From Phycisphaerales bacterium (GTDB lineage Bacteria > Planctomycetota > Phycisphaerae > Phycisphaerales > SM1A02): DNA of 64,000 bases. Within the stretch, counting starts at the first letter, position 1. Every line of letters starts with the position of its first letter. The position numbers and the translations under genes are program-made. Shown here piece by piece: positions 1 to 64,000 of the stretch. Below the pieces are notes generated by a model that ran no database searches, had not been told where the DNA came from, and saw only the letters and a program-made list of their open reading frames with translations. The stretch is taken from positions 186,001 through 250,000 of the forward strand of contig JAQWPT010000033.1 in assembly GCA_029245245.1 (NCBI GenBank), written 5' to 3'.

Positions 1-186
1 CGTGCGAAGTCGGAATTGGCCGAGGCCTCTGCAGCCCTTCGGGTGCTCAAGTCGCGTGTCGTGGAGACACGCCGGACTTCGACGGGAACCATCGTCGTGA
101 TCGAGAAGGTTGATCGCACTCCCGCGGACTACCCACGTCGTCCCGGTGAGCCCAAGCGCCAGCCCATCGGGACCGGTGGCGGATGA
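1..186 (+). CDS. rsmG: 16S rRNA (guanine-N7) methyltransferase RsmG, C-terminal fragment
   Basis: The window opens inside this gene; 61 codons remain in frame 1 up to TGA at 184-186. The tail reads IVVIEKVDRTPADYPRRPG and then a basic/proline stretch, which is the typical end of RsmG (GidB), the enzyme that makes m7G527 in 16S rRNA with S-adenosylmethionine. The catalytic Rossmann part lies upstream of the window. Its stop overlaps the ATG of the helicase gene (ATGA at 183-186), so the two are probably translationally coupled. The call rests only on the short C-terminal signature. Confidence 0.75.
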   Translation, partial: RAKSELAEASAALRVLKSRVVETRRTSTGTIVVIEKVDRTPADYPRRPGEPKRQPIGTGGG

Positions 187-2225
187 GTCTCGATCCGACC
201 ATTGCGCTGGGAGAAGAAGGACCGATCGCAGCCGCCCTCGATGGATGGGAGTCACGCCCCGGCCAGATCGAGATGTCGATGGCGATCCGGGACACGATGG
301 CTCGCCGCGGACACCTGCTCGTGGAGGCGGGGACCGGGCTGGGCAAGTCGTTCGCCTACCTCGTGCCGGCCATCGAGCGTGTCGTCGCCAGGCATGAGCG
401 GGTCGTGGTGGTGACCAACACCATCGCGCTGCAGGAACAGTTGATGGATCGCGACATCCCGTTTCTGAACTCGGTGCTTCCTGGTCGCTGCAAACCGGCC
501 CTGGTCAAGGGTCGACGCAACTACCTGAGCCGGCGGCGACTGGCGCTGGCTTTGCATCGTGAGCAGAAACTGACACAGGGAGAAGCGGCCCGCCGGTCAC
601 TGCACGACATCGATGCCTGGGCTCGCACGACCACGGACGGGACGGTGGCCACGCTGCCGGTCCTGGACCGGCAGTCGGTCTGGGATCTGGCCAAGAGTGA
701 CTCGGGCAACTGCCTCGGTCGTCGTTGCCCGACCTACGACACCTGCTTCTTCCAGAATGCTCGCAAGGAGATGGATCGTTCCGACCTGCTGGTGTGCAAC
801 CATGCGTTGTTCTTCTCCGATCTCGCGCTGCGGATCGTCGGTGCCTCGCTGCTGCCTCGCTACGATCACGTGATCTTCGACGAGGCGCACGCGATCGAGG
901 ATGTCGACGCGGAACATTTCGGACTGACGGTGTCAGAGGGAGGTGTGGAGCACCTGTTGAACCTGCTCTGGCAGCGTCGTCATCGCAAGGGAATGCTGTC
1001 GGTTCTGCTCAACAGCGAACTCGCCGGGAGTCTCGTGGCGGAGTGCATCCAGGCCGTCGAGTCGGCGAGGGCCGCCTCCGAATCCTTCTTCTCCATGCTT
1101 CTGTCCTGGCATCGACAACACGGCACCTCCAATGGTCGGCTTCAGAAGCCAGACATCATCTCCAACGCGCTGACACCGGCGATGGAATCGCTCTCGAAGG
1201 GACTGGATCTGCTCAAGGCACGTCTCGGAGACGAGGCTGATGTGGCCGAACTCGGTGGATACGCCGAGCGTGCCGCGGACATCGGGCTCGGCGTGGCTCG
1301 CCTGCTCGGGCAGGATGTGCCCGGAGCCGTGTACTGGATCGACGGAACCACTCCCATCAAGGACGCTGCGGGTCGTACGCGTGGACCGCGTCCCAGCCTT
1401 CGTTGCATGGTCGTCGAGGTGGCACCGCTGCTCCGCGACCATCTCTTCCAAAGCGGAACATCGATCACCATGACGTCGGCCACCTTGGCAACCACCGAGT
1501 CGTCCGAGGAGGGCGTGGATACGGCGACCAATGGCTTCAACCACATTCGCAGCCGACTCGGGTGCGAGGATGCGGAAGCCCTGCAGGTCCAGAGCCCATT
1601 CCAGTATGGCCGGCAGATGCGGGTCTATGTGGATCGATCCATGCCGATGCCGTCGTCGGCCGGTCACCAGGATGCCCTCGTGTCCCGAGTGGTCGAACTG
1701 GTGGGCCGAACCAGCGGCGGCGCCTTCGTGCTCTTCACGAGTTTCAAGATGCTCTACGCGGTTGCCGATGCGGCGGGCCCGGCTCTTTCGGGCATCGGGC
1801 CGGTGCTCGTGCAGGGCCGGGACGGGCCGCCGGGGCGGATCCTCGAGGACTTCCGCCGCGATGAGCGTTCCATTCTCCTGGGAACGAGCAGTTTCTGGCA
1901 GGGCGTCGACGTCCGGGGCCGGGGGCTGCGCAACGTCATCATCACGCGGCTCCCGTTCGACGTGCCGGATCGTCCCATCGTCGAGGCGCGTACCGAGCGC
2001 ATCGAGGCGCGGGGTGGTTCGCCCTTCGCCGAGGATCAACTGCCGCGAGCGGTCATCCGGTTCCGGCAGGGAATCGGCCGACTCATACGCTCCACCGGGG
2101 ACGAGGGCATTGTCTGCGTGCTTGATCCGCGGATCGTGACCAAGGGCTACGGCCGACGATTCCAGCAGGCCCTGCCCGAGGGCGTGGTGGTCGAGGACCT
2201 CGGGCACGACATCGGTGCCTGCTAG
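183..2225 (+). CDS. dinG: DinG-family ATP-dependent DNA helicase (XPD/Rad3-like, Fe-S)
   Basis: A 680-residue superfamily 2 helicase, expected to unwind DNA or R-loops 5'-3' in repair. Walker A EAGTGLGKS is at about residues 48-56 and the DEAH box at 233-236. Between them four cysteines (about C177, C182, C188, C205) have the spacing of the DinG/XPD 4Fe-4S cluster. The C-terminal half carries the second RecA-like domain with GTSSFWQGVDVRG and the arginine-rich QGIGRLIRS motif VI. It starts at the ATG that overlaps the rsmG stop. E. coli dinG is SOS-induced; no LexA-like site was seen here, and the gene seems co-transcribed with rsmG. Confidence 0.9.
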   Translation: MSLDPTIALGEEGPIAAALDGWESRPGQIEMSMAIRDTMARRGHLLVEAGTGLGKSFAYLVPAIERVVARHERVVVVTNTIALQEQLMDRDIPFLNSVLPGRCKPALVKGRRNYLSRRRLALALHREQKLTQGEAARRSLHDIDAWARTTTDGTVATLPVLDRQSVWDLAKSDSGNCLGRRCPTYDTCFFQNARKEMDRSDLLVCNHALFFSDLALRIVGASLLPRYDHVIFDEAHAIEDVDAEHFGLTVSEGGVEHLLNLLWQRRHRKGMLSVLLNSELAGSLVAECIQAVESARAASESFFSMLLSWHRQHGTSNGRLQKPDIISNALTPAMESLSKGLDLLKARLGDEADVAELGGYAERAADIGLGVARLLGQDVPGAVYWIDGTTPIKDAAGRTRGPRPSLRCMVVEVAPLLRDHLFQSGTSITMTSATLATTESSEEGVDTATNGFNHIRSRLGCEDAEALQVQSPFQYGRQMRVYVDRSMPMPSSAGHQDALVSRVVELVGRTSGGAFVLFTSFKMLYAVADAAGPALSGIGPVLVQGRDGPPGRILEDFRRDERSILLGTSSFWQGVDVRGRGLRNVIITRLPFDVPDRPIVEARTERIEARGGSPFAEDQLPRAVIRFRQGIGRLIRSTGDEGIVCVLDPRIVTKGYGRRFQQALPEGVVVEDLGHDIGAC

Positions 2226-2228
2226 AAT
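2223..2228 (+). promoter_or_regulatory. candidate extended -10 promoter for phosphomannomutase gene
   Basis: TAGAAT preceded by TGC (an extended -10 form) overlaps the dinG stop codon TAG. Start of transcription would fall near 2236, leaving a leader of about 14 nt that contains AGGAGA before the ATG at 2250. No convincing -35 box is visible. Inference from sequence only. Confidence 0.4.
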
Positions 2229-2249
2229 CCCGCTCCCAGGAGAATCACC

Positions 2250-3632
2250 ATGCTCGCTTCCGTCTTCAAGGCATACGACGTCCGCGCGGTCCACCCCGAT
2301 CCACTGAGCACCGATGTCGCCCTGCGCATCGGGCGTGGCGCGGGTGCGTTCTTCCGCGAACAGGTCGGCGATCGCGAGGCGCCGGTTCGCATCGTCGTCG
2401 GGCACGACATGCGACTGTCCTCGCCCGAGCTCGTCTCGGCACTGGAGGAGGGGCTTCGCAGCCGTGGGTGCGATGTCGTGCATGTGGGACTCGTCGATAC
2501 TCCGTTCGTCGCCTTCGCGGTCAATCACCTCGACTGCGACGGTGGCATCCAGACCACGGCTTCGCACAACCCGGCCCAGTACAACGGATTCAAGATGTGC
2601 TCCGCCCGCGCCAAGCCCATCGGTGAAGCGACCGGTCTTGGTCGTATCCGGGAACTCGCCCTGCAGGAGGATCCTGGCGTCTCCGATCGCCAGGGCACTC
2701 GGAAAGACGTCGATCTGTGGGAGGCGTATCGAGCCCACGTGTTTCAATACCTCGACCCGGGATTTCTCGATGGATCCAAGCGACTGAAGGTCGCCATCGA
2801 CGCGTCCAACGGAATGGCGGGCACGATGGTGCCGGCCCTCTTCGACGGCATTCCCGGCCTCGACCTGGTCCGTCTGAACTTCCAGAACGACACCGGGGTC
2901 TTCGTGCACGAGCCGAATCCCCTGGTAGAAGCGAACCTGCAGCCGGTGCGTGATGCGGTAGTGGCCGAACAGGCCGACCTTGGCATTTGTTTCGACGGCG
3001 ATGCCGACCGATGCATGGTTGTCGATGAACAGGCCCGGATCATCGGCTGTGACCTGCTGACGGCATGGCTCTCGAAGCGGTTCCTCGATGCCGAACCAGG
3101 GGCCTCCATCGTGTACGACCTGCGTTCCAGCCACTGCGTGCAGGAAGCGGTTCGTTCCGCCGGCGGCGACCCGGTGCGATCCCGCGTCGGCCATGTGTTC
3201 ATGAAGCAGAAACTGGCCGAGCAGTCGGCGCCCTTCGGAGGCGAGCTGTCCGGGCACTTCTACTTCCGGGACAACTGGTACGCGGATTCAGGGGCCATGG
3301 CCTTTGCCCTGGTCCTGACCGAACTGGTCAATGCCCAGCAGCCGCTCAGCGCCCTCATCGAGCCGATGCGTGGCTACGCACAGTCCGGGGAGATCAACTT
3401 CCAGGTCGAGGACAAGGTCGCGGCCATGGAACGACTCAAGGCGGCCTACCCGGAGGCCGAAATCGATGAACTTGACGGGGTCACGGTGCAGCTGCCCACC
3501 TGGTGGTGCAACGTCCGGGCCAGCAACACGGAGCCGCTGCTTCGATTGAACCTCGAGGGGCCGGACCAGGATGTGGTTTCGGCCCAGGTGGAGGCGGTCT
3601 CGGCCCTGCTGGGGACCCGGGTGGATCACTGA
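2250..3632 (+). CDS. manB: phosphomannomutase/phosphoglucomutase
   Basis: A 460-residue alpha-D-phosphohexomutase that interconverts hexose 6-phosphate and hexose 1-phosphate for nucleotide-sugar and polysaccharide synthesis. Visible signatures are the phosphoserine loop TASHNP (Ser about 105), the metal-binding loop FDGDADR (248-254), the sugar-binding GELSGHFYFRD, and the C-terminal phosphate-binding RASNTEP. Length fits the AlgC/ManB group. AGGAGA precedes the ATG by about 6 nt. Whether mannose or glucose phosphate is preferred cannot be told from sequence, so the symbol is a family label. The ion transporter follows 46 nt downstream. Confidence 0.9.
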   Translation: MLASVFKAYDVRAVHPDPLSTDVALRIGRGAGAFFREQVGDREAPVRIVVGHDMRLSSPELVSALEEGLRSRGCDVVHVGLVDTPFVAFAVNHLDCDGGIQTTASHNPAQYNGFKMCSARAKPIGEATGLGRIRELALQEDPGVSDRQGTRKDVDLWEAYRAHVFQYLDPGFLDGSKRLKVAIDASNGMAGTMVPALFDGIPGLDLVRLNFQNDTGVFVHEPNPLVEANLQPVRDAVVAEQADLGICFDGDADRCMVVDEQARIIGCDLLTAWLSKRFLDAEPGASIVYDLRSSHCVQEAVRSAGGDPVRSRVGHVFMKQKLAEQSAPFGGELSGHFYFRDNWYADSGAMAFALVLTELVNAQQPLSALIEPMRGYAQSGEINFQVEDKVAAMERLKAAYPEAEIDELDGVTVQLPTWWCNVRASNTEPLLRLNLEGPDQDVVSAQVEAVSALLGTRVDH

Positions 3633-3678
3633 AGCCCCGCGGCCCAAGGTGCCGATCCAGTACCCTGTTGCCCCTCGC

Positions 3679-5232
3679 ATGAACGACCACGATCTCCAGC
3701 CTGACACGCCTGCGAAGCCCCGGACACTGGCCAAGGCCATCTGCTGGCTGGCAAGCCTGGTGATCGTCGGCTGGTTGATCGCTCACATCGCCGGTGGCGG
3801 CCACCATGGCCCGCATCACGACGCGGCGCATGCGGAGGTCGTCGAAGCCGTGCACACGGACGTTGCCGTGGACGAATCATCCGAGCACGCCCACGCGCCG
3901 GCGTTCTGGGGCATCGGGATCATTCCGTTCCTGGTGATACTCGGTTCGATCGCGGTGCTGCCGCTGATGAAGAAGACCGAGCACTGGTGGGAGAGCAACC
4001 TGAGCCGGTACATGGTGGCGGCGCTCGTCGGCCTGGCCACCATGGCCTACTACTGGATCACCCAGGGGGCGGGGGCCATCGGCGGCGTGCTCGATCACGC
4101 GATCCTGCAGGAGTACATTCCGTTCATCGTCCTGCTGTTCAGCCTGTACGTCATCAGTGGCGGCATCCAGCTGGTGGGGGACATGCCCGCCACGCCGCGG
4201 ACGAATGTCACCTACATCGCGGTGGGCGCCCTGATCGCGAGTTTCGTGGGAACGACCGGGGCAAGCATGCTCCTGATCCGCCCCATCCTGCGGACCAACC
4301 GCCAGCGCAAGCACAAGGTTCATACGATCGTGATGTTCATCTTCCTGGTGAGCAACGTCGGCGGCTCACTGCTGCCCATCGGCGATCCGCCGCTGTTCCT
4401 TGGGTACCTCAACGGTGTCCCGTTCTTCTGGACGCTCGGACTCTGGCCGCAGTGGCTGTTCTGCTGTGTGCTGCTGCTGGTGATCTACTGGGTCTGGGAC
4501 GCCGTCATGTACCGGCGGGAATCGGAGGCGGCCGTCGCGTTCGATGCCACCGACGTCGAGCCTCTGCGGCTGCGAGGTTCGCTGAACCTCGTCTGGCTGC
4601 TCGGGATCATCTTCTGCGTCGCCTTCGTCAACCCTGAGAACCCGCTTCCGGTCCTGGGCTGGTATCCCTTCGAGTTCTTCCGCGAGGGCCTGATGCTCCT
4701 GCTCGTGGGAATCTCCCTGGTTCTGACCTCCAAGTCCGTCCGGGAAGGCAACCACTTCAACTACCACGCCATCACGGAGGTGGCGGCTCTCTTCATCGGC
4801 ATCTTCATCGCCATGCAGGTTCCCATCGAGGTCCTCAAGGCGCAGGGGGCGGCGATCACCAGCGAACTCAACCAGCCATGGATGTATTTCTGGATGACGG
4901 GGATCCTCTCGAGCGTGCTGGACAACGCACCGACCTATCTCGTCTTCTTCAACCTGGCGCAGACCGGGTCGGTGGAGGAAGGGACCGCGCTGGTGGAACT
5001 TGGCGGCGGCGGCTCGATTTCCGTGGAACTGCTCGTGGCGATCAGCCTCGGGTCCGTGTTCATGGGGGCCATGACCTACATCGGCAACGGGCCGAATTTC
5101 ATGGTCAAGGCAATTGCAGAGCACTCTGGCGTGAAGATGCCGAGTTTCATCGGCTACGTCTTCAAGTACAGCATCCCGGTCCTGCTGCCCGTGTTCATCC
5201 TCGTCGTGCTGGTCTTCATGCTCTTCCCCTGA
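3679..5232 (+). CDS. NhaD/ArsB-like sodium:proton antiporter
   Basis: An integral membrane protein of 517 residues. After a first membrane segment comes a His/Asp/Glu-rich loop (about residues 35-70), then roughly ten more hydrophobic segments. The motif NVGGSLLPIGDPPLF and the later DNAPTYLVFFN are characteristic of the ion transporter superfamily members NhaD and ArsB. The most likely role is Na+/H+ exchange at the inner membrane, which fits a marine lifestyle; an anion transport role is possible. I chose the ATG at 3679 because the upstream in-frame codons overlap the mutase gene and lack hydrophobic character. The His-rich N-terminal loop may bind metal or sense pH. Confidence 0.8.
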   Translation: MNDHDLQPDTPAKPRTLAKAICWLASLVIVGWLIAHIAGGGHHGPHHDAAHAEVVEAVHTDVAVDESSEHAHAPAFWGIGIIPFLVILGSIAVLPLMKKTEHWWESNLSRYMVAALVGLATMAYYWITQGAGAIGGVLDHAILQEYIPFIVLLFSLYVISGGIQLVGDMPATPRTNVTYIAVGALIASFVGTTGASMLLIRPILRTNRQRKHKVHTIVMFIFLVSNVGGSLLPIGDPPLFLGYLNGVPFFWTLGLWPQWLFCCVLLLVIYWVWDAVMYRRESEAAVAFDATDVEPLRLRGSLNLVWLLGIIFCVAFVNPENPLPVLGWYPFEFFREGLMLLLVGISLVLTSKSVREGNHFNYHAITEVAALFIGIFIAMQVPIEVLKAQGAAITSELNQPWMYFWMTGILSSVLDNAPTYLVFFNLAQTGSVEEGTALVELGGGGSISVELLVAISLGSVFMGAMTYIGNGPNFMVKAIAEHSGVKMPSFIGYVFKYSIPVLLPVFILVVLVFMLFP

Positions 5233-5258
5233 GGGGCGGAATATCCTCAGCACCCTGC

Positions 5259-5264
5259 TAGAAT
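5259..5264 (+). promoter_or_regulatory. candidate -10 of a leaderless thiS-thiG transcript
   Basis: TAGAAT, preceded by TGC, ends 6 nt before the thiS ATG at 5271. Transcription starting about 7 nt downstream of the hexamer would begin at the start codon itself. That leaves no room for a TPP riboswitch, and none is visible. A -35 box is not evident. Confidence 0.45.
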
Positions 5265-5270
5265 GACGGG

Positions 5271-5471
5271 ATGGACATCACCGTCAACGGCGAATCGATG
5301 CATCTGGAGCAGCCGACGCAGGTTCGAGAACTGCTGGCCCGGCTGGGTCTTGCGGGCCGCCCCTGTGCCGTCGAGGTCAACCGGTGCCTTGTTCCCCGGG
5401 ATGACCATGAGCAGAAGAATCTTGCCACCGGCGATGTCGTTGAAATCGTCACCCTTGTCGGCGGGGGTTGA
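5271..5471 (+). CDS. thiS: sulfur carrier protein ThiS
   Basis: A 66-residue ubiquitin-like protein ending in GGG, with the C-terminal Gly-Gly needed for thiocarboxylation. It carries sulfur for synthesis of the thiazole ring of thiamine. The MDITVNG start, the AVEVN strand and the DVVEIVTLVGGG end match the ThiS/MoaD fold. It lies 24 nt upstream of thiG, its partner enzyme. The activating enzyme ThiF and the glycine or tyrosine oxidase/lyase (ThiO/ThiH) are not in the window. Confidence 0.93.
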   Translation: MDITVNGESMHLEQPTQVRELLARLGLAGRPCAVEVNRCLVPRDDHEQKNLATGDVVEIVTLVGGG

Positions 5472-5495
5472 TTCCCCACCCGATCGAACCACGGA

Positions 5496-6362
5496 ATGCA
5501 TGCCATGCCCACCACCTGCACGAATCCAACCATCGAACCTCTGGTCCTCGGCCCCTTCTCGCTTGAGAGCCGGCTGATCGTCGGGACCGGCAAGTACGAG
5601 AACTGGGACGTCATGCGTGAGGCACTGGATGCGTCCGGCGCATCCGCCATCACCGTAGCCGTGCGACGGGAGCGACTGCTGGATGACCAGGGGCGATCGC
5701 TGCTTGATGCCATCGACCTCGATCGGTACACGGTGCTCCCGAACACTGCCGGATGCTTCAGCGCCGACGATGCGGTTCGTGTCGCCCGGCTCGGTCGCGA
5801 ACTGCTCAGCCAACTTGGCAACCCCGGACAGCACTGGGTCAAGCTCGAAGTACTTGGTGACAAGGCGACGCTGCTTCCTGATCCGGTGGGAACACTCGAG
5901 GCCTGCCGAGAGCTCGTGGCCGATGGATTCACCGTGCTCTGCTACAGCTCGGATGATCCGATCATGGCCACGCGACTTCGTGACGCAGGTGCGGCCAGCG
6001 TGATGCCTGCCGGCAGCCCGATCGGCACCGGCCGTGGCATCGCCAACCCGGCCGCCATCGCCATCATCCGCGACCTGCTGAAGAATCCCGAGCACGGGGG
6101 TGATCCGAACTACCCGCTGATCGTCGATGCCGGTGTGGGGACTCCCAGTGATGTCACCCTGGCGATGGAACTCGGGGTCGACGGGGTGCTGCTGAATACA
6201 GGGATCGCCCATGCCGATGATGCGGTGCGAATGGCCTGGGCCATGCGGCAGGCCTGTGAGTCGGGCTACCACGGGTACCGTGCCGGCCGGATCGGTCGAA
6301 AGCTCTACGCGTCGGCGTCCAGCCCCTGGACGGGCGTGGTCTCGACGATTCCCGGCGAGTAA
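5496..6362 (+). CDS. thiG: thiazole synthase ThiG
   Basis: A 288-residue TIM-barrel enzyme that joins deoxyxylulose 5-phosphate, the ThiS thiocarboxylate and dehydroglycine into thiamine thiazole phosphate. It shows RLIVGTGKY near the N-terminus, ITVAVRR, LPNTAGC and the probable Schiff-base lysine in WVKLEVLGD (about K116), then the [10 protein letters not shown] phosphate-binding region. The start could also be the ATG at 5505. It forms an operon with thiS. Its 3' end overlaps the oppositely oriented coaB by 58 nt, so both strands are coding there. Confidence 0.93.
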
Positions 6363-7006
6363 CGAGCCGCCACCATTTCCAGCAGCCATCGGGCGAACTC
6401 GACCTTCGTTGCATTCGCGGGCGACTCTGTGATCGACGTGGCGTCGATGAGCATGGCGTTGACCGTCTCGGCATCCATTGTCGACAGAGGATTGGCCACG
6501 ATGGCATCAAGTCGCTTGGCCTGGAGTTTGGTCCGGGCTCGATCGACCATCGTCGCGGGTTCTTCCAGTGCGAATCCAATTCGAACCTGGTCGGGTCGTG
6601 ATCGTTCGGCGAGCGACGCCAGGAGGTCCTCGGTGGGTTTCAGCGTAAGCAGCATGTCGCCTTCGTGGTGCATTTTCCCTTCTTGCACCACGGTGGGGCG
6701 GTGGTCACTGACTGCTGCCGCCATGATCAACACGTCGTGCGTGGGCCACTGTTCGTTCAGGCGTTGCGCCAACTCGTGCGTGGTCTCGAAGCGGATGGGG
6801 TCCAGTGACTTCTCAACCGGGGTGTCGACCGGGCCCAGCAGCAGCGTCGTCGGCCACCCACGGGCCCGGGCGGCCTCGGCGATCGCGATTCCCATCCGGC
6901 CCGAGGATCGGTTCGAGAGGTATCGAACCGAGTCGAGGGGCTCCCGGGTGGGGCCTGCCGTCACGAGCAGGCGGGGATGCTGTCCAAGGGGGGGTGAGAG
7001 GGGCAT
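6305..7006 (-). CDS. coaB: stand-alone phosphopantothenate-cysteine ligase (CoaB domain)
   Basis: A 233-residue protein that covers only the CoaB half of the usual bacterial CoaBC. It begins directly with [20 protein letters not shown] and [15 protein letters not shown], the nucleotide-binding start of the family, followed by [10 protein letters not shown] and IGFALEE. It should couple 4'-phosphopantothenate to cysteine in coenzyme A synthesis. No CoaC flavoprotein domain is fused or adjacent, so the decarboxylase must be encoded elsewhere. The lysine-rich KIKK motif of E. coli CoaB is reduced here to a single lysine in GKMHH. It overlaps thiG tail to tail. Confidence 0.85.
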
Positions 7007-7100
7007 GGTTCGGGGTTCGCCTTCCAGGAGGGATCAGGCCGTGCTCATCCTGCGTACAGTATGGAGCAGCCCCTTCGCCTTCGCCGATGGAGTCTCGGCC

Positions 7101-7129
7101 TTGTCAGGGCATTGGCACACCGCAATACT
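7101..7129 (+). promoter_or_regulatory. candidate sigma70-type promoter of the secretion cluster
   Basis: TTGTCA (7101-7106) and AATACT (7124-7129) are separated by 17 nt, in the 210-nt gap between divergent coaB and the first ATPase gene. The start would lie near 7136, giving a leader of about 80 nt. TTGGCAC inside the spacer resembles a sigma54 -24 element, but the -12 element is missing. Confidence 0.35.
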
Positions 7130-7216
7130 ACGCATTCCCCACGGTGCGATGCAGGTGGGCATGAACTTGGACCCCACCTTCATCAGGGCATGGAACCCCG
7201 ATTCAAGCAGGTACGC

Positions 7217-8953
7217 ATGGCAAAACGCCCTCGAAAGAAGCGATTGAAGCTTGGAGAGATCCTCATCCGTGAGGGCGTTGTGGCGCCCGAGCAGATCGAG
7301 AAGGGCGTCACCATCGCATCAGGATCCGGCAAACGACTGGGCGAGGCCCTCGTGGAAGCGGGATTCTGCAAAGAGGAGCAGGTGGCCTTTGCGCTGGCCG
7401 AGCAGTTCGGGATGGAGTTCAACCCGCTTGCGAGCGAGGGGGATCTCCAGGGCATCGACTTGACGGCGATCCCGGATGACATCGTACGAAAGCACCTGAT
7501 CCTGCCCTGCGGGCTGAGCCAGGGTCGACGAAAGTTGATCATTCATGATCCCATGGACCTGGAACTGCTCGACCTGCTTCGATTCCGGTTGAACGTCGAA
7601 CTCGAAACGGTCCTCGCAGCACGTGGATCCATCAAGGCCTATATCGATGATCAACTCGGCGGCGGCTCGATCGTTTCCGAGGAATCCCTCGTGACCGAAT
7701 CGATCGATGTCACGGTCGACCGGTCGGTGGATACTTCCGTCGACATCGCTGAAGGCGATTCGGCTCCCGTGGTCCGCCTCGTGACCAAGGTCATCCAGGA
7801 GGCAGTTCGCGGACGTGCTTCGGACATCCATGTCGAGCCCATGGAGGACCGTGTGGTCCTGCGGTACCGCGTCGACGGGGTCTGCCACGTTCGTGACCAG
7901 CTCCCAAAGCGCATGCAGTCGGCGCTCCTGGCCAGATTGAAGCTCATGGCCGGGGTGAACATCGCCGAGAAGCGGGTTCCCCAGGATGGTCGAATCAAGA
8001 TGCGTGTCGACGAGGATGACATTGACTTTCGCGTCAGCATCTGCCCCGCCTACCACGGCGAATCAGTGGTGCTGCGAATTCTTCGCCCCGACTCCGTGCG
8101 GATCGGTCTTCCGAACCTCGGGTTCGAGGCGGACCACCTGGAAACCTTCAACCGGGTCATTCGGCGTCCCAACGGCATTTTCCTGGTCACCGGGCCCACC
8201 GGCTCGGGCAAGACGACCACGCTGTACTCCGCGCTGGATGTCCTCAACCGCCCGGATCGCAAGATCATCACGGCGGAGGATCCGGTGGAGTACAGCTTCA
8301 CGGGCATCAACCAGTGCCAGGTCCGGGAGTCCATCGGCCTGTCATTTTCCTCCATCCTTCGATCCATGCTTCGCCAGGCCCCCAACATCGTGCTCATCGG
8401 TGAGATTCGGGACCGCGAGGTGGCTGAGATCGCCATCCAGGCCGCTCTCACCGGCCACCTGGTGTTCTCCACTCTGCATACGAACGATGCCCCCTCTGCG
8501 ATCACCCGTCTGATCGACATGGGAGTCAAGCCATACCTGGCTGCCAGTTCGATCCAGGCCATCATGGCCCAGCGGTTGATCCGGCTGCTCTGCCCCGCCT
8601 GCAAGGAAGTGGACCCTGCTCCAGATCCAAAGGTGATGCAGTTGGTGGGGATCGATCTGGATGAAGCCACTGGAAAAGTGCACAGGGCCGTGGGGTGTGG
8701 TAAATGCGGGCGTGTGGGCTACAGGGGTCGAAAGGCCATCTTCGAGTTCATGCAGTTGAACAATGAGATCCGGGAGCTGGCATTTGGCCGATCATCGATC
8801 AGTGAGATCCGTGCCGCCGCCATTCGGGCGGGCATGCGTTCCCTCCTTGACGATGGCCGTGTGAAACTGCTCAGGGGCGATACCACGGCTGAGGAAGTGT
8901 CCCGATTCGCCCAGGCCGAGTTGCTGGTCAGTTCAAACGTGGACATGGAGTAG
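7217..8953 (+). CDS. gspE: GspE/PilB-type secretion ATPase 1
   Basis: A hexameric motor ATPase of 578 residues that would drive pseudopilus or pilus extension at the inner membrane. The N-terminus holds two MshEN-like repeats (KLGEILIREG and RLGEALVEAG, about residues 8-60), a module that binds cyclic di-GMP in MshE. The core has Walker A GPTGSGKTT at about 326, an Asp box with GEIRDREVAEIAIQAA, and a His box. A CxxC pair at 459/462 and a second at 494/497 form the zinc knuckle. The ATG at 7217 is preferred because the upstream in-frame codons have no family similarity. pilT follows after 88 nt. Confidence 0.9.
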   Translation: MAKRPRKKRLKLGEILIREGVVAPEQIEKGVTIASGSGKRLGEALVEAGFCKEEQVAFALAEQFGMEFNPLASEGDLQGIDLTAIPDDIVRKHLILPCGLSQGRRKLIIHDPMDLELLDLLRFRLNVELETVLAARGSIKAYIDDQLGGGSIVSEESLVTESIDVTVDRSVDTSVDIAEGDSAPVVRLVTKVIQEAVRGRASDIHVEPMEDRVVLRYRVDGVCHVRDQLPKRMQSALLARLKLMAGVNIAEKRVPQDGRIKMRVDEDDIDFRVSICPAYHGESVVLRILRPDSVRIGLPNLGFEADHLETFNRVIRRPNGIFLVTGPTGSGKTTTLYSALDVLNRPDRKIITAEDPVEYSFTGINQCQVRESIGLSFSSILRSMLRQAPNIVLIGEIRDREVAEIAIQAALTGHLVFSTLHTNDAPSAITRLIDMGVKPYLAASSIQAIMAQRLIRLLCPACKEVDPAPDPKVMQLVGIDLDEATGKVHRAVGCGKCGRVGYRGRKAIFEFMQLNNEIRELAFGRSSISEIRAAAIRAGMRSLLDDGRVKLLRGDTTAEEVSRFAQAELLVSSNVDME

Positions 8954-9001
8954 GGCCTTCGGTGGTTTTGAAGGTTCGGGCCCTGCGGGTCCCTGAGGGT
9001 G

Positions 9002-9007
9002 TACACT
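9002..9007 (+). promoter_or_regulatory. candidate -10 element before pilT
   Basis: TACACT preceded by GTG lies 34 nt before the pilT ATG. Transcription would start near 9014, giving a leader of about 28 nt. No clear -35 hexamer is seen, and read-through from the upstream ATPase gene is equally possible. Confidence 0.25.
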
Positions 9008-9041
9008 GGGTGTCCTCGCAAGAGGGCATGGAGACGCGAAA

Positions 9042-10178
9042 ATGTCCAGTATTCAGATCGACAGGCTGCTCGATACGGTGATCCGCCAAGGCGCCTCGGA
9101 CCTCCACCTTTCGGTGGGACGCAAGCCGACCCTTCGGCTGCATGGCGGCCTGCGGAACCTGGATACCAAGGTCCTGGATGCTGATGACTGCGTGGCGCTG
9201 ATGAAGTCGATCACGCCGGAACGTGCCCAGCAGGAACTGCAGGAAGAGGGAAGTGCCGACTTCGGATTCGCGTACGGAACAGAAGCCCGATTTCGAGTGG
9301 CGATCTTCCGGCAGCGTGGTGATATCAGCCTCGCCCTGCGGCTGATTCCCAATGATCTGCTGACCTTCGACAAGATCGGACTGCCGCCGATTCTCGGCGA
9401 GCTGATCCGCCGCCCGCGTGGCCTGTTCATCGTGACCGGTCCGACCGGTTCGGGCAAGACCACGACATTGGCCTCGATGGTCAATCACATCAATCTCACC
9501 CTTGATCGCCACATCATCACGGTCGAGGATCCGATCGAGTACTACCACTACCACAAGAAATCGGTCATCAACCAGCGTGAAGTCGGAGTTGATGTCACGA
9601 GTTTCGCCGAGGCGCTTCGGCGTGCCCTGCGTGCGGATCCAGATGTGATCCTCGTGGGCGAAATGCGTGACCTCGAGACCATCGAAGCGGCGATTCGTGC
9701 CGCTGAAACCGGTCACCTCGTGTTTGCCACCCTGCATACCACCGGGGCGTCGGGCACCATCACCCGGATCATCGATGCCTTCCCGACCCAGCAGCAGGCC
9801 CAGGTTCGAGTGCAGCTGTCTACTTCGTTGATCGCGGTACTGTCCCAGGTGCTCCTGGCCAGGGTCGACAAGGTCGGTCGGGTCGCATCCTTCGAGTTCC
9901 TGGTCGTGACTCCGGCCATTTCGAACCTCATCCGTGAGAACAAGACATTCCGGATCGACTCCTCCATCCAGACCGGTCGCAAGTTCGGAATGCAGCTCCT
10001 GGATGACCACCTGTGGTCGCTCTTCCAGAAGGGGATGATTGCGGCCGATGAGATGATCGACAAGAGTCGCGATCCCGGGGAGCTGACCAATCGGGTCCAC
10101 CGATCTGGACAGGTCGTTGGCCGCACCGAGCTGGATTCAGAGGACGCCAAAAAGCCCGCTCCCAAAGAGGAAGAATAA
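9042..10178 (+). CDS. pilT: twitching/retraction ATPase PilT
   Basis: A 378-residue PilT-type ATPase. The compact N-terminal PAS-like domain begins with SDLHLSVGRKPTLRLHG, Walker A GPTGSGKTT is at about residues 133-141, and the Walker B/AIRAAETGHLVFATLHT region is typical of PilT rather than GspE. There is no zinc knuckle. PilT retracts type IV pili, so its presence between two extension-type ATPases suggests the machine can retract and is not a simple secretion pseudopilus. The C-terminal 20 residues are charged (Lys/Glu-rich). A 309-nt gap follows. Confidence 0.93.
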   Translation: MSSIQIDRLLDTVIRQGASDLHLSVGRKPTLRLHGGLRNLDTKVLDADDCVALMKSITPERAQQELQEEGSADFGFAYGTEARFRVAIFRQRGDISLALRLIPNDLLTFDKIGLPPILGELIRRPRGLFIVTGPTGSGKTTTLASMVNHINLTLDRHIITVEDPIEYYHYHKKSVINQREVGVDVTSFAEALRRALRADPDVILVGEMRDLETIEAAIRAAETGHLVFATLHTTGASGTITRIIDAFPTQQQAQVRVQLSTSLIAVLSQVLLARVDKVGRVASFEFLVVTPAISNLIRENKTFRIDSSIQTGRKFGMQLLDDHLWSLFQKGMIAADEMIDKSRDPGELTNRVHRSGQVVGRTELDSEDAKKPAPKEEE

Positions 10179-10487
10179 ATCTTCGAATGTCCATTTCGAG
10201 ATTGATTCAACCTTGATTTCGCCCTCCTAAGAGCATTATTTTGCCACTGGGAGCCGTGTTTGAGCAGTGCATAGGCACATTCATCGCATGAATATCCGCT
10301 TGATTCTGCCGAATGGCAGGCTCATGCCGTTGCATAATCCATGTGTCACATGCGATTATTATGGCCGAAATCCTTGTTATAGGCCCGAAATACCGACATT
10401 ATGTGAATGATGTGCCAAGCACTGGTGGCTTCTCTCTGCGGGACATGTTCCCGATCCTCCACGCTTCCCTTTGGAGCACGTTGACAC
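10179..10487 (+). other. AT-richer intergenic region between pilT and the second ATPase
   Basis: These 309 nt are visibly richer in A and T than their surroundings. They hold two promoter candidates: TTGATT (10213) with TATTTT (10237), spacer 18, and the better pair at 10374-10402. A 40-codon ORF at 10288-10410 encodes four cysteines including CVTC but has no ribosome binding site; I do not call it as a gene. No strong terminator was found after pilT. Confidence 0.5.
10374..10402 (+). promoter_or_regulatory. candidate sigma70 promoter for gspE2-gspK operon
   Basis: TTGTTA (10374-10379) and CATTAT (10397-10402) are 17 nt apart in the AT-rich gap. Start of transcription would be near 10410, about 78 nt before the ATG at 10488. 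It would serve the long overlapping set of genes that ends at 26929. Confidence 0.4.
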
Positions 10488-12299
10488 ATGGCCAAGACGT
10501 CGACCGACAAGTCTCAACGACGAAGCCGATCTCGAGGAGGTCGTGGCGCCAGTGATCCTGTTGCCGCACTCAAGGGTCGTCGGTTTGGTCGCGTGCTGAC
10601 CAAGTTGGGAAAGATCACCAGGGATCAGGTCCACGAGGCCCTCCGGATCCAGCGGGCCCGCCGTGACAAGGATGAGCGAGACCTCATTGGCACCATCCTC
10701 ACCGAGATGGGCTACATCGACGAGTTCGATGTGCTCGAGGCCCTTGCCGGCCAGGCGGGCATGCGATTCATGCGATTGGCGTCCGATGACATCGATTCAT
10801 CCCTCGTCGAGCAGTTGCCGGCTGAAACCGCCAATACCTATCAGATCGTTCCCGTCGAATACGAGGCCGGCACCAAGACGCTCACGATCGCCATGAAGAC
10901 TCCGGACAACTTCCGGGCCGTCGACGACCTTCGCCTGTTGATGGGCTTTGCAGTCACCGCAGTGGTCGCGCCTGAATCCGAGATCGATGAAGTGCTGGAG
11001 TCGCTCTACGGCAAGGGTGATTCGACGATGCTCGACGTGATGTCGCAGCTCTCGGACTCGGATGTCCTGACGGCACTCCAGGGACGAGGGGACTCCGTCG
11101 ACCTCGAGGATCTCGTCTCGGCCACCGAGGACAACAAGGTGGTCCGGCTTCTGAACCTGGTGCTTCTGCAGGCGATCAAGGACAAGGCGAGTGACATCCA
11201 CTTCGAGCCATTCGAGGATGAGTTCAAGATGCGTTATCGCATCGACGGCGTGCTCTACGAGATGGTCCCTCCGCCTCCGCACCTGGCGCTGCCGATCGTC
11301 TCACGCATCAAGGTCATGGCTGATCTCGACATCGCCGAGCGGCGCCTTCCCCAGGATGGCCGCATCGAGTTGACCGTCAACCAGTTCCCGATCGATCTTC
11401 GTGTCTCTGTCCTGCCGACCATGTTCGGCGAGTCCGTCGTAATGCGTGTTCTTGATCGAGGCAACGTGCAGTTGAGCCTCGACAAGGTCGGATTCCGGGA
11501 TGACGAACTCGTGTTGATGCGGGACCTCATTCGCAAACCCAACGGCATCGTGCTTCTGACCGGTCCCACCGGCTGTGGCAAGACGACCACCCTCTACGCA
11601 TCACTCAGTGAACTCAACGAGCCGGACACCAAGATCCTCACCGCGGAAGATCCCGTCGAGTACGACATCGACGGGCTGGTGCAGTGCCAGGTCAATACCG
11701 ACCAGGACCTGACGTTCGCCCGCCTGCTGCGTTCGTTCCTTCGGCAGGATCCCGACGTGATTCTCGTGGGCGAGATCCGCGATCTCGAGACGGCCCAGAT
11801 CGCCGTACAGGCATCGCTGACCGGTCACCTCGTCTTCTCGACCCTGCATACCAACGATGCGCCTTCGACGATCATTCGACTGGTCGATCTCGGAATCGAG
11901 AACTTCCTGCTCACCGCCACGCTGGAGGCGATCATCGCCCAGCGACTCGCGCGTCGGATCTGCCTCAAGTGCAAGGAAGAGTACGTGCCCTCCGAGTCGG
12001 AGCTCATGGAACTGGAACTGCGTCCCGAGGACGTCGTTGGTCGCACCTTCTTCCGTGGCAAGGGCTGCAACGCGTGCAACTCCAGCGGCTACAAGGGCCG
12101 GCTGGCCGTCTTCGAGACGATGCTCATGGATGACATGATCCGTGAAATGATCATGTCGCAGGCGTCCACGTCACTGCTCAGGCAGGAGTCCAGGAAGCGG
12201 GGCATGCGGACCCTGCGGGAATCCGGCCTGCTGTCGATCTACGACGGTCGTACGACCATCGACGAAATTCTCAAGGAAACGATCAGCGAGGAGAACTGA
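10488..12299 (+). CDS. gspE: GspE/PilB-type secretion ATPase 2
   Basis: A second 603-residue motor ATPase. After a basic Ser/Arg-rich leader come MshEN-like repeats (RFGRVLTKLG, LIGTILTEMG), then Walker A GPTGCGKTT at about residue 359, with Cys in place of the usual Ser, and GEIRDLETAQIAVQAS. The zinc knuckle cysteines are at about 492, 495, 527 and 530. It sits directly upstream of gspF, so it is the more likely partner of the pseudopilin operon. It is a clear paralogue of the product encoded at 7217 but diverged at the N-terminus. Keeping two such ATPases suggests different regulation or substrates. Confidence 0.9.
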   Translation: MAKTSTDKSQRRSRSRGGRGASDPVAALKGRRFGRVLTKLGKITRDQVHEALRIQRARRDKDERDLIGTILTEMGYIDEFDVLEALAGQAGMRFMRLASDDIDSSLVEQLPAETANTYQIVPVEYEAGTKTLTIAMKTPDNFRAVDDLRLLMGFAVTAVVAPESEIDEVLESLYGKGDSTMLDVMSQLSDSDVLTALQGRGDSVDLEDLVSATEDNKVVRLLNLVLLQAIKDKASDIHFEPFEDEFKMRYRIDGVLYEMVPPPPHLALPIVSRIKVMADLDIAERRLPQDGRIELTVNQFPIDLRVSVLPTMFGESVVMRVLDRGNVQLSLDKVGFRDDELVLMRDLIRKPNGIVLLTGPTGCGKTTTLYASLSELNEPDTKILTAEDPVEYDIDGLVQCQVNTDQDLTFARLLRSFLRQDPDVILVGEIRDLETAQIAVQASLTGHLVFSTLHTNDAPSTIIRLVDLGIENFLLTATLEAIIAQRLARRICLKCKEEYVPSESELMELELRPEDVVGRTFFRGKGCNACNSSGYKGRLAVFETMLMDDMIREMIMSQASTSLLRQESRKRGMRTLRESGLLSIYDGRTTIDEILKETISEEN

Positions 12300-12322
12300 T
12301 CCACTGGGATCGGGACCACGTC

Positions 12323-13636
12323 ATGCCGACTTATCAGTACGAAGCACTCGATGCCAGCGGAAAGCCCAAGAAGGGTGTGGTCGATGCCAGTTCCAGCGAT
12401 GACGCCATCCAGCAGATTCGAGGGCAGGGCTTCTTCCCGACCTCCGTGCGCGAGCAGAAGGTCAAGGGCGGCGAGGTGGAAGGTGATGGCGGCAAACGCA
12501 AGAAGAAGCGTGCCGGCAAAGCCAAGAAGAAGGGCAAGAAGGGTGACATCAACCTCTCCCTCGACATCTTCCCGATCAAGACGAAGAAGATCACCCAGTT
12601 CACTCGCCAGTTGTCCACCCTCCAGGATGCCGGCCTGCCGCTGCTTCGATCGCTGCAGATTCTCGAGTCGCAGCAGAAGCCCGGGAAGCTCAAGAACATC
12701 CTCGGCGCCATCGTGGAGGACGTCGAGTCCGGGTCCACGCTTTCGGATTCGATGGCCAAGCACCCCAAGGCGTTTGACCGCCTCTACTCGAAGATGGTCA
12801 ACGCTGGTGAAATCGGTGGTGTGATCGACCTGATCCTGCAGCGTCTCGCCAACTTCATGGAGAAGGCTCAGCGGCTCCGTGCAAAGATCAAGGGCGCCAT
12901 GATCTACCCGGTGGTGGTCATCATCATCGCGGTCGTCATCGTCACCGGCATCATGTACTTCGTCATTCCGAAGTTCCAGGACATCTTCAACGACTTCGAG
13001 GTGGAACTCCCCGGCCTGACACTCTGGCTGATCGACGCCAGTGCGTGGGTGGCGGGAACATCCCCCGGACAGAACATTCCCGGGTGGGTGGTGATCGTTG
13101 CATCACCGTTCCTCATCTTCGCCTTCTTCAAGTTGATCAGGAAGACCAACTTCGGCCGCGCATCCCTGGACTGGCTCCTGTTGCGGATCCCGGTACTTGG
13201 CAGCCTTGTCGAAAAGACATCGGTGGCCCGCTTCACACGAACGCTCGGCACGCTCATTTCTGCGGGCGTACCCATTCTCGAAGCCATCAACATCACGCGG
13301 GAGACCTCGGGCAACTGGGTCTTCGAGCGTGCGCTCACCAGGGTCCACGACTCCATCCGCGAGGGCGAGACGTTCGCCGAACCACTGCGCGAGGCGAAGG
13401 TCTGTGATTCGCTGGTGGTCAACATGATCGATGTGGGCGAGGAGACCGGTGACCTTGACGTCATGCTCATGAAGGTGGCCGACAACTACGACGAAGAGGT
13501 CGACGTCGCCGTCCAGGCCCTGCTGAGTCTCCTGGAGCCCATGCTCGTGGTGGTCCTGGGTCTCGTGGTCGGCACCATCGTCCTGGCCCTCTTCCTCCCA
13601 CTGGTTTCCATGATCGAATCGGTCTCCAAGAACTGA
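12323..13636 (+). CDS. gspF: inner-membrane platform protein GspF/PilC
   Basis: A polytopic membrane protein of 437 residues that forms the assembly platform turned by the ATPase. It has the family start (YQYEALDASGKPKKGVVDA) and two GspF domains, each ahead of membrane helices near residues 193-215, 250-275 and 405-430. The second domain shows FTRTLGTLISAGVPILEA and the ML..VGEETG motif. An unusual lysine-rich insert of about 30 residues (positions 46-78) lies between the N-terminal segment and the first domain. It lies 23 nt after the second ATPase gene and 20 nt before the first pseudopilin gene. Confidence 0.92.
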   Translation: MPTYQYEALDASGKPKKGVVDASSSDDAIQQIRGQGFFPTSVREQKVKGGEVEGDGGKRKKKRAGKAKKKGKKGDINLSLDIFPIKTKKITQFTRQLSTLQDAGLPLLRSLQILESQQKPGKLKNILGAIVEDVESGSTLSDSMAKHPKAFDRLYSKMVNAGEIGGVIDLILQRLANFMEKAQRLRAKIKGAMIYPVVVIIIAVVIVTGIMYFVIPKFQDIFNDFEVELPGLTLWLIDASAWVAGTSPGQNIPGWVVIVASPFLIFAFFKLIRKTNFGRASLDWLLLRIPVLGSLVEKTSVARFTRTLGTLISAGVPILEAINITRETSGNWVFERALTRVHDSIREGETFAEPLREAKVCDSLVVNMIDVGEETGDLDVMLMKVADNYDEEVDVAVQALLSLLEPMLVVVLGLVVGTIVLALFLPLVSMIESVSKN

Positions 13637-13656
13637 GGAACCGGAGAATACGTACC

Positions 13657-14934
13657 GTGCCCATGCGACATGCTTCAACACGCCTCCGCTCACCGCGTAC
13701 CACGAACGGGTTCACCCTCGTGGAACTCGTGGTTGTGCTCGGAATCATCGCGCTGCTGGTCTCCGTGCTGGTGATCGCGGTCTCCGGAGCCAGGGAATCC
13801 GCCCGCGTCGTTCAGACCACGGCGACGATGTCCGCGATGTCCCAGGGAATGGTCGCCTTCCGGGAGGATGTCGGGTACCTGCCGCCACTGCTGGATGAAA
13901 GTCGCGGTCTCATGTCGCCGCCGCCCCTGGACGATGGCAATATCTTCGAGCGGATGCAGGGGTATTACTCCATCACCTCGCCGGCCGAGTACCTGCTGGG
14001 GTACGGACACCACGGCATGGATGGGTTCGGGTGGGACTCCGATGACGACGACTTCGCCTACCAGTTCGGACCCGATGCGCTCGATGACTCCAGCAACGAC
14101 GACCCCAACCACATCTATCAGGACGAATCAGATCGGTTCGGCATCCGACATCCCGGCGCCGACGGAGTCTGGACGTCCACCTACGCCACCGCCAACAAGG
14201 GAACCCTGATGGGTCGACGCGAGCGGTTCATCAACGGCAAGGCCAAGGACGACGGCCCGGTGCTCGGTCCCTACATGGCACTGCCGGGCAAGGGCGTCGT
14301 CGGTTCACTGGCCTGGTCGCATGGCGACGAGGACGGCGACGGCGACGAGGACGGGCACGAGGGCGTCGGCGAATGGGATTCGGCCGGTATCGACCCCGTA
14401 TCCGGTCAGCCACGCGTCTACTTTCCGGGAGAAGAGGGCTACGACGAGCATGGCGCGCAGGTGATCTGCGATGCCTGGGGTGGTCCCATCCGGTACTACC
14501 GGTTGAACTACCCGGGCACGCCGGGACGGAGGTACCCCTCCACCCAGGAGCCGTACTCGCCCAGCCTCTCCCAGTTCATCGCTCTTCGTCCCTGGGAGTT
14601 CGAGCCTGGCTCGGCGACGGACTACCTGGTGCCTTCCGGTGGGGAACTCTGGGGTGACTACAACAGCACGCTCGACGCGGACGGCCGACGTGGTGACAGT
14701 TCCACGACCTTCGAACTGCAGTCGGGCGAGTTCGCGTTCATGTCCGGAGGGCCGGATCGCCGCATCAACAACTGGCAGCGGACCGACAGCCCGGGCGTCG
14801 GCGGCAACGACGGCACTCGATTCAAGGACGACTGGCATTTCAACTGGGGCTCGATCCCCGGCAGCAATCCGCAGTACCCCGTGCCCGAGACCGAGGAGGT
14901 CAATCGGGACAACATCGTGGAGGTCGGCTCGTGA
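13657..14934 (+). CDS. gspG: GspG-like pseudopilin 1, extended
   Basis: A class III prepilin-type signal with cleavage expected at Gly18|Phe19 (NGFTLVELVVVLGIIAL), Glu at mature position 5 and a hydrophobic helix. The C-terminal part keeps GspG features: CDAWGGPIRYYRLNYPG and later MSGGPDRR. Between them is an insertion rich in Asp, Gly and Tyr, including a DEDGDGDEDG stretch near residue 225 that could bind calcium. At 425 residues it is about three times the usual GspG length. GspG is the main pseudopilus subunit in type II secretion; here it may be a decorated minor form. Its stop overlaps the next start (GTGA at 14931-14934). Confidence 0.8.
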   Translation: MPMRHASTRLRSPRTTNGFTLVELVVVLGIIALLVSVLVIAVSGARESARVVQTTATMSAMSQGMVAFREDVGYLPPLLDESRGLMSPPPLDDGNIFERMQGYYSITSPAEYLLGYGHHGMDGFGWDSDDDDFAYQFGPDALDDSSNDDPNHIYQDESDRFGIRHPGADGVWTSTYATANKGTLMGRRERFINGKAKDDGPVLGPYMALPGKGVVGSLAWSHGDEDGDGDEDGHEGVGEWDSAGIDPVSGQPRVYFPGEEGYDEHGAQVICDAWGGPIRYYRLNYPGTPGRRYPSTQEPYSPSLSQFIALRPWEFEPGSATDYLVPSGGELWGDYNSTLDADGRRGDSSTTFELQSGEFAFMSGGPDRRINNWQRTDSPGVGGNDGTRFKDDWHFNWGSIPGSNPQYPVPETEEVNRDNIVEVGS

Positions 14935-15803
14935 CGCCCATGCAGAACAATCGACGCGGCTGGACGCTGGTGGAGATGATGGTTGTCATCCTCGTCATCA
15001 GTGTGCTCGTGGCCCTGTCGCTGAGCATCGGCTCCGCGGTGCTCCAGGGATCCGAAGAGCAGCGGACCAAGAACGCCCTGGCGATCCTCGACAGCGCCAT
15101 GCAGGCTCGCATGGAGGAAGAGGTGGGCAGTTCATTCACCTACGGGTACCCGGGTGACCTCGCTCCGCGATACACGGTCGATACGGACGTGGCCGCCCAG
15201 AGTGCCAGCGGGTCGTGCGGCAACTGCAACGGCACCGCGGTCGAAGCGCTTGACTACCGTGAGGGCGGGCTTCCTACCGAGGACGAACTCCAGTGCTTCA
15301 TGTGGGCGCAGCTTGAAGGGTGCGCGACCTTTGACAGCGACGACGACGTCTACGCCGGCGTCAGTGCGGCATGCTTCTGGCACCTGAGCAGCCACCCCGG
15401 CTCCAGGGAGATCATTGCGGGCATGGAATCGAACCTGCTCCAGAAGATGATGTACCGGTTGGGCAACGACGAACAGGAAAATTCAATCATGCCGCGTGAT
15501 GCATGGGGCAACCCGATCATCATCGTGCTGCCAGGTCGAGACTGGGACGATCGTGCGGATGGTGCGGCCTTCGGCAATCCCAAGCGGCAGGACGAGGACC
15601 GGACCATCCGGACCAAGGAAGAGCAGTTGCTCGGGTCCGCGCTCCAGGGCGAGGCCTATTTCGTCTCCGCCGGCCCCGACGGCAAGTTCGGCAACATCCA
15701 CAACGACGGCATGCTCGTCGACGGGTTCACGCCGAATCCAAATGATTCCGACTTCCAGGCCGCCCTGGACAATCTCTACTCCTACGAGGTGCACACGTGG
15801 TGA
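14931..15803 (+). CDS. gspG: GspG-like pseudopilin 2
   Basis: A 290-residue pseudopilin starting at a GTG that overlaps the previous stop; an ATG at 14940 is an alternative. The prepilin site is RRG|WTLVEMMVVILVISVLV, with Trp rather than Phe at position 1 of the mature protein and Glu at position 5. The C-terminus keeps the GspG block DAWGNPI...YFVSAGPDGKFG. A loop with CGNC and two further Cys may form disulfides. It is encoded between the other GspG-like protein and GspH, which supports a pseudopilus role. Confidence 0.8.
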   Translation: MTPMQNNRRGWTLVEMMVVILVISVLVALSLSIGSAVLQGSEEQRTKNALAILDSAMQARMEEEVGSSFTYGYPGDLAPRYTVDTDVAAQSASGSCGNCNGTAVEALDYREGGLPTEDELQCFMWAQLEGCATFDSDDDVYAGVSAACFWHLSSHPGSREIIAGMESNLLQKMMYRLGNDEQENSIMPRDAWGNPIIIVLPGRDWDDRADGAAFGNPKRQDEDRTIRTKEEQLLGSALQGEAYFVSAGPDGKFGNIHNDGMLVDGFTPNPNDSDFQAALDNLYSYEVHTW

Positions 15804-16882
15804 ATCGTCGCCGGCGAGTCATTCCGTTCCACGGCTTCACGCTCATCGAGCTGCTGGCGGTCATCGTGATCGTCAGCATCGTGTCGCTGATCACCCTGGC
15901 CGCTTACCGGTCGCTCGCCAGTGATTCACGCAACGCGGTAGCGGCCAACACTGTCAGCATCGCCCTGGACAATGCGCGGGCGATCGCAATCGAGCAGGGC
16001 AAGCGGACCATGGTCGTCTTCCGGCCCGTTCGAACGGGCTTTGATTCCCAGCAGATCGCGGTGGTCATCGCCACCGAGACGAATGACGTGCATGTCAATC
16101 CCTGGGCCGAGTACGAGTTGAGCTACTACCACAGCCAGGCCGAGGACCAGATGGGCCTGCGATTCGAGCCGGCCAGGGGCATCAAGCCCCGGATGCTGCC
16201 CGAGGGCATGATGGTTGCCGCTCCCGTCTTCACCATCGCCCGCACCGGTGAGGCCGGGTGGAGTGGGGAAGACCAGACGATCGAGCAGGATGCCTGGCTC
16301 TGCCAGTCCAACCTCGGACAGATCAAGGGGCGCGACGATGACGAGTCGCCTGGAGTGGTCCTCGGCATCTTCTTCGAGACCGATGGCTCCATTCGTTCCT
16401 CCTTTACCGACACCGGATCCTCGCTCGCCTTCGTGGACTTCAACGGGGATGGCGCCCAGCGGGTGCTGGACCCCGAGTCTTCGCTGCAGAACCCGTATCG
16501 CGACTGGTGCCTGACCTCGACCTGCCGGCCGCCGGTCAGTGGTTCGATGGTTGGAGGCGTCCCGGAGCCCGGTGTTGACTACGTCACCTCTCTGGGGCTG
16601 ACCGCATTCGATTACCAGGGGCAGGTTCTCGACGAGGGGACGCTCCTGTACTACGGGCAGGATCTCGACGAGAGCGAGCCTTACGTAATGGTGGCTCCAT
16701 TCTTCGCCATCTTCGATTACGAGGAAGCTGCGGACTTCTACGGGGGGCATCAGGCCGACCTCGAAACCGGCTTGTTGCGCTGGAGCGATCCGGGAACCCG
16801 TCTCATTGACATCGATGCGTTCGCCCGAGCCCATGGTCACGTCTACCACTTCAACAGGCATTCAGGAGCCGTATCCAAATGA
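15797..16882 (+). CDS. gspH: GspH-like pseudopilin
   Basis: A 361-residue prepilin-like protein with GFTLIELLAVIVIVSIVSL after a basic leader (cleavage after Gly13). After the helix the sequence ALDNARAIAIEQGKRTMVVF resembles the start of the GspH/FimT fold. The domain is longer than in usual GspH (about 170 residues). Start is GTG, either 15797 or 15800; the latter would give the same GTGA overlap seen upstream. The order G-G-H-I-J-K fits type II secretion clusters. Confidence 0.7.
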   Translation: MVNRRRRVIPFHGFTLIELLAVIVIVSIVSLITLAAYRSLASDSRNAVAANTVSIALDNARAIAIEQGKRTMVVFRPVRTGFDSQQIAVVIATETNDVHVNPWAEYELSYYHSQAEDQMGLRFEPARGIKPRMLPEGMMVAAPVFTIARTGEAGWSGEDQTIEQDAWLCQSNLGQIKGRDDDESPGVVLGIFFETDGSIRSSFTDTGSSLAFVDFNGDGAQRVLDPESSLQNPYRDWCLTSTCRPPVSGSMVGGVPEPGVDYVTSLGLTAFDYQGQVLDEGTLLYYGQDLDESEPYVMVAPFFAIFDYEEAADFYGGHQADLETGLLRWSDPGTRLIDIDAFARAHGHVYHFNRHSGAVSK

Positions 16883-18117
16883 TGCTTTGCCGTCCCATTG
16901 CAAGGTCCGGACCACGGCGAGCATTCTCGCTGGTGGAACTGTTGATGGCGATCTTCATCCTCGGCATCGGCATCATCAGCATCGCGACGCTCTTTCCCGC
17001 CGGAATCGCCCAGCAGCGCAAGGCGATGGATGACCAGGTTGGTCCACTGGTGGCTCGAAACGCGGTCTCGCTGCTGCGGTCGCGCATTCCGCGTGACAGC
17101 TTCGGGCATCTGGAGATCGACTCGCTGAACCCGCCTCCCTGGGACGTCACGCCCGGCGATTTCCCCTGGCTCCGACCGGCTCTGGTCGTGGAAACCTCAA
17201 GCAGCGGACCGACCCTGGGCGCGATCGACATCTTCAACTCCCACGGGTACTACAACCTCTCGGGAGTCCAGACCGTCACCGAGGATACGGGCGATCTCTG
17301 GCTGGCCCCGGCGCTGAGTCGGTACGACGGTATCCCGTATGCCGGGCACCAGAATAATTCCGCTCCGCCCCTGGTGATCATCGAGCAGGATGAGCGTCAG
17401 TATCCCAAGTACGACGATTCGGGGCGGGCACCCCGGTACTACTGGGACTGCATGTTCCGACGTGCCGGCGACAAGGTCTTCGCGGCGATCTTCGTGTACC
17501 GGGTGCAGCCGATGCAGGGTGGGCAACCGCCGTGGGCCGTTCAGGCCGACGGGGGCAGGCTGCAGATTCCCTGGATGCTCGACCTGGAGAACGGTGCAAA
17601 CGACTACCAGCCCTGGCGTGTCGGCCAGGGATCCGGGTTCCCCGAGGATCGCAACGAGTGGATCCTGCCCAATGCCGATGCCGGCGATGCCTACAGCCCC
17701 ATGTCCAACGACGATTGTTGGCAGTGCCCAGGGCAGTGGCTGGTGGACCAGAACGGCCAGATCAATCGAATCTCCATCGGTCGAACCCGGCGTGACGATC
17801 CCACGACCCACGTGGAACTCGAGTACCCCGTATCTCCGCTGGCCGAGGATTCCGTCCATATTCCCGATGAGAGTTCGATGGACTTTGGCTACAACCCCGA
17901 GCACCGCGTCCCGAGAACCGGCAGCCTGATCCTGCCGGCGGGAGCCCGCAATGACGGCCAGTTCCAGTATTCCGCCGGCATGGTTGTTCCGGCAGCCGGA
18001 AGCGTGGTGGGCGGCCCGGTCGTTTCCCGTCTCTGGTACATGCCCTCGGGCGTCGTCAATGACAATGGCGACGAGTGGGGCTTTACTCCCATCTACATCC
18101 TCGTGGAGGAACTCTGA
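16879..18117 (+). CDS. gspI: GspI/PilV-like minor pseudopilin
   Basis: A 412-residue prepilin-like protein. Leader RRA|FSLVELLMAIFILGIGIISIATLFPAG has Ala instead of Gly before the cleavage site and the Ile/Gly-rich helix seen in PilV/GspI proteins. The remainder is a large extracytoplasmic region rich in Trp, Tyr, Pro and Asp without a domain I recognise. It overlaps gspH by ATGA (16879-16882) and the next gene by one base of TGATG. Position in the gene order, more than similarity, supports the GspI label. Confidence 0.65.
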   Translation: MMLCRPIARSGPRRAFSLVELLMAIFILGIGIISIATLFPAGIAQQRKAMDDQVGPLVARNAVSLLRSRIPRDSFGHLEIDSLNPPPWDVTPGDFPWLRPALVVETSSSGPTLGAIDIFNSHGYYNLSGVQTVTEDTGDLWLAPALSRYDGIPYAGHQNNSAPPLVIIEQDERQYPKYDDSGRAPRYYWDCMFRRAGDKVFAAIFVYRVQPMQGGQPPWAVQADGGRLQIPWMLDLENGANDYQPWRVGQGSGFPEDRNEWILPNADAGDAYSPMSNDDCWQCPGQWLVDQNGQINRISIGRTRRDDPTTHVELEYPVSPLAEDSVHIPDESSMDFGYNPEHRVPRTGSLILPAGARNDGQFQYSAGMVVPAAGSVVGGPVVSRLWYMPSGVVNDNGDEWGFTPIYILVEEL

Positions 18118-20021
18118 TGTTCAACAAGACTGCACAGACCAGGACTGTCCGTCGCGGTTTCACCCTGACCGAGATTCTTGTCGCCGTCGGGGTGCTCCTG
18201 GCGGTGGTGGTGATCACTGGCCGGGTCTTCAAGGTTGCCACGGATGTCACGGCATCCGGCCAGGCAACCATCGACATCATGCAGGAAGCCGCCGCCATCG
18301 AGGCGAGGATTCGCAAGGACATCTCCCAGATGTCCAGCGAGGGGTTCCTCGTGATCCACTCGGTGGAAGTGCCCAACAACGTGAACATCCTCGAGTGGCA
18401 GAACGAGGACGGCAGCCAGGGCGAGGAGCCGACGCTGCTGAACCCGACCCTGCCCGTGGACGCCACGGTTCGGTGCGACCAGTTGAGTTTCTTCGTCTCC
18501 AATCCCACGTCGTCCCAGGTCAGCAGTGTCGGCAGCGCCCTGGGAACGCACCCCAGCGCCCAGGGACAGAACGCATTCGTGACCTACGGGCACGGAGTCC
18601 AGTTGCCGGGGTTGAAGCCCTACACCCCGGAGTTTCTGGACAACTCGAGCGTGCCGTTGGGGTCGCCTCCCGTGGGATATGGTCATGATCCGGACATTGA
18701 TCAACTGGAGGCCGATGAGAGTGAGCTCACGCCGTGGCGATACGACAATCCGGGCCTCGATGAGGACCAGTGGTTGCCCACGGTGTGGACCGATTACAGC
18801 TCGCCGGTGGCAGGTCTCTACAGCCAGGACCAGCAGATTCCAGATGCACAGCGCTACGTCAATGCCACCCAGCCTGACGCTCGCCAGTGGGTACTCGCTC
18901 GCCAGGCCATCCTGCTGGCCGATGATGATCAGCAGTACCCCGGTAATGAGAGCAAACGCCAGTACCTCAACAACGTGCCATCGGCGATGTCCATCTTCTC
19001 CAACGATGCTCGGAGGACCGGGTCCAGCTCGCTCAATGGCGGGGATCTGAACACTGATCCGCCGGTGATCGCCTACGGCCGGGTTGATGTGGCCGCTATC
19101 CCCATCGATCAGGTGCGAGGACTGCTGCTGACCAGTCGCCAACAGGGCAACGCCCAGAACGAAATCATGCGACGCTGCATGCACGATGGCGACATCGTGG
19201 CGAATGTCGACGAGGATGGCGACGGAATCAACGACATGGAGCCTCGCGCTGTGCTCGAATCCCCCGCAATCTTCGGGCTGCCGCCGAACACGTACCTTGG
19301 CCAGCGATTCTTCATGAAGGACACTGTCCGCTGGCCTCGGGTCGAGCGGGTCGCTCCGAGTCTGACCAAGGTTGACCAGGCCCTGGTCAATCATGCCCTG
19401 GGCAGTTCCTGCTCCTCCTTCCAGGTGGAATGGACCTACGCGGAGGGTACCGGAGAGGCCAGCGTGCCAAATCCAATCGATGGGGCGCCCAACCAGTACT
19501 GGCATGGGGTGCACTACTCCCCCTGGGACCCCCTCTTGAGCGCCTCAGGTGATCCGGAGTACACCGATGAACCCTGGCTTGGTCAGCGGTGGTTCGGGCT
19601 CCGGGACATCGATCGTGGCGTCATGCCGTATTCAGACTTCGTATGGAACTACCCGCGTCTGGAGCCGGAGGACGGCTTCGTCAATGCCGACAGCATCAAG
19701 GGAAAGGTGTCGGCAGGTGCCTTTGCCATTGATCCGTACGCAATTGACCGGGAATACCCAACCTTTGGCGACGATCCGCCGTACGAGGAGTACTGGGCCA
19801 CATTCGGGCTCAACCAGGATCAGCCCTCGCTGCCCCTTACCCAGGGGTCCGGGGCCACATGGTCCTATGAGCGGGATCGGAGTTTCGCCCCATGGCCATC
19901 GGCAATCCGCATCACCATGACCATCAACGATCCCCAGGGTCGGTTGGAGCAGGGGCAGGTCTACCAGTTCGTCGTCGAGGTGCCCGAGCAGGCTCGCGGC
20001 AGGTTCTCAGGAGGCATTTGA
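18117..20021 (+). CDS. gspJ: GspJ/PilW-like minor pseudopilin, enlarged
   Basis: A 634-residue protein with prepilin site RRG|FTLTEILVAVGVLLAVVV (Glu at mature position 5). The segment after the helix (DIMQEAAAIEARIRKDISQM) matches the start of GspJ/PilW proteins, which sit near the pseudopilus tip. Typical members have about 200 residues, so most of the chain is additional. Near residue 365 is DEDGDGINDMEP, a calcium-loop-like sequence. The ATG at 18117 shares its A with the upstream TGA, and its own TGA shares a base with the next ATG at 20021. Confidence 0.65.
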   Translation: MFNKTAQTRTVRRGFTLTEILVAVGVLLAVVVITGRVFKVATDVTASGQATIDIMQEAAAIEARIRKDISQMSSEGFLVIHSVEVPNNVNILEWQNEDGSQGEEPTLLNPTLPVDATVRCDQLSFFVSNPTSSQVSSVGSALGTHPSAQGQNAFVTYGHGVQLPGLKPYTPEFLDNSSVPLGSPPVGYGHDPDIDQLEADESELTPWRYDNPGLDEDQWLPTVWTDYSSPVAGLYSQDQQIPDAQRYVNATQPDARQWVLARQAILLADDDQQYPGNESKRQYLNNVPSAMSIFSNDARRTGSSSLNGGDLNTDPPVIAYGRVDVAAIPIDQVRGLLLTSRQQGNAQNEIMRRCMHDGDIVANVDEDGDGINDMEPRAVLESPAIFGLPPNTYLGQRFFMKDTVRWPRVERVAPSLTKVDQALVNHALGSSCSSFQVEWTYAEGTGEASVPNPIDGAPNQYWHGVHYSPWDPLLSASGDPEYTDEPWLGQRWFGLRDIDRGVMPYSDFVWNYPRLEPEDGFVNADSIKGKVSAGAFAIDPYAIDREYPTFGDDPPYEEYWATFGLNQDQPSLPLTQGSGATWSYERDRSFAPWPSAIRITMTINDPQGRLEQGQVYQFVVEVPEQARGRFSGGI

Positions 20022-23000
20022 TGTACGCAGCAGGACTCAACGGATCTGGTGGGGGGTACCGCCGATCTTCCACGACCGCGCGTCGTGGCAATGCCCTGGT
20101 CCTGGTGGCCGGGGCACTGGTGCTGCTGGTGATCATCGCCTCCGCCTACCTTTCCAGTGCGCAGGGAATCCGCAAGACCACCATGGCCCAGCGCCGCTCG
20201 GTGAACGTGGATGCGGGTGCCGGAGTGGTGGCCGAGGACATCGCCAAGGAAATCAGCGAGGCCCTGTTCGTTCGCGAGATCGACCCGTCGCCGGTCGTCT
20301 CCCAGTTCGGACCGACCTCCATCATCAATCGACTCATGGACATCGTGACCACTTCACTGGGGGAAGGTTATTCGGAACGATTCCTCGAGGATCGTCGACT
20401 GCCGCTGTCGAGCGTGAGTCACTTCCAGGAAATGGGGCGCAGTCCCGGTCGGTACGAAGTCGACCGCAACTTCGCCTGGAACTATGCGCCCTACGAGGTG
20501 TCGCCACGCACGAACTGGCCCGACTACCCATTGTTCCAGGTGGACAGTTGGCACGGGTACGACGAGTTGACGTTCGTCTGGTCCGGGGCCTTCTCATCCA
20601 GCAGTGGCCTGTCCAATCCTCCCGGCCAGCCGGGAACCAGCGACACCCGGTGGTTACGCGACCTGGAGCCGCTGCGGGCAAGCACGTCCGGCTACCTCGG
20701 TGGCCAGATGGGGCTCAACTACAAGACGAACCAGGACACGTTCTCGCACTACAGCCACCTGTCGAACCTGGCCCGGCCGGGCAACGACTGGCGGATCTGC
20801 CGTGACATCGCTGACGTCACCGGTGCTGTTTCGCCGTCTCACAATGCGATGGAATTCGGGCAGATCAATCCGGGTGACGAGCCGATCCCATTTGACCCGG
20901 ACCAGGCGGGCCCTGACGGGTTCCACTACTTCGGCGGCCTCCTGCGTGATCACCACGTGCCGGTCGAGCAGTGGTTGTCTCCTTCGCCGACGATCAATGG
21001 GGGATTGCACCGCGACCAGTACACCGGCACCACGTTCTTCACGTCACCGGTCGACTTCTGGCGACGCTGGCAGCGATGGTTCGACTACGCGGGCTACGCC
21101 TTCGCCCAGTCCATGGCGTTCCAGGGCAACTCCAACCACGTTCCCCCGAACTTCTACGACCTGTCCAACCTCGATGGAGATTCCGTGCTCACCGGCAATG
21201 GTGGGGGTGAAGTGCTCGCCGATCTCAACGACCTGGATCTCCAGGGCGATGCCATCGGTGAACGTCCCGAGGACGAGTTCATCCGTGGTTCGGCCCGCTG
21301 GCATGTGTCGCGGGTGCTCACGGACACCGATGGTGACGGGTTTACCGATTCCTTCTGGTTTCACGTGCCCGGTCGTGGCAGCGAAGGCACCATGCAGATC
21401 GTCGGGGTCTCGGTAACCGACAACGCCGGGCGGCTCAATGCCAACACGGCGACGCGGTTCGTGCGTTCCGATTCAGGTTCCCGCACCCGCACCCGGGGAT
21501 GGACTCCAGCCGACCTGGCCCTGGTGGGCCAGAACGCCGCGTGGTCGCCGAGTGGTGGTCAGAACGGTGGGTGGGGCGGCGATGATGAGGGGTGGGGGCC
21601 TCTCACGCACGAGTCCTGGAACGTGGGCTTCCTGGACAACCCGGTGAACTCCCCGGGCCTCTTTGACGTTGAATCCGCTACGGGCATGCCGCCCAACGCG
21701 TACGAGTTGATCGGCCATTACCGGCAGGGGCTCGATGCCATCGACAAGACCGTGCAGGAGCAGAACACCGCCGACAATCGATGGCGCTCCGAGGTCTTTC
21801 CGATCTGGCGAGCCAATTACTACCGCGATGGTGATCAGGCCGACTTCCTCTCGGTCACCAGTGTGCAGTCCAACAAGTGGTTCCCCAGGTCCAATGTCGA
21901 TATTCACCATGGGATCAACCGGCTCTTCTACTTCAAGAACGCCGGGGTGGATCCGCAGAACCCGAAGATGAGTTTCACCCCGTTCACCATTTCCGACGAG
22001 ATCGAACTGCGAACCAACGAGGGCAACAACCAGCCGTGGCTCATGACTCGATTCGAGCGAGCCGTGGGGAGTTCCCAGCACGACTCCAGTCAGGGTTCCG
22101 GCGGTATCTACACGCATCCGCTGCGATCCTTCACGCACCGCCAGGAGCACGCGGAACTCGTTGACCAGCTCTCGGCTCGCCAGTTGTTCTTCGACAATCG
22201 GCGAAAGCTCACGCTTTTCAACAGTTCCCGCAACGAGCAGCTGCCTCCGTGGCTGTGGTGGGAATACCGCGGCAGCCGGCAGACGGCCATCGACTCCAAC
22301 GGCGAGATCATTGACAACACCTCCGTGCATGGCGTGCCGCTGAGCCCGCCCGTTGATCTCGGTGGAGTCGTCGGGCCGCCGAGGAACAAGATCATCCCGA
22401 ATGACGGCGGCATGAACCAGGACTGGGTTGATAACCACTGGAATGCCGTGGTGCCCAGTCGCCCGAATCGCCCCGCGAACTTCGGCTCGGTCCGAAACGC
22501 GCCCAACACGAGCCTGTCGGCCTTCTACGACCAGATGCGCACGAAACTTGATCTCCGTGAGCACGAGCGGTACATCCCGTACCAGCCGCTGCTTGGTGGG
22601 CAGACCGCGTACCGACCCCGCACCTTCTCGGAGCGGCTGCCGTACGCATTGTTCATGGCGATGCAGAGCGGCGACCTGTCACCAGTCTCAAGTTTCAGCA
22701 CGACGACGAGCCGAAATCCGTTCGACGATCCCACCCAGACTGCAGACGACATCACTTCCAAGAACCTGACCCGGGACATGGCCGCCTCCTATGCTGCCAA
22801 CATCCTGGCCTGGCGTGATCCGGACTCCGATGCGCCGCTGTACAGCCAGACCGTGACCAGGCCCGGAGCGCCTCTTGAACTGCATCGCGAATATGGCGCG
22901 GTTCGCCCCCCGATCTTTCTCGACGACCTGGATGTCCCCGGTACGAGCCAGAACCGGGCCGCTGCGCACTACATTTCCCAGGCCAATGCCCCTGAACCGG

Positions 23001-26000
23001 CATTCCTGGGGATGGAGATGCAGCCGTTCATCATGGAGTCGTTCGTGGCCCACGTCGTGGAGCCATGGGATCCCAACGTGGCCAAGACCATCGACGAGAA
23101 GCGATACGAGTGGGACAACGGTGATTCTGAAACCCGGCTCTTCATCGAATACAAGGATGGGGATGAGGTTGGAATCGCGTTTACGCAGAACGAACGGGAG
23201 TCACGTGACATTCTCGGTGATTCGACCCTTGGGCTGCCGGAATCAAAGTCGGTGGTCGTGGTCCAGATCGCCAACCCGTACGACCGCCCGCTGCCGCTGT
23301 TCGGTCGCAACCCGAGTACAGGCCTGCTTGACCGGCAGCTTCCGCTCTACAAGCTCTCTTTCTTCGGCCAGACCGTCGTCATCGACGACAACCTCGTCCA
23401 GCTCAGTGAAGAGGGATACAGCAACTCGTACACGGAGGGGTACACCTACAACTCGCACCCCAGCATGTCCTCCGAAACAACCGGGCCGCGCAACCTCCTG
23501 CCCAATCAGAATGCGAGTCTTCCGCTCTACCTTCCGCCGGCGACTCCAGAGGCGCCCTATACCCTGATCCTCTTTGCGACGGGGTATGGTGCCGGCAACG
23601 TCGAGGACAGCCGCTGGATCGACTTCCTGGACCTGAATCCGGAAGACCATTTCTACGGTAAGTGGGAGATGGGAACGAACGATATCGAGCCCCACGTGTT
23701 CTCGCTGTACCGCGACCAGGATGGCACCCTGCCCCAGGAAGATGCGCAGCTCCGGATCTATCCCGGCGACCTGATCTGCCGTGTTCCCTCGTCCACGTGG
23801 GCGACCGATCGAGAACATTACGACGACTCGGACGGGTCAGGGGCTCCCGGCAATGGTGTGGCGATCGAGTTGATCCGAACGCATCGCCGCGACTACGGTG
23901 GTGACGGGAGCTATGCCGAGACGGTTGAAGTGGCTCCAGGCCAGACTCGCTACGACTACAACATCGACGTCGTGATCGACCGCACCGGGACGGCGGTCGC
24001 CTCCGGGTTTGGCAACAACCAGCAGAACCCACCCAATGCAGACGAGTTCTTCGAGACGGTATCCCAGACGCTCGAGTGCGAGCGATTGCCGAACCTCGCC
24101 GAGTTCTCGCATGCTACGGACCGCGACAAGATGATGAACGGGGCCACGGAGGTGGGAGGCATGGGCACCAACCCGGACAAGTCCTTCGAGGACGAGCCGC
24201 TGGTGACCAGTGTCATCAGCCGGTTGAACGAGAAGCCGGGCGATTATCCCATCCTGATCAACCAGCTGAATACTCATGTCACGGCAGTCGGAGAGGACGC
24301 GAGAGCATTTCAGTTCAAGATCAAAGTCCCAACCGATGTCCAGGATCAAACAGGAGATGTGCTGCAGAGTTCAATCGATTCAGTTCGATGGTGCCAGTGG
24401 GCACGCTACACCCGGGCCTGGGGAGTCGATCCGAGTTATCCGGGTGTTGAAATGGCCACGGCATCGGGAGAGGCGGGCGGCGTTCCGCTGAGCACGGCAT
24501 TCGTGTCCGCTCCGATCAACCACATGAACCGCAGCGCGCCTCGATACGTGATCGGCGAATCGCAGGTCACCCGATCCAAGGGACGGCCGCTGATCGGTGG
24601 CAACAATGCGGAGCCGGAGATCCTGCCCAAGGACACCCAGGGAATGTCGGCGTTCTATGAAGGCATGGAGCAGCATTTCGGCGATGTCGTGGATCGGAAC
24701 TCGAACCTCCTCGGTTCGATCCTGGTTCTCAACAACGATCATCGAACCGGCGAGGATGGCCTGCCTGAAAAGACCCGCTACATGTTCGAGTCCAACGAGG
24801 TGCTCGAAAACTCGTACGACGTGAAGCCCGCCTGGGGCCAGGTCTTCGACATGGCCGCGGATCCCGACGGCTCCTTCAGCCTGAACTTCGACGGGCCACC
24901 GGAAGCTCCTGATGCCTCGATGCCGGATCGACACTGGGTTCGCTCGCCCTGGATGACCAGGCATTATCGTCTGCCGTATTCCCGGGGGACGCTTAATCAG
25001 ACGCAGCAATGGTTCTTCGCCAGCAGCAAGCCGACCTTCTTCAACATGAATCACGGCTTCCTCCCGTACCTCGATCGTCTGGAGGGAGGCGCGAACATCC
25101 CCAGCTACCAGGGGCATCGGCCGTTCGAGAACGTGGGTTCAGGCGGTACCGATTCAAACCATGTCTACAACTTCCCGGACAAGGGGTACTACGGATACGA
25201 AGGCATCATGGGCCGGCAGGAACTGATGCCCTACGGGTTCCAGATGCTTCAGAAGGATGGCAACTTCGAGCAGGTCGGCGAGGTGCTCAACGTGATGGCC
25301 TGGTGTCATGAACTGCTCATTCCCGCGGGCCCGCCCACGTCGACCACCACGATCACGACCACCCGGACCTTCTCAGAAACGCTCTCAAACCTTGCCCGCA
25401 CCGGAAGGCCCGATGGCGGCGATTCCGGGAGCGGAGGCGGTCCGGTGATCGGCATGGTCGGCAGTGATGACGGCAAGGATTCGGCCATGGCCGCCCGTGG
25501 TCCTGCCGATGCCGAACTGGTGGAACTGTTCCCCTACGGGACGAGCAGGCATCTGGGTCGTCTGTCGATGGATTCCCAGGCGACACCCGGCGTGCCCGGC
25601 AACGCGGTGGGCAAGCTCCAGGTGAGTTCGGGTTGGCCCCATTCATCGCTCTGGCTGTCGGACATCGGACACGTCGAGCCCGACCTCGTGCCGGCCCAGC
25701 GAGTACTGGAACTGTTCGTGTGCGACGGTCCGGGCAACTGGGACATTGCGCACTACAACCAGTCACTGGGTGACGAGGATGGGGAAGGGTACTCCGATGG
25801 AGTCATTGACTACCCGCAGATGGCGTCGTCGTGGCTCGGCTACGAGCCCTCCTTCGGAAATGCCAGGGACTTCAGCGGCGGCGCAACCGCGGGTCTCGTA
25901 AACATCAACACCGCCACCATCGAGGTGCTCCGTGCCCTGCCGCACATGTACAAGATGGTGCACGGCACGCCGGACTGGCCTGTCAATTCCAGTGGCGGGA

Positions 26001-26929
26001 GCATTCTCGAGTCCAGTGGCACGTCCGCCAACACGCTGTTCGATTCCAATCCCAGGGTTGCGATCCCCGAAGCCATCATGAGTTACCGCCACCTGCAGGG
26101 CTCGGCGAATTCGTTCGTTCCCGCTCTCGAGGACCTGGGGACCGGGTACTCGTGGGGTCCCAACTACTTCGAGCAGCGGACTCCGAAGAACAGCGAGTTC
26201 AACGTTGACACGTCCCCGCGGGGAGGCATCGGCTTTGCCGGCATCGGCGAGTTGTTCAACCTGAACCAGACCGCCAGGGAAGATTTCAACGCCTACCGGT
26301 TCGCGACCAACTACCCGGACCAGTACCAGTCCAACTACCACGATCCGTCCGGCCAGGACATCTACCTGGATGCCTGGACGATGGACTTTGCGGCCAAGGA
26401 GCCATTCACCCGCGACGCCTACCAGCGGTTGCGGATCAAGAGCGGGGCCGACTCGCAGGCCTGGTACAACCAGTCGCTTGGTTACGATGGGCGGGCGCCG
26501 AACCCCAGTTGGAACCAGTTCGGGCAGAACTGGTCCAAGTTGAATCCCGCTCCGGTCATGCTCTCGATTGGTGCACCATTGAGCACCGACGTCAACGGCG
26601 AACAGCAGTTCCAGGTCGACAACTGGAACAGCCCGACCTTCGACGAGGCGGAGATCTATCGTGGTGGCGACAGGGTCGGCGGCGATGCGGAAGAGGCCAA
26701 CCTGCTCTTCGCCGGCATCTCCAACATGGTGACGACACGCAGCGACGTGTTCACCGTGCACTTCCAGATCCGGACCTTCGCCCAGAACCCCGACACCGGG
26801 CTGTGGGACGCGACGGATCCCGACATGATCCTCGACGACAGCCGATACGTGATGCTCGTGGATCGAAGTGAAGTGGACAGTCCAGAGCAGTCCCCACGCA
26901 TCCTCTACCTGCAGAAGACCTCGAACTGA
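20021..26929 (+). CDS. gspK: giant GspK/PilX-like pseudopilus tip protein (about 2300 residues)
   Basis: This 2302-residue protein is about seven times longer than normal GspK. A basic leader and RRGNALVLVAGALVLLVIIAS (residues 21-42) form a prepilin-like helix that lacks Glu5, as in GspK. Two GspK-like Asn-Thr-Ala signatures occur: DNAGRLNANTATRF near residue 468 and LVNINTATIEVLRALPHM near residue 1960. A calcium-loop-like DTDGDGFTDSFW lies near residue 434. The rest is rich in Trp, Tyr, Asn, Asp and Pro, fitting an extracellular adhesive or catch-like structure; no enzyme domain is recognised. It is the last gene of the operon and is followed by a strong terminator. I chose the ATG at 20021 by the TGATG overlap with gspJ. 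Confidence 0.75.
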   Translation: MYAAGLNGSGGGYRRSSTTARRGNALVLVAGALVLLVIIASAYLSSAQGIRKTTMAQRRSVNVDAGAGVVAEDIAKEISEALFVREIDPSPVVSQFGPTSIINRLMDIVTTSLGEGYSERFLEDRRLPLSSVSHFQEMGRSPGRYEVDRNFAWNYAPYEVSPRTNWPDYPLFQVDSWHGYDELTFVWSGAFSSSSGLSNPPGQPGTSDTRWLRDLEPLRASTSGYLGGQMGLNYKTNQDTFSHYSHLSNLARPGNDWRICRDIADVTGAVSPSHNAMEFGQINPGDEPIPFDPDQAGPDGFHYFGGLLRDHHVPVEQWLSPSPTINGGLHRDQYTGTTFFTSPVDFWRRWQRWFDYAGYAFAQSMAFQGNSNHVPPNFYDLSNLDGDSVLTGNGGGEVLADLNDLDLQGDAIGERPEDEFIRGSARWHVSRVLTDTDGDGFTDSFWFHVPGRGSEGTMQIVGVSVTDNAGRLNANTATRFVRSDSGSRTRTRGWTPADLALVGQNAAWSPSGGQNGGWGGDDEGWGPLTHESWNVGFLDNPVNSPGLFDVESATGMPPNAYELIGHYRQGLDAIDKTVQEQNTADNRWRSEVFPIWRANYYRDGDQADFLSVTSVQSNKWFPRSNVDIHHGINRLFYFKNAGVDPQNPKMSFTPFTISDEIELRTNEGNNQPWLMTRFERAVGSSQHDSSQGSGGIYTHPLRSFTHRQEHAELVDQLSARQLFFDNRRKLTLFNSSRNEQLPPWLWWEYRGSRQTAIDSNGEIIDNTSVHGVPLSPPVDLGGVVGPPRNKIIPNDGGMNQDWVDNHWNAVVPSRPNRPANFGSVRNAPNTSLSAFYDQMRTKLDLREHERYIPYQPLLGGQTAYRPRTFSERLPYALFMAMQSGDLSPVSSFSTTTSRNPFDDPTQTADDITSKNLTRDMAASYAANILAWRDPDSDAPLYSQTVTRPGAPLELHREYGAVRPPIFLDDLDVPGTSQNRAAAHYISQANAPEPAFLGMEMQPFIMESFVAHVVEPWDPNVAKTIDEKRYEWDNGDSETRLFIEYKDGDEVGIAFTQNERESRDILGDSTLGLPESKSVVVVQIANPYDRPLPLFGRNPSTGLLDRQLPLYKLSFFGQTVVIDDNLVQLSEEGYSNSYTEGYTYNSHPSMSSETTGPRNLLPNQNASLPLYLPPATPEAPYTLILFATGYGAGNVEDSRWIDFLDLNPEDHFYGKWEMGTNDIEPHVFSLYRDQDGTLPQEDAQLRIYPGDLICRVPSSTWATDREHYDDSDGSGAPGNGVAIELIRTHRRDYGGDGSYAETVEVAPGQTRYDYNIDVVIDRTGTAVASGFGNNQQNPPNADEFFETVSQTLECERLPNLAEFSHATDRDKMMNGATEVGGMGTNPDKSFEDEPLVTSVISRLNEKPGDYPILINQLNTHVTAVGEDARAFQFKIKVPTDVQDQTGDVLQSSIDSVRWCQWARYTRAWGVDPSYPGVEMATASGEAGGVPLSTAFVSAPINHMNRSAPRYVIGESQVTRSKGRPLIGGNNAEPEILPKDTQGMSAFYEGMEQHFGDVVDRNSNLLGSILVLNNDHRTGEDGLPEKTRYMFESNEVLENSYDVKPAWGQVFDMAADPDGSFSLNFDGPPEAPDASMPDRHWVRSPWMTRHYRLPYSRGTLNQTQQWFFASSKPTFFNMNHGFLPYLDRLEGGANIPSYQGHRPFENVGSGGTDSNHVYNFPDKGYYGYEGIMGRQELMPYGFQMLQKDGNFEQVGEVLNVMAWCHELLIPAGPPTSTTTITTTRTFSETLSNLARTGRPDGGDSGSGGGPVIGMVGSDDGKDSAMAARGPADAELVELFPYGTSRHLGRLSMDSQATPGVPGNAVGKLQVSSGWPHSSLWLSDIGHVEPDLVPAQRVLELFVCDGPGNWDIAHYNQSLGDEDGEGYSDGVIDYPQMASSWLGYEPSFGNARDFSGGATAGLVNINTATIEVLRALPHMYKMVHGTPDWPVNSSGGSILESSGTSANTLFDSNPRVAIPEAIMSYRHLQGSANSFVPALEDLGTGYSWGPNYFEQRTPKNSEFNVDTSPRGGIGFAGIGELFNLNQTAREDFNAYRFATNYPDQYQSNYHDPSGQDIYLDAWTMDFAAKEPFTRDAYQRLRIKSGADSQAWYNQSLGYDGRAPNPSWNQFGQNWSKLNPAPVMLSIGAPLSTDVNGEQQFQVDNWNSPTFDEAEIYRGGDRVGGDAEEANLLFAGISNMVTTRSDVFTVHFQIRTFAQNPDTGLWDATDPDMILDDSRYVMLVDRSEVDSPEQSPRILYLQKTSN

Positions 26930-26961
26930 TCCCGCGTCACCGCGCATTGATGAAACACGCT

Positions 26962-27003
26962 CCGCCCCGTTCCGCATGCCGCTGCCACGGCCGGACGGGG
27001 CGG
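26962..27003. terminator. bidirectional intrinsic terminator after gspK
   Basis: A 9-bp GC-rich perfect stem, CCGCCCCGT (26962-26970) with ACGGGGCGG (26995-27003), is followed on the + strand by TTGCTTTG. It lies in the 93-nt gap between convergent gspK and uppS and could serve both. Confidence 0.75.
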
Positions 27004-27022
27004 TTGCTTTGTCCGGTTGTTC

Positions 27023-27793
27023 CTATGACGCTTCGACGGCTCCGAAGCGTCGCTGGCGTGAGGCATAGTCGCGGACCGCGGTGTGCAGCGCGGCCTCATC
27101 GAAGTCCGGCCAGTAGAGATCCGTCACGTGGATCTCCGAGTAACTGATCTGCCAGAGTAGGTAGTTGGAGACCCGGTGTTCTCCAGACGTTCTGATCAGC
27201 AGGTCCGGATCTGGTATGCCGTGGGTGTAGAGATTCGAGGAGATCGTCTCCTCGGTGATCTCGTCGGGCCGCATGCTTCCGTCGGAGACCGCCTGCGCGA
27301 TTCGACGGGCCGCCCGGGTGATCTCATTCCGGGAGGAGTAGTTGATGGCCAGGACCAGGTGGAGGCCGCTGCATGCGGCGGTGGCGTGCTCGGTCAGTTC
27401 GATTTCACGGACCACGTCAGCCGCAAGTCCGTTGCGGGCCCCGATGACCTGGAATCGAACATTGTTGGCGATCAACTCGTCGCGTTCCTGGGGCAGGTAT
27501 TCAAGAAGCAGGCCCATCAGGGCATCGACTTCATCGGCGGGCCGTTTCCAGTTCTCCATCGAGAAGGAGTACAGGGTCAGGGTGCCGATCGACAGGACGC
27601 CGCACTCCTGGACGACCTTGCGGGCCGCCTCGGCGCCGGCGCGATGTCCCAGGCTGCGGTCCAGGTTGCGTTCCCCGGCCCATCGACCGTTGCCATCCAT
27701 GATGATGGCGATGTGGCCGGGTCGTTGTTTCCGTGGGATATCGAACTCAACGGGTTCGCCCTCACCAGGTGGGGTTGGAGGCGGGGGCGTCAT
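27023..27793 (-). CDS. uppS: isoprenyl transferase (undecaprenyl diphosphate synthase family)
   Basis: A 256-residue cis-prenyltransferase that elongates farnesyl diphosphate to the C55 lipid carrier for cell-wall and surface polysaccharides. It shows the start IAIIMDGNGRWA, the SFSMENWKRP motif, NYSSRNEI and the C-terminal DLLIRTSGEHRVSNYLLWQ region with the catalytic Asp in MDGNGR. Start ATG at 27793 overlaps the purA stop (ATGA), so translation is coupled to purA, an unusual pairing. A proline-rich tail of about 15 residues precedes the domain. Confidence 0.93.
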   Translation of the reverse strand: MTPPPPTPPGEGEPVEFDIPRKQRPGHIAIIMDGNGRWAGERNLDRSLGHRAGAEAARKVVQECGVLSIGTLTLYSFSMENWKRPADEVDALMGLLLEYLPQERDELIANNVRFQVIGARNGLAADVVREIELTEHATAACSGLHLVLAINYSSRNEITRAARRIAQAVSDGSMRPDEITEETISSNLYTHGIPDPDLLIRTSGEHRVSNYLLWQISYSEIHVTDLYWPDFDEAALHTAVRDYASRQRRFGAVEAS

Positions 27794-29121
27794 CCGCAAG
27801 GGGATCCTGCAAGGGTCTGGGTGCGTTCGGGCCCCACGCTGACGAGGTGAATCGGGAGTCCCAGGATTTCCTGGATCCTGTCGAGGTAGGCCAGGGCTTC
27901 CGGAGGCAGGTCGGAGCGGTTCTGTGATGTGTCGATCTCCTCGGCCCATCCCGGGACCGTCTCCCAGATCGGCTCGGCATTCAGCAACCTTCGTGCATCG
28001 GGGATGAAGCGGTCGGTCACGGTGCCGTCGGGAAGTCGGTAGGAAGAACAGATCTTGAGTTCATCGAAGCCCGAGAGCACGTCCAGGAGCATGCAGGCGA
28101 TGCTCGTGGCCCCGCAGATCATGGCCGAGTATCGAACGGCGACAAGGTCGAGCCAGCCGCAGCGACGCGGCCGACCTGTGGTGGTTCCGTACTCATTGCC
28201 TCGCTCGCGGATGCGTTCACCGATGGGGCCCGTGTCTTCGGTCGGGAACGGTCCGGCCCCGACCCGAGTGGTGTACGCCTTCATGATGCCGACGACTTCG
28301 TCGGCACAGGGCGCGGGGAGGCCGGTGCCGGCGGGGATGCCCAGCGTCGAGCAGTTCGAGCTGGTGACATAGGGAAACGTGCCGTGGTCGATGTCCAGCA
28401 GGCACGCATTGGCGCCTTCGAACAGGATGGACCGGCCGTTGTTGCGGAAGTCGTGCAGCGCGTAGACCGTGTCCGTGATGTGGTTTTCGAGCAGCCGGCC
28501 GTACTCCGAGTAGCGTTCAGCAAGTTCGTGTGGATCCAGTGGTGGAGCCTCGACCCCGAGCGCATCGAGTTCACGGGTTCGGATTGCGCAGATGACCTCG
28601 AGTCGGCTGCGCAGGTGATCGGCGTCGGCAAGTTCACCCATCCGGATTGCCAGCGAGCGATGCACCTTGTCGGCGTACGCGGGGCCGATGCCTCGCTTCG
28701 TGGTGCCGATGGACAGGCCCGGGCCGGAGTCGTCGATGGCCGAGGACAGGACCCGCTCCAGGGCGGCGTCGTGTTCCTTGTGGTAGGGCATCACAACGTG
28801 TGCCCGGTCGGAGATCAGCAGGTTGCCGGCGTTGATCTCGATGCCTCGGCTGCGGATGCCCTCGATTTCCGAGAGCAGCATTTCAGGATCAACGACAACG
28901 CCGTTGCCGATCACGCAGATCTTCCCGCCAGAGAGGATGCCGGAAGGGAGGAGGTGCAGGGCGTACTTCTCCTCGCCGATGACCACGGTGTGCCCGGCAT
29001 TGGCGCCACCGTTGTAGCGGACGATCACGTCGTGGTCCGCGGTCAGCAGATCCACCACCTTGCCCTTGCCTTCGTCGCCCCACTGCAGGCCAACCACAGC
29101 AGTATGTCCGGGTGTACTCAC
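27790..29121 (-). CDS. purA: adenylosuccinate synthetase
   Basis: A 443-residue enzyme that makes adenylosuccinate from IMP, aspartate and GTP in AMP synthesis. Recognised by the loop GLQWGDEGKGK near the N-terminus, NGGANAGHTVV, GTTKRGIGPAYADK and the GTP-binding end. GTG at 29121 is chosen as start: GGAGGG lies 10 nt upstream, and the protein then starts as in other PurA proteins. A TTG start at 29157 would add 12 residues. The gene is divergent from the small zinc-ribbon gene and coupled to uppS. Confidence 0.93.
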   Translation of the reverse strand: MSTPGHTAVVGLQWGDEGKGKVVDLLTADHDVIVRYNGGANAGHTVVIGEEKYALHLLPSGILSGGKICVIGNGVVVDPEMLLSEIEGIRSRGIEINAGNLLISDRAHVVMPYHKEHDAALERVLSSAIDDSGPGLSIGTTKRGIGPAYADKVHRSLAIRMGELADADHLRSRLEVICAIRTRELDALGVEAPPLDPHELAERYSEYGRLLENHITDTVYALHDFRNNGRSILFEGANACLLDIDHGTFPYVTSSNCSTLGIPAGTGLPAPCADEVVGIMKAYTTRVGAGPFPTEDTGPIGERIRERGNEYGTTTGRPRRCGWLDLVAVRYSAMICGATSIACMLLDVLSGFDELKICSSYRLPDGTVTDRFIPDARRLLNAEPIWETVPGWAEEIDTSQNRSDLPPEALAYLDRIQEILGLPIHLVSVGPERTQTLAGSPCG

Positions 29122-29163
29122 GAGGATTTCTCCCTCCGGTGCAATGTGTTGTTCCAACTGCCC

Positions 29164-29169
29164 ATGGTA
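29164..29169 (-). promoter_or_regulatory. candidate -10 element of purA-uppS
   Basis: On the minus strand TACCAT, preceded by TGC, would start transcription near 29157. This gives a leader of about 36 nt that carries the GGAGGG ribosome binding site of the GTG start at 29121. Confidence 0.35.
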
Positions 29170-29317
29170 GCACCACAGTCCCGCGGGAGGGGACCACGCC
29201 AGCCCTGCCGAGTGCTGCAGGCCACGTTTTCCCGGACCTCGGCCGGGAACAAGGTGGTGGTTCAGTCATGGCATGAATCAACCGATGTTGAACCATGCAA
29301 AGCCACGGAGCATGACC

Positions 29318-29494
29318 ATGACGAACCAGGGAACATTTCGAGTCAAGTGTCCGAATCTCGGTTGCCGCAGACTGCTGGCGGTCCCCATGAAGGGACGTGG
29401 TCAGATGGTCCGCTGCCTGCATTGCGGGACGCAGTTGAAGGTCCCCGATACCGCGGCCTGCTCGTCGCGCTGGTCCGCACGATCGGCGAGCTGA
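29318..29494 (+). CDS. small zinc-ribbon protein
   Basis: A 58-residue ORF (ATG at 29318, GGAG about 8 nt upstream; ATGs at 29273 and 29312 are possible). It has two cysteine pairs, CPNLGC and CLHCG, about 24 residues apart, with the pattern VKCP..GC....VP.....G..VRC..CG..LKVP. This arrangement is common in planctomycete small proteins and in zinc-ribbon heads of larger membrane or kinase proteins. Here the ribbon is followed by only a short Ser/Ala-rich tail. Function unknown; metal-bound nucleic-acid or protein contact is possible. It ends 7 nt from the oppositely oriented FHA gene. Confidence 0.55.
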   Translation: MTNQGTFRVKCPNLGCRRLLAVPMKGRGQMVRCLHCGTQLKVPDTAACSSRWSARSAS

Positions 29495-29501
29495 TCCAGC
29501 T

Positions 29502-29849
29502 TCATTCAGAGGGGGTGGGGCTGCTTGTCTGGTGAAGCGTGAACGTGACGGGTCCCACGGTCAATTCGTCGTCGACAGTCAGTTCAGCCTGCTGGACGGG
29601 GACCCCATTGAGCAGGGTTCCCATGATCTCGTCCAGGTTCACAAGTCGGGCTTGCTGGTTCTCCATCATGATCTCGCAGTGGGCCGAGGAGACCTTCGGA
29701 AGCACGATCCGGACATCGCATCGAACGCCTCGTCCGATGGTCGTACGCCCCTCACGGACCTCAAACCGGCGGTCTACGCCATCTCGGGTCTTCATGACCA
29801 GTTGGTAACCCATCTGTTTCGGAGTCCTCCAGCGGCGTACCATGTTCAT
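29502..29849 (-). CDS. FHA-domain protein
   Basis: A 115-residue protein that is little more than one forkhead-associated domain, a phosphothreonine-binding module. The core signature is present: TTIGRGVRCDVRI, PKVSSAHCEI and NLDEIMGTLLNG. It likely reads phosphorylation by Ser/Thr kinases, which are abundant in planctomycetes. There are no membrane segments or partner domain. It is divergent from hemW; an ATG two residues inside is an alternative start. Confidence 0.85.
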   Translation of the reverse strand: MNMVRRWRTPKQMGYQLVMKTRDGVDRRFEVREGRTTIGRGVRCDVRIVLPKVSSAHCEIMMENQQARLVNLDEIMGTLLNGVPVQQAELTVDDELTVGPVTFTLHQTSSPTPSE

Positions 29850-29915
29850 GGACGCGATCAGTCGTTGCCTTCTCGGCCAGACGGTCTTGGTGGCGTCCAG
29901 GAGCCCTGCCAGCCC

Positions 29916-31139
29916 ATGGGATCACGCCTTCAACTTGCCCAGTGTACGCCCGATCAGGCCTCACTGCCTCAAAATGAGGCCTCAGGGATCAGCCCGTTCC
30001 TGCCCGAGCAGGTACCTGTCAAGGGGGTGTATCTTCACGTTCCGTTCTGTCGGCATCGATGCCATTACTGCGACTTTTACACGATTGCAGGGCGTGAAGA
30101 GGCCTTTGAGGCATATGTCGAGCGATTGCTGGATGAGATTCTGGCCTCGGCGGCAGTTCTTCAGGGCCCATTGGAAACCGTCTTCATCGGAGGTGGTACA
30201 CCGACCATCCTGCCTCCTGGGCTGCTGAAGCGGGCCCTGGATGGGGTCAGGACAGCGTTGCCTGTGGGGACGAACTGTGAGTGGACTGTGGAGGCCAACC
30301 CGGAGACCGTGACCGAGGCGTGTGCCGAAGCGCTCGCGGCCGGGGGAGTGAACAGGGTCAGCCTCGGGGCCCAGTCGTTCCACCCGGAGCGACTCAAGAC
30401 TTTGGAGCGGCAGCACGACCCGTCCACGGTCGGACGCAGCCTCGATCGGCTCCGGCAGGCGGGCATCGAGCAACTCAGCCTTGACCTGATCTTCGCCATT
30501 CCCGGACAGACCATCGAGCAGTGGGATGCGGATCTCACGGCAGCACTGGAACTCGGGATCGATCACATCAGTGCGTATTCACTCGTCTATGAGCAGGGGA
30601 CGCCCCTGACCAGGAGGCGTGACCGTGGTGAGGTCACACCGATTGAAGAGGATGTGGAGGCGGCCATGTACGAGCACGCCATTTCCCGCCTCGCAGAGGC
30701 GGGCATGGTCCACTACGAGGTCAGCAACTGGGCTCGCGAGGGGGCGGCGTGCCGACACAATCTGCTGTACTGGGCGAACGAGGATTGGTGGGCCATCGGC
30801 CCCGGGGCCGCGGGGCACGTGCAGGGCGTGCGGTGGAAGAACCTGCCGAGGCTTGCTGCCTATCTTGAAGGCACCGGCCTGCCGAGGATCACCGTGCCAG
30901 AGCAGTTGGACGAAGATGGCCGGATCGGTGAATCCTTCATGATGGGCCTTCGCCTTCTGGAGGGGATGGATCGTGAACGGGTGGAGTCGCTCCTGGCCGG
31001 CGGAAACCGAGCTCAGGTTCGGCACGCCGCAATCGAGGGCCGCGTGGCATCAGGCCACCTGGCCTGGGAAGCAGATCGACTGCGGCTGACCCCGACGGGG
31101 CTGATGGTGGCGGATTCGATCATCATGGATCTGCTCTGA
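29916..31139 (+). CDS. hemW: radical SAM HemW-family heme chaperone
   Basis: A 407-residue member of the coproporphyrinogen dehydrogenase-like family. The SAM radical motif CRHRCHYC, with CxxxCxxC spacing, lies near residue 45 after VYLHVPFC, and FIGGGTPTIL and NPETVT follow. HemW, not HemN, is suggested by HVPFC and by the shorter C-terminus; HemW is held to insert heme into respiratory enzymes. I start at the first in-frame ATG compatible with the family (29916); the region before it is non-conserved and overlaps the FHA gene. It begins a set with the two following genes. Confidence 0.88.
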   Translation: MGSRLQLAQCTPDQASLPQNEASGISPFLPEQVPVKGVYLHVPFCRHRCHYCDFYTIAGREEAFEAYVERLLDEILASAAVLQGPLETVFIGGGTPTILPPGLLKRALDGVRTALPVGTNCEWTVEANPETVTEACAEALAAGGVNRVSLGAQSFHPERLKTLERQHDPSTVGRSLDRLRQAGIEQLSLDLIFAIPGQTIEQWDADLTAALELGIDHISAYSLVYEQGTPLTRRRDRGEVTPIEEDVEAAMYEHAISRLAEAGMVHYEVSNWAREGAACRHNLLYWANEDWWAIGPGAAGHVQGVRWKNLPRLAAYLEGTGLPRITVPEQLDEDGRIGESFMMGLRLLEGMDRERVESLLAGGNRAQVRHAAIEGRVASGHLAWEADRLRLTPTGLMVADSIIMDLL

Positions 31140-31217
31140 GTGATTTCAGATTTCTTCGTCGGGGTGGCCGATAGCCAGATGTCCCCGGTACTTCACATTG
31201 GACGATTGCGACCGCCC

Positions 31218-32093
31218 ATGAGTTCTACTTCACGATTCACCCGGCTTCGTTCAAGGCTCGCGCCGATGCTTCGGCCCATGTTCGAGCACGTCCCGCCGGC
31301 TCGCTGGCTCGCACTTCGCCTGCTGGGGCTTCGGCAGCGGGGGGAAGTTGTTCTTGATGGGGACACCTTCTCCGTGGCGCCTCGCGATTTCGGGGTCACC
31401 CTCGAACTGCACGCCACGGGCGGCTACGAGGAGGGGACACGAAAGTTCTGTCTGGACTATCTGCAGCCGGGGATGACATTCGTCGACATCGGAGCTCATG
31501 TCGGCCTCTACTCGGTGCCGGCCTCACGCCGGGTGGGCCCGTCGGGTCGAGTGCTCGCGTTCGAGCCCGATGACATCAACCGGGGCATGCTCCAGGAGAA
31601 CATTCGGCGCAATGGCGCCGATGGCGTCGAGGTCTTTTCGTGCGGCATCTGTGATCAGGATGGTCATCTTCCGTTTCATCGCAGTGATTTCAATACCGGC
31701 GATCACCAGTTGTTCCACAAGGGCCGTGGACGTCGGGCACACGAGATCGAGGTGGCTCGACTCGATGCCGTGCTCGAGCGAGTCGGGGGCCCGGTCCACC
31801 TGGTGAAGATGGATGTGCAGGGGGCGGAAGCCCGCGTCCTGGCCGGCATGGATGGGATCTTCGCCTCGAACCAGGCCATGGCCCTGATCGTCGAACTGTC
31901 TCCGTGGATGCTTCGGGACATCGGCGACGATCCCCGGGCGCTGCTCGGCGGCCTCGTCGACCGGGGCTTCGACCTCGCCACGATCGATGAAGCATCCGGT
32001 CGGATCGAGTCCGGTGATGCCGAAGCCGTCCTGGCGAGATGCGTGGACTCGTCCTACTTGAACGTCCGCTGCCTGCGCGGGGTGGCGCCATGA
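31218..32093 (+). CDS. FkbM-family methyltransferase
   Basis: A class I SAM-dependent methyltransferase of about 291 residues (start uncertain; GTG 31140 directly after the hemW stop and ATG 31179 are alternatives). FkbM family features are the DIGAHVGLYSVPASRRVG motif I, VLAFEPDD motif II, and KMDVQGAE near the C-terminal third. Such enzymes O-methylate sugars or polyketides and are common in surface glycan loci. The next gene, a membrane protein, overlaps by ATGA, so a glycan-related job is likely. The substrate is unknown. Confidence 0.85.
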   Translation: MSSTSRFTRLRSRLAPMLRPMFEHVPPARWLALRLLGLRQRGEVVLDGDTFSVAPRDFGVTLELHATGGYEEGTRKFCLDYLQPGMTFVDIGAHVGLYSVPASRRVGPSGRVLAFEPDDINRGMLQENIRRNGADGVEVFSCGICDQDGHLPFHRSDFNTGDHQLFHKGRGRRAHEIEVARLDAVLERVGGPVHLVKMDVQGAEARVLAGMDGIFASNQAMALIVELSPWMLRDIGDDPRALLGGLVDRGFDLATIDEASGRIESGDAEAVLARCVDSSYLNVRCLRGVAP

Positions 32094-33436
32094 GCGTTGG
32101 TCTTCAACGTCCGGCCCAGGAGCGAGCGTGGGTGATCGTGTCGCTGCTCGTGCTGCTGGCCACGGCCCTCTCGATGCGATATGGAACGGGCATCGGCGAG
32201 GCCGGCCCACGGTTCGACGAGCAGTACATCACGGTCCCGATGTTCCAGTTGATGGAGGAGGGCTGGTCGATCCAGACCGCCATCGACTACGAGGAAACCA
32301 AGGGGCCCGCGCTGATCTGGCCCTACGCCATGCTGGGCGACTGGCTTGGCGGCGACCTCAACGCACTTCGGCAGGTCTCCTGCCTGTTCTTCGTACTCAG
32401 CGGCATCCCGCTGCTGTTGATCGCCCTGCGGTGCGGGGCGCGGCGTGTCCAGTTGCTGCTGGCCATCGTGGGATTCATTCTCCTGCCGTATGAACTGGTC
32501 TTCTCCCAACTTGTCATGGGAGAGGGATCGTTCGTCTTCGGCGCCCTGTGCATGGTGCTGGTGGTGTTGTGGGGCGTCGGTGGCTTCGGGGGCGCTGCCG
32601 ACGATTCCCGAGAGCGTGGGCATCCGGTCGCGGGTCCGATTCTGTACGGTCTGCTCCTGGCGATTCTTCTGCACAGCCGGGTCCATGCCGTGGCGTGGGC
32701 TGGTGCGGCGTGCCTGGCAACCTGGCAGCTCATGGGAGTCCGCAGCTGGCCCTGGTGGGTCGCCTCGATCGGGGCCGGCCTGTTGCGTGTGCCACTGTGG
32801 ATTCGATGGGAGGGACTGGTCAGCCCCGAGTATCAGAATCTGCATGGACTGGGCTTCCGACTGGAAAGCCTGACGTACCTTGGGGCCGCGCTGCTTCCGT
32901 TGACCGGCATGTTCCTCGTGGTCTTCTGCTGGCGATACCGTTTCTGCAGGTGGTGGTTCCTCTGCCCCGCGGGAGCGGTGATCGGGCTGGCACTGGCGCT
33001 GAGTGCCATGCCGGATCTGTCCATCCCCGACACGCTGGACCTGTCCTTGCAGCATGATCGCTACCAGGGCATCCTGGCCACGGCGGTGCTGCAGATCGGG
33101 GGAGGGGCCACTGGATCATTGGTGCTGTTGGGCCTGGCGTGCGTGCTTGGCCTGGCCTCGCTGGGAGCCTTGGCCGCCATGGCCTTCGAACTTCCCACGT
33201 CGGACGGCATCGGGATGCTGGCTCGACTTCAGACCTGGGCCCTGGCCCTTGGCTGCGGGCTCTACATGCTTACCCGGGGATTCGTCTTCGATCGGTTCCT
33301 GCTGGTCTGGGCCGTTGGCATGTCGGTGCTCTGGTGCCGACTGCTTCCGCGGTGGCTCCTGGGCGTGCAACTGCTGGTCCTGCTGGTGATCGCAGTTCGC
33401 CTCGCCAGCGTCTGGCTCTGGGCGGCTCCGGCCTGA
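32090..33436 (+). CDS. polytopic membrane protein, GT-C glycosyltransferase-like
   Basis: A 448-residue protein with about ten hydrophobic segments. The first extracytoplasmic loop contains FDEQYITVPMFQLMEEGWS and then YEETKGPALIWPY. An acidic pair after the first helix and a W..D/P loop resemble lipid-sugar dependent GT-C glycosyltransferases such as the ALG10 group. That resemblance is by pattern, not proven. It overlaps the FkbM gene by ATGA, so the pair may build and methylate a surface sugar. It ends in TGATCA, the stop shared head-on with the DUF1844 gene. Confidence 0.6.
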   Translation: MSVGLQRPAQERAWVIVSLLVLLATALSMRYGTGIGEAGPRFDEQYITVPMFQLMEEGWSIQTAIDYEETKGPALIWPYAMLGDWLGGDLNALRQVSCLFFVLSGIPLLLIALRCGARRVQLLLAIVGFILLPYELVFSQLVMGEGSFVFGALCMVLVVLWGVGGFGGAADDSRERGHPVAGPILYGLLLAILLHSRVHAVAWAGAACLATWQLMGVRSWPWWVASIGAGLLRVPLWIRWEGLVSPEYQNLHGLGFRLESLTYLGAALLPLTGMFLVVFCWRYRFCRWWFLCPAGAVIGLALALSAMPDLSIPDTLDLSLQHDRYQGILATAVLQIGGGATGSLVLLGLACVLGLASLGALAAMAFELPTSDGIGMLARLQTWALALGCGLYMLTRGFVFDRFLLVWAVGMSVLWCRLLPRWLLGVQLLVLLVIAVRLASVWLWAAPA

Positions 33437-33865
33437 TCAGGGAGTGATGATGCCAGGGGCATCGCCACCGGCTCCCGGGGTCACGCTTCCAGCCTGCTGC
33501 TGGGATACGAGCTCGGCGACCTGGACGTACCTGGACCGGAGTTCGACGATGAGGGTTTCCAATTCCTTGTCTTCCTCGTCGTCGAGGTTCCCCTTGGTCT
33601 TGTCCTGGATCACGGCCAGCAGATCGATGGCGAATCTCGCGCCATCGAGATCGACCACCACGCCGCGTCCGGAGGGATCCGGCATGGCACCAAGGCCCAT
33701 GATGGCTTGGGAGGCAAGGAGGCCGATGAGGCCCTTGAAGTCGGCAGGGGGCAGGGCACGGTCGGAAATCGCCTCGCCTTCCTTGCTGGCCAACTTCTCC
33801 TTCTCGGCCTTGGCTTCTTCTTTCCAGTCGCTGTCAACCTGGATCTCGGGGGTCTCGTCGCTCAT
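33437..33865 (-). CDS. DUF1844 family protein
   Basis: A 142-residue soluble protein. After a Lys/Glu-rich leader come SQAIMGLGAMPDPSG, DLDGARFAIDLL and QDKTKGNLDDEEDKELE, then LRSRYV, the conserved core of DUF1844. Biochemical function is unknown. A strong ribosome binding site AGGAGG lies 5 nt before the ATG. It is divergent from the lipoprotein gene and shares the TGATCA double stop with the membrane protein gene. Confidence 0.85.
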   Translation of the reverse strand: MSDETPEIQVDSDWKEEAKAEKEKLASKEGEAISDRALPPADFKGLIGLLASQAIMGLGAMPDPSGRGVVVDLDGARFAIDLLAVIQDKTKGNLDDEEDKELETLIVELRSRYVQVAELVSQQQAGSVTPGAGGDAPGIITP

Positions 33866-33952
33866 GGTGCCTCCTGGTCGCTGCGGGGGTGGGCGGTTCG
33901 GGGATAGATGGATGAAAGGGCAGATGACCAGTATAGGCCCTCGGGTTGTCGA

Positions 33953-33958
33953 TAGAAT
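33953..33958 (+). promoter_or_regulatory. candidate -10 of a leaderless transcript (lipoprotein-yraN)
   Basis: TAGAAT lies 7 nt before the GTG at 33966. Transcription starting about 7 nt downstream would begin at or next to this GTG. This placement is the reason I prefer the GTG over the ATGs at 33981 and 34017. Confidence 0.4.
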
Positions 33959-33965
33959 CCAGACC

Positions 33966-35231
33966 GTGCAGAAGCCAACCATGCATGCAGGAGGCAGGCA
34001 GGGAGCAGGAGCCATCATGGCCGTGCTTGGTTTCAGCGCGACATGCATCATGGGCTGTGCAGGTGGAGTGCCGACGCTCGATGCCGGGCAATCTGTCTCG
34101 ATGGCCGACTTTTCCAACCCTGCATTCCAAGGGCGTGTTCGCCCGGATGAGAATACGGTCCAGGATGCGATGGTCGAAGCCGGAATGCGGCTGCCGGTCG
34201 CACCGGATCCCTCCTTCACCGAGCAGGAGGACGACGAAGCGTTCAACATCTCCATTCGAACCGGGGAAACGATCGTCGTGGACAGTCTCATCGGGCAGGT
34301 CAACGGACGGCCGATCTTCGCCGACGAAATCCTGACTCCGATCATGGATCAGCTCAATGCGGACTTCGTCCGGATGCCCTGGAATCAGTTCCGTGGATAC
34401 GTCGTTCAGCTTGTTTCCCGCCAGTTGCGTGAGGTCATCTACAACGAACTCTTCCTGTCGGAAGCGCGAGCCGGCCTCTCCGAGCAGCAGGAAGGTGGCT
34501 TCCTGGCGTGGATGAACAACATGCGCGGCGAGTTGATCGGCCAGCGTGGCGGCGTCAGCGCCGACGCGAATCGGCAGATGCTCGAAGAAGAGGGCAAGAC
34601 CATCGACGAGTACCTGAAACTCCAGGAGGAGCGACAACTGATCCAGGTGCTCATGAATGATCGCGTCCGCCCCAACGCCCTCGTGGCGTGGCGTGACGTC
34701 GAGCGGGCATGGGATCAACGCAAGGATCAGTTCAACAAGCCCTCGACGGTTACGCTCGGCCGAATTCGACTCAAGACCGAGGGCAACGAGGAACAGATCA
34801 AGCTCTTTCAGAATGAGCTGGAAGCGGGTGACACCTTCGCGGTGGTCGCAGCCCAGGCGGGCATGCCCGATGACGGGATCTGGGAAACCTTCGATCTCGG
34901 GGAAGACGAACGCGTCGACAGCATCGAGATCGCCGACTTCTACAAGGAGCACCTTGCAGGCCTCGGCCCCGGTGAGACGAGCAAGCCCTTCGAGCGGGGG
35001 GCTCGGACCATCTGGATCTCCGTCATCGAGATCAACCGATCCCAGAAGCGATCCCTGTTCGATCCTAAAATCCAGCGGTCGCTTTACCAGGACATCTACT
35101 CCCGTCGGCTCAGCGAGGCCCAGGAGGAGTTCGTCCAGAACATCCTTGACGAAGGTATTTACGACGACCTCAAGGAAATGGAAGACAAGATCGTCCAGAT
35201 CGCACTTTCCCGCTTTCTCGCTCGACGTTGA
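33966..35231 (+). CDS. SurA/PpiC-like lipoprotein, probable periplasmic chaperone
   Basis: A 421-residue protein beginning with a lipoprotein signal (basic start, hydrophobic stretch, lipobox IMGC). Mature features are VDSLIGQVNGRPIFADEILTP, which resembles the start of SurA-N type chaperone domains, a helical region, then VTLGRIRLKTEG...FAVVAAQAG...WETF, which fits a degenerate parvulin domain. It may therefore help fold outer membrane or secreted proteins. The parvulin active-site residues are not clearly present. Start is uncertain (GTG 33966, ATG 33981 or ATG 34017). yraN overlaps its stop. Confidence 0.6.
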   Translation: MQKPTMHAGGRQGAGAIMAVLGFSATCIMGCAGGVPTLDAGQSVSMADFSNPAFQGRVRPDENTVQDAMVEAGMRLPVAPDPSFTEQEDDEAFNISIRTGETIVVDSLIGQVNGRPIFADEILTPIMDQLNADFVRMPWNQFRGYVVQLVSRQLREVIYNELFLSEARAGLSEQQEGGFLAWMNNMRGELIGQRGGVSADANRQMLEEEGKTIDEYLKLQEERQLIQVLMNDRVRPNALVAWRDVERAWDQRKDQFNKPSTVTLGRIRLKTEGNEEQIKLFQNELEAGDTFAVVAAQAGMPDDGIWETFDLGEDERVDSIEIADFYKEHLAGLGPGETSKPFERGARTIWISVIEINRSQKRSLFDPKIQRSLYQDIYSRRLSEAQEEFVQNILDEGIYDDLKEMEDKIVQIALSRFLARR

Positions 35232-35602
35232 GCCGGCGCGGCGCTGGGGACACGCGTTGGACGGGGCGGCGCGGTGAGCGGATTGCCGCCGCCTGGTTGC
35301 GGCGTCGTGGATATCGCATCACGGGACGCAACATCCTTCGTGGCTCCCGGGAGGTGGATCTGCTGGGCACATCTCCCGATGGACGCCAGCAGGTCGTGGT
35401 CGAGGTCAAGGCCGGCTCCGGTACCTTCGAGCAGTTGGCGGGCCGCGTGGATGCGGGAAAGCGCAGGCGAATCTGCTCCGTGGCCGCCGGACTCCAGGGA
35501 GGCACGCTGCCAGTACGGTTCGATGTCGTCCTGGTGCGGTTCATGGCCGGTGGTGGCTGGGATGTGCGGCATCTGCCGGGTGCATTTGGCGCACCCTCGT
35601 GA
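35228..35602 (+). CDS. yraN: YraN/UPF0102 family endonuclease-like protein
   Basis: A 124-residue protein with the restriction endonuclease-like core of UPF0102: GERIAAAWLRRRGYRITGRN, EVDLL and VVVEVKAG. The Asp/Glu..VEVK spacing is that of metal-dependent nucleases; family members are linked to DNA repair or recombination, but the precise role is unproven. Start is TTG at 35228, whose TTGA overlaps the upstream stop. Prx follows after 71 nt. Confidence 0.85.
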   Translation: MSRRGAGDTRWTGRRGERIAAAWLRRRGYRITGRNILRGSREVDLLGTSPDGRQQVVVEVKAGSGTFEQLAGRVDAGKRRRICSVAAGLQGGTLPVRFDVVLVRFMAGGGWDVRHLPGAFGAPS

Positions 35603-35633
35603 AGCCACTCTTGTTCCGCTCAGCCCTGGCCGG

Positions 35634-35639
35634 TAGGGT
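35634..35639 (+). promoter_or_regulatory. candidate -10 element of the peroxiredoxin gene
   Basis: TAGGGT would start transcription near 35646, giving a 28-nt leader with AAAGGAG 6 nt before the ATG at 35674. The -35 region is not obvious. Confidence 0.3.
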
Positions 35640-35673
35640 ACGCACCACTTGGAAGGTCTGAAAGGAGACTGCC

Positions 35674-36153
35674 ATGTCAATTCGAACTGGTGATACTGCA
35701 CCGGGTTTCTCGCTCCCAGCTCGCCCCGGAGAAGTGGTTGATGTCGCCGAGCACATCGGGACCGACAAGGTCGTGCTGTTGTTCTTCCCGCTTTCATTCA
35801 GCCCTGTCTGCACGGACGAGTTCTGCGCCATTCGTGATGATTGGTCCGCGTACGCCGACCTGGGCGCGAAGGTCTTTGGTATCAGCATCGACAGTCCCTT
35901 CGTCACGGCGAAGTTCGCTGAGGAACTCGGCCTGCCGTTTCCGCTGCTGAGTGACATGAACCGGGATGTCTCCCGGGAATGGGACGTACTGCACGAAGAC
36001 CTGTTCGGCATGCGTGACGTGGCCAAGCGATCCGTATTCGTCATCGACGAAAGCGGTACGGTGGTCTATGACGCTGTGGGCGACGATCCAAAGGTCCAGG
36101 TCGATTTCGATTCCATCCAGTCCGCCCTCGGGACCGGATCGAGCGTCGGCTGA
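35674..36153 (+). CDS. AhpC/TSA-type peroxiredoxin
   Basis: A 159-residue thioredoxin-fold peroxidase that reduces H2O2 or organic peroxides. The active-site region is FFPLSFSPVCTDEFCAIRDDW with the peroxidatic Cys in PVCTDE; Ser replaces the more usual Thr two positions before the Pro. A second Cys follows four residues later. No C-terminal resolving Cys exists, so it resembles the AhpE/1-Cys types that depend on small thiols or thioredoxin. It ends 5 nt from a convergent YpdA-like gene, a candidate redox partner. Confidence 0.88.
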   Translation: MSIRTGDTAPGFSLPARPGEVVDVAEHIGTDKVVLLFFPLSFSPVCTDEFCAIRDDWSAYADLGAKVFGISIDSPFVTAKFAEELGLPFPLLSDMNRDVSREWDVLHEDLFGMRDVAKRSVFVIDESGTVVYDAVGDDPKVQVDFDSIQSALGTGSSVG

Positions 36154-36158
36154 ACCGG

Positions 36159-37190
36159 TCAACTCTCCTCGAGTTTCCGTTTGGAACGTTCGGCCGGCAG
36201 TTCGCCGCCGGCGATGGAGGCCGTGATGCGCTGCGCGTGCACATGGCAGTTCTCGATGAAGACTCGGAAGCGGTCCTGGGTGCCCGCCGTCGCGGTTCCC
36301 GCGACATGGAGTCCCGGGACATTCGTTTCCATCGTCTGCTCGTTGAACCGGGGAGCATCGGTTGTCGGGTCGGTCTGAATGCCCAGTTCCTTCATGAGGG
36401 TGGGGTCGTGCTCATAGCCGATCATCAGGAGGACGTCATCGATCTCCAATGTGGTCGAGTGGCCGCCGTCCAGTGATTCGAGTGCAACGCTGGCGGCATC
36501 GATGGTGGCGGGAATGGTGCGGGGATGCCCGTGGATGCGTCCTTCCTCGATGAGTGCTTCAAGTTCCGGGCGGATCCAGTACTTGACCCGTTCATGAACT
36601 TCGGCCCCGCGGTAGCTGAGGTGGACCCGGGCCCCGGCTCTCCAGCATCGGACGGCCGCTTCGCAGGCTCCATTGCGACCACCGACGATCAGAACACGGC
36701 GTCCGTGGTACTGGTGCGGATCCCCAAGTTCGTGGCGGACATGGGGGTGGGATTCCCCGGGAATGCCAAGGGTCCGTACACGTCCCATTCCACCGGTCGC
36801 GAGCACGAGATGTCGTGCCGCCATCGACTGGCGGGCGCCGGAGCGAATGCGAACATCGAGAACGAACCCGTCGCCATCGACTCGAGCGGCTTCGACATGG
36901 TGGTATGTCCTGACCTTGAGGTCCAGGGTGTCCACGACCTGCCGCAGGTAGGCAAGGTATTCCTCTCGGGTCGCCTTCTCCTGGGCGATGGTCGGGCAGG
37001 CTATTCCCGCGATTTCAATCCGTTCGGGGGAGGAGAAGAACCGCGTTGCCGGTGGAAACAGGCGATCGATGGTGGCGCCGATCGGGCCGCCATCGAGGAC
37101 GAGGCACTCCGTGCCCGCCCGGCCCAGGTGGGCAGCGATTTCAAGCCCGATGGGCCCAGCCCCGATAATGACCGTGTCATGCCGTTCCAT
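36159..37190 (-). CDS. YpdA-like FAD/NAD(P) thiol-disulfide oxidoreductase
   Basis: A 343-residue flavoprotein with an N-terminal dinucleotide fold (VIIGAGPIGLEIAAHLGRAG) and a second one (VLIVGGRNGACEAAV). The sequence TRFFSSPERIEIAGIACP matches the YpdA family, assigned in Firmicutes as bacillithiol disulfide reductase. It lacks the thioredoxin reductase CxxC. Start ATG at 37190 is preceded by a TATCCT hexamer 7 nt away, so the mRNA may be leaderless. The convergent peroxiredoxin gene suggests a joint role in redox control. Whether this bacterium makes bacillithiol cannot be seen here. Confidence 0.75.
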   Translation of the reverse strand: MERHDTVIIGAGPIGLEIAAHLGRAGTECLVLDGGPIGATIDRLFPPATRFFSSPERIEIAGIACPTIAQEKATREEYLAYLRQVVDTLDLKVRTYHHVEAARVDGDGFVLDVRIRSGARQSMAARHLVLATGGMGRVRTLGIPGESHPHVRHELGDPHQYHGRRVLIVGGRNGACEAAVRCWRAGARVHLSYRGAEVHERVKYWIRPELEALIEEGRIHGHPRTIPATIDAASVALESLDGGHSTTLEIDDVLLMIGYEHDPTLMKELGIQTDPTTDAPRFNEQTMETNVPGLHVAGTATAGTQDRFRVFIENCHVHAQRITASIAGGELPAERSKRKLEES

Positions 37191-37197
37191 GTCTCTC

Positions 37198-37207
37198 AGG
37201 ATAGAAT
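37198..37207. promoter_or_regulatory. overlapping divergent -10 candidates
   Basis: On the minus strand TATCCT (37198-37203) lies 7 nt before the YpdA-like start. On the plus strand TAGAAT (37202-37207) points at the secreted protein gene, with a leader of about 90 nt. The two hexamers overlap by 2 bases, so polymerases would compete. Confidence 0.35.
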
Positions 37208-37232
37208 GAACGGCCGTCCAGTGGTTTGGACG

Positions 37233-37304
37233 ATGGATGATGAGCTTTGCGGCGAATGCAAGATCGCCTGCCCCTGGACGTTGTACATGAGGAGGTCTCC
37301 CTGA
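37233..37304 (+). CDS. possible 23-residue cysteine-rich leader peptide
   Basis: A short ORF starting 19 nt after the predicted transcription start. It encodes MDDELCGECKIACPW and then a basic end; the three cysteines are spaced CxxCxxxC followed by Pro. Its TGA overlaps the ATG of the secreted protein gene (TGATG at 37302-37306), which would couple translation. It could be a regulatory uORF or chance; there is no clear ribosome binding site. Low confidence. Confidence 0.25.
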   Translation: MDDELCGECKIACPWTLYMRRSP

Positions 37305-38848
37305 TGCTTCGATCATTACCCCGTTTGCTTGTTCTTGGTTCCGCGATCCTTGTTGGTGGGCTGGGCTCGGCCCTCGCCCAGTCGCCCGGCGGCGAGGGCG
37401 TGGAAAGACCCCGGAAGACCAGGAATCCTGTCGTGAAACCGCGGCAGGAGCGGGAGGTGAAGGAGGGGCCAGAGGGCTACAAGCAGATGTCGGACGTGGC
37501 CCCGTTGCTGACGTACCGCATCAAGTTCGTCGACATTCCTCTGGTTGCCGAGGAGATGCAACTGGACAAGGGGCAGCAGGAGATACTCGAGCAGATCGTT
37601 GTCGACTACATGGAGCAGTTGGACCAGCAACGCCTTGAGCTTCTGGATCGCATGATCCGTTCCACGGAGGCGTCCAGAAAAGACGATCCTTCCTGGGAGG
37701 TTCGCCAGAAGCAGCGAGCCGCAGTGTCCTCGCGAAACGGCCGTAAGTTCCGTGCCCAGAAGGCCTCCAACATGAGAGCGTCCATGCGGGGAGAACTTGC
37801 CGCTTCGGAGGGGACTGATCCGCTGGTTTCGAATCGCTCGGCGATGCTCAATGCATGGGCTTCGATGCACCAGGAAGAGTGGGAAACGCTGATGGGAAGC
37901 ATCGACGTGATCCGCAATCCCGATCAGCCCGGGCACTGGGAGGCAATCATCCGTTCGCTCCGAAGAAGGAACTCGCCATGGAATGCGAACGTCTACGGAG
38001 AAGGGGTGAATCTCGGTCAGATCATCATGTCCAACTGGGGGCGTGACAACCAGATCATTCCCGGCATTTCAGACGTGCTGACGCAGTACACCATCGAGTA
38101 CGACGACGCGATGGCACACCGCGACGGCGTGATGGTGCAGACGCACCCGGTCATTCTTGATGCAAAGGTCTATCACCACCCCGGCCCATGGCTGCGGTCG
38201 ATTCAGAAGCAGGTTGACGCCCGGGTGGCCATGGCCCGTGTCAACGAGATGTACATCGATCTGATCGCCAGTGACATGCCCGAGCAGGATGCGGAGCGGT
38301 TCAGGCAGCTCGCCTGGAAGAAGATGTATCCGGATATCTACATGACGAACCAGTTCGAGCATCTCGTGGAGCACCTGCGTTCGTACTCCAAGACATATGG
38401 CCTTACTGAGGATCAGTTGCTGAAAATCGACACCATCGAGGACCAGTACTACAACGAACTCGGCCCTCTGCGTGAACGTCGAGTCAAGGTTGTCAGGGTG
38501 GCCGATCCGAGACGCCTCATGAACAGGGCGGAATCAGAGGCCATGATGAAATGCTATGGGCTCATGGATTCGCTGAATCTCGAGGAGGACAAGATTCTCA
38601 TCGAGCGAAATGAGCTCAAGCAACAGTACCTGGACATGGACAAGGAATACCTCGGGCAGATCAAGGATGTCATTTCAGAAGAGTTCTTCGAGACTCTTCC
38701 TGCCGTCGCCTACCGGCCAGGCAGGGGTGACATGTCCCGGTCGCCGGTGAAGGACTCCAATCCCGATGCCCCGGTCGTGTACCTCAAGGGCCCCGGCGAC
38801 GGGGGACGGGCCGTGACCGGTCGTGCCAGCAGTGAAAATAATCCCTGA
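37304..38848 (+). CDS. secreted protein of unknown function, paralogue A
   Basis: A 514-residue protein with a Sec signal peptide (LRSLPRLLVLGSAILVGGLGSALAQ). The mature part is mostly helical and charged. The segment RIKFVDIPLVAEEMQLDKGQQEILEQIVVDYMEQLD corresponds to FTPADLPLIIEVIKLDDGQ in the next protein, so the two are related. No enzyme motif is visible; repeated Met/Glu/Arg-rich helices suggest a periplasmic scaffold or heat-stable binding protein. AGGAGG lies 8 nt before the ATG. The next gene starts on the A of its TGA. Confidence 0.7.
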   Translation: MLRSLPRLLVLGSAILVGGLGSALAQSPGGEGVERPRKTRNPVVKPRQEREVKEGPEGYKQMSDVAPLLTYRIKFVDIPLVAEEMQLDKGQQEILEQIVVDYMEQLDQQRLELLDRMIRSTEASRKDDPSWEVRQKQRAAVSSRNGRKFRAQKASNMRASMRGELAASEGTDPLVSNRSAMLNAWASMHQEEWETLMGSIDVIRNPDQPGHWEAIIRSLRRRNSPWNANVYGEGVNLGQIIMSNWGRDNQIIPGISDVLTQYTIEYDDAMAHRDGVMVQTHPVILDAKVYHHPGPWLRSIQKQVDARVAMARVNEMYIDLIASDMPEQDAERFRQLAWKKMYPDIYMTNQFEHLVEHLRSYSKTYGLTEDQLLKIDTIEDQYYNELGPLRERRVKVVRVADPRRLMNRAESEAMMKCYGLMDSLNLEEDKILIERNELKQQYLDMDKEYLGQIKDVISEEFFETLPAVAYRPGRGDMSRSPVKDSNPDAPVVYLKGPGDGGRAVTGRASSENNP

Positions 38849-40446
38849 TGCTGCGAAGTCCGGTCATCTTTCGCCTCATTCTTGCTGTTGCATGCCTCGG
38901 CATGTCTCCATGCGCCCAGGCGCAGTCTCGAGGGCGGCCTCCTTCATCGGCCGGTGAGCGAGCGGCCTACGGGGATCGGTCCGGTCGATCCGTGGACATC
39001 GACTACGCGATGCTTCCATCATTCACGCCTGCGGACCTGCCGCTGATCATCGAAGTCATCAAGCTGGATGACGGCCAGTCGCTGGTCGTCGAGACGCTGC
39101 TGGACGACTATGTATCCAGTTTCAGCGATGCATCGCAGGCTGTTCGTGTCCAGTTGCAGGATGCTCGCCCCGGTTCAATCAGCGGTGAAACGCTTGAGGG
39201 CATGCAGCGTGGGCGAAGCGCGATGGACCGCCAGGTCGAGGTGATGCGAAAGACCCTGTCCGATCGGATCAGGGATGCCGAGACCTCCCAGGAGCGAGCC
39301 CGCATCCGCGAGGAGTTCACTCGTGAGATGTCCGAGTTCATGAAGCAGCAGGATGCCGTCACCGAAATCACCGGTGATTCCAGCCAGTGGTCCGACTTTC
39401 TCCAGAAGCAGTCTGAAATTCTTCGAACATGGAACGAGCGTCGTCGGGAAATCGATGACGAGTTCGTCGGCGCGATCCAGATCGTCCTTGAACCCGACCA
39501 GGTCGAGTCATGGAAGCAGGCACGGGCGTCCATCCGCCGCCGCATCGAGTTGTCACGAGGGCGACTCGAGGGCGAGCGCATGGACATGATCGGCCGATTC
39601 AATGAACTCGTTCCTGCGGGAGAGCTTCGTACGAGGATTCTCCCCACCCTCAATGCCTATGAGATGGAGCTTGATGGTGCGTTGTCCGCCCGTCATGCGT
39701 TCTTGCTCGAGGCGGGGCCGGTTCTGTCCGAGGTACTGCGCAGCGGTGACTGGTCGCGGATGCAGGCTGTCATCCAGGAAGAAGCGGTCGTTCGCACACG
39801 GGTGCGTGATCTGCACGTTGCAACGTTCGATGTGCTGACCAATGTCCTGCCCGAGCCGCTGCGGTTGCAGTTGCTGGCTGAAGTCCACCGTGAGTTCAAC
39901 AGCAGCATCTGGAGCAAGGGACGGTTCGAGCGAGCGGTCGACGCAGCCATGGCGAGGGAGGACGTGACCGATTCGGAGCGAGCCAGGCTCGAGTCGCTGC
40001 TCGCCACCTGCATGACCGGCATCGACGAGATCCGTGCCCAGCAGGATTCCCTGGCTCGAGAACTTGCACCCCAGCGATGGATCCATGAGGAAACCAGGGG
40101 ATGGTCCCGGTCGTTCTCCGATATCCAATTCGATTCGAAGTTGGACAATGCTCGCACCAATGAACTGAACCGTCTTCGCAAGGAAGCCGAGGAGGGCTGC
40201 ATGGCGCTTCTCAGGGAACTGCTCGGTGAAGAGCGGTACAAGCAGATTCCAGGGGCGAGATCGACTCCGGCTCGCGGGGCCGAGCCCCGGCAGCAGAGTG
40301 ACCGGCAGCAGGAAGCGCAGCGTCGGCGTGACGAACTCTACAAGCGGTTCGACACTGATGGGAATGGGCGACTGGATTCGGATGAGCGGCAGCGGATGCG
40401 CGAGGTGTTGATGCGTGATCAACGAGAGGGACGAGGCAATCCCTGA
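38848..40446 (+). CDS. secreted protein of unknown function, paralogue B, with EF-hand
   Basis: A 532-residue protein, signal peptide MLRSPVIFRLILAVACLG ending at AQA. It has the same DLPLIIEVIKLDDGQ block as its upstream neighbour, long coiled-coil-like helices (about residues 90-230), and a C-terminal EF-hand type loop FDTDGNGRLDSDE that should bind calcium (about residue 510). The upstream paralogue lacks this loop. No catalytic motif is seen. The gene is coupled to paralogue A by TGATG and ends one base from the convergent rlmN. Confidence 0.7.
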   Translation: MLRSPVIFRLILAVACLGMSPCAQAQSRGRPPSSAGERAAYGDRSGRSVDIDYAMLPSFTPADLPLIIEVIKLDDGQSLVVETLLDDYVSSFSDASQAVRVQLQDARPGSISGETLEGMQRGRSAMDRQVEVMRKTLSDRIRDAETSQERARIREEFTREMSEFMKQQDAVTEITGDSSQWSDFLQKQSEILRTWNERRREIDDEFVGAIQIVLEPDQVESWKQARASIRRRIELSRGRLEGERMDMIGRFNELVPAGELRTRILPTLNAYEMELDGALSARHAFLLEAGPVLSEVLRSGDWSRMQAVIQEEAVVRTRVRDLHVATFDVLTNVLPEPLRLQLLAEVHREFNSSIWSKGRFERAVDAAMAREDVTDSERARLESLLATCMTGIDEIRAQQDSLARELAPQRWIHEETRGWSRSFSDIQFDSKLDNARTNELNRLRKEAEEGCMALLRELLGEERYKQIPGARSTPARGAEPRQQSDRQQEAQRRRDELYKRFDTDGNGRLDSDERQRMREVLMRDQREGRGNP

Positions 40447-40447
40447 G

Positions 40448-41500
40448 TCAGTGTTCGATTCGACGGCGCTTCCGGATGTGCTCGTTGCCGAGCTGGCCAC
40501 ACGCAGCCATCAATGATCGACCCTGTGTCACCCTTCGGTGGACGGTCAGGCCTGCTTCGCGAAGCGAGGTGACGAACTCGTCAACGGCGGCATTCTCGGG
40601 CGCAGGCCAGGGAGAGTCCCGTCTCGGGTTGTAGGGGATCACGTTGATTCTGGCCGGCAGGGAGCCAACCCATCGAGCAAGCTCGGTTGCCGCGGTGGTG
40701 GTGTCGTTGACGCCGGGAATCAGGACGTATTCCAGGAGCAGTGGTCCCGGGTGCACCCTGCACCACTGGGACAGGGTGTCGTGCAGTGCCGCCATGTTCA
40801 TGGCTCGGTTCAGTGGCATGATGCGGCTGCGCGTCTCGTCGTCGGGGGCGTTGATGGAGATTGCCAGTCGAAGCCGGCTGCATTCGGAGTTGGATATGAA
40901 CTCGGACAGTCGCTGGATTCCATCGAGGCGACCAACGGTCGAGACCGAGATCCGCGCCGAGGAGAGGGACGGGCCCCGCCGGTCGGTCAGGATGCGGATC
41001 GCCATGATGACGGACTCGACGTTGTCGAGCGGTTCGCCCATGCCCATGAACACGATGTTTCGGATCTCGTGTCCCAGGGTGTGGGTGGCGACATGCCATT
41101 GCAGGAGTATCTCTTCCGTGGTGAGGTTGCGGAGCAGGCCCATCTGGGCCGTTTCGCAGAACTCGCACCCCATGGCACATCCGACCTGTGATGACAGGCA
41201 CAGGGTGTGGCGGAGCCGGCCTTCCTTGCCGACCAGGGGCAGCACGACTGATTCGGTTTCAAGCCCGTCTGGAAGGCGAATGAGGAACTTGGTGGTGCCA
41301 TCGGGATCCGCCACCGTCTGAATGTCGATGGATTCTGAGATCGAGGCCGGGAGCATCCCGTTTCGCATGCACTCGACCCATTCCCGCCGGGAGTCGGCAA
41401 CGGGGGTTCCGTTGGACAGTCCGAGGGCCTCCCAGCATGCACTGGTATGCCCGAGGGGGGTGTCAAGCCGTGGCGGATTGTCGAGGATCTGAAGGGCCAT
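40448..41500 (-). CDS. rlmN: RlmN-family radical SAM rRNA methyltransferase
   Basis: A 350-residue enzyme expected to methylate C2 of A2503 in 23S rRNA and A37 of some tRNAs. The cluster cysteines are in CAMGCEFC (Cys108, 112, 115), and GMGEPLDN and AACGQLG (Cys334, the methyl-carrying cysteine) match RlmN. The N-terminal accessory domain is short compared with E. coli RlmN. Cfr is a related alternative. Start ATG at 41500 follows TAGGCT by 8 nt, suggesting a leaderless mRNA. Confidence 0.85.
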   Translation of the reverse strand: MALQILDNPPRLDTPLGHTSACWEALGLSNGTPVADSRREWVECMRNGMLPASISESIDIQTVADPDGTTKFLIRLPDGLETESVVLPLVGKEGRLRHTLCLSSQVGCAMGCEFCETAQMGLLRNLTTEEILLQWHVATHTLGHEIRNIVFMGMGEPLDNVESVIMAIRILTDRRGPSLSSARISVSTVGRLDGIQRLSEFISNSECSRLRLAISINAPDDETRSRIMPLNRAMNMAALHDTLSQWCRVHPGPLLLEYVLIPGVNDTTTAATELARWVGSLPARINVIPYNPRRDSPWPAPENAAVDEFVTSLREAGLTVHRRVTQGRSLMAACGQLGNEHIRKRRRIEH

Positions 41501-41508
41501 GACCCCTC

Positions 41509-41514
41509 AGCCTA
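41509..41514 (-). promoter_or_regulatory. candidate extended -10 of leaderless rlmN mRNA
   Basis: TGC-TAGGCT on the minus strand ends 8 nt before the rlmN start codon, so the transcript would start within 2 nt of the ATG. Confidence 0.4.
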
Positions 41515-41548
41515 GCACGGCATGCGACCGGGGTGCCACCGGGAGCGA

Positions 41549-41554
41549 TACAAT
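41549..41554 (+). promoter_or_regulatory. candidate -10 element of tdh-kbl
   Basis: TACAAT would start transcription near 41561. The 20-nt leader then contains GAGGAGA about 8 nt before the tdh ATG at 41581. Confidence 0.4.
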
Positions 41555-41580
41555 GCCGTGACCAGAGGAGATCTCCCCGC

Positions 41581-42615
41581 ATGAGCATGGATCCATCAAA
41601 GCGAACTGTTCTGCTGACCGGGGCTGCCGGCGAAATCGGCCACGGCCTCGTGCATGGTCTGCGCAGCCACGACGACATTCGGATCATCGCTACGGATCTG
41701 AAGGAGATCCCCGAGGAGACCAGGTCCCTCTGTGACGAGGTGCATGTCGGGGATGTCTGCGACGAGGGATTGATGCAGCAGTTGATCGCGATGCACGAGG
41801 TGACGGACATCTATCACCTGGCAGCACTGCTTTCCACGCGGGCCGAGCATGTCCCCGAGGTGGCCCATGAGGTCAATGTCGGTGGAACCTGGAACCTGCT
41901 GAAACTGGCTGCGGCCCACTCGGCCTCTCATGGAGAGTCGGTCCGGTTCGTCCTTCCAAGTACGATCGCGATCTACGGCCTTGACGGGCCGGAGCACAAG
42001 CAACGTGTCGGCAAGGTCGTCGAAGGGGAGTTCAATCTGCCCAAGACGATCTACGGTGCGAACAAGCTCTACTGCGAGCACCTTGGCCGGTACTACTCGC
42101 GGCACTACCGCCGGCTCGCCGACGACCGTGGTTCAGCTCGGATCGACTTCCGCAGCCTTCGGCTGCCCGGCGTGATCGCAGCGGAAACCAAGCCGACCGG
42201 TGGAACGAGTGACTATGTTCCGGAGATGATCCATGCCGCTGCCACGGGGCAGCCATGCGTCTGCTTCGTGCGTCCAACCACGCGCATTCCCTGGATGACC
42301 ATGCCCGAATGCGTCCAGTCGCTGCTGGACATTGGTCGCATGGAACGCGATCGAATGAGCCAGTCGGTCTACAACGTCGCCTCCTTCAGCGCCACGGCCG
42401 GCGAGGTTGCCGACATCCTGCGCATGCACTTTCCAGATGCACGCATCGAGTTCGAGCCCGATGAGAACCGGCAGGCCATCGTGGATTCATGGCCGGGCGA
42501 TGTCGACATCAGTTGCGCGAATACGGACTGGAACTACTCGCCACGATGGAATCTTGAAGAGGCCTTCGAGCACTACATCGTGCCGAGCATTCGAACACAC
42601 TACGCACAGGCCTGA
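41581..42615 (+). CDS. tdh: L-threonine 3-dehydrogenase, short-chain (epimerase-like) type
   Basis: A 344-residue NAD-dependent Rossmann enzyme with LLTGAAGEIGHGL at the N-terminus, the YxxxK pair in IYGANKLYCE and the family sequence LRLPGVIAAETKPTGGTSDY. The SDR-type threonine dehydrogenases share this GGTTDY-like motif. It would oxidise L-threonine to 2-amino-3-ketobutyrate. Immediately downstream is kbl, which consumes that product; this context makes the substrate assignment much safer than sequence alone. Confidence 0.87.
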   Translation: MSMDPSKRTVLLTGAAGEIGHGLVHGLRSHDDIRIIATDLKEIPEETRSLCDEVHVGDVCDEGLMQQLIAMHEVTDIYHLAALLSTRAEHVPEVAHEVNVGGTWNLLKLAAAHSASHGESVRFVLPSTIAIYGLDGPEHKQRVGKVVEGEFNLPKTIYGANKLYCEHLGRYYSRHYRRLADDRGSARIDFRSLRLPGVIAAETKPTGGTSDYVPEMIHAAATGQPCVCFVRPTTRIPWMTMPECVQSLLDIGRMERDRMSQSVYNVASFSATAGEVADILRMHFPDARIEFEPDENRQAIVDSWPGDVDISCANTDWNYSPRWNLEEAFEHYIVPSIRTHYAQA

Positions 42616-42625
42616 GGGTGAACCG

Positions 42626-43855
42626 ATGACCACGACCGGCATTGATGGATCAGCATTGTTTCAGCAGCGGACAGGCGCCGTGCTCGGCGAGCTTGCCGCG
42701 ACCGGACAGCTCAAGCACCTCCAGGTGATCGAGGGGCCAATGGGGCCACGAATCACCCTGCGTGGCAAGGGGGATGTGGACTGCTTCTGCTCCAACAACT
42801 ACCTGGGGCTCGCCAACCATCCCGACGTGGTCGAGGCCGGGCTCGAGGGACTTCGTCGCTACGGAGCCGGGACCGCCTCGGTTCGGTTCATCTGCGGCAC
42901 CTTCGAGCCGCACGAGCGACTGGAGCGGACGATCGCCGACATGCTCGGCGTCGATGCCAGTTACACCTTCGTGTCGTGCTGGACTGCATCCGAGGCCCTG
43001 TTTCCGACCCTGTGCGATCCGGGCGACATGATCATCTCCGATGCGTTGAATCATGCCTGCATCATCGATGCGATGCGGCTGACCACGGTCATCAAGAAGG
43101 GGGTGCACAAGGCGGTCTACAAGCACTCCGACATGGATGATCTTCGCCGGGTCCTTTCTGCTGCCAGGCAGAATCCGGAAGTCACCGGAGTCCTGTGGGT
43201 GGTCACCGACGGAGTCTTCTCGATGGAAGGTGATCTTGGCCGGCTTCCGGACTTGCGAGCATTGTGCGATGAGTTCGGTGCGATGCTGGTGGTCGATGAT
43301 TCCCACGGTACCGGGGTGATGGGGGAGACCGGTCGAGGTACGCACGAGTACTGGGGCATGAAGGGTACGGACATCGACCTGTTCACGGGTACGCTTGGCA
43401 AGGCTCTTGGCGGCGGTGCCGGTGGCTACATCGCGGGATCGCAGGCGGCGATCGACCTGATCGTCCAGCGAGGCCGCCCCACCCTCTTTTCAAATGCACT
43501 TCCAGTGACCGTGGCCTGCAGCGCCACGAAGGCCATCGAACTGCTTGTCAATGAACCCGAGCGGGTCGCCACCCTGCGTGCGAACGTGGCCGCAGCCCGG
43601 GAAGGAATCCGCGAGGTAGGCTTCGAGGTCCTGGAATCGCCCACGGCAATCTGCCCCATCATCGTTGGCAAGACGGCCACGGCAATCAGCATGAGCAACC
43701 GGCTGCTGGAACTTGGCGTCTTCGCCATCGGGTTCGGCTACCCGGTAGTGCCGGAAGGGGAGGCTCGCATTCGTGTGCAGATATCAGCAGCTCACGAGCC
43801 CGAGCACATCGACCGCCTCATCGAGGCGCTGCGGACGCTCAAGGCCGAGCACTGA
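42626..43855 (+). CDS. kbl: 2-amino-3-ketobutyrate CoA ligase (glycine C-acetyltransferase)
   Basis: A 409-residue PLP enzyme of the alpha-oxoamine synthase family. It shows FCSNNYLGLANHP, GAGTASVRFICGT, VVDDSHGTGVMG and the PLP-lysine block DLFTGTLGKALGGG. With tdh it converts threonine to glycine and acetyl-CoA. The gap to tdh is 10 nt. Its stop is part of TGATCA, shared exactly with the stop of the convergent btpA gene. Confidence 0.92.
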   Translation: MTTTGIDGSALFQQRTGAVLGELAATGQLKHLQVIEGPMGPRITLRGKGDVDCFCSNNYLGLANHPDVVEAGLEGLRRYGAGTASVRFICGTFEPHERLERTIADMLGVDASYTFVSCWTASEALFPTLCDPGDMIISDALNHACIIDAMRLTTVIKKGVHKAVYKHSDMDDLRRVLSAARQNPEVTGVLWVVTDGVFSMEGDLGRLPDLRALCDEFGAMLVVDDSHGTGVMGETGRGTHEYWGMKGTDIDLFTGTLGKALGGGAGGYIAGSQAAIDLIVQRGRPTLFSNALPVTVACSATKAIELLVNEPERVATLRANVAAAREGIREVGFEVLESPTAICPIIVGKTATAISMSNRLLELGVFAIGFGYPVVPEGEARIRVQISAAHEPEHIDRLIEALRTLKAEH

Positions 43856-44701
43856 TCAGGGACGTACGTGTTCGAACCGTTCCAGCAGTCCTGGTTCCAT
43901 CTCATTGCGCCAGTCGCCCTTGCGCTTCAGCGCAGAGCCCACGATCAATGCGTCGGCATTGTCGAAGAGGTTCGGAGCTGATTGGGCCGTGACACCGGAG
44001 CCAACGCACAGTGGGAGTTGAACGGCCTTGCGTGCCGATTCCAGATCTCCCGTGCGGATGGAGGAGCCGGTGGTCTTCCCGGTCAGCACCAGTCCGTCGG
44101 CGAGGCAGTAGTCGGCGGCGCAGGCATGGTCCCAGGTGTCGCAGTCGGATGTGATCGCGTGCGAGGAGTGCTTCTTCTGGATGTCCGCCAGGATGGCGAT
44201 GTGCTCGGCGTCGATCTGCCTGCGGTAGCGAAGCAGGGGGCCGGCATCGGCGTCCTCGAAGATCCCCTCGTCGGCAACGGATGCGAACACGAACCCCTCG
44301 GCCCGGATGTACTGGGCATTGCAGGCCAGGGCGACGGAGATCGCTGCACGGTTGTCGCCGGCAAGCACCTGGATGCCCAGCGGGGCTTCGTGATCGGTCC
44401 GGATGACGCGGGCCACGGCGGTCATTGCGGCCACGACTTCGGGCCCGACGTGCCGGCGCATGTACGGACGATCATGGGTGTTCTCGATCAGCAGGGAGTC
44501 GAACCCGGCATTGCGAAGCATTTCTGCTTCACGGGAAGCCCGGTCGATCACCTCCTGCAGCGAGTCGCATCCCATCGGGGAGCCGGGCAGGGGGAGCAGA
44601 TGAATCATGCCCACGAGGGCCTTGTCCACGCCGAAGATCTCTCGGGTGGTCATTCGAGAGCCACGATGGGCGGCCTCGGAACGTGGTGCAGGTCGTGTCA
44701 T
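43856..44701 (-). CDS. btpA: BtpA/SgcQ family TIM-barrel protein
   Basis: A 281-residue protein with KALVGMIHLLPLPGSP, LIENTHDRPY and the C-terminal phosphate-binding ADALIVGSALKRKG of the BtpA family. BtpA stabilises photosystem I in cyanobacteria, but family members in non-phototrophs have no proven role, and SgcQ is found in sugar operons. Start ATG at 44701 overlaps the upstream peptidase stop (ATGA); ATG at 44653 is an alternative. Co-translation with an S9 peptidase is unexplained. Confidence 0.8.
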   Translation of the reverse strand: MTRPAPRSEAAHRGSRMTTREIFGVDKALVGMIHLLPLPGSPMGCDSLQEVIDRASREAEMLRNAGFDSLLIENTHDRPYMRRHVGPEVVAAMTAVARVIRTDHEAPLGIQVLAGDNRAAISVALACNAQYIRAEGFVFASVADEGIFEDADAGPLLRYRRQIDAEHIAILADIQKKHSSHAITSDCDTWDHACAADYCLADGLVLTGKTTGSSIRTGDLESARKAVQLPLCVGSGVTAQSAPNLFDNADALIVGSALKRKGDWRNEMEPGLLERFEHVRP

Positions 44702-46743
44702 CGTCGAGCCTTTCGTCGGCCGGAGCCCAGGTACTGCTTCCACCACCCAAGTATCTGGTGAAGGCGGTGCAGTCGCATGTCCGGGGGGCCATTGCGACTC
44801 ATGCCATGGCTGGTTTCGCGTGGGTAGCGGACAAATACGGACGGAACCTTCCGGATCTGCAGCGCCGCGAAGACCTGGTCGGCCTGTTCGACGTTGCAGC
44901 GAAGGTCGCCCTCGGAGTGGATGATCATGGTCGGGGTCTTCACCCGGCCCATCGTGCGAATCGGGCTGGAGTGCCAGAGTTCATCCGGGCATTCCCAGAA
45001 GGACCCCTTCCAGTAGGAGTCGGGGATATCGACGAAGTCGCTGTTGCCTCCCATGCTCACGAGGTTGGAGACGCATCGATCCGTGATGGCCCCGGCGAAG
45101 TCCGTGGTGTGTCCGATGACCCAGAGGGTCATGTAGCCGCCGTAGCTTCCGCCCATGACACCCATGCGCCGGGCGTTGATCGAGGGGTGGTTCTGCATGA
45201 ACTCCTTGACCGAGCGGATGTCCTCCCAGTCCTTCCCTCCCCACGAGCCGCGAATGGCCGCAGTGTGATCACGGCCGTAGCCCTTGCTGCCGCGCGGATT
45301 GCTGTAGATGACGATGTAGCCGGCCGACGCGAGGACCTGGAACTCATGGAAGAAGCACTCGCCGTACTGGGCGTGCGGTCCACCATGGATCTCCAGGATC
45401 GCCGGATACGTTCGGCCCTTCTTGAAATTCGGCGGAGTCATGACCCAGGTCTGGACTTTCGTCCCATCGGTGGAAGGCACCCACTTGACCGATGGCTTCC
45501 TGATGTGTCGGCTGGCAAGGTACGCGTCATTGAAGTCGGTCAGCCTTCGAGGGGTGATCTTCGTTGCGCCAACGCGGCCGACGTGGATCTCCGGGGGCGT
45601 GCTCGGCGTGTCCACGACCATGGCCATGGTCCGTCCGTCGGCGGAGGTGTTGCCCGGGGTCACGACGGCGCGGCCGTCGGTCAGGGTCCGGATCGAGGAG
45701 CCCGAGAGGGTGAACGAGACGACATGCGACTGGCCATGCCAGCCGATGGATACCAGGAGTCGCTTGGAGTCGGGGCTCCACTGGATGTTCGGTGCGAAGG
45801 AGACATCGGCGGAATCGGACAGCGCGCAGGCCATCAGGCACCAGTCAGTGCCCTCGCTGAGGCTCCTGGACTTCCTCCCCGAGGCGGTGCAGGTCCAGAG
45901 CTCGAGATTCTCGGTGGAGTACGCGCCATCGGAGCCCGTCCGTCCGGCCCAGGCGAGGTGCCTGCCATCGGGAGACCACGTCACCTGGGTCTTGGGGCCC
46001 TTTGGAACATCCTTGAGGGGGGTGATGCTTCCGCTTTCGACATCGATCTTCAGCAGTTGGTAATCCCGGTATGCGCGGATGACATCCCGGTTCCGGGTGG
46101 TCGTCAGTGCCAGGGTCCTGCTGTCAGGTGACCAGCAGTAGGAGATTTCTCCAAAGGTGTCCTTGTCATAGAGCAGCCGGGTGGATCCAGTCTCGACATC
46201 GAGGATGTACAGCTTGTATCGCTCGTCATTGAAGTAGCCGTCCCCATCGAGGCGGTACCAGGTGTTGTGCAGGACGCGCGGAGGGGGAGTTCCGCCATTT
46301 TCCTCGCGATCCTTGCAGGCCGCCTTCGTCCATTCCTGTTCACGTTCACGGAAGGTGAATGCGATCTGGCGACCGTTCGGCGACCAGGAGAAGTCTCCAA
46401 GACTGCCCTGGGGGAGATCCGTCAGTGGCCTGGCTTCGCCACCGTCGGCATCGATGAGGTGGATCTGGGGAATGTTCTTGTCTCGGGCGGAGCTGAACGC
46501 GATTCGCGATCCATCGGGGGACCATCGTCCGCGTCCATCACGAGGTCCATGTGTGAATGGCCGGGCGGCGCCACGCCGGGTCGAGACAGTCCACAGGCTG
46601 GTCTCGTACGCGTTCTTGTCGCCAATGGTCTTGCGAGTGAAGAGTACGCGTGATCCATCAGGACTGACCTGGGGATCGGAGACGAAGACCAGTTCCTTGA
46701 GATCCTCGGGTGTGACGGGCTTGCGCCGGGTGCTTGAAGCCAT
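44698..46743 (-). CDS. S9 family serine peptidase (acylaminoacyl/dipeptidyl type)
   Basis: A 681-residue cytoplasmic-type prolyl oligopeptidase family enzyme. The first 400 residues form WD40-like propeller repeats (SPDG motifs), the rest is an alpha/beta hydrolase domain. Catalytic residues are Ser533 in GGSYGGY, Asp613 in HSEGDLRC and His646 in SHGMSR. No signal peptide is seen. A strong AAGGAGG lies 6 nt before the ATG. Role is probably peptide degradation, consistent with the neighbouring amino-acid catabolic genes. Confidence 0.9.
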   Translation of the reverse strand: MASSTRRKPVTPEDLKELVFVSDPQVSPDGSRVLFTRKTIGDKNAYETSLWTVSTRRGAARPFTHGPRDGRGRWSPDGSRIAFSSARDKNIPQIHLIDADGGEARPLTDLPQGSLGDFSWSPNGRQIAFTFREREQEWTKAACKDREENGGTPPPRVLHNTWYRLDGDGYFNDERYKLYILDVETGSTRLLYDKDTFGEISYCWSPDSRTLALTTTRNRDVIRAYRDYQLLKIDVESGSITPLKDVPKGPKTQVTWSPDGRHLAWAGRTGSDGAYSTENLELWTCTASGRKSRSLSEGTDWCLMACALSDSADVSFAPNIQWSPDSKRLLVSIGWHGQSHVVSFTLSGSSIRTLTDGRAVVTPGNTSADGRTMAMVVDTPSTPPEIHVGRVGATKITPRRLTDFNDAYLASRHIRKPSVKWVPSTDGTKVQTWVMTPPNFKKGRTYPAILEIHGGPHAQYGECFFHEFQVLASAGYIVIYSNPRGSKGYGRDHTAAIRGSWGGKDWEDIRSVKEFMQNHPSINARRMGVMGGSYGGYMTLWVIGHTTDFAGAITDRCVSNLVSMGGNSDFVDIPDSYWKGSFWECPDELWHSSPIRTMGRVKTPTMIIHSEGDLRCNVEQADQVFAALQIRKVPSVFVRYPRETSHGMSRNGPPDMRLHRLHQILGWWKQYLGSGRRKARR

Positions 46744-46777
46744 GGGAGTCCTCCTTGTCCGTGGACGTGGATCGCCA

Positions 46778-46786
46778 TGATACGAT
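46778..46786. promoter_or_regulatory. overlapping divergent -10 candidates
   Basis: TATCAT on the minus strand (46778-46783) serves the S9 peptidase with a 27-nt leader. TGA-TACGAT on the plus strand (46781-46786) serves the M20 gene, with a leader of about 5 nt before the ATG at 46798. The hexamers overlap by 3 bases. Confidence 0.4.
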
Positions 46787-46797
46787 CATGGCCGACC

Positions 46798-47937
46798 ATG
46801 GACATGAATCAGGACATCCAGCTGCTGGCGGAACTGGTATCGATCGACACCACCAGCAGTCTGTCGAATCGCCCGGCGGTCGATCTCGCGTGCCAGCGAT
46901 TGGATCGTCCGGGAGTGGAACTGGTCCGGATGCCGGTGCACGATGACAAGGAGGTCCTGGTGGCCATCGTCGGGGCACTTGATGGCAGTGGACAGGGGCT
47001 GGTCCTGGCCGGTCACCTGGACTGCGTGCCGGCAGGAGAGGGATGGACGACGGAGGCTCTGGAACTCCACGAGCGTGATGGGCGTCTGCATGCCAGGGGA
47101 TCCTGCGACATGAAGGGATTCGATGCCATGGCCATCAACCTCGTGGCCGAGGCAGCCGGGAGCGACCTTGCGCATCCGCTGGTGCTCATCCTGACATGCG
47201 ACGAGGAAGTCGGAGGACTTGGGGCAAGGGCCCTGGCCGATTCGTGGCCGGCGGATCGAAGGCTTCCGGTCGCGACCGTCATCGGTGAACCGACCTCCAT
47301 GCAAGTCGTTCGGATGCACAAGGGATTCCTGAAGATCCGCCTGGTCATCGAGGGGGAGAATGGTCACACCGGAAACCCGACCATCGGCCACAATGCCATC
47401 ACGCCCATGGGGCGGGTAATCACCCGTCTCCAGGAGCTCCGCACGGAATGGCTCCAGGTTCGCACGCCCGTCAGCGACGCGTTCGGCGATCTGCCCAGCC
47501 CGGTGCTGTCCATCGTGGGCGTCGAGGGTGGTGAAGCATGGAACATGACTCCGGATCGCTGCCAGCTGGACATCGGGCTGCGACTGCTCCCCGACCAGGA
47601 CACCGAGGAGTGGTTTCAGCGACTTCATTCCGAGATGAAATCACTGCTGGGTGAGGAACGCTGGTCCATGGAGCTGCTCAATGAGACTCCGAGCATGCTG
47701 ACACCCGGCGACTCCCGGCTCCACCAGGCGGCCTGCCGCCTGGCCGGTCAGGATCATGAACTCGGGGTGTCATTCGGGACCGATGGAGCCTGGCTCCAGC
47801 GACTGGGATTGGACTGCGTGGTCGTCGGGCCCGGCGACATCGCCGTGGCCCACCAGCCCGACGAGTACATGCCCGTCGACGAGTATGCGGCTGGTCGTCG
47901 ATTCATGGAATCCCTCATCGAGGAGTTCTGTGCATGA
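46798..47937 (+). CDS. M20 family metallo-deacylase (ArgE/DapE-like)
   Basis: A 379-residue zinc hydrolase. Metal-ligand signatures are GHLDCVPA, GSCDMKGFD, CDEEVGGLG, VIGEPT and a late histidine in GPGDIAVAHQPDEYMPVDE, close to acetylornithine deacetylase. The dimerisation-domain loop NGHTGNP replaces the usual GHSS motif. The gene overlaps hutF by ATGA. Histidine breakdown via HutF produces N-formylglutamate, so removal of the formyl group is a plausible job; acetylornithine or other acyl-amino acids are alternatives. Confidence 0.8.
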   Translation: MDMNQDIQLLAELVSIDTTSSLSNRPAVDLACQRLDRPGVELVRMPVHDDKEVLVAIVGALDGSGQGLVLAGHLDCVPAGEGWTTEALELHERDGRLHARGSCDMKGFDAMAINLVAEAAGSDLAHPLVLILTCDEEVGGLGARALADSWPADRRLPVATVIGEPTSMQVVRMHKGFLKIRLVIEGENGHTGNPTIGHNAITPMGRVITRLQELRTEWLQVRTPVSDAFGDLPSPVLSIVGVEGGEAWNMTPDRCQLDIGLRLLPDQDTEEWFQRLHSEMKSLLGEERWSMELLNETPSMLTPGDSRLHQAACRLAGQDHELGVSFGTDGAWLQRLGLDCVVVGPGDIAVAHQPDEYMPVDEYAAGRRFMESLIEEFCA

Positions 47938-49205
47938 CGGTGCACGCCGAATGGACATGGTTGGATGGCGAGTTTCACCGGAACGTCGAGGTCACCCTCG
48001 GCGAGGACGGTCGATTCGGACCGATCGATCGAGCGGCAGTGAGCCCACCGACGCATCCCCGTACCGCGTTGCTGCCGGGCTTTGTCAATGCTCACAGCCA
48101 TGCATTCCAGCGTGGCCTGCGCGGGCAGGGTGAGCGGTTTCCCGCTGACGCCGAGAACTTCTGGACCTGGCGAGAAGCCATGTACGGACTGGTTGCGGGG
48201 CTGACCGCCGAGTCGCTCCTGGAGTTGAGTCGGTCCGCGTTCGATGAAATGCGCCGCGCCGGGATCACGACCGTCGGGGAGTTCCACTACCTGCACCATC
48301 TCCAGGGTGAGGATCTCTTCGCGGGAGATCGTGTCGTGCTGCAGGCGGCAAGGGAATCCGGGATCCGGACCGTGCTGCTCTCAGCCCACTACACCCACGG
48401 AGGATTCGGCGAAGCGCTCTCGGGCGGGCAGTTGCAATTCGATACCACCGACGCCTCCGCCTACTGGTCGGCGTTCGATGCGGCGGCGGCGGCCTGCGGG
48501 CCCAACCAGTCCATGGGTGTCGTGGCCCACTCGCTTCGAGCGGTTCCCATCGACGAGCTGGCCGAACTTCATGCCGAAGCGGTTCGCCGCGGGCATGTTC
48601 TGCACATCCATGTGGAGGAGCAGCAGCGTGAGATCGACGAGTGTGTGGCTGCGACGGGGCGTACTCCGACGCGGTTGCTGCTTGAACGACTCGAGCCGGG
48701 CCCGGAATGCACCTCCGTCCATGCCACGCACACCTCCGGCGAAGATCTGGAGGCGTGGCTTGCTCGAGGATGCGGGGTCTGCCTGTGCCCCCTGACGGAA
48801 GCCAACCTTGGTGACGGGTTCCCGGATCGAGCGAGGATGCTGCGCCACGCCGGCGCACTTGCCATTGGAAGTGATTCCAATGCACGCATCTCCATGCTCG
48901 AGGAACTTCGGATGCTGGAACTGGCCCATCGGCTCCATGACGGATCCCGCGGTGCGTGGCGTGATGGTGCTGGACGGATCGATCGTGTTCTCATGGACAT
49001 GGCGACCATCGGTGGGGCTGCGTCGCTGGGAATCGATGCCGGGCGTATCGCGGAGGGGGCGCTGGCCGATCTCGTCCTGGTCGACCTGGATTCGGATACG
49101 CTCGCTCATGTCGAGCCGGAGCACCTTGGAGCAGCCCTGCTGCTGGGGGCTGATCGAGAAGCGATCATCGATACGTGCGTCGGTGGAGTGTGGTCGAAGG
49201 CCTGA
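47934..49205 (+). CDS. hutF: formimidoylglutamate deiminase HutF
   Basis: A 423-residue amidohydrolase of the histidine utilisation pathway. It hydrolyses N-formimino-L-glutamate to N-formyl-L-glutamate and ammonia. Recognised by PGFVNAHSHAFQRGLRG, ENFWTWREAMY, VGEFHYLHH, HIHVEEQQREIDEC, CPLTEANLGDG and GSDSNARIS. The metal ligands are the HSH pair, the H in HIHV and D in GSDS. The other hut genes are not in the window. Stop is TGATCA, shared with the convergent sulfotransferase gene. Confidence 0.9.
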   Translation: MTVHAEWTWLDGEFHRNVEVTLGEDGRFGPIDRAAVSPPTHPRTALLPGFVNAHSHAFQRGLRGQGERFPADAENFWTWREAMYGLVAGLTAESLLELSRSAFDEMRRAGITTVGEFHYLHHLQGEDLFAGDRVVLQAARESGIRTVLLSAHYTHGGFGEALSGGQLQFDTTDASAYWSAFDAAAAACGPNQSMGVVAHSLRAVPIDELAELHAEAVRRGHVLHIHVEEQQREIDECVAATGRTPTRLLLERLEPGPECTSVHATHTSGEDLEAWLARGCGVCLCPLTEANLGDGFPDRARMLRHAGALAIGSDSNARISMLEELRMLELAHRLHDGSRGAWRDGAGRIDRVLMDMATIGGAASLGIDAGRIAEGALADLVLVDLDSDTLAHVEPEHLGAALLLGADREAIIDTCVGGVWSKA

Positions 49206-50993
49206 TCACTGCTCCGGCGAGTCCGGGGCCAGGTCGCCGAGCACGGTCCGCAGCGGGGCGAGCTGGTCCCAGAACATGCGACTGCGGTGGATCGATCTGG
49301 TATGCATCGGTTGTCGAACCTGGTCCATGCTCAGCGTCTGGGCGATCCGGGTGGAGCGATGGAACTCCATGCAGGCGGGGTCCCATTCCAGTTCCATGAA
49401 CTCCAGGAGACGGCGGATCTGTGGCTCGGGGTCGCGGACGAGGTCCTCGTAGTCAAGTTCGATCATCGGCAATGGACAGGTCGCTCTCCAGTGCTCCATG
49501 AGCCGGTGGTATTCCCGGTACGCGTGACCGAGTTTCTCGAGATCGGCCGTGAACGAGACGCGGGAAGAGAAGGAGTTGCCGAAGCAGGAGAGGCAGGTGT
49601 CCAGCGGATCGCGATTGCAAAGAATGATCCGTGCACCGGGGAGCAGGAGTGAGATTAGGCCGAGGTTGAGGAAGTTCAGTGGAAGCTTGTCCGTGATGAT
49701 TGCGGCATCGCCGGCGTCTGCTTCAATCGCGGCCATGTACCGGCTGGCCATGTCGTCGAGGATGTCGGTGGTCACGGAATCGATGCACAACGGGTACGAG
49801 GCACTGGACCCCGTCGCGTTCGGGAGGTCGCCGGAGATGGACAGCATTTCGGAGACTTCGCCGGCAGCGTGAATGGCAGGGTGCATGGACAGGATCTGTT
49901 CGATCAGGGTGGTCCCGCTTCGGAACATTCCCATGATGAACAGGGGTCGGCTATCCATGCACGTGCTGCGTGGAAGGCGATTGAGGGACTCGACGCTGAA
50001 CATCTTGACAAGGTCGTCTCCGAGGCGGGCATGCGCTTCGACGTTCCATGCGTTGCGGTACATGGCGTTGCCGTGTGTCCACGCATCGAAGGCCTCGTCG
50101 TACCGTTCAGCCATTTCCAGGGCATGGCCCAGGCGGTGGTTGATGTTCGCAGCCTGGTGATTCGGCCTGGTCTCGGAGGCGAGCCATGCAGAAGCGGTCT
50201 CGATGGAGGCTTCCCAGTCCTTTCTTCGATGCTGGATGCGCATCCATGCGTTGATCATCAGGAAGGAGGCGTTGGCTGAATGGACATGCGGAGCGAGGAG
50301 TGTTGCGGCGGCATCGGAGTCGCCTTGGGATTCGAGCACCTCGGCCATCCCGGCGATCGCATGCTGACTGGTCCCATCAAGTTCGAGGGCCTTCTCGTAG
50401 GCCGCCATTGCCTGATCAAGATGGCCATTGAGTCGGTGCACGGTGGCGAGCCTGGAGTGGTTCCGGCTCTCGAACGGCTGGAGCGCGACGAGTGCTTCGG
50501 CCGGCTCCTGTGGAATGGGAAGGTGGGCGCGGCCAATGAGAGCGTCGACGTACCTCGCGTGGAGTTCCAGGTTGTCGGGCTTCAGTTCGCTTGCGCGCTG
50601 GCTGTCCAAGCAGGCGTTGTGGAGATTGCCCAGTTTCATGAAGAGTTGGGACCGAAGGAGCAGCAGGTTGACATTCTCCGGATTGCCCGAAATCGATCGA
50701 TCGAGGTGGGTCATGGCCTCCGCCGTGCGATCCATGTCCAGGAGCGATCCGATGTATTCGCTGTGGAGGTGATCGTCGTCCAGGTGCTCCAGGGCCAGGG
50801 ACAGGAGTTCAACGGCTTTCCTCGGGTGGCCGAGTCGTCGCTGAACGGCACCGAGTCGTTGAAGGATCTCCGGGTTGTTCGGGGACTGCTTCAGTGCCTT
50901 GCGGAGCACGCGGTCCGCCTTGTCCCACTGTCGGGCTTCGAGGTGCTGAGTCGCTTTCGCGAGCAACTGGTTGAGTTGAATCGGTGCGGCCAT
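49206..50993 (-). CDS. TPR-sulfotransferase, paralogue 1
   Basis: A 595-residue two-part protein. Residues 1-330 form about eight tetratricopeptide repeats (starting LLAKATQHLEARQWDKAD). Residues 345-590 form a sulfotransferase domain with the PAPS-binding loop MGMFRSGTTLIEQIL at about 350 and the 3'-phosphate motif CNRDPLDTCLSCFGN near 465. It would transfer sulfate from PAPS to a protein or glycan held by the repeats; the acceptor is unknown. No signal peptide. It follows its paralogue by 5 nt and looks like a tandem duplicate. Confidence 0.87.
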   Translation of the reverse strand: MAAPIQLNQLLAKATQHLEARQWDKADRVLRKALKQSPNNPEILQRLGAVQRRLGHPRKAVELLSLALEHLDDDHLHSEYIGSLLDMDRTAEAMTHLDRSISGNPENVNLLLLRSQLFMKLGNLHNACLDSQRASELKPDNLELHARYVDALIGRAHLPIPQEPAEALVALQPFESRNHSRLATVHRLNGHLDQAMAAYEKALELDGTSQHAIAGMAEVLESQGDSDAAATLLAPHVHSANASFLMINAWMRIQHRRKDWEASIETASAWLASETRPNHQAANINHRLGHALEMAERYDEAFDAWTHGNAMYRNAWNVEAHARLGDDLVKMFSVESLNRLPRSTCMDSRPLFIMGMFRSGTTLIEQILSMHPAIHAAGEVSEMLSISGDLPNATGSSASYPLCIDSVTTDILDDMASRYMAAIEADAGDAAIITDKLPLNFLNLGLISLLLPGARIILCNRDPLDTCLSCFGNSFSSRVSFTADLEKLGHAYREYHRLMEHWRATCPLPMIELDYEDLVRDPEPQIRRLLEFMELEWDPACMEFHRSTRIAQTLSMDQVRQPMHTRSIHRSRMFWDQLAPLRTVLGDLAPDSPEQ

Positions 50994-50998
50994 GGACT

Positions 50999-52765
50999 TC
51001 AGGGCTCCCGCGGGGGAGCCAGATCCCCCAGTGCGGTCCGGAGCGGTTCAAGGTGTGACCAGTAGGCTCGGCTTCGATGCACGGACCTCGTGTGCATCGG
51101 TTGGCGTACCTGATCCATGCTGGGAGTCTGTGCGACCCGGCTCGATTGGTGGAAGTCGAGGCAGGACGGATCCCAGGGAAGATCGAGAAACTCCAGTATC
51201 GCTCGCACGCCTGGTTCCGGTTCCGCAACGAGCTGCTCGTACTTGACGTCGAGAATCGGGCACGAGGTGTTCGACCAGTGCTGCATGACGCGATCGTAGT
51301 CGCGGTAGGCGCGGCCCATCGAGCCCTGGTCGCTGGTGAATGCGAGGTTCGACGTCATCTGGTTGCTGTAGCACGACAGGCAGACGTCCAGGGCATCTCT
51401 TCTGCAGTGAAGAATGCGTGCGCCTGGAAAGAGCATGGTGATGAGGCCGACGTTGAGGAAGTTCATCGGAAGCTTGTCGGTGATGTGGGTTGCGTCGCCG
51501 GAATCGGCGGACACGGCCTCGAGGTATCGCGTGGCCATCTCATGAAGTGAATCTGCATCTCGTTCGTCGATGCAGGCCGGGTATGGGGCCGGCAGGCTGC
51601 GGATGATTGCAGGCAGGGCGGGGCTTTCGCCGACTCCGTGGACCTGGTGGTGGGCTGTCAGGACCTGCTCCAGCAGGGTGGTGCCGCTGCGGAACATGCC
51701 GACGATGAAGATCGGGGATGGAGTCGGTGCATGGGTTGGATTGGATGCATTGATGCGTTGGGCCGTGAAATGCTCGATGATCGAATCGGTGTTTCGTTCG
51801 TTGGCTTCGGGGTTCCAGCGGTCACGAAACGGCGTATTGGCCTGCGTCCAGGCGTCGAAGGCCTCATCGTGACGCCCCATCGCATCCAGGGCATTGCCGA
51901 TCCGGAAGAGAACGGGTGATGCCTGGAGCGGGGGACGGTCGATGGCCTGGAGCCACCGCTGACCATCGTCGACGACCCGCTCGTGATTCCCGAGTCGCCC
52001 CTGGATGCGTGTCCAGGCAAGCAGTGGAAGGAAGGCGGCGCGATCGGACTCGATGTTGGGTCGAAGCAGTTCCAGGGCGGCGGTGGAATCACCCGAGGAT
52101 TCAAGCAGTTCGGCCTGGCCGGCGATCGCATCGGTGTCGCGGGGATTGCCGCGCAGTGCATTCGCATAGGCCTCCATGGCATCCTCGTTGCAACCATTCA
52201 TCCTCAGGATGGTGCCGAGTTTCGAATGATTCCGGGCTTCGAATGGCTGGAGTTCGATGAGTCGATCGGCCGGCTCCCGGTCCATGGGAATGATGCCGCG
52301 GGCGATGGTGGAATCGATGAACTTTCCGAGCAGTTCCAGGTTCTCCGGATCCAGTTGGCACGCACGCTGCATGTCGTCCCATGCGGCATTTGTTTCGCCG
52401 ATGTGCAGCAGCAGGCCGCTTCGCATCGCATGCAGGTCGGCCCGGTCCGGAAAATCGTTCATGGTCGTTGTCAGGGATTCGATCGCCGGGACGACCTGTG
52501 CCGATCGAGCGAGGATGTCGACGCGGGTCGTGTGCAGGAGCAGGTCAGTGGGCTGGATGACGAGGGCCTCATTGATGGTGCCCAGGGCCTTTCTGAACTG
52601 CCCGAGCCGGCCCTGGACGGCGGCCAGTCGCTGCATGATCCCCGTGTTGTTGGGCGACAGCTTTGCCGCTCTCCGCAGCAGTCGGTCCGCTTTCTCCCAC
52701 TGTCGGGCATCCAGATGCCGGGTGGCTTGGGCGAGCAGTTGGTTGAGGTCGTTGTTCTTGGACAT
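50999..52765 (-). CDS. TPR-sulfotransferase, paralogue 2
   Basis: A 588-residue relative of the downstream protein with the same layout: N-terminal TPRs (LLAQATRHLDARQWEKAD) and a C-terminal sulfotransferase domain with VGMFRSGTTLLEQVL at about residue 350 and CRRDALDVCLSCYSN. The C-terminal MDQVRQPMHTRS is identical in both. Substitutions are spread over the TPR half, so acceptors may differ. A TAGGCT hexamer lies 13 nt before the ATG. Upstream is the kinase-aminotransferase fusion gene, on the same strand with a 22-nt gap. Confidence 0.87.
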   Translation of the reverse strand: MSKNNDLNQLLAQATRHLDARQWEKADRLLRRAAKLSPNNTGIMQRLAAVQGRLGQFRKALGTINEALVIQPTDLLLHTTRVDILARSAQVVPAIESLTTTMNDFPDRADLHAMRSGLLLHIGETNAAWDDMQRACQLDPENLELLGKFIDSTIARGIIPMDREPADRLIELQPFEARNHSKLGTILRMNGCNEDAMEAYANALRGNPRDTDAIAGQAELLESSGDSTAALELLRPNIESDRAAFLPLLAWTRIQGRLGNHERVVDDGQRWLQAIDRPPLQASPVLFRIGNALDAMGRHDEAFDAWTQANTPFRDRWNPEANERNTDSIIEHFTAQRINASNPTHAPTPSPIFIVGMFRSGTTLLEQVLTAHHQVHGVGESPALPAIIRSLPAPYPACIDERDADSLHEMATRYLEAVSADSGDATHITDKLPMNFLNVGLITMLFPGARILHCRRDALDVCLSCYSNQMTSNLAFTSDQGSMGRAYRDYDRVMQHWSNTSCPILDVKYEQLVAEPEPGVRAILEFLDLPWDPSCLDFHQSSRVAQTPSMDQVRQPMHTRSVHRSRAYWSHLEPLRTALGDLAPPREP

Positions 52766-52787
52766 CGTCAGCGTGACAGCCTACTGC

Positions 52788-55091
52788 TCAGGGATCCACG
52801 GGGCGAGCCAGTGTCATGTCGATGCGTCGCAGGGTCATGTCGATGTCCTGCTCGTCCAGGACCATCGGTGGCTTGATCTTGATGACGTTCGCATGGGGCC
52901 CGTCGGTGCTCATGAGGACGCCCTGTTCCGCCATGCGTCGCACCAGGGTCGATGCGATGTGGGGTGCGGGAGTCCGGGTCGTACGGTCTTCGACCAGATC
53001 CATGCCCAGGAACAGCCCATGGCCCCGGACATCGCCAATGCAGTCGTGCCGCTCCTGGAGAGATCGCATGCCGTCGAGAAAACGTTCTCCAAGCACGCGA
53101 GCCCGCTCCTGGAGTGCTTCGTGTTCGATGACGTCCAGCACGGCCAGCCCGCACGCGCAGGAAACGGGATTTCCGCCGTAGGTCGAGAAGAACTCCATTC
53201 CATTGTCGAATGCGGCTGCGATCTCCGCCGTGGTGACGACCGCTCCCATGGGGTGGCCGTTGCCGATGGGCTTGCCAAGGACCACGATGTCCGGCGTCAC
53301 ATCATGGAGTTCGAATCCCCAGAACGTGTCACCCATGCGACCGAAGCCGACCTGGACCTCGTCGGCGATGTACAGGCCGCCGGCGTTGCGGACATGCTCG
53401 ATGGCGGCGGAGAGGTATCCCGGCGGCAGGGGGATCTGTCCTCCGCAGGACAGCATTGATTCAGCGAAGAAGGCGGCAATGGCTCGTCCGCCGCGACAGG
53501 CCGAACCGATGACATCCGCAACCTCCAGGGCGTAGGCTGCACCGGCATCCTCGTCGCGGTACTCGCCACGATACGCATCGGGCATGGGCGTGACATGGAC
53601 CCAGTCGCTGGGGCCGCTGCCCCCCGTGCCGTTGAACTTGTATGGGCTCATGGCCACGCAGTTTGGAGTGCACCCGTGGTAGGCGCCGTCGATGACCACC
53701 GCGTCATTGGATCCGGTGGCGGCGCGGGCAAGACGCAGGGCCAGTTCGTTGGCTTCCGAGCCGGAGTTGACGAAGTAGCAGACCGAGAGTGGATCCGGCA
53801 TCGTGGCCGCCAGTCTTGACGCATACTCCAGGATCGTTTCATGCAGGTAGCGGGTATTGGTGTTCAGCATCGAGGCTTGTCGGGAGATGGCGTCCACGAC
53901 ACGTGGATGGCAGTGGCCGACATGACAGACGTTGTTGACCAGGTCGAGGTAGGGGGTGCCGCCGGCGGTGTAGAGGTACTGTCCCCGTCCGCGGACCATG
54001 TGCAGGGGAACTCCGTGACCAAGCGACAGGTTGGGGCCGAGGTGATCATGCCGGGCCTGCAGGAGCGATTCGCGTGGCGTTTCCGTGAGCGAATCGAGGC
54101 CGCAGGCTCGGCGCAGTACTGCTTCTGCCGTAGCCGGTTCCGCATGTGCGAAGAGGGACAGCGCACGGGCGGTCGAGTCCGCGTGGGAATGCCAGGTGTC
54201 GTGGTCTGGCTGTTGGGCCATGCGACGAGCGCCGATCAACGCGCTGGCCGCAAGGCGTGCAAGGGCGATCGGCAGGACCAGTTCGAACTCCGCGTCGGTG
54301 AGCGGGCGGACGGCGTGGTACCCGGCGACCAGTGGAGCGATTCCCTCGAGCGTGGCGTCTGGATGCTGCATGGCATAGGCAAGGGTGATGCCGAGATCCT
54401 GGACCAGGGCGCCGCGGAGGCAATCGCCGAGATCCACGAGACCGACAACCTGCTCGCCTTCTACAAGGAAGTTCTCGTCATTTGCATCACCGTGAATGAT
54501 GCCCTGTGGGCAGTCGGCGATCCCGGGGAGCACGACTGCGGCATGCATGTGCATGGTCGATTCAAGATCGGATCGCAGGCAGGGTTCCCTGATCAGTTCG
54601 ATTGAAGGGCGAAGCTGCTGGGCCGCGGACAGATCCCACTGGTGGGTTCGATCGGCGTCGGGGTGGTCGAAGTCGGTCAGGGCGTGATGGACATGGCCCA
54701 GCGTGGTCCCGATGGCGGCCAGGAGCGTGGGGGTGCTTGATGTGTCTCGCCACTGGGTTCCCGGCAGGAACGCCTGGAGCCTGGCCATCCCGTGCATCTG
54801 TTGATGTTCGATGGGGATGACGATTCGACCGTCGAGGGATGCAATACTCGCGGGTACCGGCAGCCCACGGTCCCCGAGCCGATGCAGTACCGCCTCTTCC
54901 AGATCGATGGCGGCCGATGCATCGGTCGTGATCTTCAGCACGTACGCCGGGAGTCCATCGATCATGACTGCTGCATTGAAATTCTCACCTGGAAGTCGCT
55001 GGAGCGTCCCCTCGATGCCCCAGTGATTCTTGAGCAGTGAGCATGCGTTCCGGCTGAGTTTGGCGGTTTCTGTGTCTGGAACCATTTCCAT
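52788..55091 (-). CDS. APH-type kinase fused to class III aminotransferase (phospho-lyase-like)
   Basis: A 767-residue fusion. Residues 1-330 are an aminoglycoside-phosphotransferase-like kinase with the catalytic loop [11 protein letters not shown] (about 200) and LVDLGD in place of DFG. Residues 340-767 are a PLP fold-type I class III enzyme with [23 protein letters not shown] and the PLP lysine in VLGKPIGNG (about 606). The same kinase/lyase pair exists in animals as separate proteins acting on hydroxylysine or ethanolamine phosphate, and bacterial fusions are known. It would phosphorylate an amino alcohol and then eliminate phosphate. The substrate is not known. TAACCT sits 6 nt before the ATG. 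Confidence 0.85.
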
Positions 55092-55097
55092 GCAGTC

Positions 55098-55130
55098 AGG
55101 TTACAGCATGGCGGTCGATCGCCATATACT
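55098..55130. promoter_or_regulatory. divergent promoter pair, both apparently leaderless
   Basis: On the minus strand TAACCT (55098-55103) ends 6 nt before the kinase-aminotransferase ATG. On the plus strand TATACT (55125-55130) ends 7 nt before the ATG of the DUF4870 gene at 55138. Both predict mRNAs that begin at the start codon. Confidence 0.45.
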
Positions 55131-55137
55131 GGTGGCC

Positions 55138-55587
55138 ATGACAGACGAAATCAACACCGGCAATGAGTCACACGTCACGGAAATGAATGCTGATTCGGCA
55201 TCCAGCGCAGCTGTCGTCGAGTCAGGAGGGGGTGCCGTTCAGCCCAATGCGTCCCTGGCATCGCTGGCGCACTGGTCGTTCATCATCGGCCTGGTTGTTC
55301 CATTTTCAGCATTGATCATTCCCCTGGTCCTGATGAACATCCAGGCGGGCAAGGATGACAAGTTCGTGTTCGAGAATGCCAAGGAGGCCCTGAACCTCCT
55401 CATCGCCTCGTTCACCGCAATGATCTGCTGCATACCGCTGATCTTCGTCTTCATCGGTATCTTTCTTCTGATCGCAATCGCCATCTGCCTGATCATCTTC
55501 CCGATCATCGCGGCCTGCCAGACCATGAGCAGCACGATGGATACGCCCGTCTACCGGTATCCGATGATCTTCCGGCTGATCAAGTAG
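55138..55587 (+). CDS. DUF4870 family membrane protein
   Basis: A 149-residue protein: an acidic, Ser/Asn-rich N-terminal 40 residues, then three hydrophobic segments (WSFIIGLVVPFSALIIPLVLM, LLIASFTAMICCIPLIFVFIG, LIAIAICLIIFPIIAACQ). The pattern LASLAHWSF...NAKEALNLLI is that of DUF4870, a small inner-membrane protein of unknown role. It is followed by a hairpin terminator and the initiator tRNA on the opposite strand. Confidence 0.75.
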   Translation: MTDEINTGNESHVTEMNADSASSAAVVESGGGAVQPNASLASLAHWSFIIGLVVPFSALIIPLVLMNIQAGKDDKFVFENAKEALNLLIASFTAMICCIPLIFVFIGIFLLIAIAICLIIFPIIAACQTMSSTMDTPVYRYPMIFRLIK

Positions 55588-55602
55588 GACCGGGCCATGA
55601 GA

Positions 55603-55635
55603 AAGGCCGCCGAATCCTGTGGATCCGACGGCCTT
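55603..55635. terminator. bidirectional hairpin between DUF4870 gene and tRNA
   Basis: AAGGCCG (55603-55609) pairs with CGGCCTT (55629-55635), and the inner CG and ATCC/GGAT pairs extend the stem around a TGT loop. A and T flank it on each side. It is well placed to end both the DUF4870 mRNA and the tRNA transcript. Confidence 0.65.
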
Positions 55636-55638
55636 CAA

Positions 55639-55712
<74 letters not shown>

Positions 55713-55724
55713 ACTGAGCCGACC

Positions 55725-55753
55725 AGTATACCACTGCAGCCTTGGTGGCTCAA
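55725..55753 (-). promoter_or_regulatory. sigma70-type promoter of the initiator tRNA
   Basis: On the minus strand TTGAGC (55748-55753) and TATACT (55725-55730) are spaced by exactly 17 nt. Transcription would start about 6 nt before the mature 5' end. This is the clearest full promoter in the window and serves as a reference for the housekeeping consensus here. Confidence 0.65.
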
Positions 55754-55806
55754 AGCCGCGAGCCCATCATCCAAGTGACTGGCCCTGTGAGGCCGATACA
55801 GGAACC

Positions 55807-56301
55807 ATGAGGCCGCACCACGCATTGCCCCGAGGATTCATTGATGCCGGCTGGCTGTTCATCCTGGCCGGACTGGCTGTCTGTGGCGCGGCGCTGCTGG
55901 TGCCTGCCCAGCAGGACCTCGAGGTGGTCACCATTCAGCGTGACCAGTTGCAGGCCCATTCTCTGTCCTCAACTCGTCGCATCGCGGCGTATGACAGCGT
56001 CCTGCAAGGCCTTCAGGAGCAGGATCCAGTGGTGATGAAGCGGCTGGCTTCAAGCCAGTTGAATCTCCTGGCGGAAGGAGAGACTCCCATCCTCCTGGAT
56101 GCATCCGTCGGCACCGGGACAGTGGACGCCTGGGTGGAGAAGTCCACCTGGCAGGATCCTGCGCCGCCACCGCTGGCCAGGGACACGGTCCTTGCGAGCC
56201 TCTCAGGTGGTCCGTATCGCACCCTGCTGATCGCCTCTGGCATCTTCTGCGTCTTCCTGGGCCTTCTCCTGCCGGGCTACGGCGAGAAGTCGCCCGCCTG
56301 A
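55807..56301 (+). CDS. hypothetical two-helix membrane protein
   Basis: A 164-residue protein with two hydrophobic segments, AGWLFILAGLAVCGAALLVP near the start and YRTLLIASGIFCVFLGLLLPG at the end, and a polar central domain of about 90 residues rich in Gln, Asp and Leu (DLEVVTIQRDQLQAHSLSSTRR looks helical). No family recognised. AGGA lies 3 nt before the ATG. dprA follows after 52 nt. Confidence 0.6.
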   Translation: MRPHHALPRGFIDAGWLFILAGLAVCGAALLVPAQQDLEVVTIQRDQLQAHSLSSTRRIAAYDSVLQGLQEQDPVVMKRLASSQLNLLAEGETPILLDASVGTGTVDAWVEKSTWQDPAPPPLARDTVLASLSGGPYRTLLIASGIFCVFLGLLLPGYGEKSPA

Positions 56302-56339
56302 TCTCCCGTCATTTCATGAGAAGGCACCGGCTGGAAGCC

Positions 56340-56345
56340 TAGGCT
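56340..56345 (+). promoter_or_regulatory. candidate -10 of leaderless dprA mRNA
   Basis: TAGGCT ends 8 nt before the GTG start codon at 56354, so transcription should begin within about 2 nt of it. There is no Shine-Dalgarno sequence before this GTG. Confidence 0.35.
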
Positions 56346-56353
56346 CGTCCGTC

Positions 56354-57295
56354 GTGGACCAGTTCGTGATCGAAGAACCTGAACGCATGGCATGGTGCCG
56401 TCTCCTGGCGACCGATGGGATCGGACTGGACACGGCAAGGCGACTCGTGCGCAGCATTGGATCGCCCTCGACTGTGCTTTCAGCGAATCTCCAGCAGTGG
56501 AGCATGGTGGAGGGGATGACGGAGACACTGGCAGTGCGGCTTCGAAAGGCGCTTGCCCGCACAAATCTCAAGGCCGAGTCCCGTTGGTTGGGGAGAAACG
56601 GGGGGTCACACGTTCCATTTGGCAGCATGGGGTATCCGCCATTGCTCATACCCTGTCCGGATCCACCGGGCATGCTGCGATGTCGTGGGCAGCTTCCACC
56701 CATCGACATGCCCTGTGTCGCCATCGTCGGGACTCGTCGTGCGACCACGTATGGTCTCCGCCAGGCAGCTCGATTGACTCGCGGCCTGATTGAACAGGGA
56801 TGCTGCGTGGTCTCAGGAGGAGCGCGTGGGATCGATGCCGAGGTGCACAGGACCGCTCTGCGTCTGGGGGGCAGGACAGTCGTCGTACTCGGAAGTGGAC
56901 TGGCTCAACCGTATCCGCCCGAGCACGAGGGTCTGTTTGAGCGGATCGTCGATCATGGAGGTGCGATCATCAGTGAGGTGCATATACGCCAGTCGCCACG
57001 TCCGGGGTTGTTTCCGCGTCGGAATCGTGTCATCAGCGGAATCAGCCATGCGGTGGTCATGGTCGAGGCCCCGCACCGCAGCGGCGCGATGATCACGGCG
57101 AGATTGGCAGTGGAGGAGCATGGGCGTGATGCCATGGCCGTGCCGGGGCCAGCGGATGCGTCCACATCTGCCGGGTGCCACAGGGCGATTCGTGAGGGAT
57201 GGGCGTACCTGGTGACGTCAGCAGAGGATGTCATCACATGCCTGCAGTCCGACTACACGGCGTCGGTGGCGTTGGGAGTCAATAGCGGCGCATGA
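56354..57295 (+). CDS. dprA: DNA processing protein DprA/Smf
   Basis: A 313-residue protein that loads RecA on incoming single-stranded DNA during natural transformation. It has a helix-hairpin-like N-terminus (ATDGIGLDTARRLVRSIG), then the Rossmann core with IVGTRRATTYG, VVSGGARGIDAEVHR, VVVLGSGLAQPYPPEH, LFPRRNRVISG and SGAMITARLAVEEHGR. Start is GTG. Its end overlaps the oppositely oriented lexA by 17 nt. Together with PilT and pseudopilins in the window it raises the possibility of DNA uptake. Confidence 0.92.
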   Translation: MDQFVIEEPERMAWCRLLATDGIGLDTARRLVRSIGSPSTVLSANLQQWSMVEGMTETLAVRLRKALARTNLKAESRWLGRNGGSHVPFGSMGYPPLLIPCPDPPGMLRCRGQLPPIDMPCVAIVGTRRATTYGLRQAARLTRGLIEQGCCVVSGGARGIDAEVHRTALRLGGRTVVVLGSGLAQPYPPEHEGLFERIVDHGGAIISEVHIRQSPRPGLFPRRNRVISGISHAVVMVEAPHRSGAMITARLAVEEHGRDAMAVPGPADASTSAGCHRAIREGWAYLVTSAEDVITCLQSDYTASVALGVNSGA

Positions 57296-57896
57296 CGCCG
57301 ATGACGATTCCCTGGATGGTGCAGTGTTCGACGATGATGGGCTTGAAGTCCGGGTTGGCCGGTTGCAGGCGGATTCGCCCATCGGATTCGCGGTGGAAGG
57401 ACTTGAGGGTGGTTTCGCCATTTGGAAGCAGGGCGATGACCCGCTGATTCTCCCGTGCGGAACTGGAACGCATGACAATGACGTAGTCACCGTCGAGTAT
57501 GCCTTCGTCACGCATTGATTCGCCCTCGACCTGGAGCGCGAACGTGCCACCCTGTTCGCCGATGCGTGATCCGAAGAGTGAATCGACATCGAGCTTGTCG
57601 TCCTGTTGGAACTTCTGGATCGGCATGCCGGCGGCGATGCGCCCCAGGAGAGGGAAACAGAGGGACTCTTCTTCGTCTGGAAAGACCGAGTGGTCACAGA
57701 TTGACAAAGAGCGTGCCTTGTTTGGCTCGCGACTGACGATTCCCTTTCGAACCAGTGCTTCGACGTGTTCGAACACCGTGACCTTGGTGACGCCGAGTTG
57801 ATTGGCGAGTTCCTGCATCGTCGGGGAACAGCCCCGCTCGAGACGGGAAGTGCGAATCAGTTGCAGGATGTTCAGCTGTTTTGGCGTGACGTTCAT
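57279..57896 (-). CDS. lexA: SOS repressor LexA
   Basis: A 205-residue repressor-protease. The N-terminal winged helix has CSPTMQELANQLGVTKVTVFEHV. The self-cleavage site is Ala89-Gly90 in RIAAGMP, with catalytic Ser127 in VEGESM and Lys165 in TTLKSF. On RecA activation it cuts itself and releases repair genes. ATG at 57896 has GGAG 7 nt upstream. The start lies inside the 3' part of another reading frame (57694-58326), which seems to be cotranscribed. Confidence 0.93.
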   Translation of the reverse strand: MNVTPKQLNILQLIRTSRLERGCSPTMQELANQLGVTKVTVFEHVEALVRKGIVSREPNKARSLSICDHSVFPDEEESLCFPLLGRIAAGMPIQKFQQDDKLDVDSLFGSRIGEQGGTFALQVEGESMRDEGILDGDYVIVMRSSSARENQRVIALLPNGETTLKSFHRESDGRIRLQPANPDFKPIIVEHCTIQGIVIGVMRRY

Positions 57897-58326
57897 TGCT
57901 TGACTCCAGGGGAGCGTTGTAGTTGACGCGAGTGGCCGGCAGAGGTGGGGGTGTGACCGCCTGTGTCCGTTCATCGAAGTAGTCGACCAGTGATGCATGG
58001 GCCGCGTTCAATCCCTTGGAAGACCGGCATTGGACGGCAACTCGCTGAAGATCACTGACGCGGGTTCTGCGTTCGCGGCGGCCGGGTCGTGTTCCGTGCA
58101 CGATTCCCAGTAGCCGCTCCAGGAGCGTCAGGGGAGCCATCATCAGCGAATAATGCGGGAGGCTTCGGGCCCGTTGGAGGTCCGGCAGGGGGGCGGTCGC
58201 CAGCAGACGACGATTCCGCCCGTAATATGCCCTGCCGTATTCGCCACCAGGACCGGTTTGCAGCAGGGGGAGCGAATCCGGAGCGGGAACCGACCTTGCC
58301 TGCGATGGAACGTTGAAACCGACCAT
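57694..58326 (-). CDS. unknown protein translated upstream of and into lexA
   Basis: An ORF of 210 codons with a strong AAGGAGG (58335-58341) 8 nt before its ATG. The first 143 residues precede lexA and have codon use like neighbouring genes; the last 67 codons overlap lexA in another frame and are Arg/His-rich, as expected for a shadow. The N-terminal part is basic, with RRERRTRVSDLQRVAVQC and ASLVDYFDE. No family is recognised. It may be a true SOS-linked protein whose stop was lost, or a leader. Evidence is the ribosome binding site and its position. Confidence 0.45.
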   Translation of the reverse strand: MVGFNVPSQARSVPAPDSLPLLQTGPGGEYGRAYYGRNRRLLATAPLPDLQRARSLPHYSLMMAPLTLLERLLGIVHGTRPGRRERRTRVSDLQRVAVQCRSSKGLNAAHASLVDYFDERTQAVTPPPLPATRVNYNAPLESSNERHAKTAEHPATDSHFPSRAGLFPDDAGTRQSTRRHQGHGVRTRRSTGSKGNRQSRAKQGTLFVNL

Positions 58327-58352
58327 GGTGACTTCCTCCTTGGGACTTGAAA

Positions 58353-58384
58353 CGGGCCTGCCCTTCCCTCGTGGTCCAGGCCCG
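58353..58384 (-). promoter_or_regulatory. leader hairpin upstream of the lexA operon
   Basis: CGGGCCTG (58353-58360) pairs with CAGGCCCG (58377-58384) around a 16-nt loop. On the minus strand the stem ends 11 nt before the Shine-Dalgarno sequence of the ORF at 58326. There is no U tract, so translational control is more likely than termination. Confidence 0.35.
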
Positions 58385-58482
58385 GGTACCCACTACATGT
58401 TGGGTGCCTTCCAATGCCGCTTCCATCTCGACAAGAAACATGCGGCTGCTTGACATTCAAGATCGGAATTGATGTCAGGATT

Positions 58483-58511
58483 ACGTTAGCCTAACAGACC
58501 CCAAATATCAA
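58483..58511 (-). promoter_or_regulatory. candidate promoter with palindromic operator upstream of lexA operon
   Basis: On the minus strand TTGATA (58506-58511) and TAACGT (58483-58488) are separated by 17 nt. The perfect palindrome GTTAGCCTAAC (58485-58495) overlaps the -10 and spacer, where a repressor would block polymerase. LexA autoregulation is the obvious hypothesis. Confidence 0.4.
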
Positions 58512-58595
58512 GTTTCTTCCGATCTGCCCCCTGGGGATCGTGGAGCGGGCCTTTATCAGGCCCTGGCTGGATCTGTTTGGTCCGGTCCCACTGAT

Positions 58596-58601
58596 TAGAC
58601 T
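58596..58601 (+). promoter_or_regulatory. candidate -10 of a leaderless aminotransferase mRNA
   Basis: TAGACT ends exactly 6 nt before the ATG at 58608, the same spacing as at thiS. The start codon has no Shine-Dalgarno sequence. Confidence 0.45.
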
Positions 58602-58607
58602 GCTGCC

Positions 58608-59801
58608 ATGTCAACCAGCTCCACTCCGGCCATGGCTCCTCCTGCACCCCTTCACGAGGACATGGGGGCTCTTTGGATGCTGGGGAATGATGTCACGTTT
58701 CTGAACCACGGAAGCTTTGGGGCTCGTCCTACGGCTGTTCATGAGCATCAGGAAGCCCTTCGTCGACAGGTGGAGCGGCAGCCGATCCAGGCCATCGATG
58801 CGGACATGGTCGAGTTGATGCCATCGATCCGATCCTCACTGGCCACGTTCCTGGGCACGGCGACCGATCGCCTGGACCTTGTTGCCAATGCATCGGAAGC
58901 CGTCAATTCGATACTCCGATCCCTTGAACTGTCGCCCGGTGATGAGCTGCTTGTCCCGGATCACGCATACGGCGCCGTACACCAGACGCTTCGATACGTG
59001 GCACATCGCACTGGAGCAACCGTCAAGGTCGTGCATGTCCCCGTCCCCGTTCACGATTCGCAGGAGTTGGTCAACCTCGTTCAGGATGCCATGACCGACC
59101 GCACCAGGCTGCTCCTGATTGATCACGTCACCTCGCCGACGGCCATTCGATTTCCTGTCCGTGAACTTGCTGCCGTGGCCCGTGCCCGCGGGATCGACGT
59201 GCTTGTCGATGGTGCACACGCACCCGGAATGCTCGACCTCAAGGTCGATTCGATCGGGGCCACCTGGTACATCGGAAATCTCCACAAGTGGGTGTGCACG
59301 CCCATCGGCGCCGCCTTCATCGTGACGGACCCGGATCGCATCGACACGCTCCATCCGGCCATCATCAGCCACGGGTACCAGCAGGGGCATGTCGAGGAGT
59401 TCAACTGGCAGGGCACCCGCGACTACACCCCCTGGAGATCCATCCCGTTCGTGCTTGACTGGATCCAGAGCGAATGGGGTTGGGACGAGATGCGGCGCCA
59501 TAATCACCAGATGGCGTCCTGGGCTCACGTGATGTTGTGCGAGGCCTGGGAGGTCGAGCCGATATCGCCGCTGGACGGCTCGCTTCTGGGATCCATGGCG
59601 ACCTTGGCATTGCCGGAATCGATCCGTGCCTCGTACCAGCAGCTGGGCCCACTGCACGACCACCTGCGTGACGAACACGCCATCGAGGTGCCCATCATGG
59701 AGTGGGATGGGCGGCTGTGGTTGCGTGTTTCGGCCCAACTCTACAATCGGCCTGAGGACTACCGCCGGCTCGCGGATGTGGTTCGAATCATGGCTGGTTG
59801 A
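58608..59801 (+). CDS. class V aminotransferase (isopenicillin N epimerase-like)
   Basis: A 397-residue PLP enzyme. It starts like CefD-type proteins (FLNHGSFGARPTAV), has VDGAHAPGML with the PLP-contacting Asp and His, and the PLP lysine in NLHKWVCTPIG. Family members act as epimerases, desulfurases or amino acid lyases; the substrate is not clear. There is no cysteine desulfurase active-site loop. It stands alone, with a small GC hairpin (59855-59868) 54 nt after the stop. Confidence 0.8.
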   Translation: MSTSSTPAMAPPAPLHEDMGALWMLGNDVTFLNHGSFGARPTAVHEHQEALRRQVERQPIQAIDADMVELMPSIRSSLATFLGTATDRLDLVANASEAVNSILRSLELSPGDELLVPDHAYGAVHQTLRYVAHRTGATVKVVHVPVPVHDSQELVNLVQDAMTDRTRLLLIDHVTSPTAIRFPVRELAAVARARGIDVLVDGAHAPGMLDLKVDSIGATWYIGNLHKWVCTPIGAAFIVTDPDRIDTLHPAIISHGYQQGHVEEFNWQGTRDYTPWRSIPFVLDWIQSEWGWDEMRRHNHQMASWAHVMLCEAWEVEPISPLDGSLLGSMATLALPESIRASYQQLGPLHDHLRDEHAIEVPIMEWDGRLWLRVSAQLYNRPEDYRRLADVVRIMAG

Positions 59802-60152
59802 GCCATTTTGAGGCCAGGTACAGGTCAGTAAACATCTGTGGGAACGCGATTAAACGCCCCTGAGGGCGGTTGGTGCATTGAAGAAGCATCAAACAAGAAC
59901 ATTCCGGGAACCAAGTGCGTAACAGGCACGGAATGCAAAGAGGTCGCCATGAAAGTAGACCTGTTCCGATTGATTTGATTGTGCGGAATGGGTGGAACTT
60001 TCCATTCAGTTCAGTGAGTTGGGCACCACGCTCCCGGGGGCAAGCGATATCAGTGCGCTGTCATTGCCTCCATGAAATGTCGAACCAACCTTTACAGGTT
60101 CGACGATATGACTCTGCGGCCCCAGGGCCAGTTCTCTGATTTGGAGGAGAAG
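59802..60152 (+). other. 351-nt intergenic and 5' leader region with inverted repeats
   Basis: No gene is supported here. Three inverted repeats stand out: CGCCC/GGGCG with a CTGA loop (59855-59868), a possible weak terminator; CATTCCG/CGGAATG (59900-59906 and 59929-59935); and the perfect 8-bp stem GTCGAACC/GGTTCGAC with a 10-nt loop (60079-60104). The last lies 49 nt before the next ATG and is probably in its mRNA leader. Confidence 0.5.
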
Positions 60153-60689
60153 ATGCGTACAACCTGCTCACTATTTCTTGCCATTGGCATGGCAGCCGGT
60201 GTTTCGGCGAGTATCGATTACTCGTTGGAAGAGGTTGATGTCTTTGGCACCGGTCTGACGACCATCGGATCCTTGGAGACCGGGGCGGCAGGCATGCAGT
60301 TGGAATCAATCGATCTGAGTGATGCCCAGCTGGTGACGTACGACAATACTGGCATCCCGAACTTCGCTGATGAAGTACTCCTTGGCCTGGAGTTGGCGGA
60401 TTCCAGTGGAGCCTCCGTCCTGTACTACTTCTTCCCGTTCTCCGGCGAGAACTCGTGGGGTGATTTCGGCCCCCTGGATCTCACCATCGATCTGCTTGGC
60501 GAGGACCTCTATGTGCCTGAAAGCGGGGTGCTTACGGCATTTACCGCGAGCATCTGGAACGACGGCAGTGACGAGTCAGCCGGGTTGTGGACCGGCGGAA
60601 TCATGACGATCAATCTCATTCCCGCCCCAGGCGCAGTAGCGATCCTGCTGGGGGCGGCAATAGCAACCACCAGGCGTCGACGCGCCTGA
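60153..60689 (+). CDS. exported protein with PEP-CTERM-like sorting tail
   Basis: A 178-residue secreted protein: signal peptide (MRTTCSLFLAIGMAAGVSAS), a beta-rich acidic domain of about 130 residues, then LIPAPGAVAILLGAAIATT followed by RRRRA. This tripartite end (Pro-Ala-Pro motif, hydrophobic helix, basic cluster) is the planctomycete form of PEP-CTERM signals, cut by an exosortase-type enzyme. It is likely displayed on the surface or in matrix. GGAGGAG lies 5 nt before the ATG. No sortase gene is in the window. Confidence 0.85.
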   Translation: MRTTCSLFLAIGMAAGVSASIDYSLEEVDVFGTGLTTIGSLETGAAGMQLESIDLSDAQLVTYDNTGIPNFADEVLLGLELADSSGASVLYYFFPFSGENSWGDFGPLDLTIDLLGEDLYVPESGVLTAFTASIWNDGSDESAGLWTGGIMTINLIPAPGAVAILLGAAIATTRRRRA

Positions 60690-60756
60690 TCAAGAAACTG
60701 TGGTTGGTGCTGACCGGCTTCGTTCGCTTCCACCGGCAGGCATTCAACCGATACCC

Positions 60757-60789
60757 AACCGGGCCTTCTCTTTGCGGGAAGGCCTGGTT
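60757..60789. terminator. bidirectional intrinsic terminator
   Basis: A 12-bp stem, AACCGGGCCTTC (60757-60768) with GAAGGCCTGGTT (60778-60789), contains one G-T pair and a 9-nt loop, followed by CAATTT. It lies between the convergent PEP-CTERM-like and SPOR genes. Confidence 0.75.
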
Positions 60790-60794
60790 CAATT

Positions 60795-61601
60795 TCAGCT
60801 TGAGGTGTCGACTGTGACCACCATGACATCCTGCTGGCCAAGTGTTCGCGACGCGGCAATCGCCTGCTGTCGGGTTTCGAAGGAACCGATGTGCACGAGG
60901 TACAGGGTTCCACCATGCCGATCCGTCCGGGTTCGGATGCTGGCGGGGCCGATGCCGGATCGAGACGTGGTTCCTGAAAGTTGTGCCTGGGCCCGACGGG
61001 CGCCATCGACTTTCTTGTAGGCGCCGGCCTGCAGAGTGAAGGGGCCGTTGGACGCCAGGGGGGTGGCCTGCATGGAATGGTTGGCCACGACATTCCTGGC
61101 GGGGGGGCTGGCTGGTTGCGTGCTGCGGGCAATCCACTGCGTGGCGAGATCATCGCGTCCAGCCTGGCTCCATGCCGTGGCGGCATGCGTTGCGCAACGG
61201 GACCGATCATCGCCGGTCAACTCCGGCCAGGCATGCTCGAACTGGACGGCTGCAGCAGCAGGCTGACCATCATCCAGGAGGGTCTGGCCGATCATTGCCT
61301 TGGCTCGGGCGGAGAGTTCCGGATCCGGGGATGCCGCGGCAAGTTCAAATGCCGCCCGGGCCGCGGTGGTCCGGCCATGGCGATAGTCACAGAGCCCGAT
61401 CAGCCAGGCTGCTTCCGAGGTCTGGGGCCCCCCTTGCTCATACACCTTCTGGGCCTTGATCTTGGCGAGACTGATCTCACCGTTGTCATACTGGGTGAGG
61501 GCAGCCTCCATGGCTGCTCCATCGTGCTGGTGGCAGCCGGTCAGGCTTGGCACGAGGCAAGAGATTGAGATCGAGAGCAGGATTGTGATGGTCCTGGCCA
61601 T
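60795..61601 (-). CDS. lipoprotein with TPR-like repeats and SPOR domain
   Basis: A 268-residue lipoprotein (MARTITILLSISISCLVPSLTGC, lipobox LTGC). Residues 30-160 are helical with TPR-like pairs (AAWLIGLCDYRHGRTTAARAAFELA). The C-terminal 75 residues form a SPOR domain (FTLQAGAYKKVDGARRAQAQL ... YLVHIGSFETRQQAIAASRTL), which binds denuded peptidoglycan at division sites. It probably acts at the septum. GGAG lies 7 nt before the ATG; a longer N-terminus to 61706 would bury the signal peptide and is rejected. Confidence 0.82.
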   Translation of the reverse strand: MARTITILLSISISCLVPSLTGCHQHDGAAMEAALTQYDNGEISLAKIKAQKVYEQGGPQTSEAAWLIGLCDYRHGRTTAARAAFELAAASPDPELSARAKAMIGQTLLDDGQPAAAAVQFEHAWPELTGDDRSRCATHAATAWSQAGRDDLATQWIARSTQPASPPARNVVANHSMQATPLASNGPFTLQAGAYKKVDGARRAQAQLSGTTSRSGIGPASIRTRTDRHGGTLYLVHIGSFETRQQAIAASRTLGQQDVMVVTVDTSS

Positions 61602-61736
61602 GACGTGGCTCCGCGGTTCAGGGGTGTGGTGGGAAAGGGAGAATCTGTCGATACACTGCAGCCCGCCGACGGGTGTCGGCCATGACTCTATCGGACCCAC
61701 GGCCACGTTGTCGCCAGAGAGACTCCCTTCCTGACC

Positions 61737-63230
61737 ATGCGTGTCGCCCGTTCAATCCTTCGCCAGTGGCTCAGGCATCCATTTCGAGTCTTTGCCGTCG
61801 ATGATTTCCGGCAGTGGCGAGGGGCCTCGCTGTACCTGGTCGCCCTGCACCTGGCCAAGGCCGTGGAGCGGGTCTCGAACCGTGATCGAATCGGCATCTT
61901 TCTCCCGACCTCGGGCATGTCGGCCTCGGCGATCCTTGCCGGCTGGCTGCTGGGGCGGACCGTGGTGCCGCTGAACTACCTGCTCTCTCGTGAAGAACTC
62001 GAATACATCATCGAGGATGCGGAGCTGGACGTGGTGATCTCGGTCGGACCGATGCTCGAGCGTTTCGGCAGCATGCCCGGGGGGGTCGAGGTGATCCGGA
62101 TGGACCAGATCGGGTTCGGAGGTGTCCCTCCGCTGCGCAGACTGGTTCGGCGCCCTGAAGACTTTCTCGCCGTGCTGCTCTACACCTCCGGAACCTCGGG
62201 GCGTCCCAAGGGCGTCATGCTGACGGGGAAAAACCTGCATGCGAACATCGAGCAATGCATTGAATGGGCGCGATTCGACAAGCGTGACGGATTCATCGGT
62301 GTCCTGCCCCAGTTCCACAGTTTCGGTCTGACCGTCACCACGCTGCTGCCGATGGCGATCGGGTGCCGCGTCTACTACACCGCGAAGTTCAAGGTGACGC
62401 GTGTCCTCGAATTGCTGCGTGAATATCGTCCAACGGCGATGATCGCCATTCCTTCCATGTACAACGCACTGCTGCAGGCGAAGACCGCAACGCCCGAACA
62501 CTTCTCCCAGTTGCGGTACATCGTGTCCGGTGGCGAACCGCTTCCGGACGCGGTCTACGACGGATTCCGAGATCGGTTCAATGTTCGGATCTGCGAGGGG
62601 TACGGGCTCACTGAAACAGCTCCCGTCACCAACTGGACTCTTCCGGAGTACGAGCGGCGCGGCACGGTCGGGCAGACCCTTCCCGGCGTCGAGGAGGTCA
62701 TCGTCGATGAGGAGGGGCGCCACCTCGGGCCCGGCCAGGACGGTGAAATCAGAATTCGCGGCGAGAACGTCATGGCCGGGTACTTCAAGTTGCCTGAGGC
62801 CACCGCGGCCGTCTTCGATGATGACGGATACTTCCGAACCGGCGACATGGGGCAAATGGATGAGAAGGGGTTTCTCTCCATCACCGGTCGCATCAAGGAA
62901 ATGCTGATCATCAGCGGCGAAAATGTCTTTCCTCGCGAGATGGAAGAGGTCCTGAATCGCCACCCATCCGTCTCGGATGCCGCGGTCATCGGCCAGGCGG
63001 ACCCGTCCCGGGGCGAGGTCCCCATCGCATTCGTGGAGTTGCTGGAGGGGGCGTCCATCGACCCCGCCGAGGTCCGCGCGTTCTGCCGTGAGATCCTTCC
63101 GCCGTACAAGGTTCCTCGAGAGATCCGGGTACTCGACGCCCTGCCACGCAATCCCACCGGCAAGATCCAGCGTCGGGCCCTGATCCCGATGCTTTCCCAG
63201 GTCGATGGCAAGGGGGACTCGGGAGTATGA
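61737..63230 (+). CDS. AMP-dependent acyl-CoA/acyl-ACP synthetase
   Basis: A 497-residue adenylate-forming enzyme. The phosphate-binding loop YTSGTSGRPKGVM is at about residue 149, YGLTETAPV in the middle, GYFRTGDMG and the hinge GRIKEMLIISGENVFPREME later, and the C-terminal catalytic lysine in NPTGKIQRR (about 475). It activates a fatty or aromatic acid; the substrate is unclear. mqnD overlaps its stop, but a direct menaquinone role is not indicated by the sequence (MenE-like enzymes belong to the other pathway). Confidence 0.85.
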   Translation: MRVARSILRQWLRHPFRVFAVDDFRQWRGASLYLVALHLAKAVERVSNRDRIGIFLPTSGMSASAILAGWLLGRTVVPLNYLLSREELEYIIEDAELDVVISVGPMLERFGSMPGGVEVIRMDQIGFGGVPPLRRLVRRPEDFLAVLLYTSGTSGRPKGVMLTGKNLHANIEQCIEWARFDKRDGFIGVLPQFHSFGLTVTTLLPMAIGCRVYYTAKFKVTRVLELLREYRPTAMIAIPSMYNALLQAKTATPEHFSQLRYIVSGGEPLPDAVYDGFRDRFNVRICEGYGLTETAPVTNWTLPEYERRGTVGQTLPGVEEVIVDEEGRHLGPGQDGEIRIRGENVMAGYFKLPEATAAVFDDDGYFRTGDMGQMDEKGFLSITGRIKEMLIISGENVFPREMEEVLNRHPSVSDAAVIGQADPSRGEVPIAFVELLEGASIDPAEVRAFCREILPPYKVPREIRVLDALPRNPTGKIQRRALIPMLSQVDGKGDSGV

Positions 63231-64000
63231 TCGACTCGATGCAGCCGCTCCTGAGACTTGCCCACAGCCCGGACCCCGACGACGCCTTCATGTGGTGGCC
63301 GCTTGTGGGCCTTGGTGATGGCGGGCCGGAAGTCGATACCGGTCGCTGGTCCTTCGAACTGGTGACCGGGGACATTGAATCGTTGAATCACCAGGCGGAG
63401 ACTGGCCAGTGGGAGATCACGGCCATCAGTTGCGCCCAGTACCCGCGTGTGGCGGACCGCTACGCGTTCACGTCCTGTGGCGCTTCGCTTGGAGACGGGT
63501 ACGGTCCGAAACTGGTGGCCAGCAGCGAGCAGTCGCTGGAGAGCCTGATGAATACCCGGCCGAACATTCTCGTTCCCGGGGAACGAACCAGCGCACTGGC
63601 CACCCTGCGAATGATGTGTTCAGATTTCGAGTTCGACTGGGCGGTCGCCGAGTTCGAGACCATCGGGGACCGTGTGGTGGCCGGTGAGGCCGACGCCGGA
63701 GTTCTGATCCACGAGGGGCAGTTGACCTACGCCGACCAGGGGCTTCACCTTGTTGCGGACCTGGGCGCATGGTGGGAGCAGGCGACGAGCCTGCCGCTGC
63801 CGTTGGGCGGCAACGTGATCCGTCGCGACCTGGAGGACCAGTGGGGCCCCGGAACCCTCCAGGAGATCACATCGATCCTGCACCGATCCGTACAGTGGGC
63901 AATGGACAACCGGGAACGCGCCCTGGCACATGCGATGACCTTTGGGCGCGGAATCGATCGTGAGTGTGCGGATGAATTCGTCGAGATGTACGTGAATCGG
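63227..64000 (+). CDS. mqnD: 1,4-dihydroxy-6-naphthoate synthase MqnD (3' end missing)
   Basis: The ATG at 63227 overlaps the upstream stop (ATGA), and 258 codons run open to the window edge; about 20-30 residues are probably missing. RLAHSPDPDDAFMWWPL is the signature start of MqnD, and the later LPLPLGGNVIRRDL fits. The enzyme acts late in the futalosine pathway of menaquinone synthesis, converting cyclic dehypoxanthinyl futalosine. It implies a menaquinone-based respiratory chain without the classical men genes. Confidence 0.87.
   Translation, partial: MIDSMQPLLRLAHSPDPDDAFMWWPLVGLGDGGPEVDTGRWSFELVTGDIESLNHQAETGQWEITAISCAQYPRVADRYAFTSCGASLGDGYGPKLVASSEQSLESLMNTRPNILVPGERTSALATLRMMCSDFEFDWAVAEFETIGDRVVAGEADAGVLIHEGQLTYADQGLHLVADLGAWWEQATSLPLPLGGNVIRRDLEDQWGPGTLQEITSILHRSVQWAMDNRERALAHAMTFGRGIDRECADEFVEMYVNR

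Follow-up and report, generated by a model that had tools for sequence, protein, structure and literature searches.

A giant GspK-type protein, probably a pilus-tip subunit enlarged by a roughly 1,100-residue insert, closes a type IV pilus-like operon in a Phycisphaerales bacterium

Results

The operon and its last gene

The window analysed here is a stretch of 64,000 nucleotides from a Phycisphaerales bacterium. It holds a cluster of genes that ends in a giant open reading frame:

7061-8953, + strand: PilB/GspE-like ATPase with an MshE-type c-di-GMP motif (profile matches)
9042-10178, + strand: PilT retraction ATPase (TIGR01420, 445.7 bits against a cut-off of 319.1)
10488-12299, + strand: second PilB/GspE-like ATPase (profile matches)
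12323-13636, + strand: PilC/GspF platform protein (profile matches)
13657-14934, + strand: GspG-like prepilin, 425 aa (profile matches)
14931-15803, + strand: GspG-like prepilin, 290 aa (profile matches)
15797-16882, + strand: GspH-like prepilin, 361 aa (profile matches)
16879-18117, + strand: PilV-like prepilin, read as GspI in an earlier note on this DNA, 412 aa (profile matches)
18075-20021, + strand: prepilin at the GspJ position, 648 aa (profile match)
20021-26929, + strand: putative giant GspK-type minor pilin, 2,302 aa (ORF, start site, open in relatives)

The genes further 5' include a helicase, a phosphomannomutase-type enzyme, a CitMHS transporter and ThiG, and the cluster therefore seems to start near 7061. 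The next nameable gene 3' of the giant encodes an undecaprenyl diphosphate synthase (27023-27949) on the opposite strand, so the giant is the last gene of the operon. Before it stand five genes with prepilin N-termini, of which four pass Pfam N_methyl and the fifth only NCBIfam TIGR02532. When these four prepilins were scanned with NCBIfam, three scored best against GspG or GspH models, all under cut-off, and the fourth was PilV-like. The MshE-type c-di-GMP motif scores 51.4 against a cut-off of 38 in the first ATPase and falls just short in the second, at 35.6. The PilB/GspE and GspF/PilC equivalog models give high scores in the operon, yet under their cut-offs, with a tie between GspF and PilC for the platform protein; PilT passes. 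Since PilT is over its curated cut-off, and PilB and PilT ATPases, PilC and prepilins are found together, the operon is by its gene content a type IV pilus-like system.

The longest in-frame ORF covers 19892-26929 (2,345 aa). Translation from the ATG at 20021, which has GGAGG immediately 5' and shares one base with the preceding stop (TGATG), gives the single giant protein of 2,302 aa that the earlier note had proposed. The frame stays open in close relatives that are 70% and 57% identical. Against two close relatives pN/pS is 0.34 and 0.51 for the whole gene, 0.17 and 0.37 for the first-signature block (426-745) and 0.40 and 0.47 for residues 1950-2302, all of which are rough values because synonymous changes are near saturation. 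A chance ORF is ruled out by the open frame in relatives and by pN/pS. The parts of the protein discussed below are:

20081-20170, + strand: class III leader and prepilin-like helix without Glu5, residues 21-50 (sequence; conserved in family)
21323-21460, + strand: DTDGDGFTDS and beta-1/NANTA signature, residues 435-480, putative counterpart of the GspK 'DESGKLN.NTA' (alignments; hhalign)
21953-22255, + strand: putative first SAM-like part, 'PFTISDEIELR...KLTLFNSSRNE', residues 645-745 (alignments by eye; no hhalign match for 600-760 alone)
22298-25660, + strand: putative insert of about 1,100 residues, 760-1880 (hhalign, anchor lengths, fold model)
23237-23989, + strand: best-predicted part of the insert, residues 1073-1323 (its counterpart in the relative L097 resembles lamin-tail (LTD) Ig-like domains)
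25868-26275, + strand: putative second SAM-like part with NINTA, residues 1950-2085 (alignments, hhalign)
26663-26926, + strand: C-terminal beta part, 'TTRSDVFTV...VDRSEV...PRILYL', residues 2215-2302 (alignments, hhalign, TIGR02600 C-terminal match)

The N-terminus is prepilin-like, with RRG followed by NALVLVAGALVLLVIIASAYLSSA (RRG/NALVL), which rules out an ordinary signal peptide. Mature residue 5 is Leu, and the helix thus lacks Glu5 as had been claimed. The two Asn-Thr-Ala signatures are also there: NANTA at residues 473-477, which the earlier note had put at about 468, and NINTA at 1961-1965, with a spacing of about 1,490 residues.

Other pilus and secretion loci of the genome

A separate type II secretion (T2SS) locus is found on contig C23, with T2SSE-like and T2SSF-like stretches, a 937-aa secretin and, as judged by eye, three prepilin-like proteins of 215, 168 and 293 aa. 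The prepilins before the giant (13657-20021) are all large in comparison, with 425, 290, 361, 412 and 648 aa. The C23 locus also encodes a 451-aa GspK, whose frame holds a PF21687 match over cut-off, the sole one in the genome. This ordinary GspK rules out the giant as the gspK of the genome's T2SS. The earlier note had assigned it the gspK position at the end of a pseudopilin operon; the place after the fifth prepilin stands and is kept in relatives, but the gene is not a T2SS gspK.

Contig C6 carries a PilM/PilN/PilO/secretin cluster, in which PilM (73.5 bits) and PilO (31.2 bits) are over cut-off and PilN is just under it (22.4 against 22.8). A prepilin peptidase (Peptidase_A24, 30.1 bits against a cut-off of 26.5) is encoded on C30, the window's contig. 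PilM, PilN, PilO, secretin and prepilin peptidase, which we looked for as parts of a type IV pilus, are thus present in the genome, split over two contigs, and their joint use is assumed; the C6 cluster and the peptidase may serve the window's operon. A third secretin (L185:5050-8241, 1,063 aa) adjoins a carbamoyl-phosphate synthase gene, with no pilus gene among the scanned neighbours.

The giant family

In our searches 32 of 41 genomes match the giant at E 0.001, its own genome included. The family alignment consists of 26 proteins from those genomes, a few of them cut at contig ends, plus that of the window. GspE and GspF lie 5' on the same strand in 22 of the 26 loci and PilT in 19, and the remaining stretches end before that point. 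A scan of genome contigs yielded 123 relatives, of which the best 80 were retained; seven of these 80 loci gave no ORF by motif. Merging copies among the 27 aligned proteins and 42 proteins with a detected prepilin start from the 80 loci gave 57 distinct proteins. A motif search finds D-(A/T/S)-D-G-D-G-x-x-D-(S/A) and an RSD-x-(F/Y/C) site in all 57, and a NINTA-type site near the C-terminus in 54, for a set (the window's protein included) for which the prepilin motif and the RSD site had been among the selection criteria. The C-terminal beta part (2215-2302) is one of the best-conserved blocks of the family. In L127 a 2,243-aa ORF has a different prepilin segment (FTLTELL) at its start and the DGDG site at residue 860, which would fit either a fusion of the adjacent prepilin gene with the giant or a misassembled frame.

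Similarity of both ends to GspK

We compared the family alignment (27 rows) with 36 ordinary planctomycete GspK proteins by hhalign, using 12 column shuffles as control. Residues 1870-2302 match GspK with a probability of 97.2% (E 3.4e-11) and residues 400-500 with 61% (E 8.1e-5). The whole N-terminal part (60-760) reaches only 29.9%, and 600-760 alone 0.2%. Three middle blocks gave no match to GspK (5.4, 1.4 and 0.5%; the 12 shuffles at most 0.5%). In the full-length comparison it is the first SAM-like part of GspK, rather than the second, that gives the better pairing with the NINTA block, so that the exact match-up of the two halves is somewhat tentative. A GspK from the window's family (L092) ends TTRSDVF...VDRSTVPVRIL, and the giant TTRSDVF...VDRSEV...PRIL.

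A Pfam scan of the giant found no family up to E 10, N_methyl included. The T2SSK profile search that the earlier note had proposed came out negative, as PF03934 matches neither the giant nor anything else in a profile search of the genome's contigs. A sequence search of the PDB gave no convincing chain (0 matches, then one chance-like ribosomal match at E 1.2), and no plasmid record matches the giant.

Another known family of very large proteins is Verru_Chthon cassette protein A (TIGR02600, 1,296 positions). Residues 2204-2283 of the giant match the end of this model (E 5.8e-4), and two prepilins beside the giant weakly match cassette protein D. Membership is ruled out by scores of 17.9 bits for the giant and 13.9 for L097 against a cut-off of 332.3. 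The model matches in 98 of 294 genomes of the phylum, mostly over its first 60 or so positions, and none passes the cut-off. Our literature searches found no paper under the Verru_Chthon name.

A GspK-type core in a relative

For fold prediction we used the relative L097 (1,409 aa, 39% identical to the giant). The AlphaFold2 model covers residues 210-1409, and so holds both signature regions and the insert, without the N-terminal helix; the structure alignments A3 and A4 (42 and 35 rows) comprised the window's row and rows chosen from the 80 loci. The model has a mean pLDDT of 74.1 and a pTM of 0.81. The top four VIA-align matches are the GspK/XcpX chains 6utu_C, 5vtm_X, 9a1f_T and 3ci0_K (Z 9.9, 9.8, 9.7 and 9.3), aligned at rmsd 3.5-4.2 over 209-214 of 259-295 residues. 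These alignments take in both ends of the model, in a range of 10-1200 that gives the first and last aligned residue only. Next in the list are lamin tail domains, with Z 7.2 and below (6.2-7.2), around model positions 541-725. Foldseek alone gave no match at E <=0.001 for the L097 model, with 3ci0_K at rank 10 (E 0.31).

A single GspK-type core built from both ends of the protein is therefore a well supported prediction for L097 and, by homology with it, for the window protein. The hhalign matches of the two ends, strong for the C-terminal and moderate for the N-terminal one, and the L097 model support the proposal that a huge insertion splits a GspK core. The earlier note would have dropped its GspK reading if the signature regions did not assemble; they do so in the model, which is that of the shorter relative and not of the window protein. 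Among the marks of a GspK, the giant has the prepilin-like N-terminus without Glu5, and a pilin core with a SAM-like alpha-domain is seen in L097, weakly by Foldseek alone. It matches neither PF03934 nor PF21687 and lies outside a T2SS operon, given the PilT in its own operon and the separate T2SS locus.

The insert

The insert spans about residues 760-1880. Measured between the folding anchors, it has 1,179 residues in the window protein. Both anchors were present in 42 of 73 relatives, where its length is about 520-1,690 residues if L100 (254, short contig) is set aside. Pfam's lamin tail domain matches three members of a set of 35 insert sequences, with a best E of 0.0019, and the window's own is not among them. 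The model of the window's insert is poor (mean pLDDT 55); its structural matches have Z 3.6 or less and are mostly GH2 enzymes. Lamin tail is not listed among them, an absence that is no counter-evidence. The viral fold library gave 83 matches, none at E <=0.001. Pfam scans of the giant and of the 35 insert sequences revealed no domain with a known binding activity.

This raises the question whether most of the insert arose by passive growth, as a ligand-free spacer or accumulated sequence that the tip tolerates. Its length varies about threefold among relatives, its later part is largely poorly predicted, and the fastest-evolving of the tested blocks is 1324-1725 (pN/pS 0.42 and 0.74, against 0.38 and 0.63 for the whole insert; both rough, as synonymous changes are near saturation). 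However, pN/pS, rough as it is, stays below 1 in every block tested, and conserved blocks recur within the insert (QPFIMEAF, QIANPYD and QMLQKDGDFEQVGE). The insert evolves under constraint as far as these substitution rates tell, and we find passive growth an improbable explanation.

Distribution, length and phylogeny

A profile of the C-terminal part matches 40 of 294 sampled genomes of the phylum, including all 22 of the window's class (its own genome, one of its family, 13 of its order and seven of its class). Outside the class 18 of 272 genomes match, several weakly or by short pieces. The best matches in the 22 class genomes fall within open frames of 950-2,352 aa; the one exception, a frame of 648 aa in G029, runs off the contig. 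The survey of length suggested earlier thus found enlarged versions in all sampled genomes of the class. The 51 proteins with a detected prepilin start have 1,045-2,876 aa (median 1,773).

The operon order recurs in relatives. In 11 of 20 loci PilB, PilT, GspE and GspF come before the giant-type gene, and five others are shorter or partial. Four f66 loci from outside the class (L213, L214, L215 and L232) have PilB, GspE and GspF with a giant-type protein of 860-948 aa, and no PilT match within about 18 kb.

These data bear on whether the giant could instead be the tip of a second, T2SS-like secretion pseudopilus, whose cap pushes or selects exported proteins. Such a pseudopilus would agree with the best scores of three of the four scanned prepilins against GspG or GspH models, all under cut-off, and with the match of the L097 model to GspK. 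But the genome already has a T2SS locus, the platform protein is tied between GspF and PilC, the fourth prepilin is PilV-like, and PilT is over cut-off in the operon and recurs 5' of the gene in most loci of the family, an argument limited by the f66 relatives. We consider a secretion pseudopilus unlikely.

A tree was built from the C-terminal core (82 rows, 211 columns; 46 giant-type and 36 GspK proteins), with midpoint rooting; L225, one of 20 further relatives, had no usable core and was left out. The 46 giant-type rows fall on one side of a branch, apart from the GspK rows, with support of 97/85. Seen from GspK, f66 branches first, then f13, f18 and f20 of the same class, and then the families of the order, whose fork has support of only 88/70. 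The window's family is innermost, and the placement of the window's own short row (136 aa) rests on less sequence. Proteins with a prepilin start have 860-948 aa in f66, 942-1,310 aa in f13, f18 and f20, 966-1,603 aa in f2, f5 and f6 of the same order, and 1,467-2,352 aa in the window's family (f1). The early branches therefore have about 860-1,310 aa and the window's family up to 2,352 aa, a trend which suggests stepwise enlargement of the protein through the class. Proteins on unlabelled contigs, which are absent from the tree, reach 2,876 aa.

In 20 further loci of the phylum, one of them without an ORF and at least two (L193, L206) with ORFs that look wrong-frame, seven prepilin-like proteins of 1,157-1,622 aa have another layout (L187, L188, L190, L196, L197, L203 and L204). 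Six of the seven have a NINTA-type site near residues 265-470, followed by a long extension that ends in a DD(I/V)-type motif. They are possibly a second giant GspK-like type.

Discussion

The results point to a probable pilus-tip subunit of GspK type, made oversized by roughly 1,100 inserted residues. The giant shares with GspK/XcpX (PDB 3ci0_K, 5vtm_X, 6utu_C, 9a1f_T) a prepilin helix without Glu5, the order of the signatures, the place after the pseudopilin genes and, in the relative L097, the predicted core fold. It differs in being about five times as long as the 451-aa GspK of the same genome, in the roughly 1,100-residue insert between the signature regions, in the PilT of its operon and in the absence of a Pfam T2SSK match. 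We think it likely that a second, type IV pilus-like machine uses the giant as a minor pilin of GspK type, with an insert that would bind a surface or polymer at the tip.

The absence of Glu5 marks the first subunit of a filament. From this and the gene content we infer how the giant may be processed, located at the tip, extended, retracted and bound to its target. The prepilin peptidase would cut it after RRG, and the mature protein, without Glu5, would start the filament as its capping subunit, with the neighbouring prepilins added behind it. The PilB-like ATPase or ATPases, which c-di-GMP may control, would drive extension of the pilus, and PilT its retraction. At the tip the insert would be exposed as the working part and bind a surface or polymer.

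A tip position for GspK itself has been proposed (part of PMC8179133). The closest precedent for the insert is ComZ of Thermus thermophilus, a GspK-like pilin with a large inserted domain that is proposed to be a tip receptor; in the part of the paper covered here, it is argued to be the tip pilin because the inserted domain cannot be fitted mid-filament (PMC6561018). The insert of ComZ is a beta-solenoid between the last two strands, whereas that of the giant lies between the signature regions and has a partly Ig-like look in L097. We therefore see the giant as a tip pilin of the inserted-domain kind whose insertion lies elsewhere and whose size is unusual.

The ComZ precedent (PMC6561018, in part) also invites the idea that the giant is a receptor for DNA uptake, and a Competence (ComEC-type) domain is indeed encoded in the genome. 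Such a domain is also found in 10 of 14 control genomes, however, and so discriminates little, and the insert matched no DNA-binding family and sits at another place than that of ComZ. A role in DNA uptake seems distinctly unlikely to us.

Modular pilins, for example PilB and PilC of Streptococcus sanguinis, combine a pilin module with an extra module, and GspK is discussed as a case of them (PMC8179133, in part). The survey behind this concept searched for the N-terminal IPR012902 motif, and the most extreme multi-domain example named in that portion of the text has 860 residues (PMC8179133). The giant has no Pfam N_methyl match and in this differs from the modular pilins. Within the literature searched, including the portions covered of PMC8179133, PMC6561018, PMC5394234, PMC13274419 and PMC6461901, we found no description of a giant GspK in planctomycetes.

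Returning to the tip pilin of a type IV pilus-like machine, our findings suggest that a tip subunit of GspK type can accommodate an insert exceeding its own size, at another place than in ComZ, and that this oversized insert has been kept and enlarged across a bacterial class. Planctopirus and Gemmata belong to another class than the bacterium of the window. Gold-labelled dextran has been seen on pili-like fibres of these two genera (part of PMC5394234). The giant offers a test target for the question raised by those fibres, namely how these planctomycetes grip surfaces or polymers (part of PMC5394234). A far-reaching and rather unlikely version of our reading would have the giant tips of Phycisphaerae pili capture polymers or surfaces that are then drawn in by PilT, with a tip insert enlarged stepwise through the class. 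If true, it would give a molecular identity to the polymer-binding, pili-like fibre of planctomycetes.
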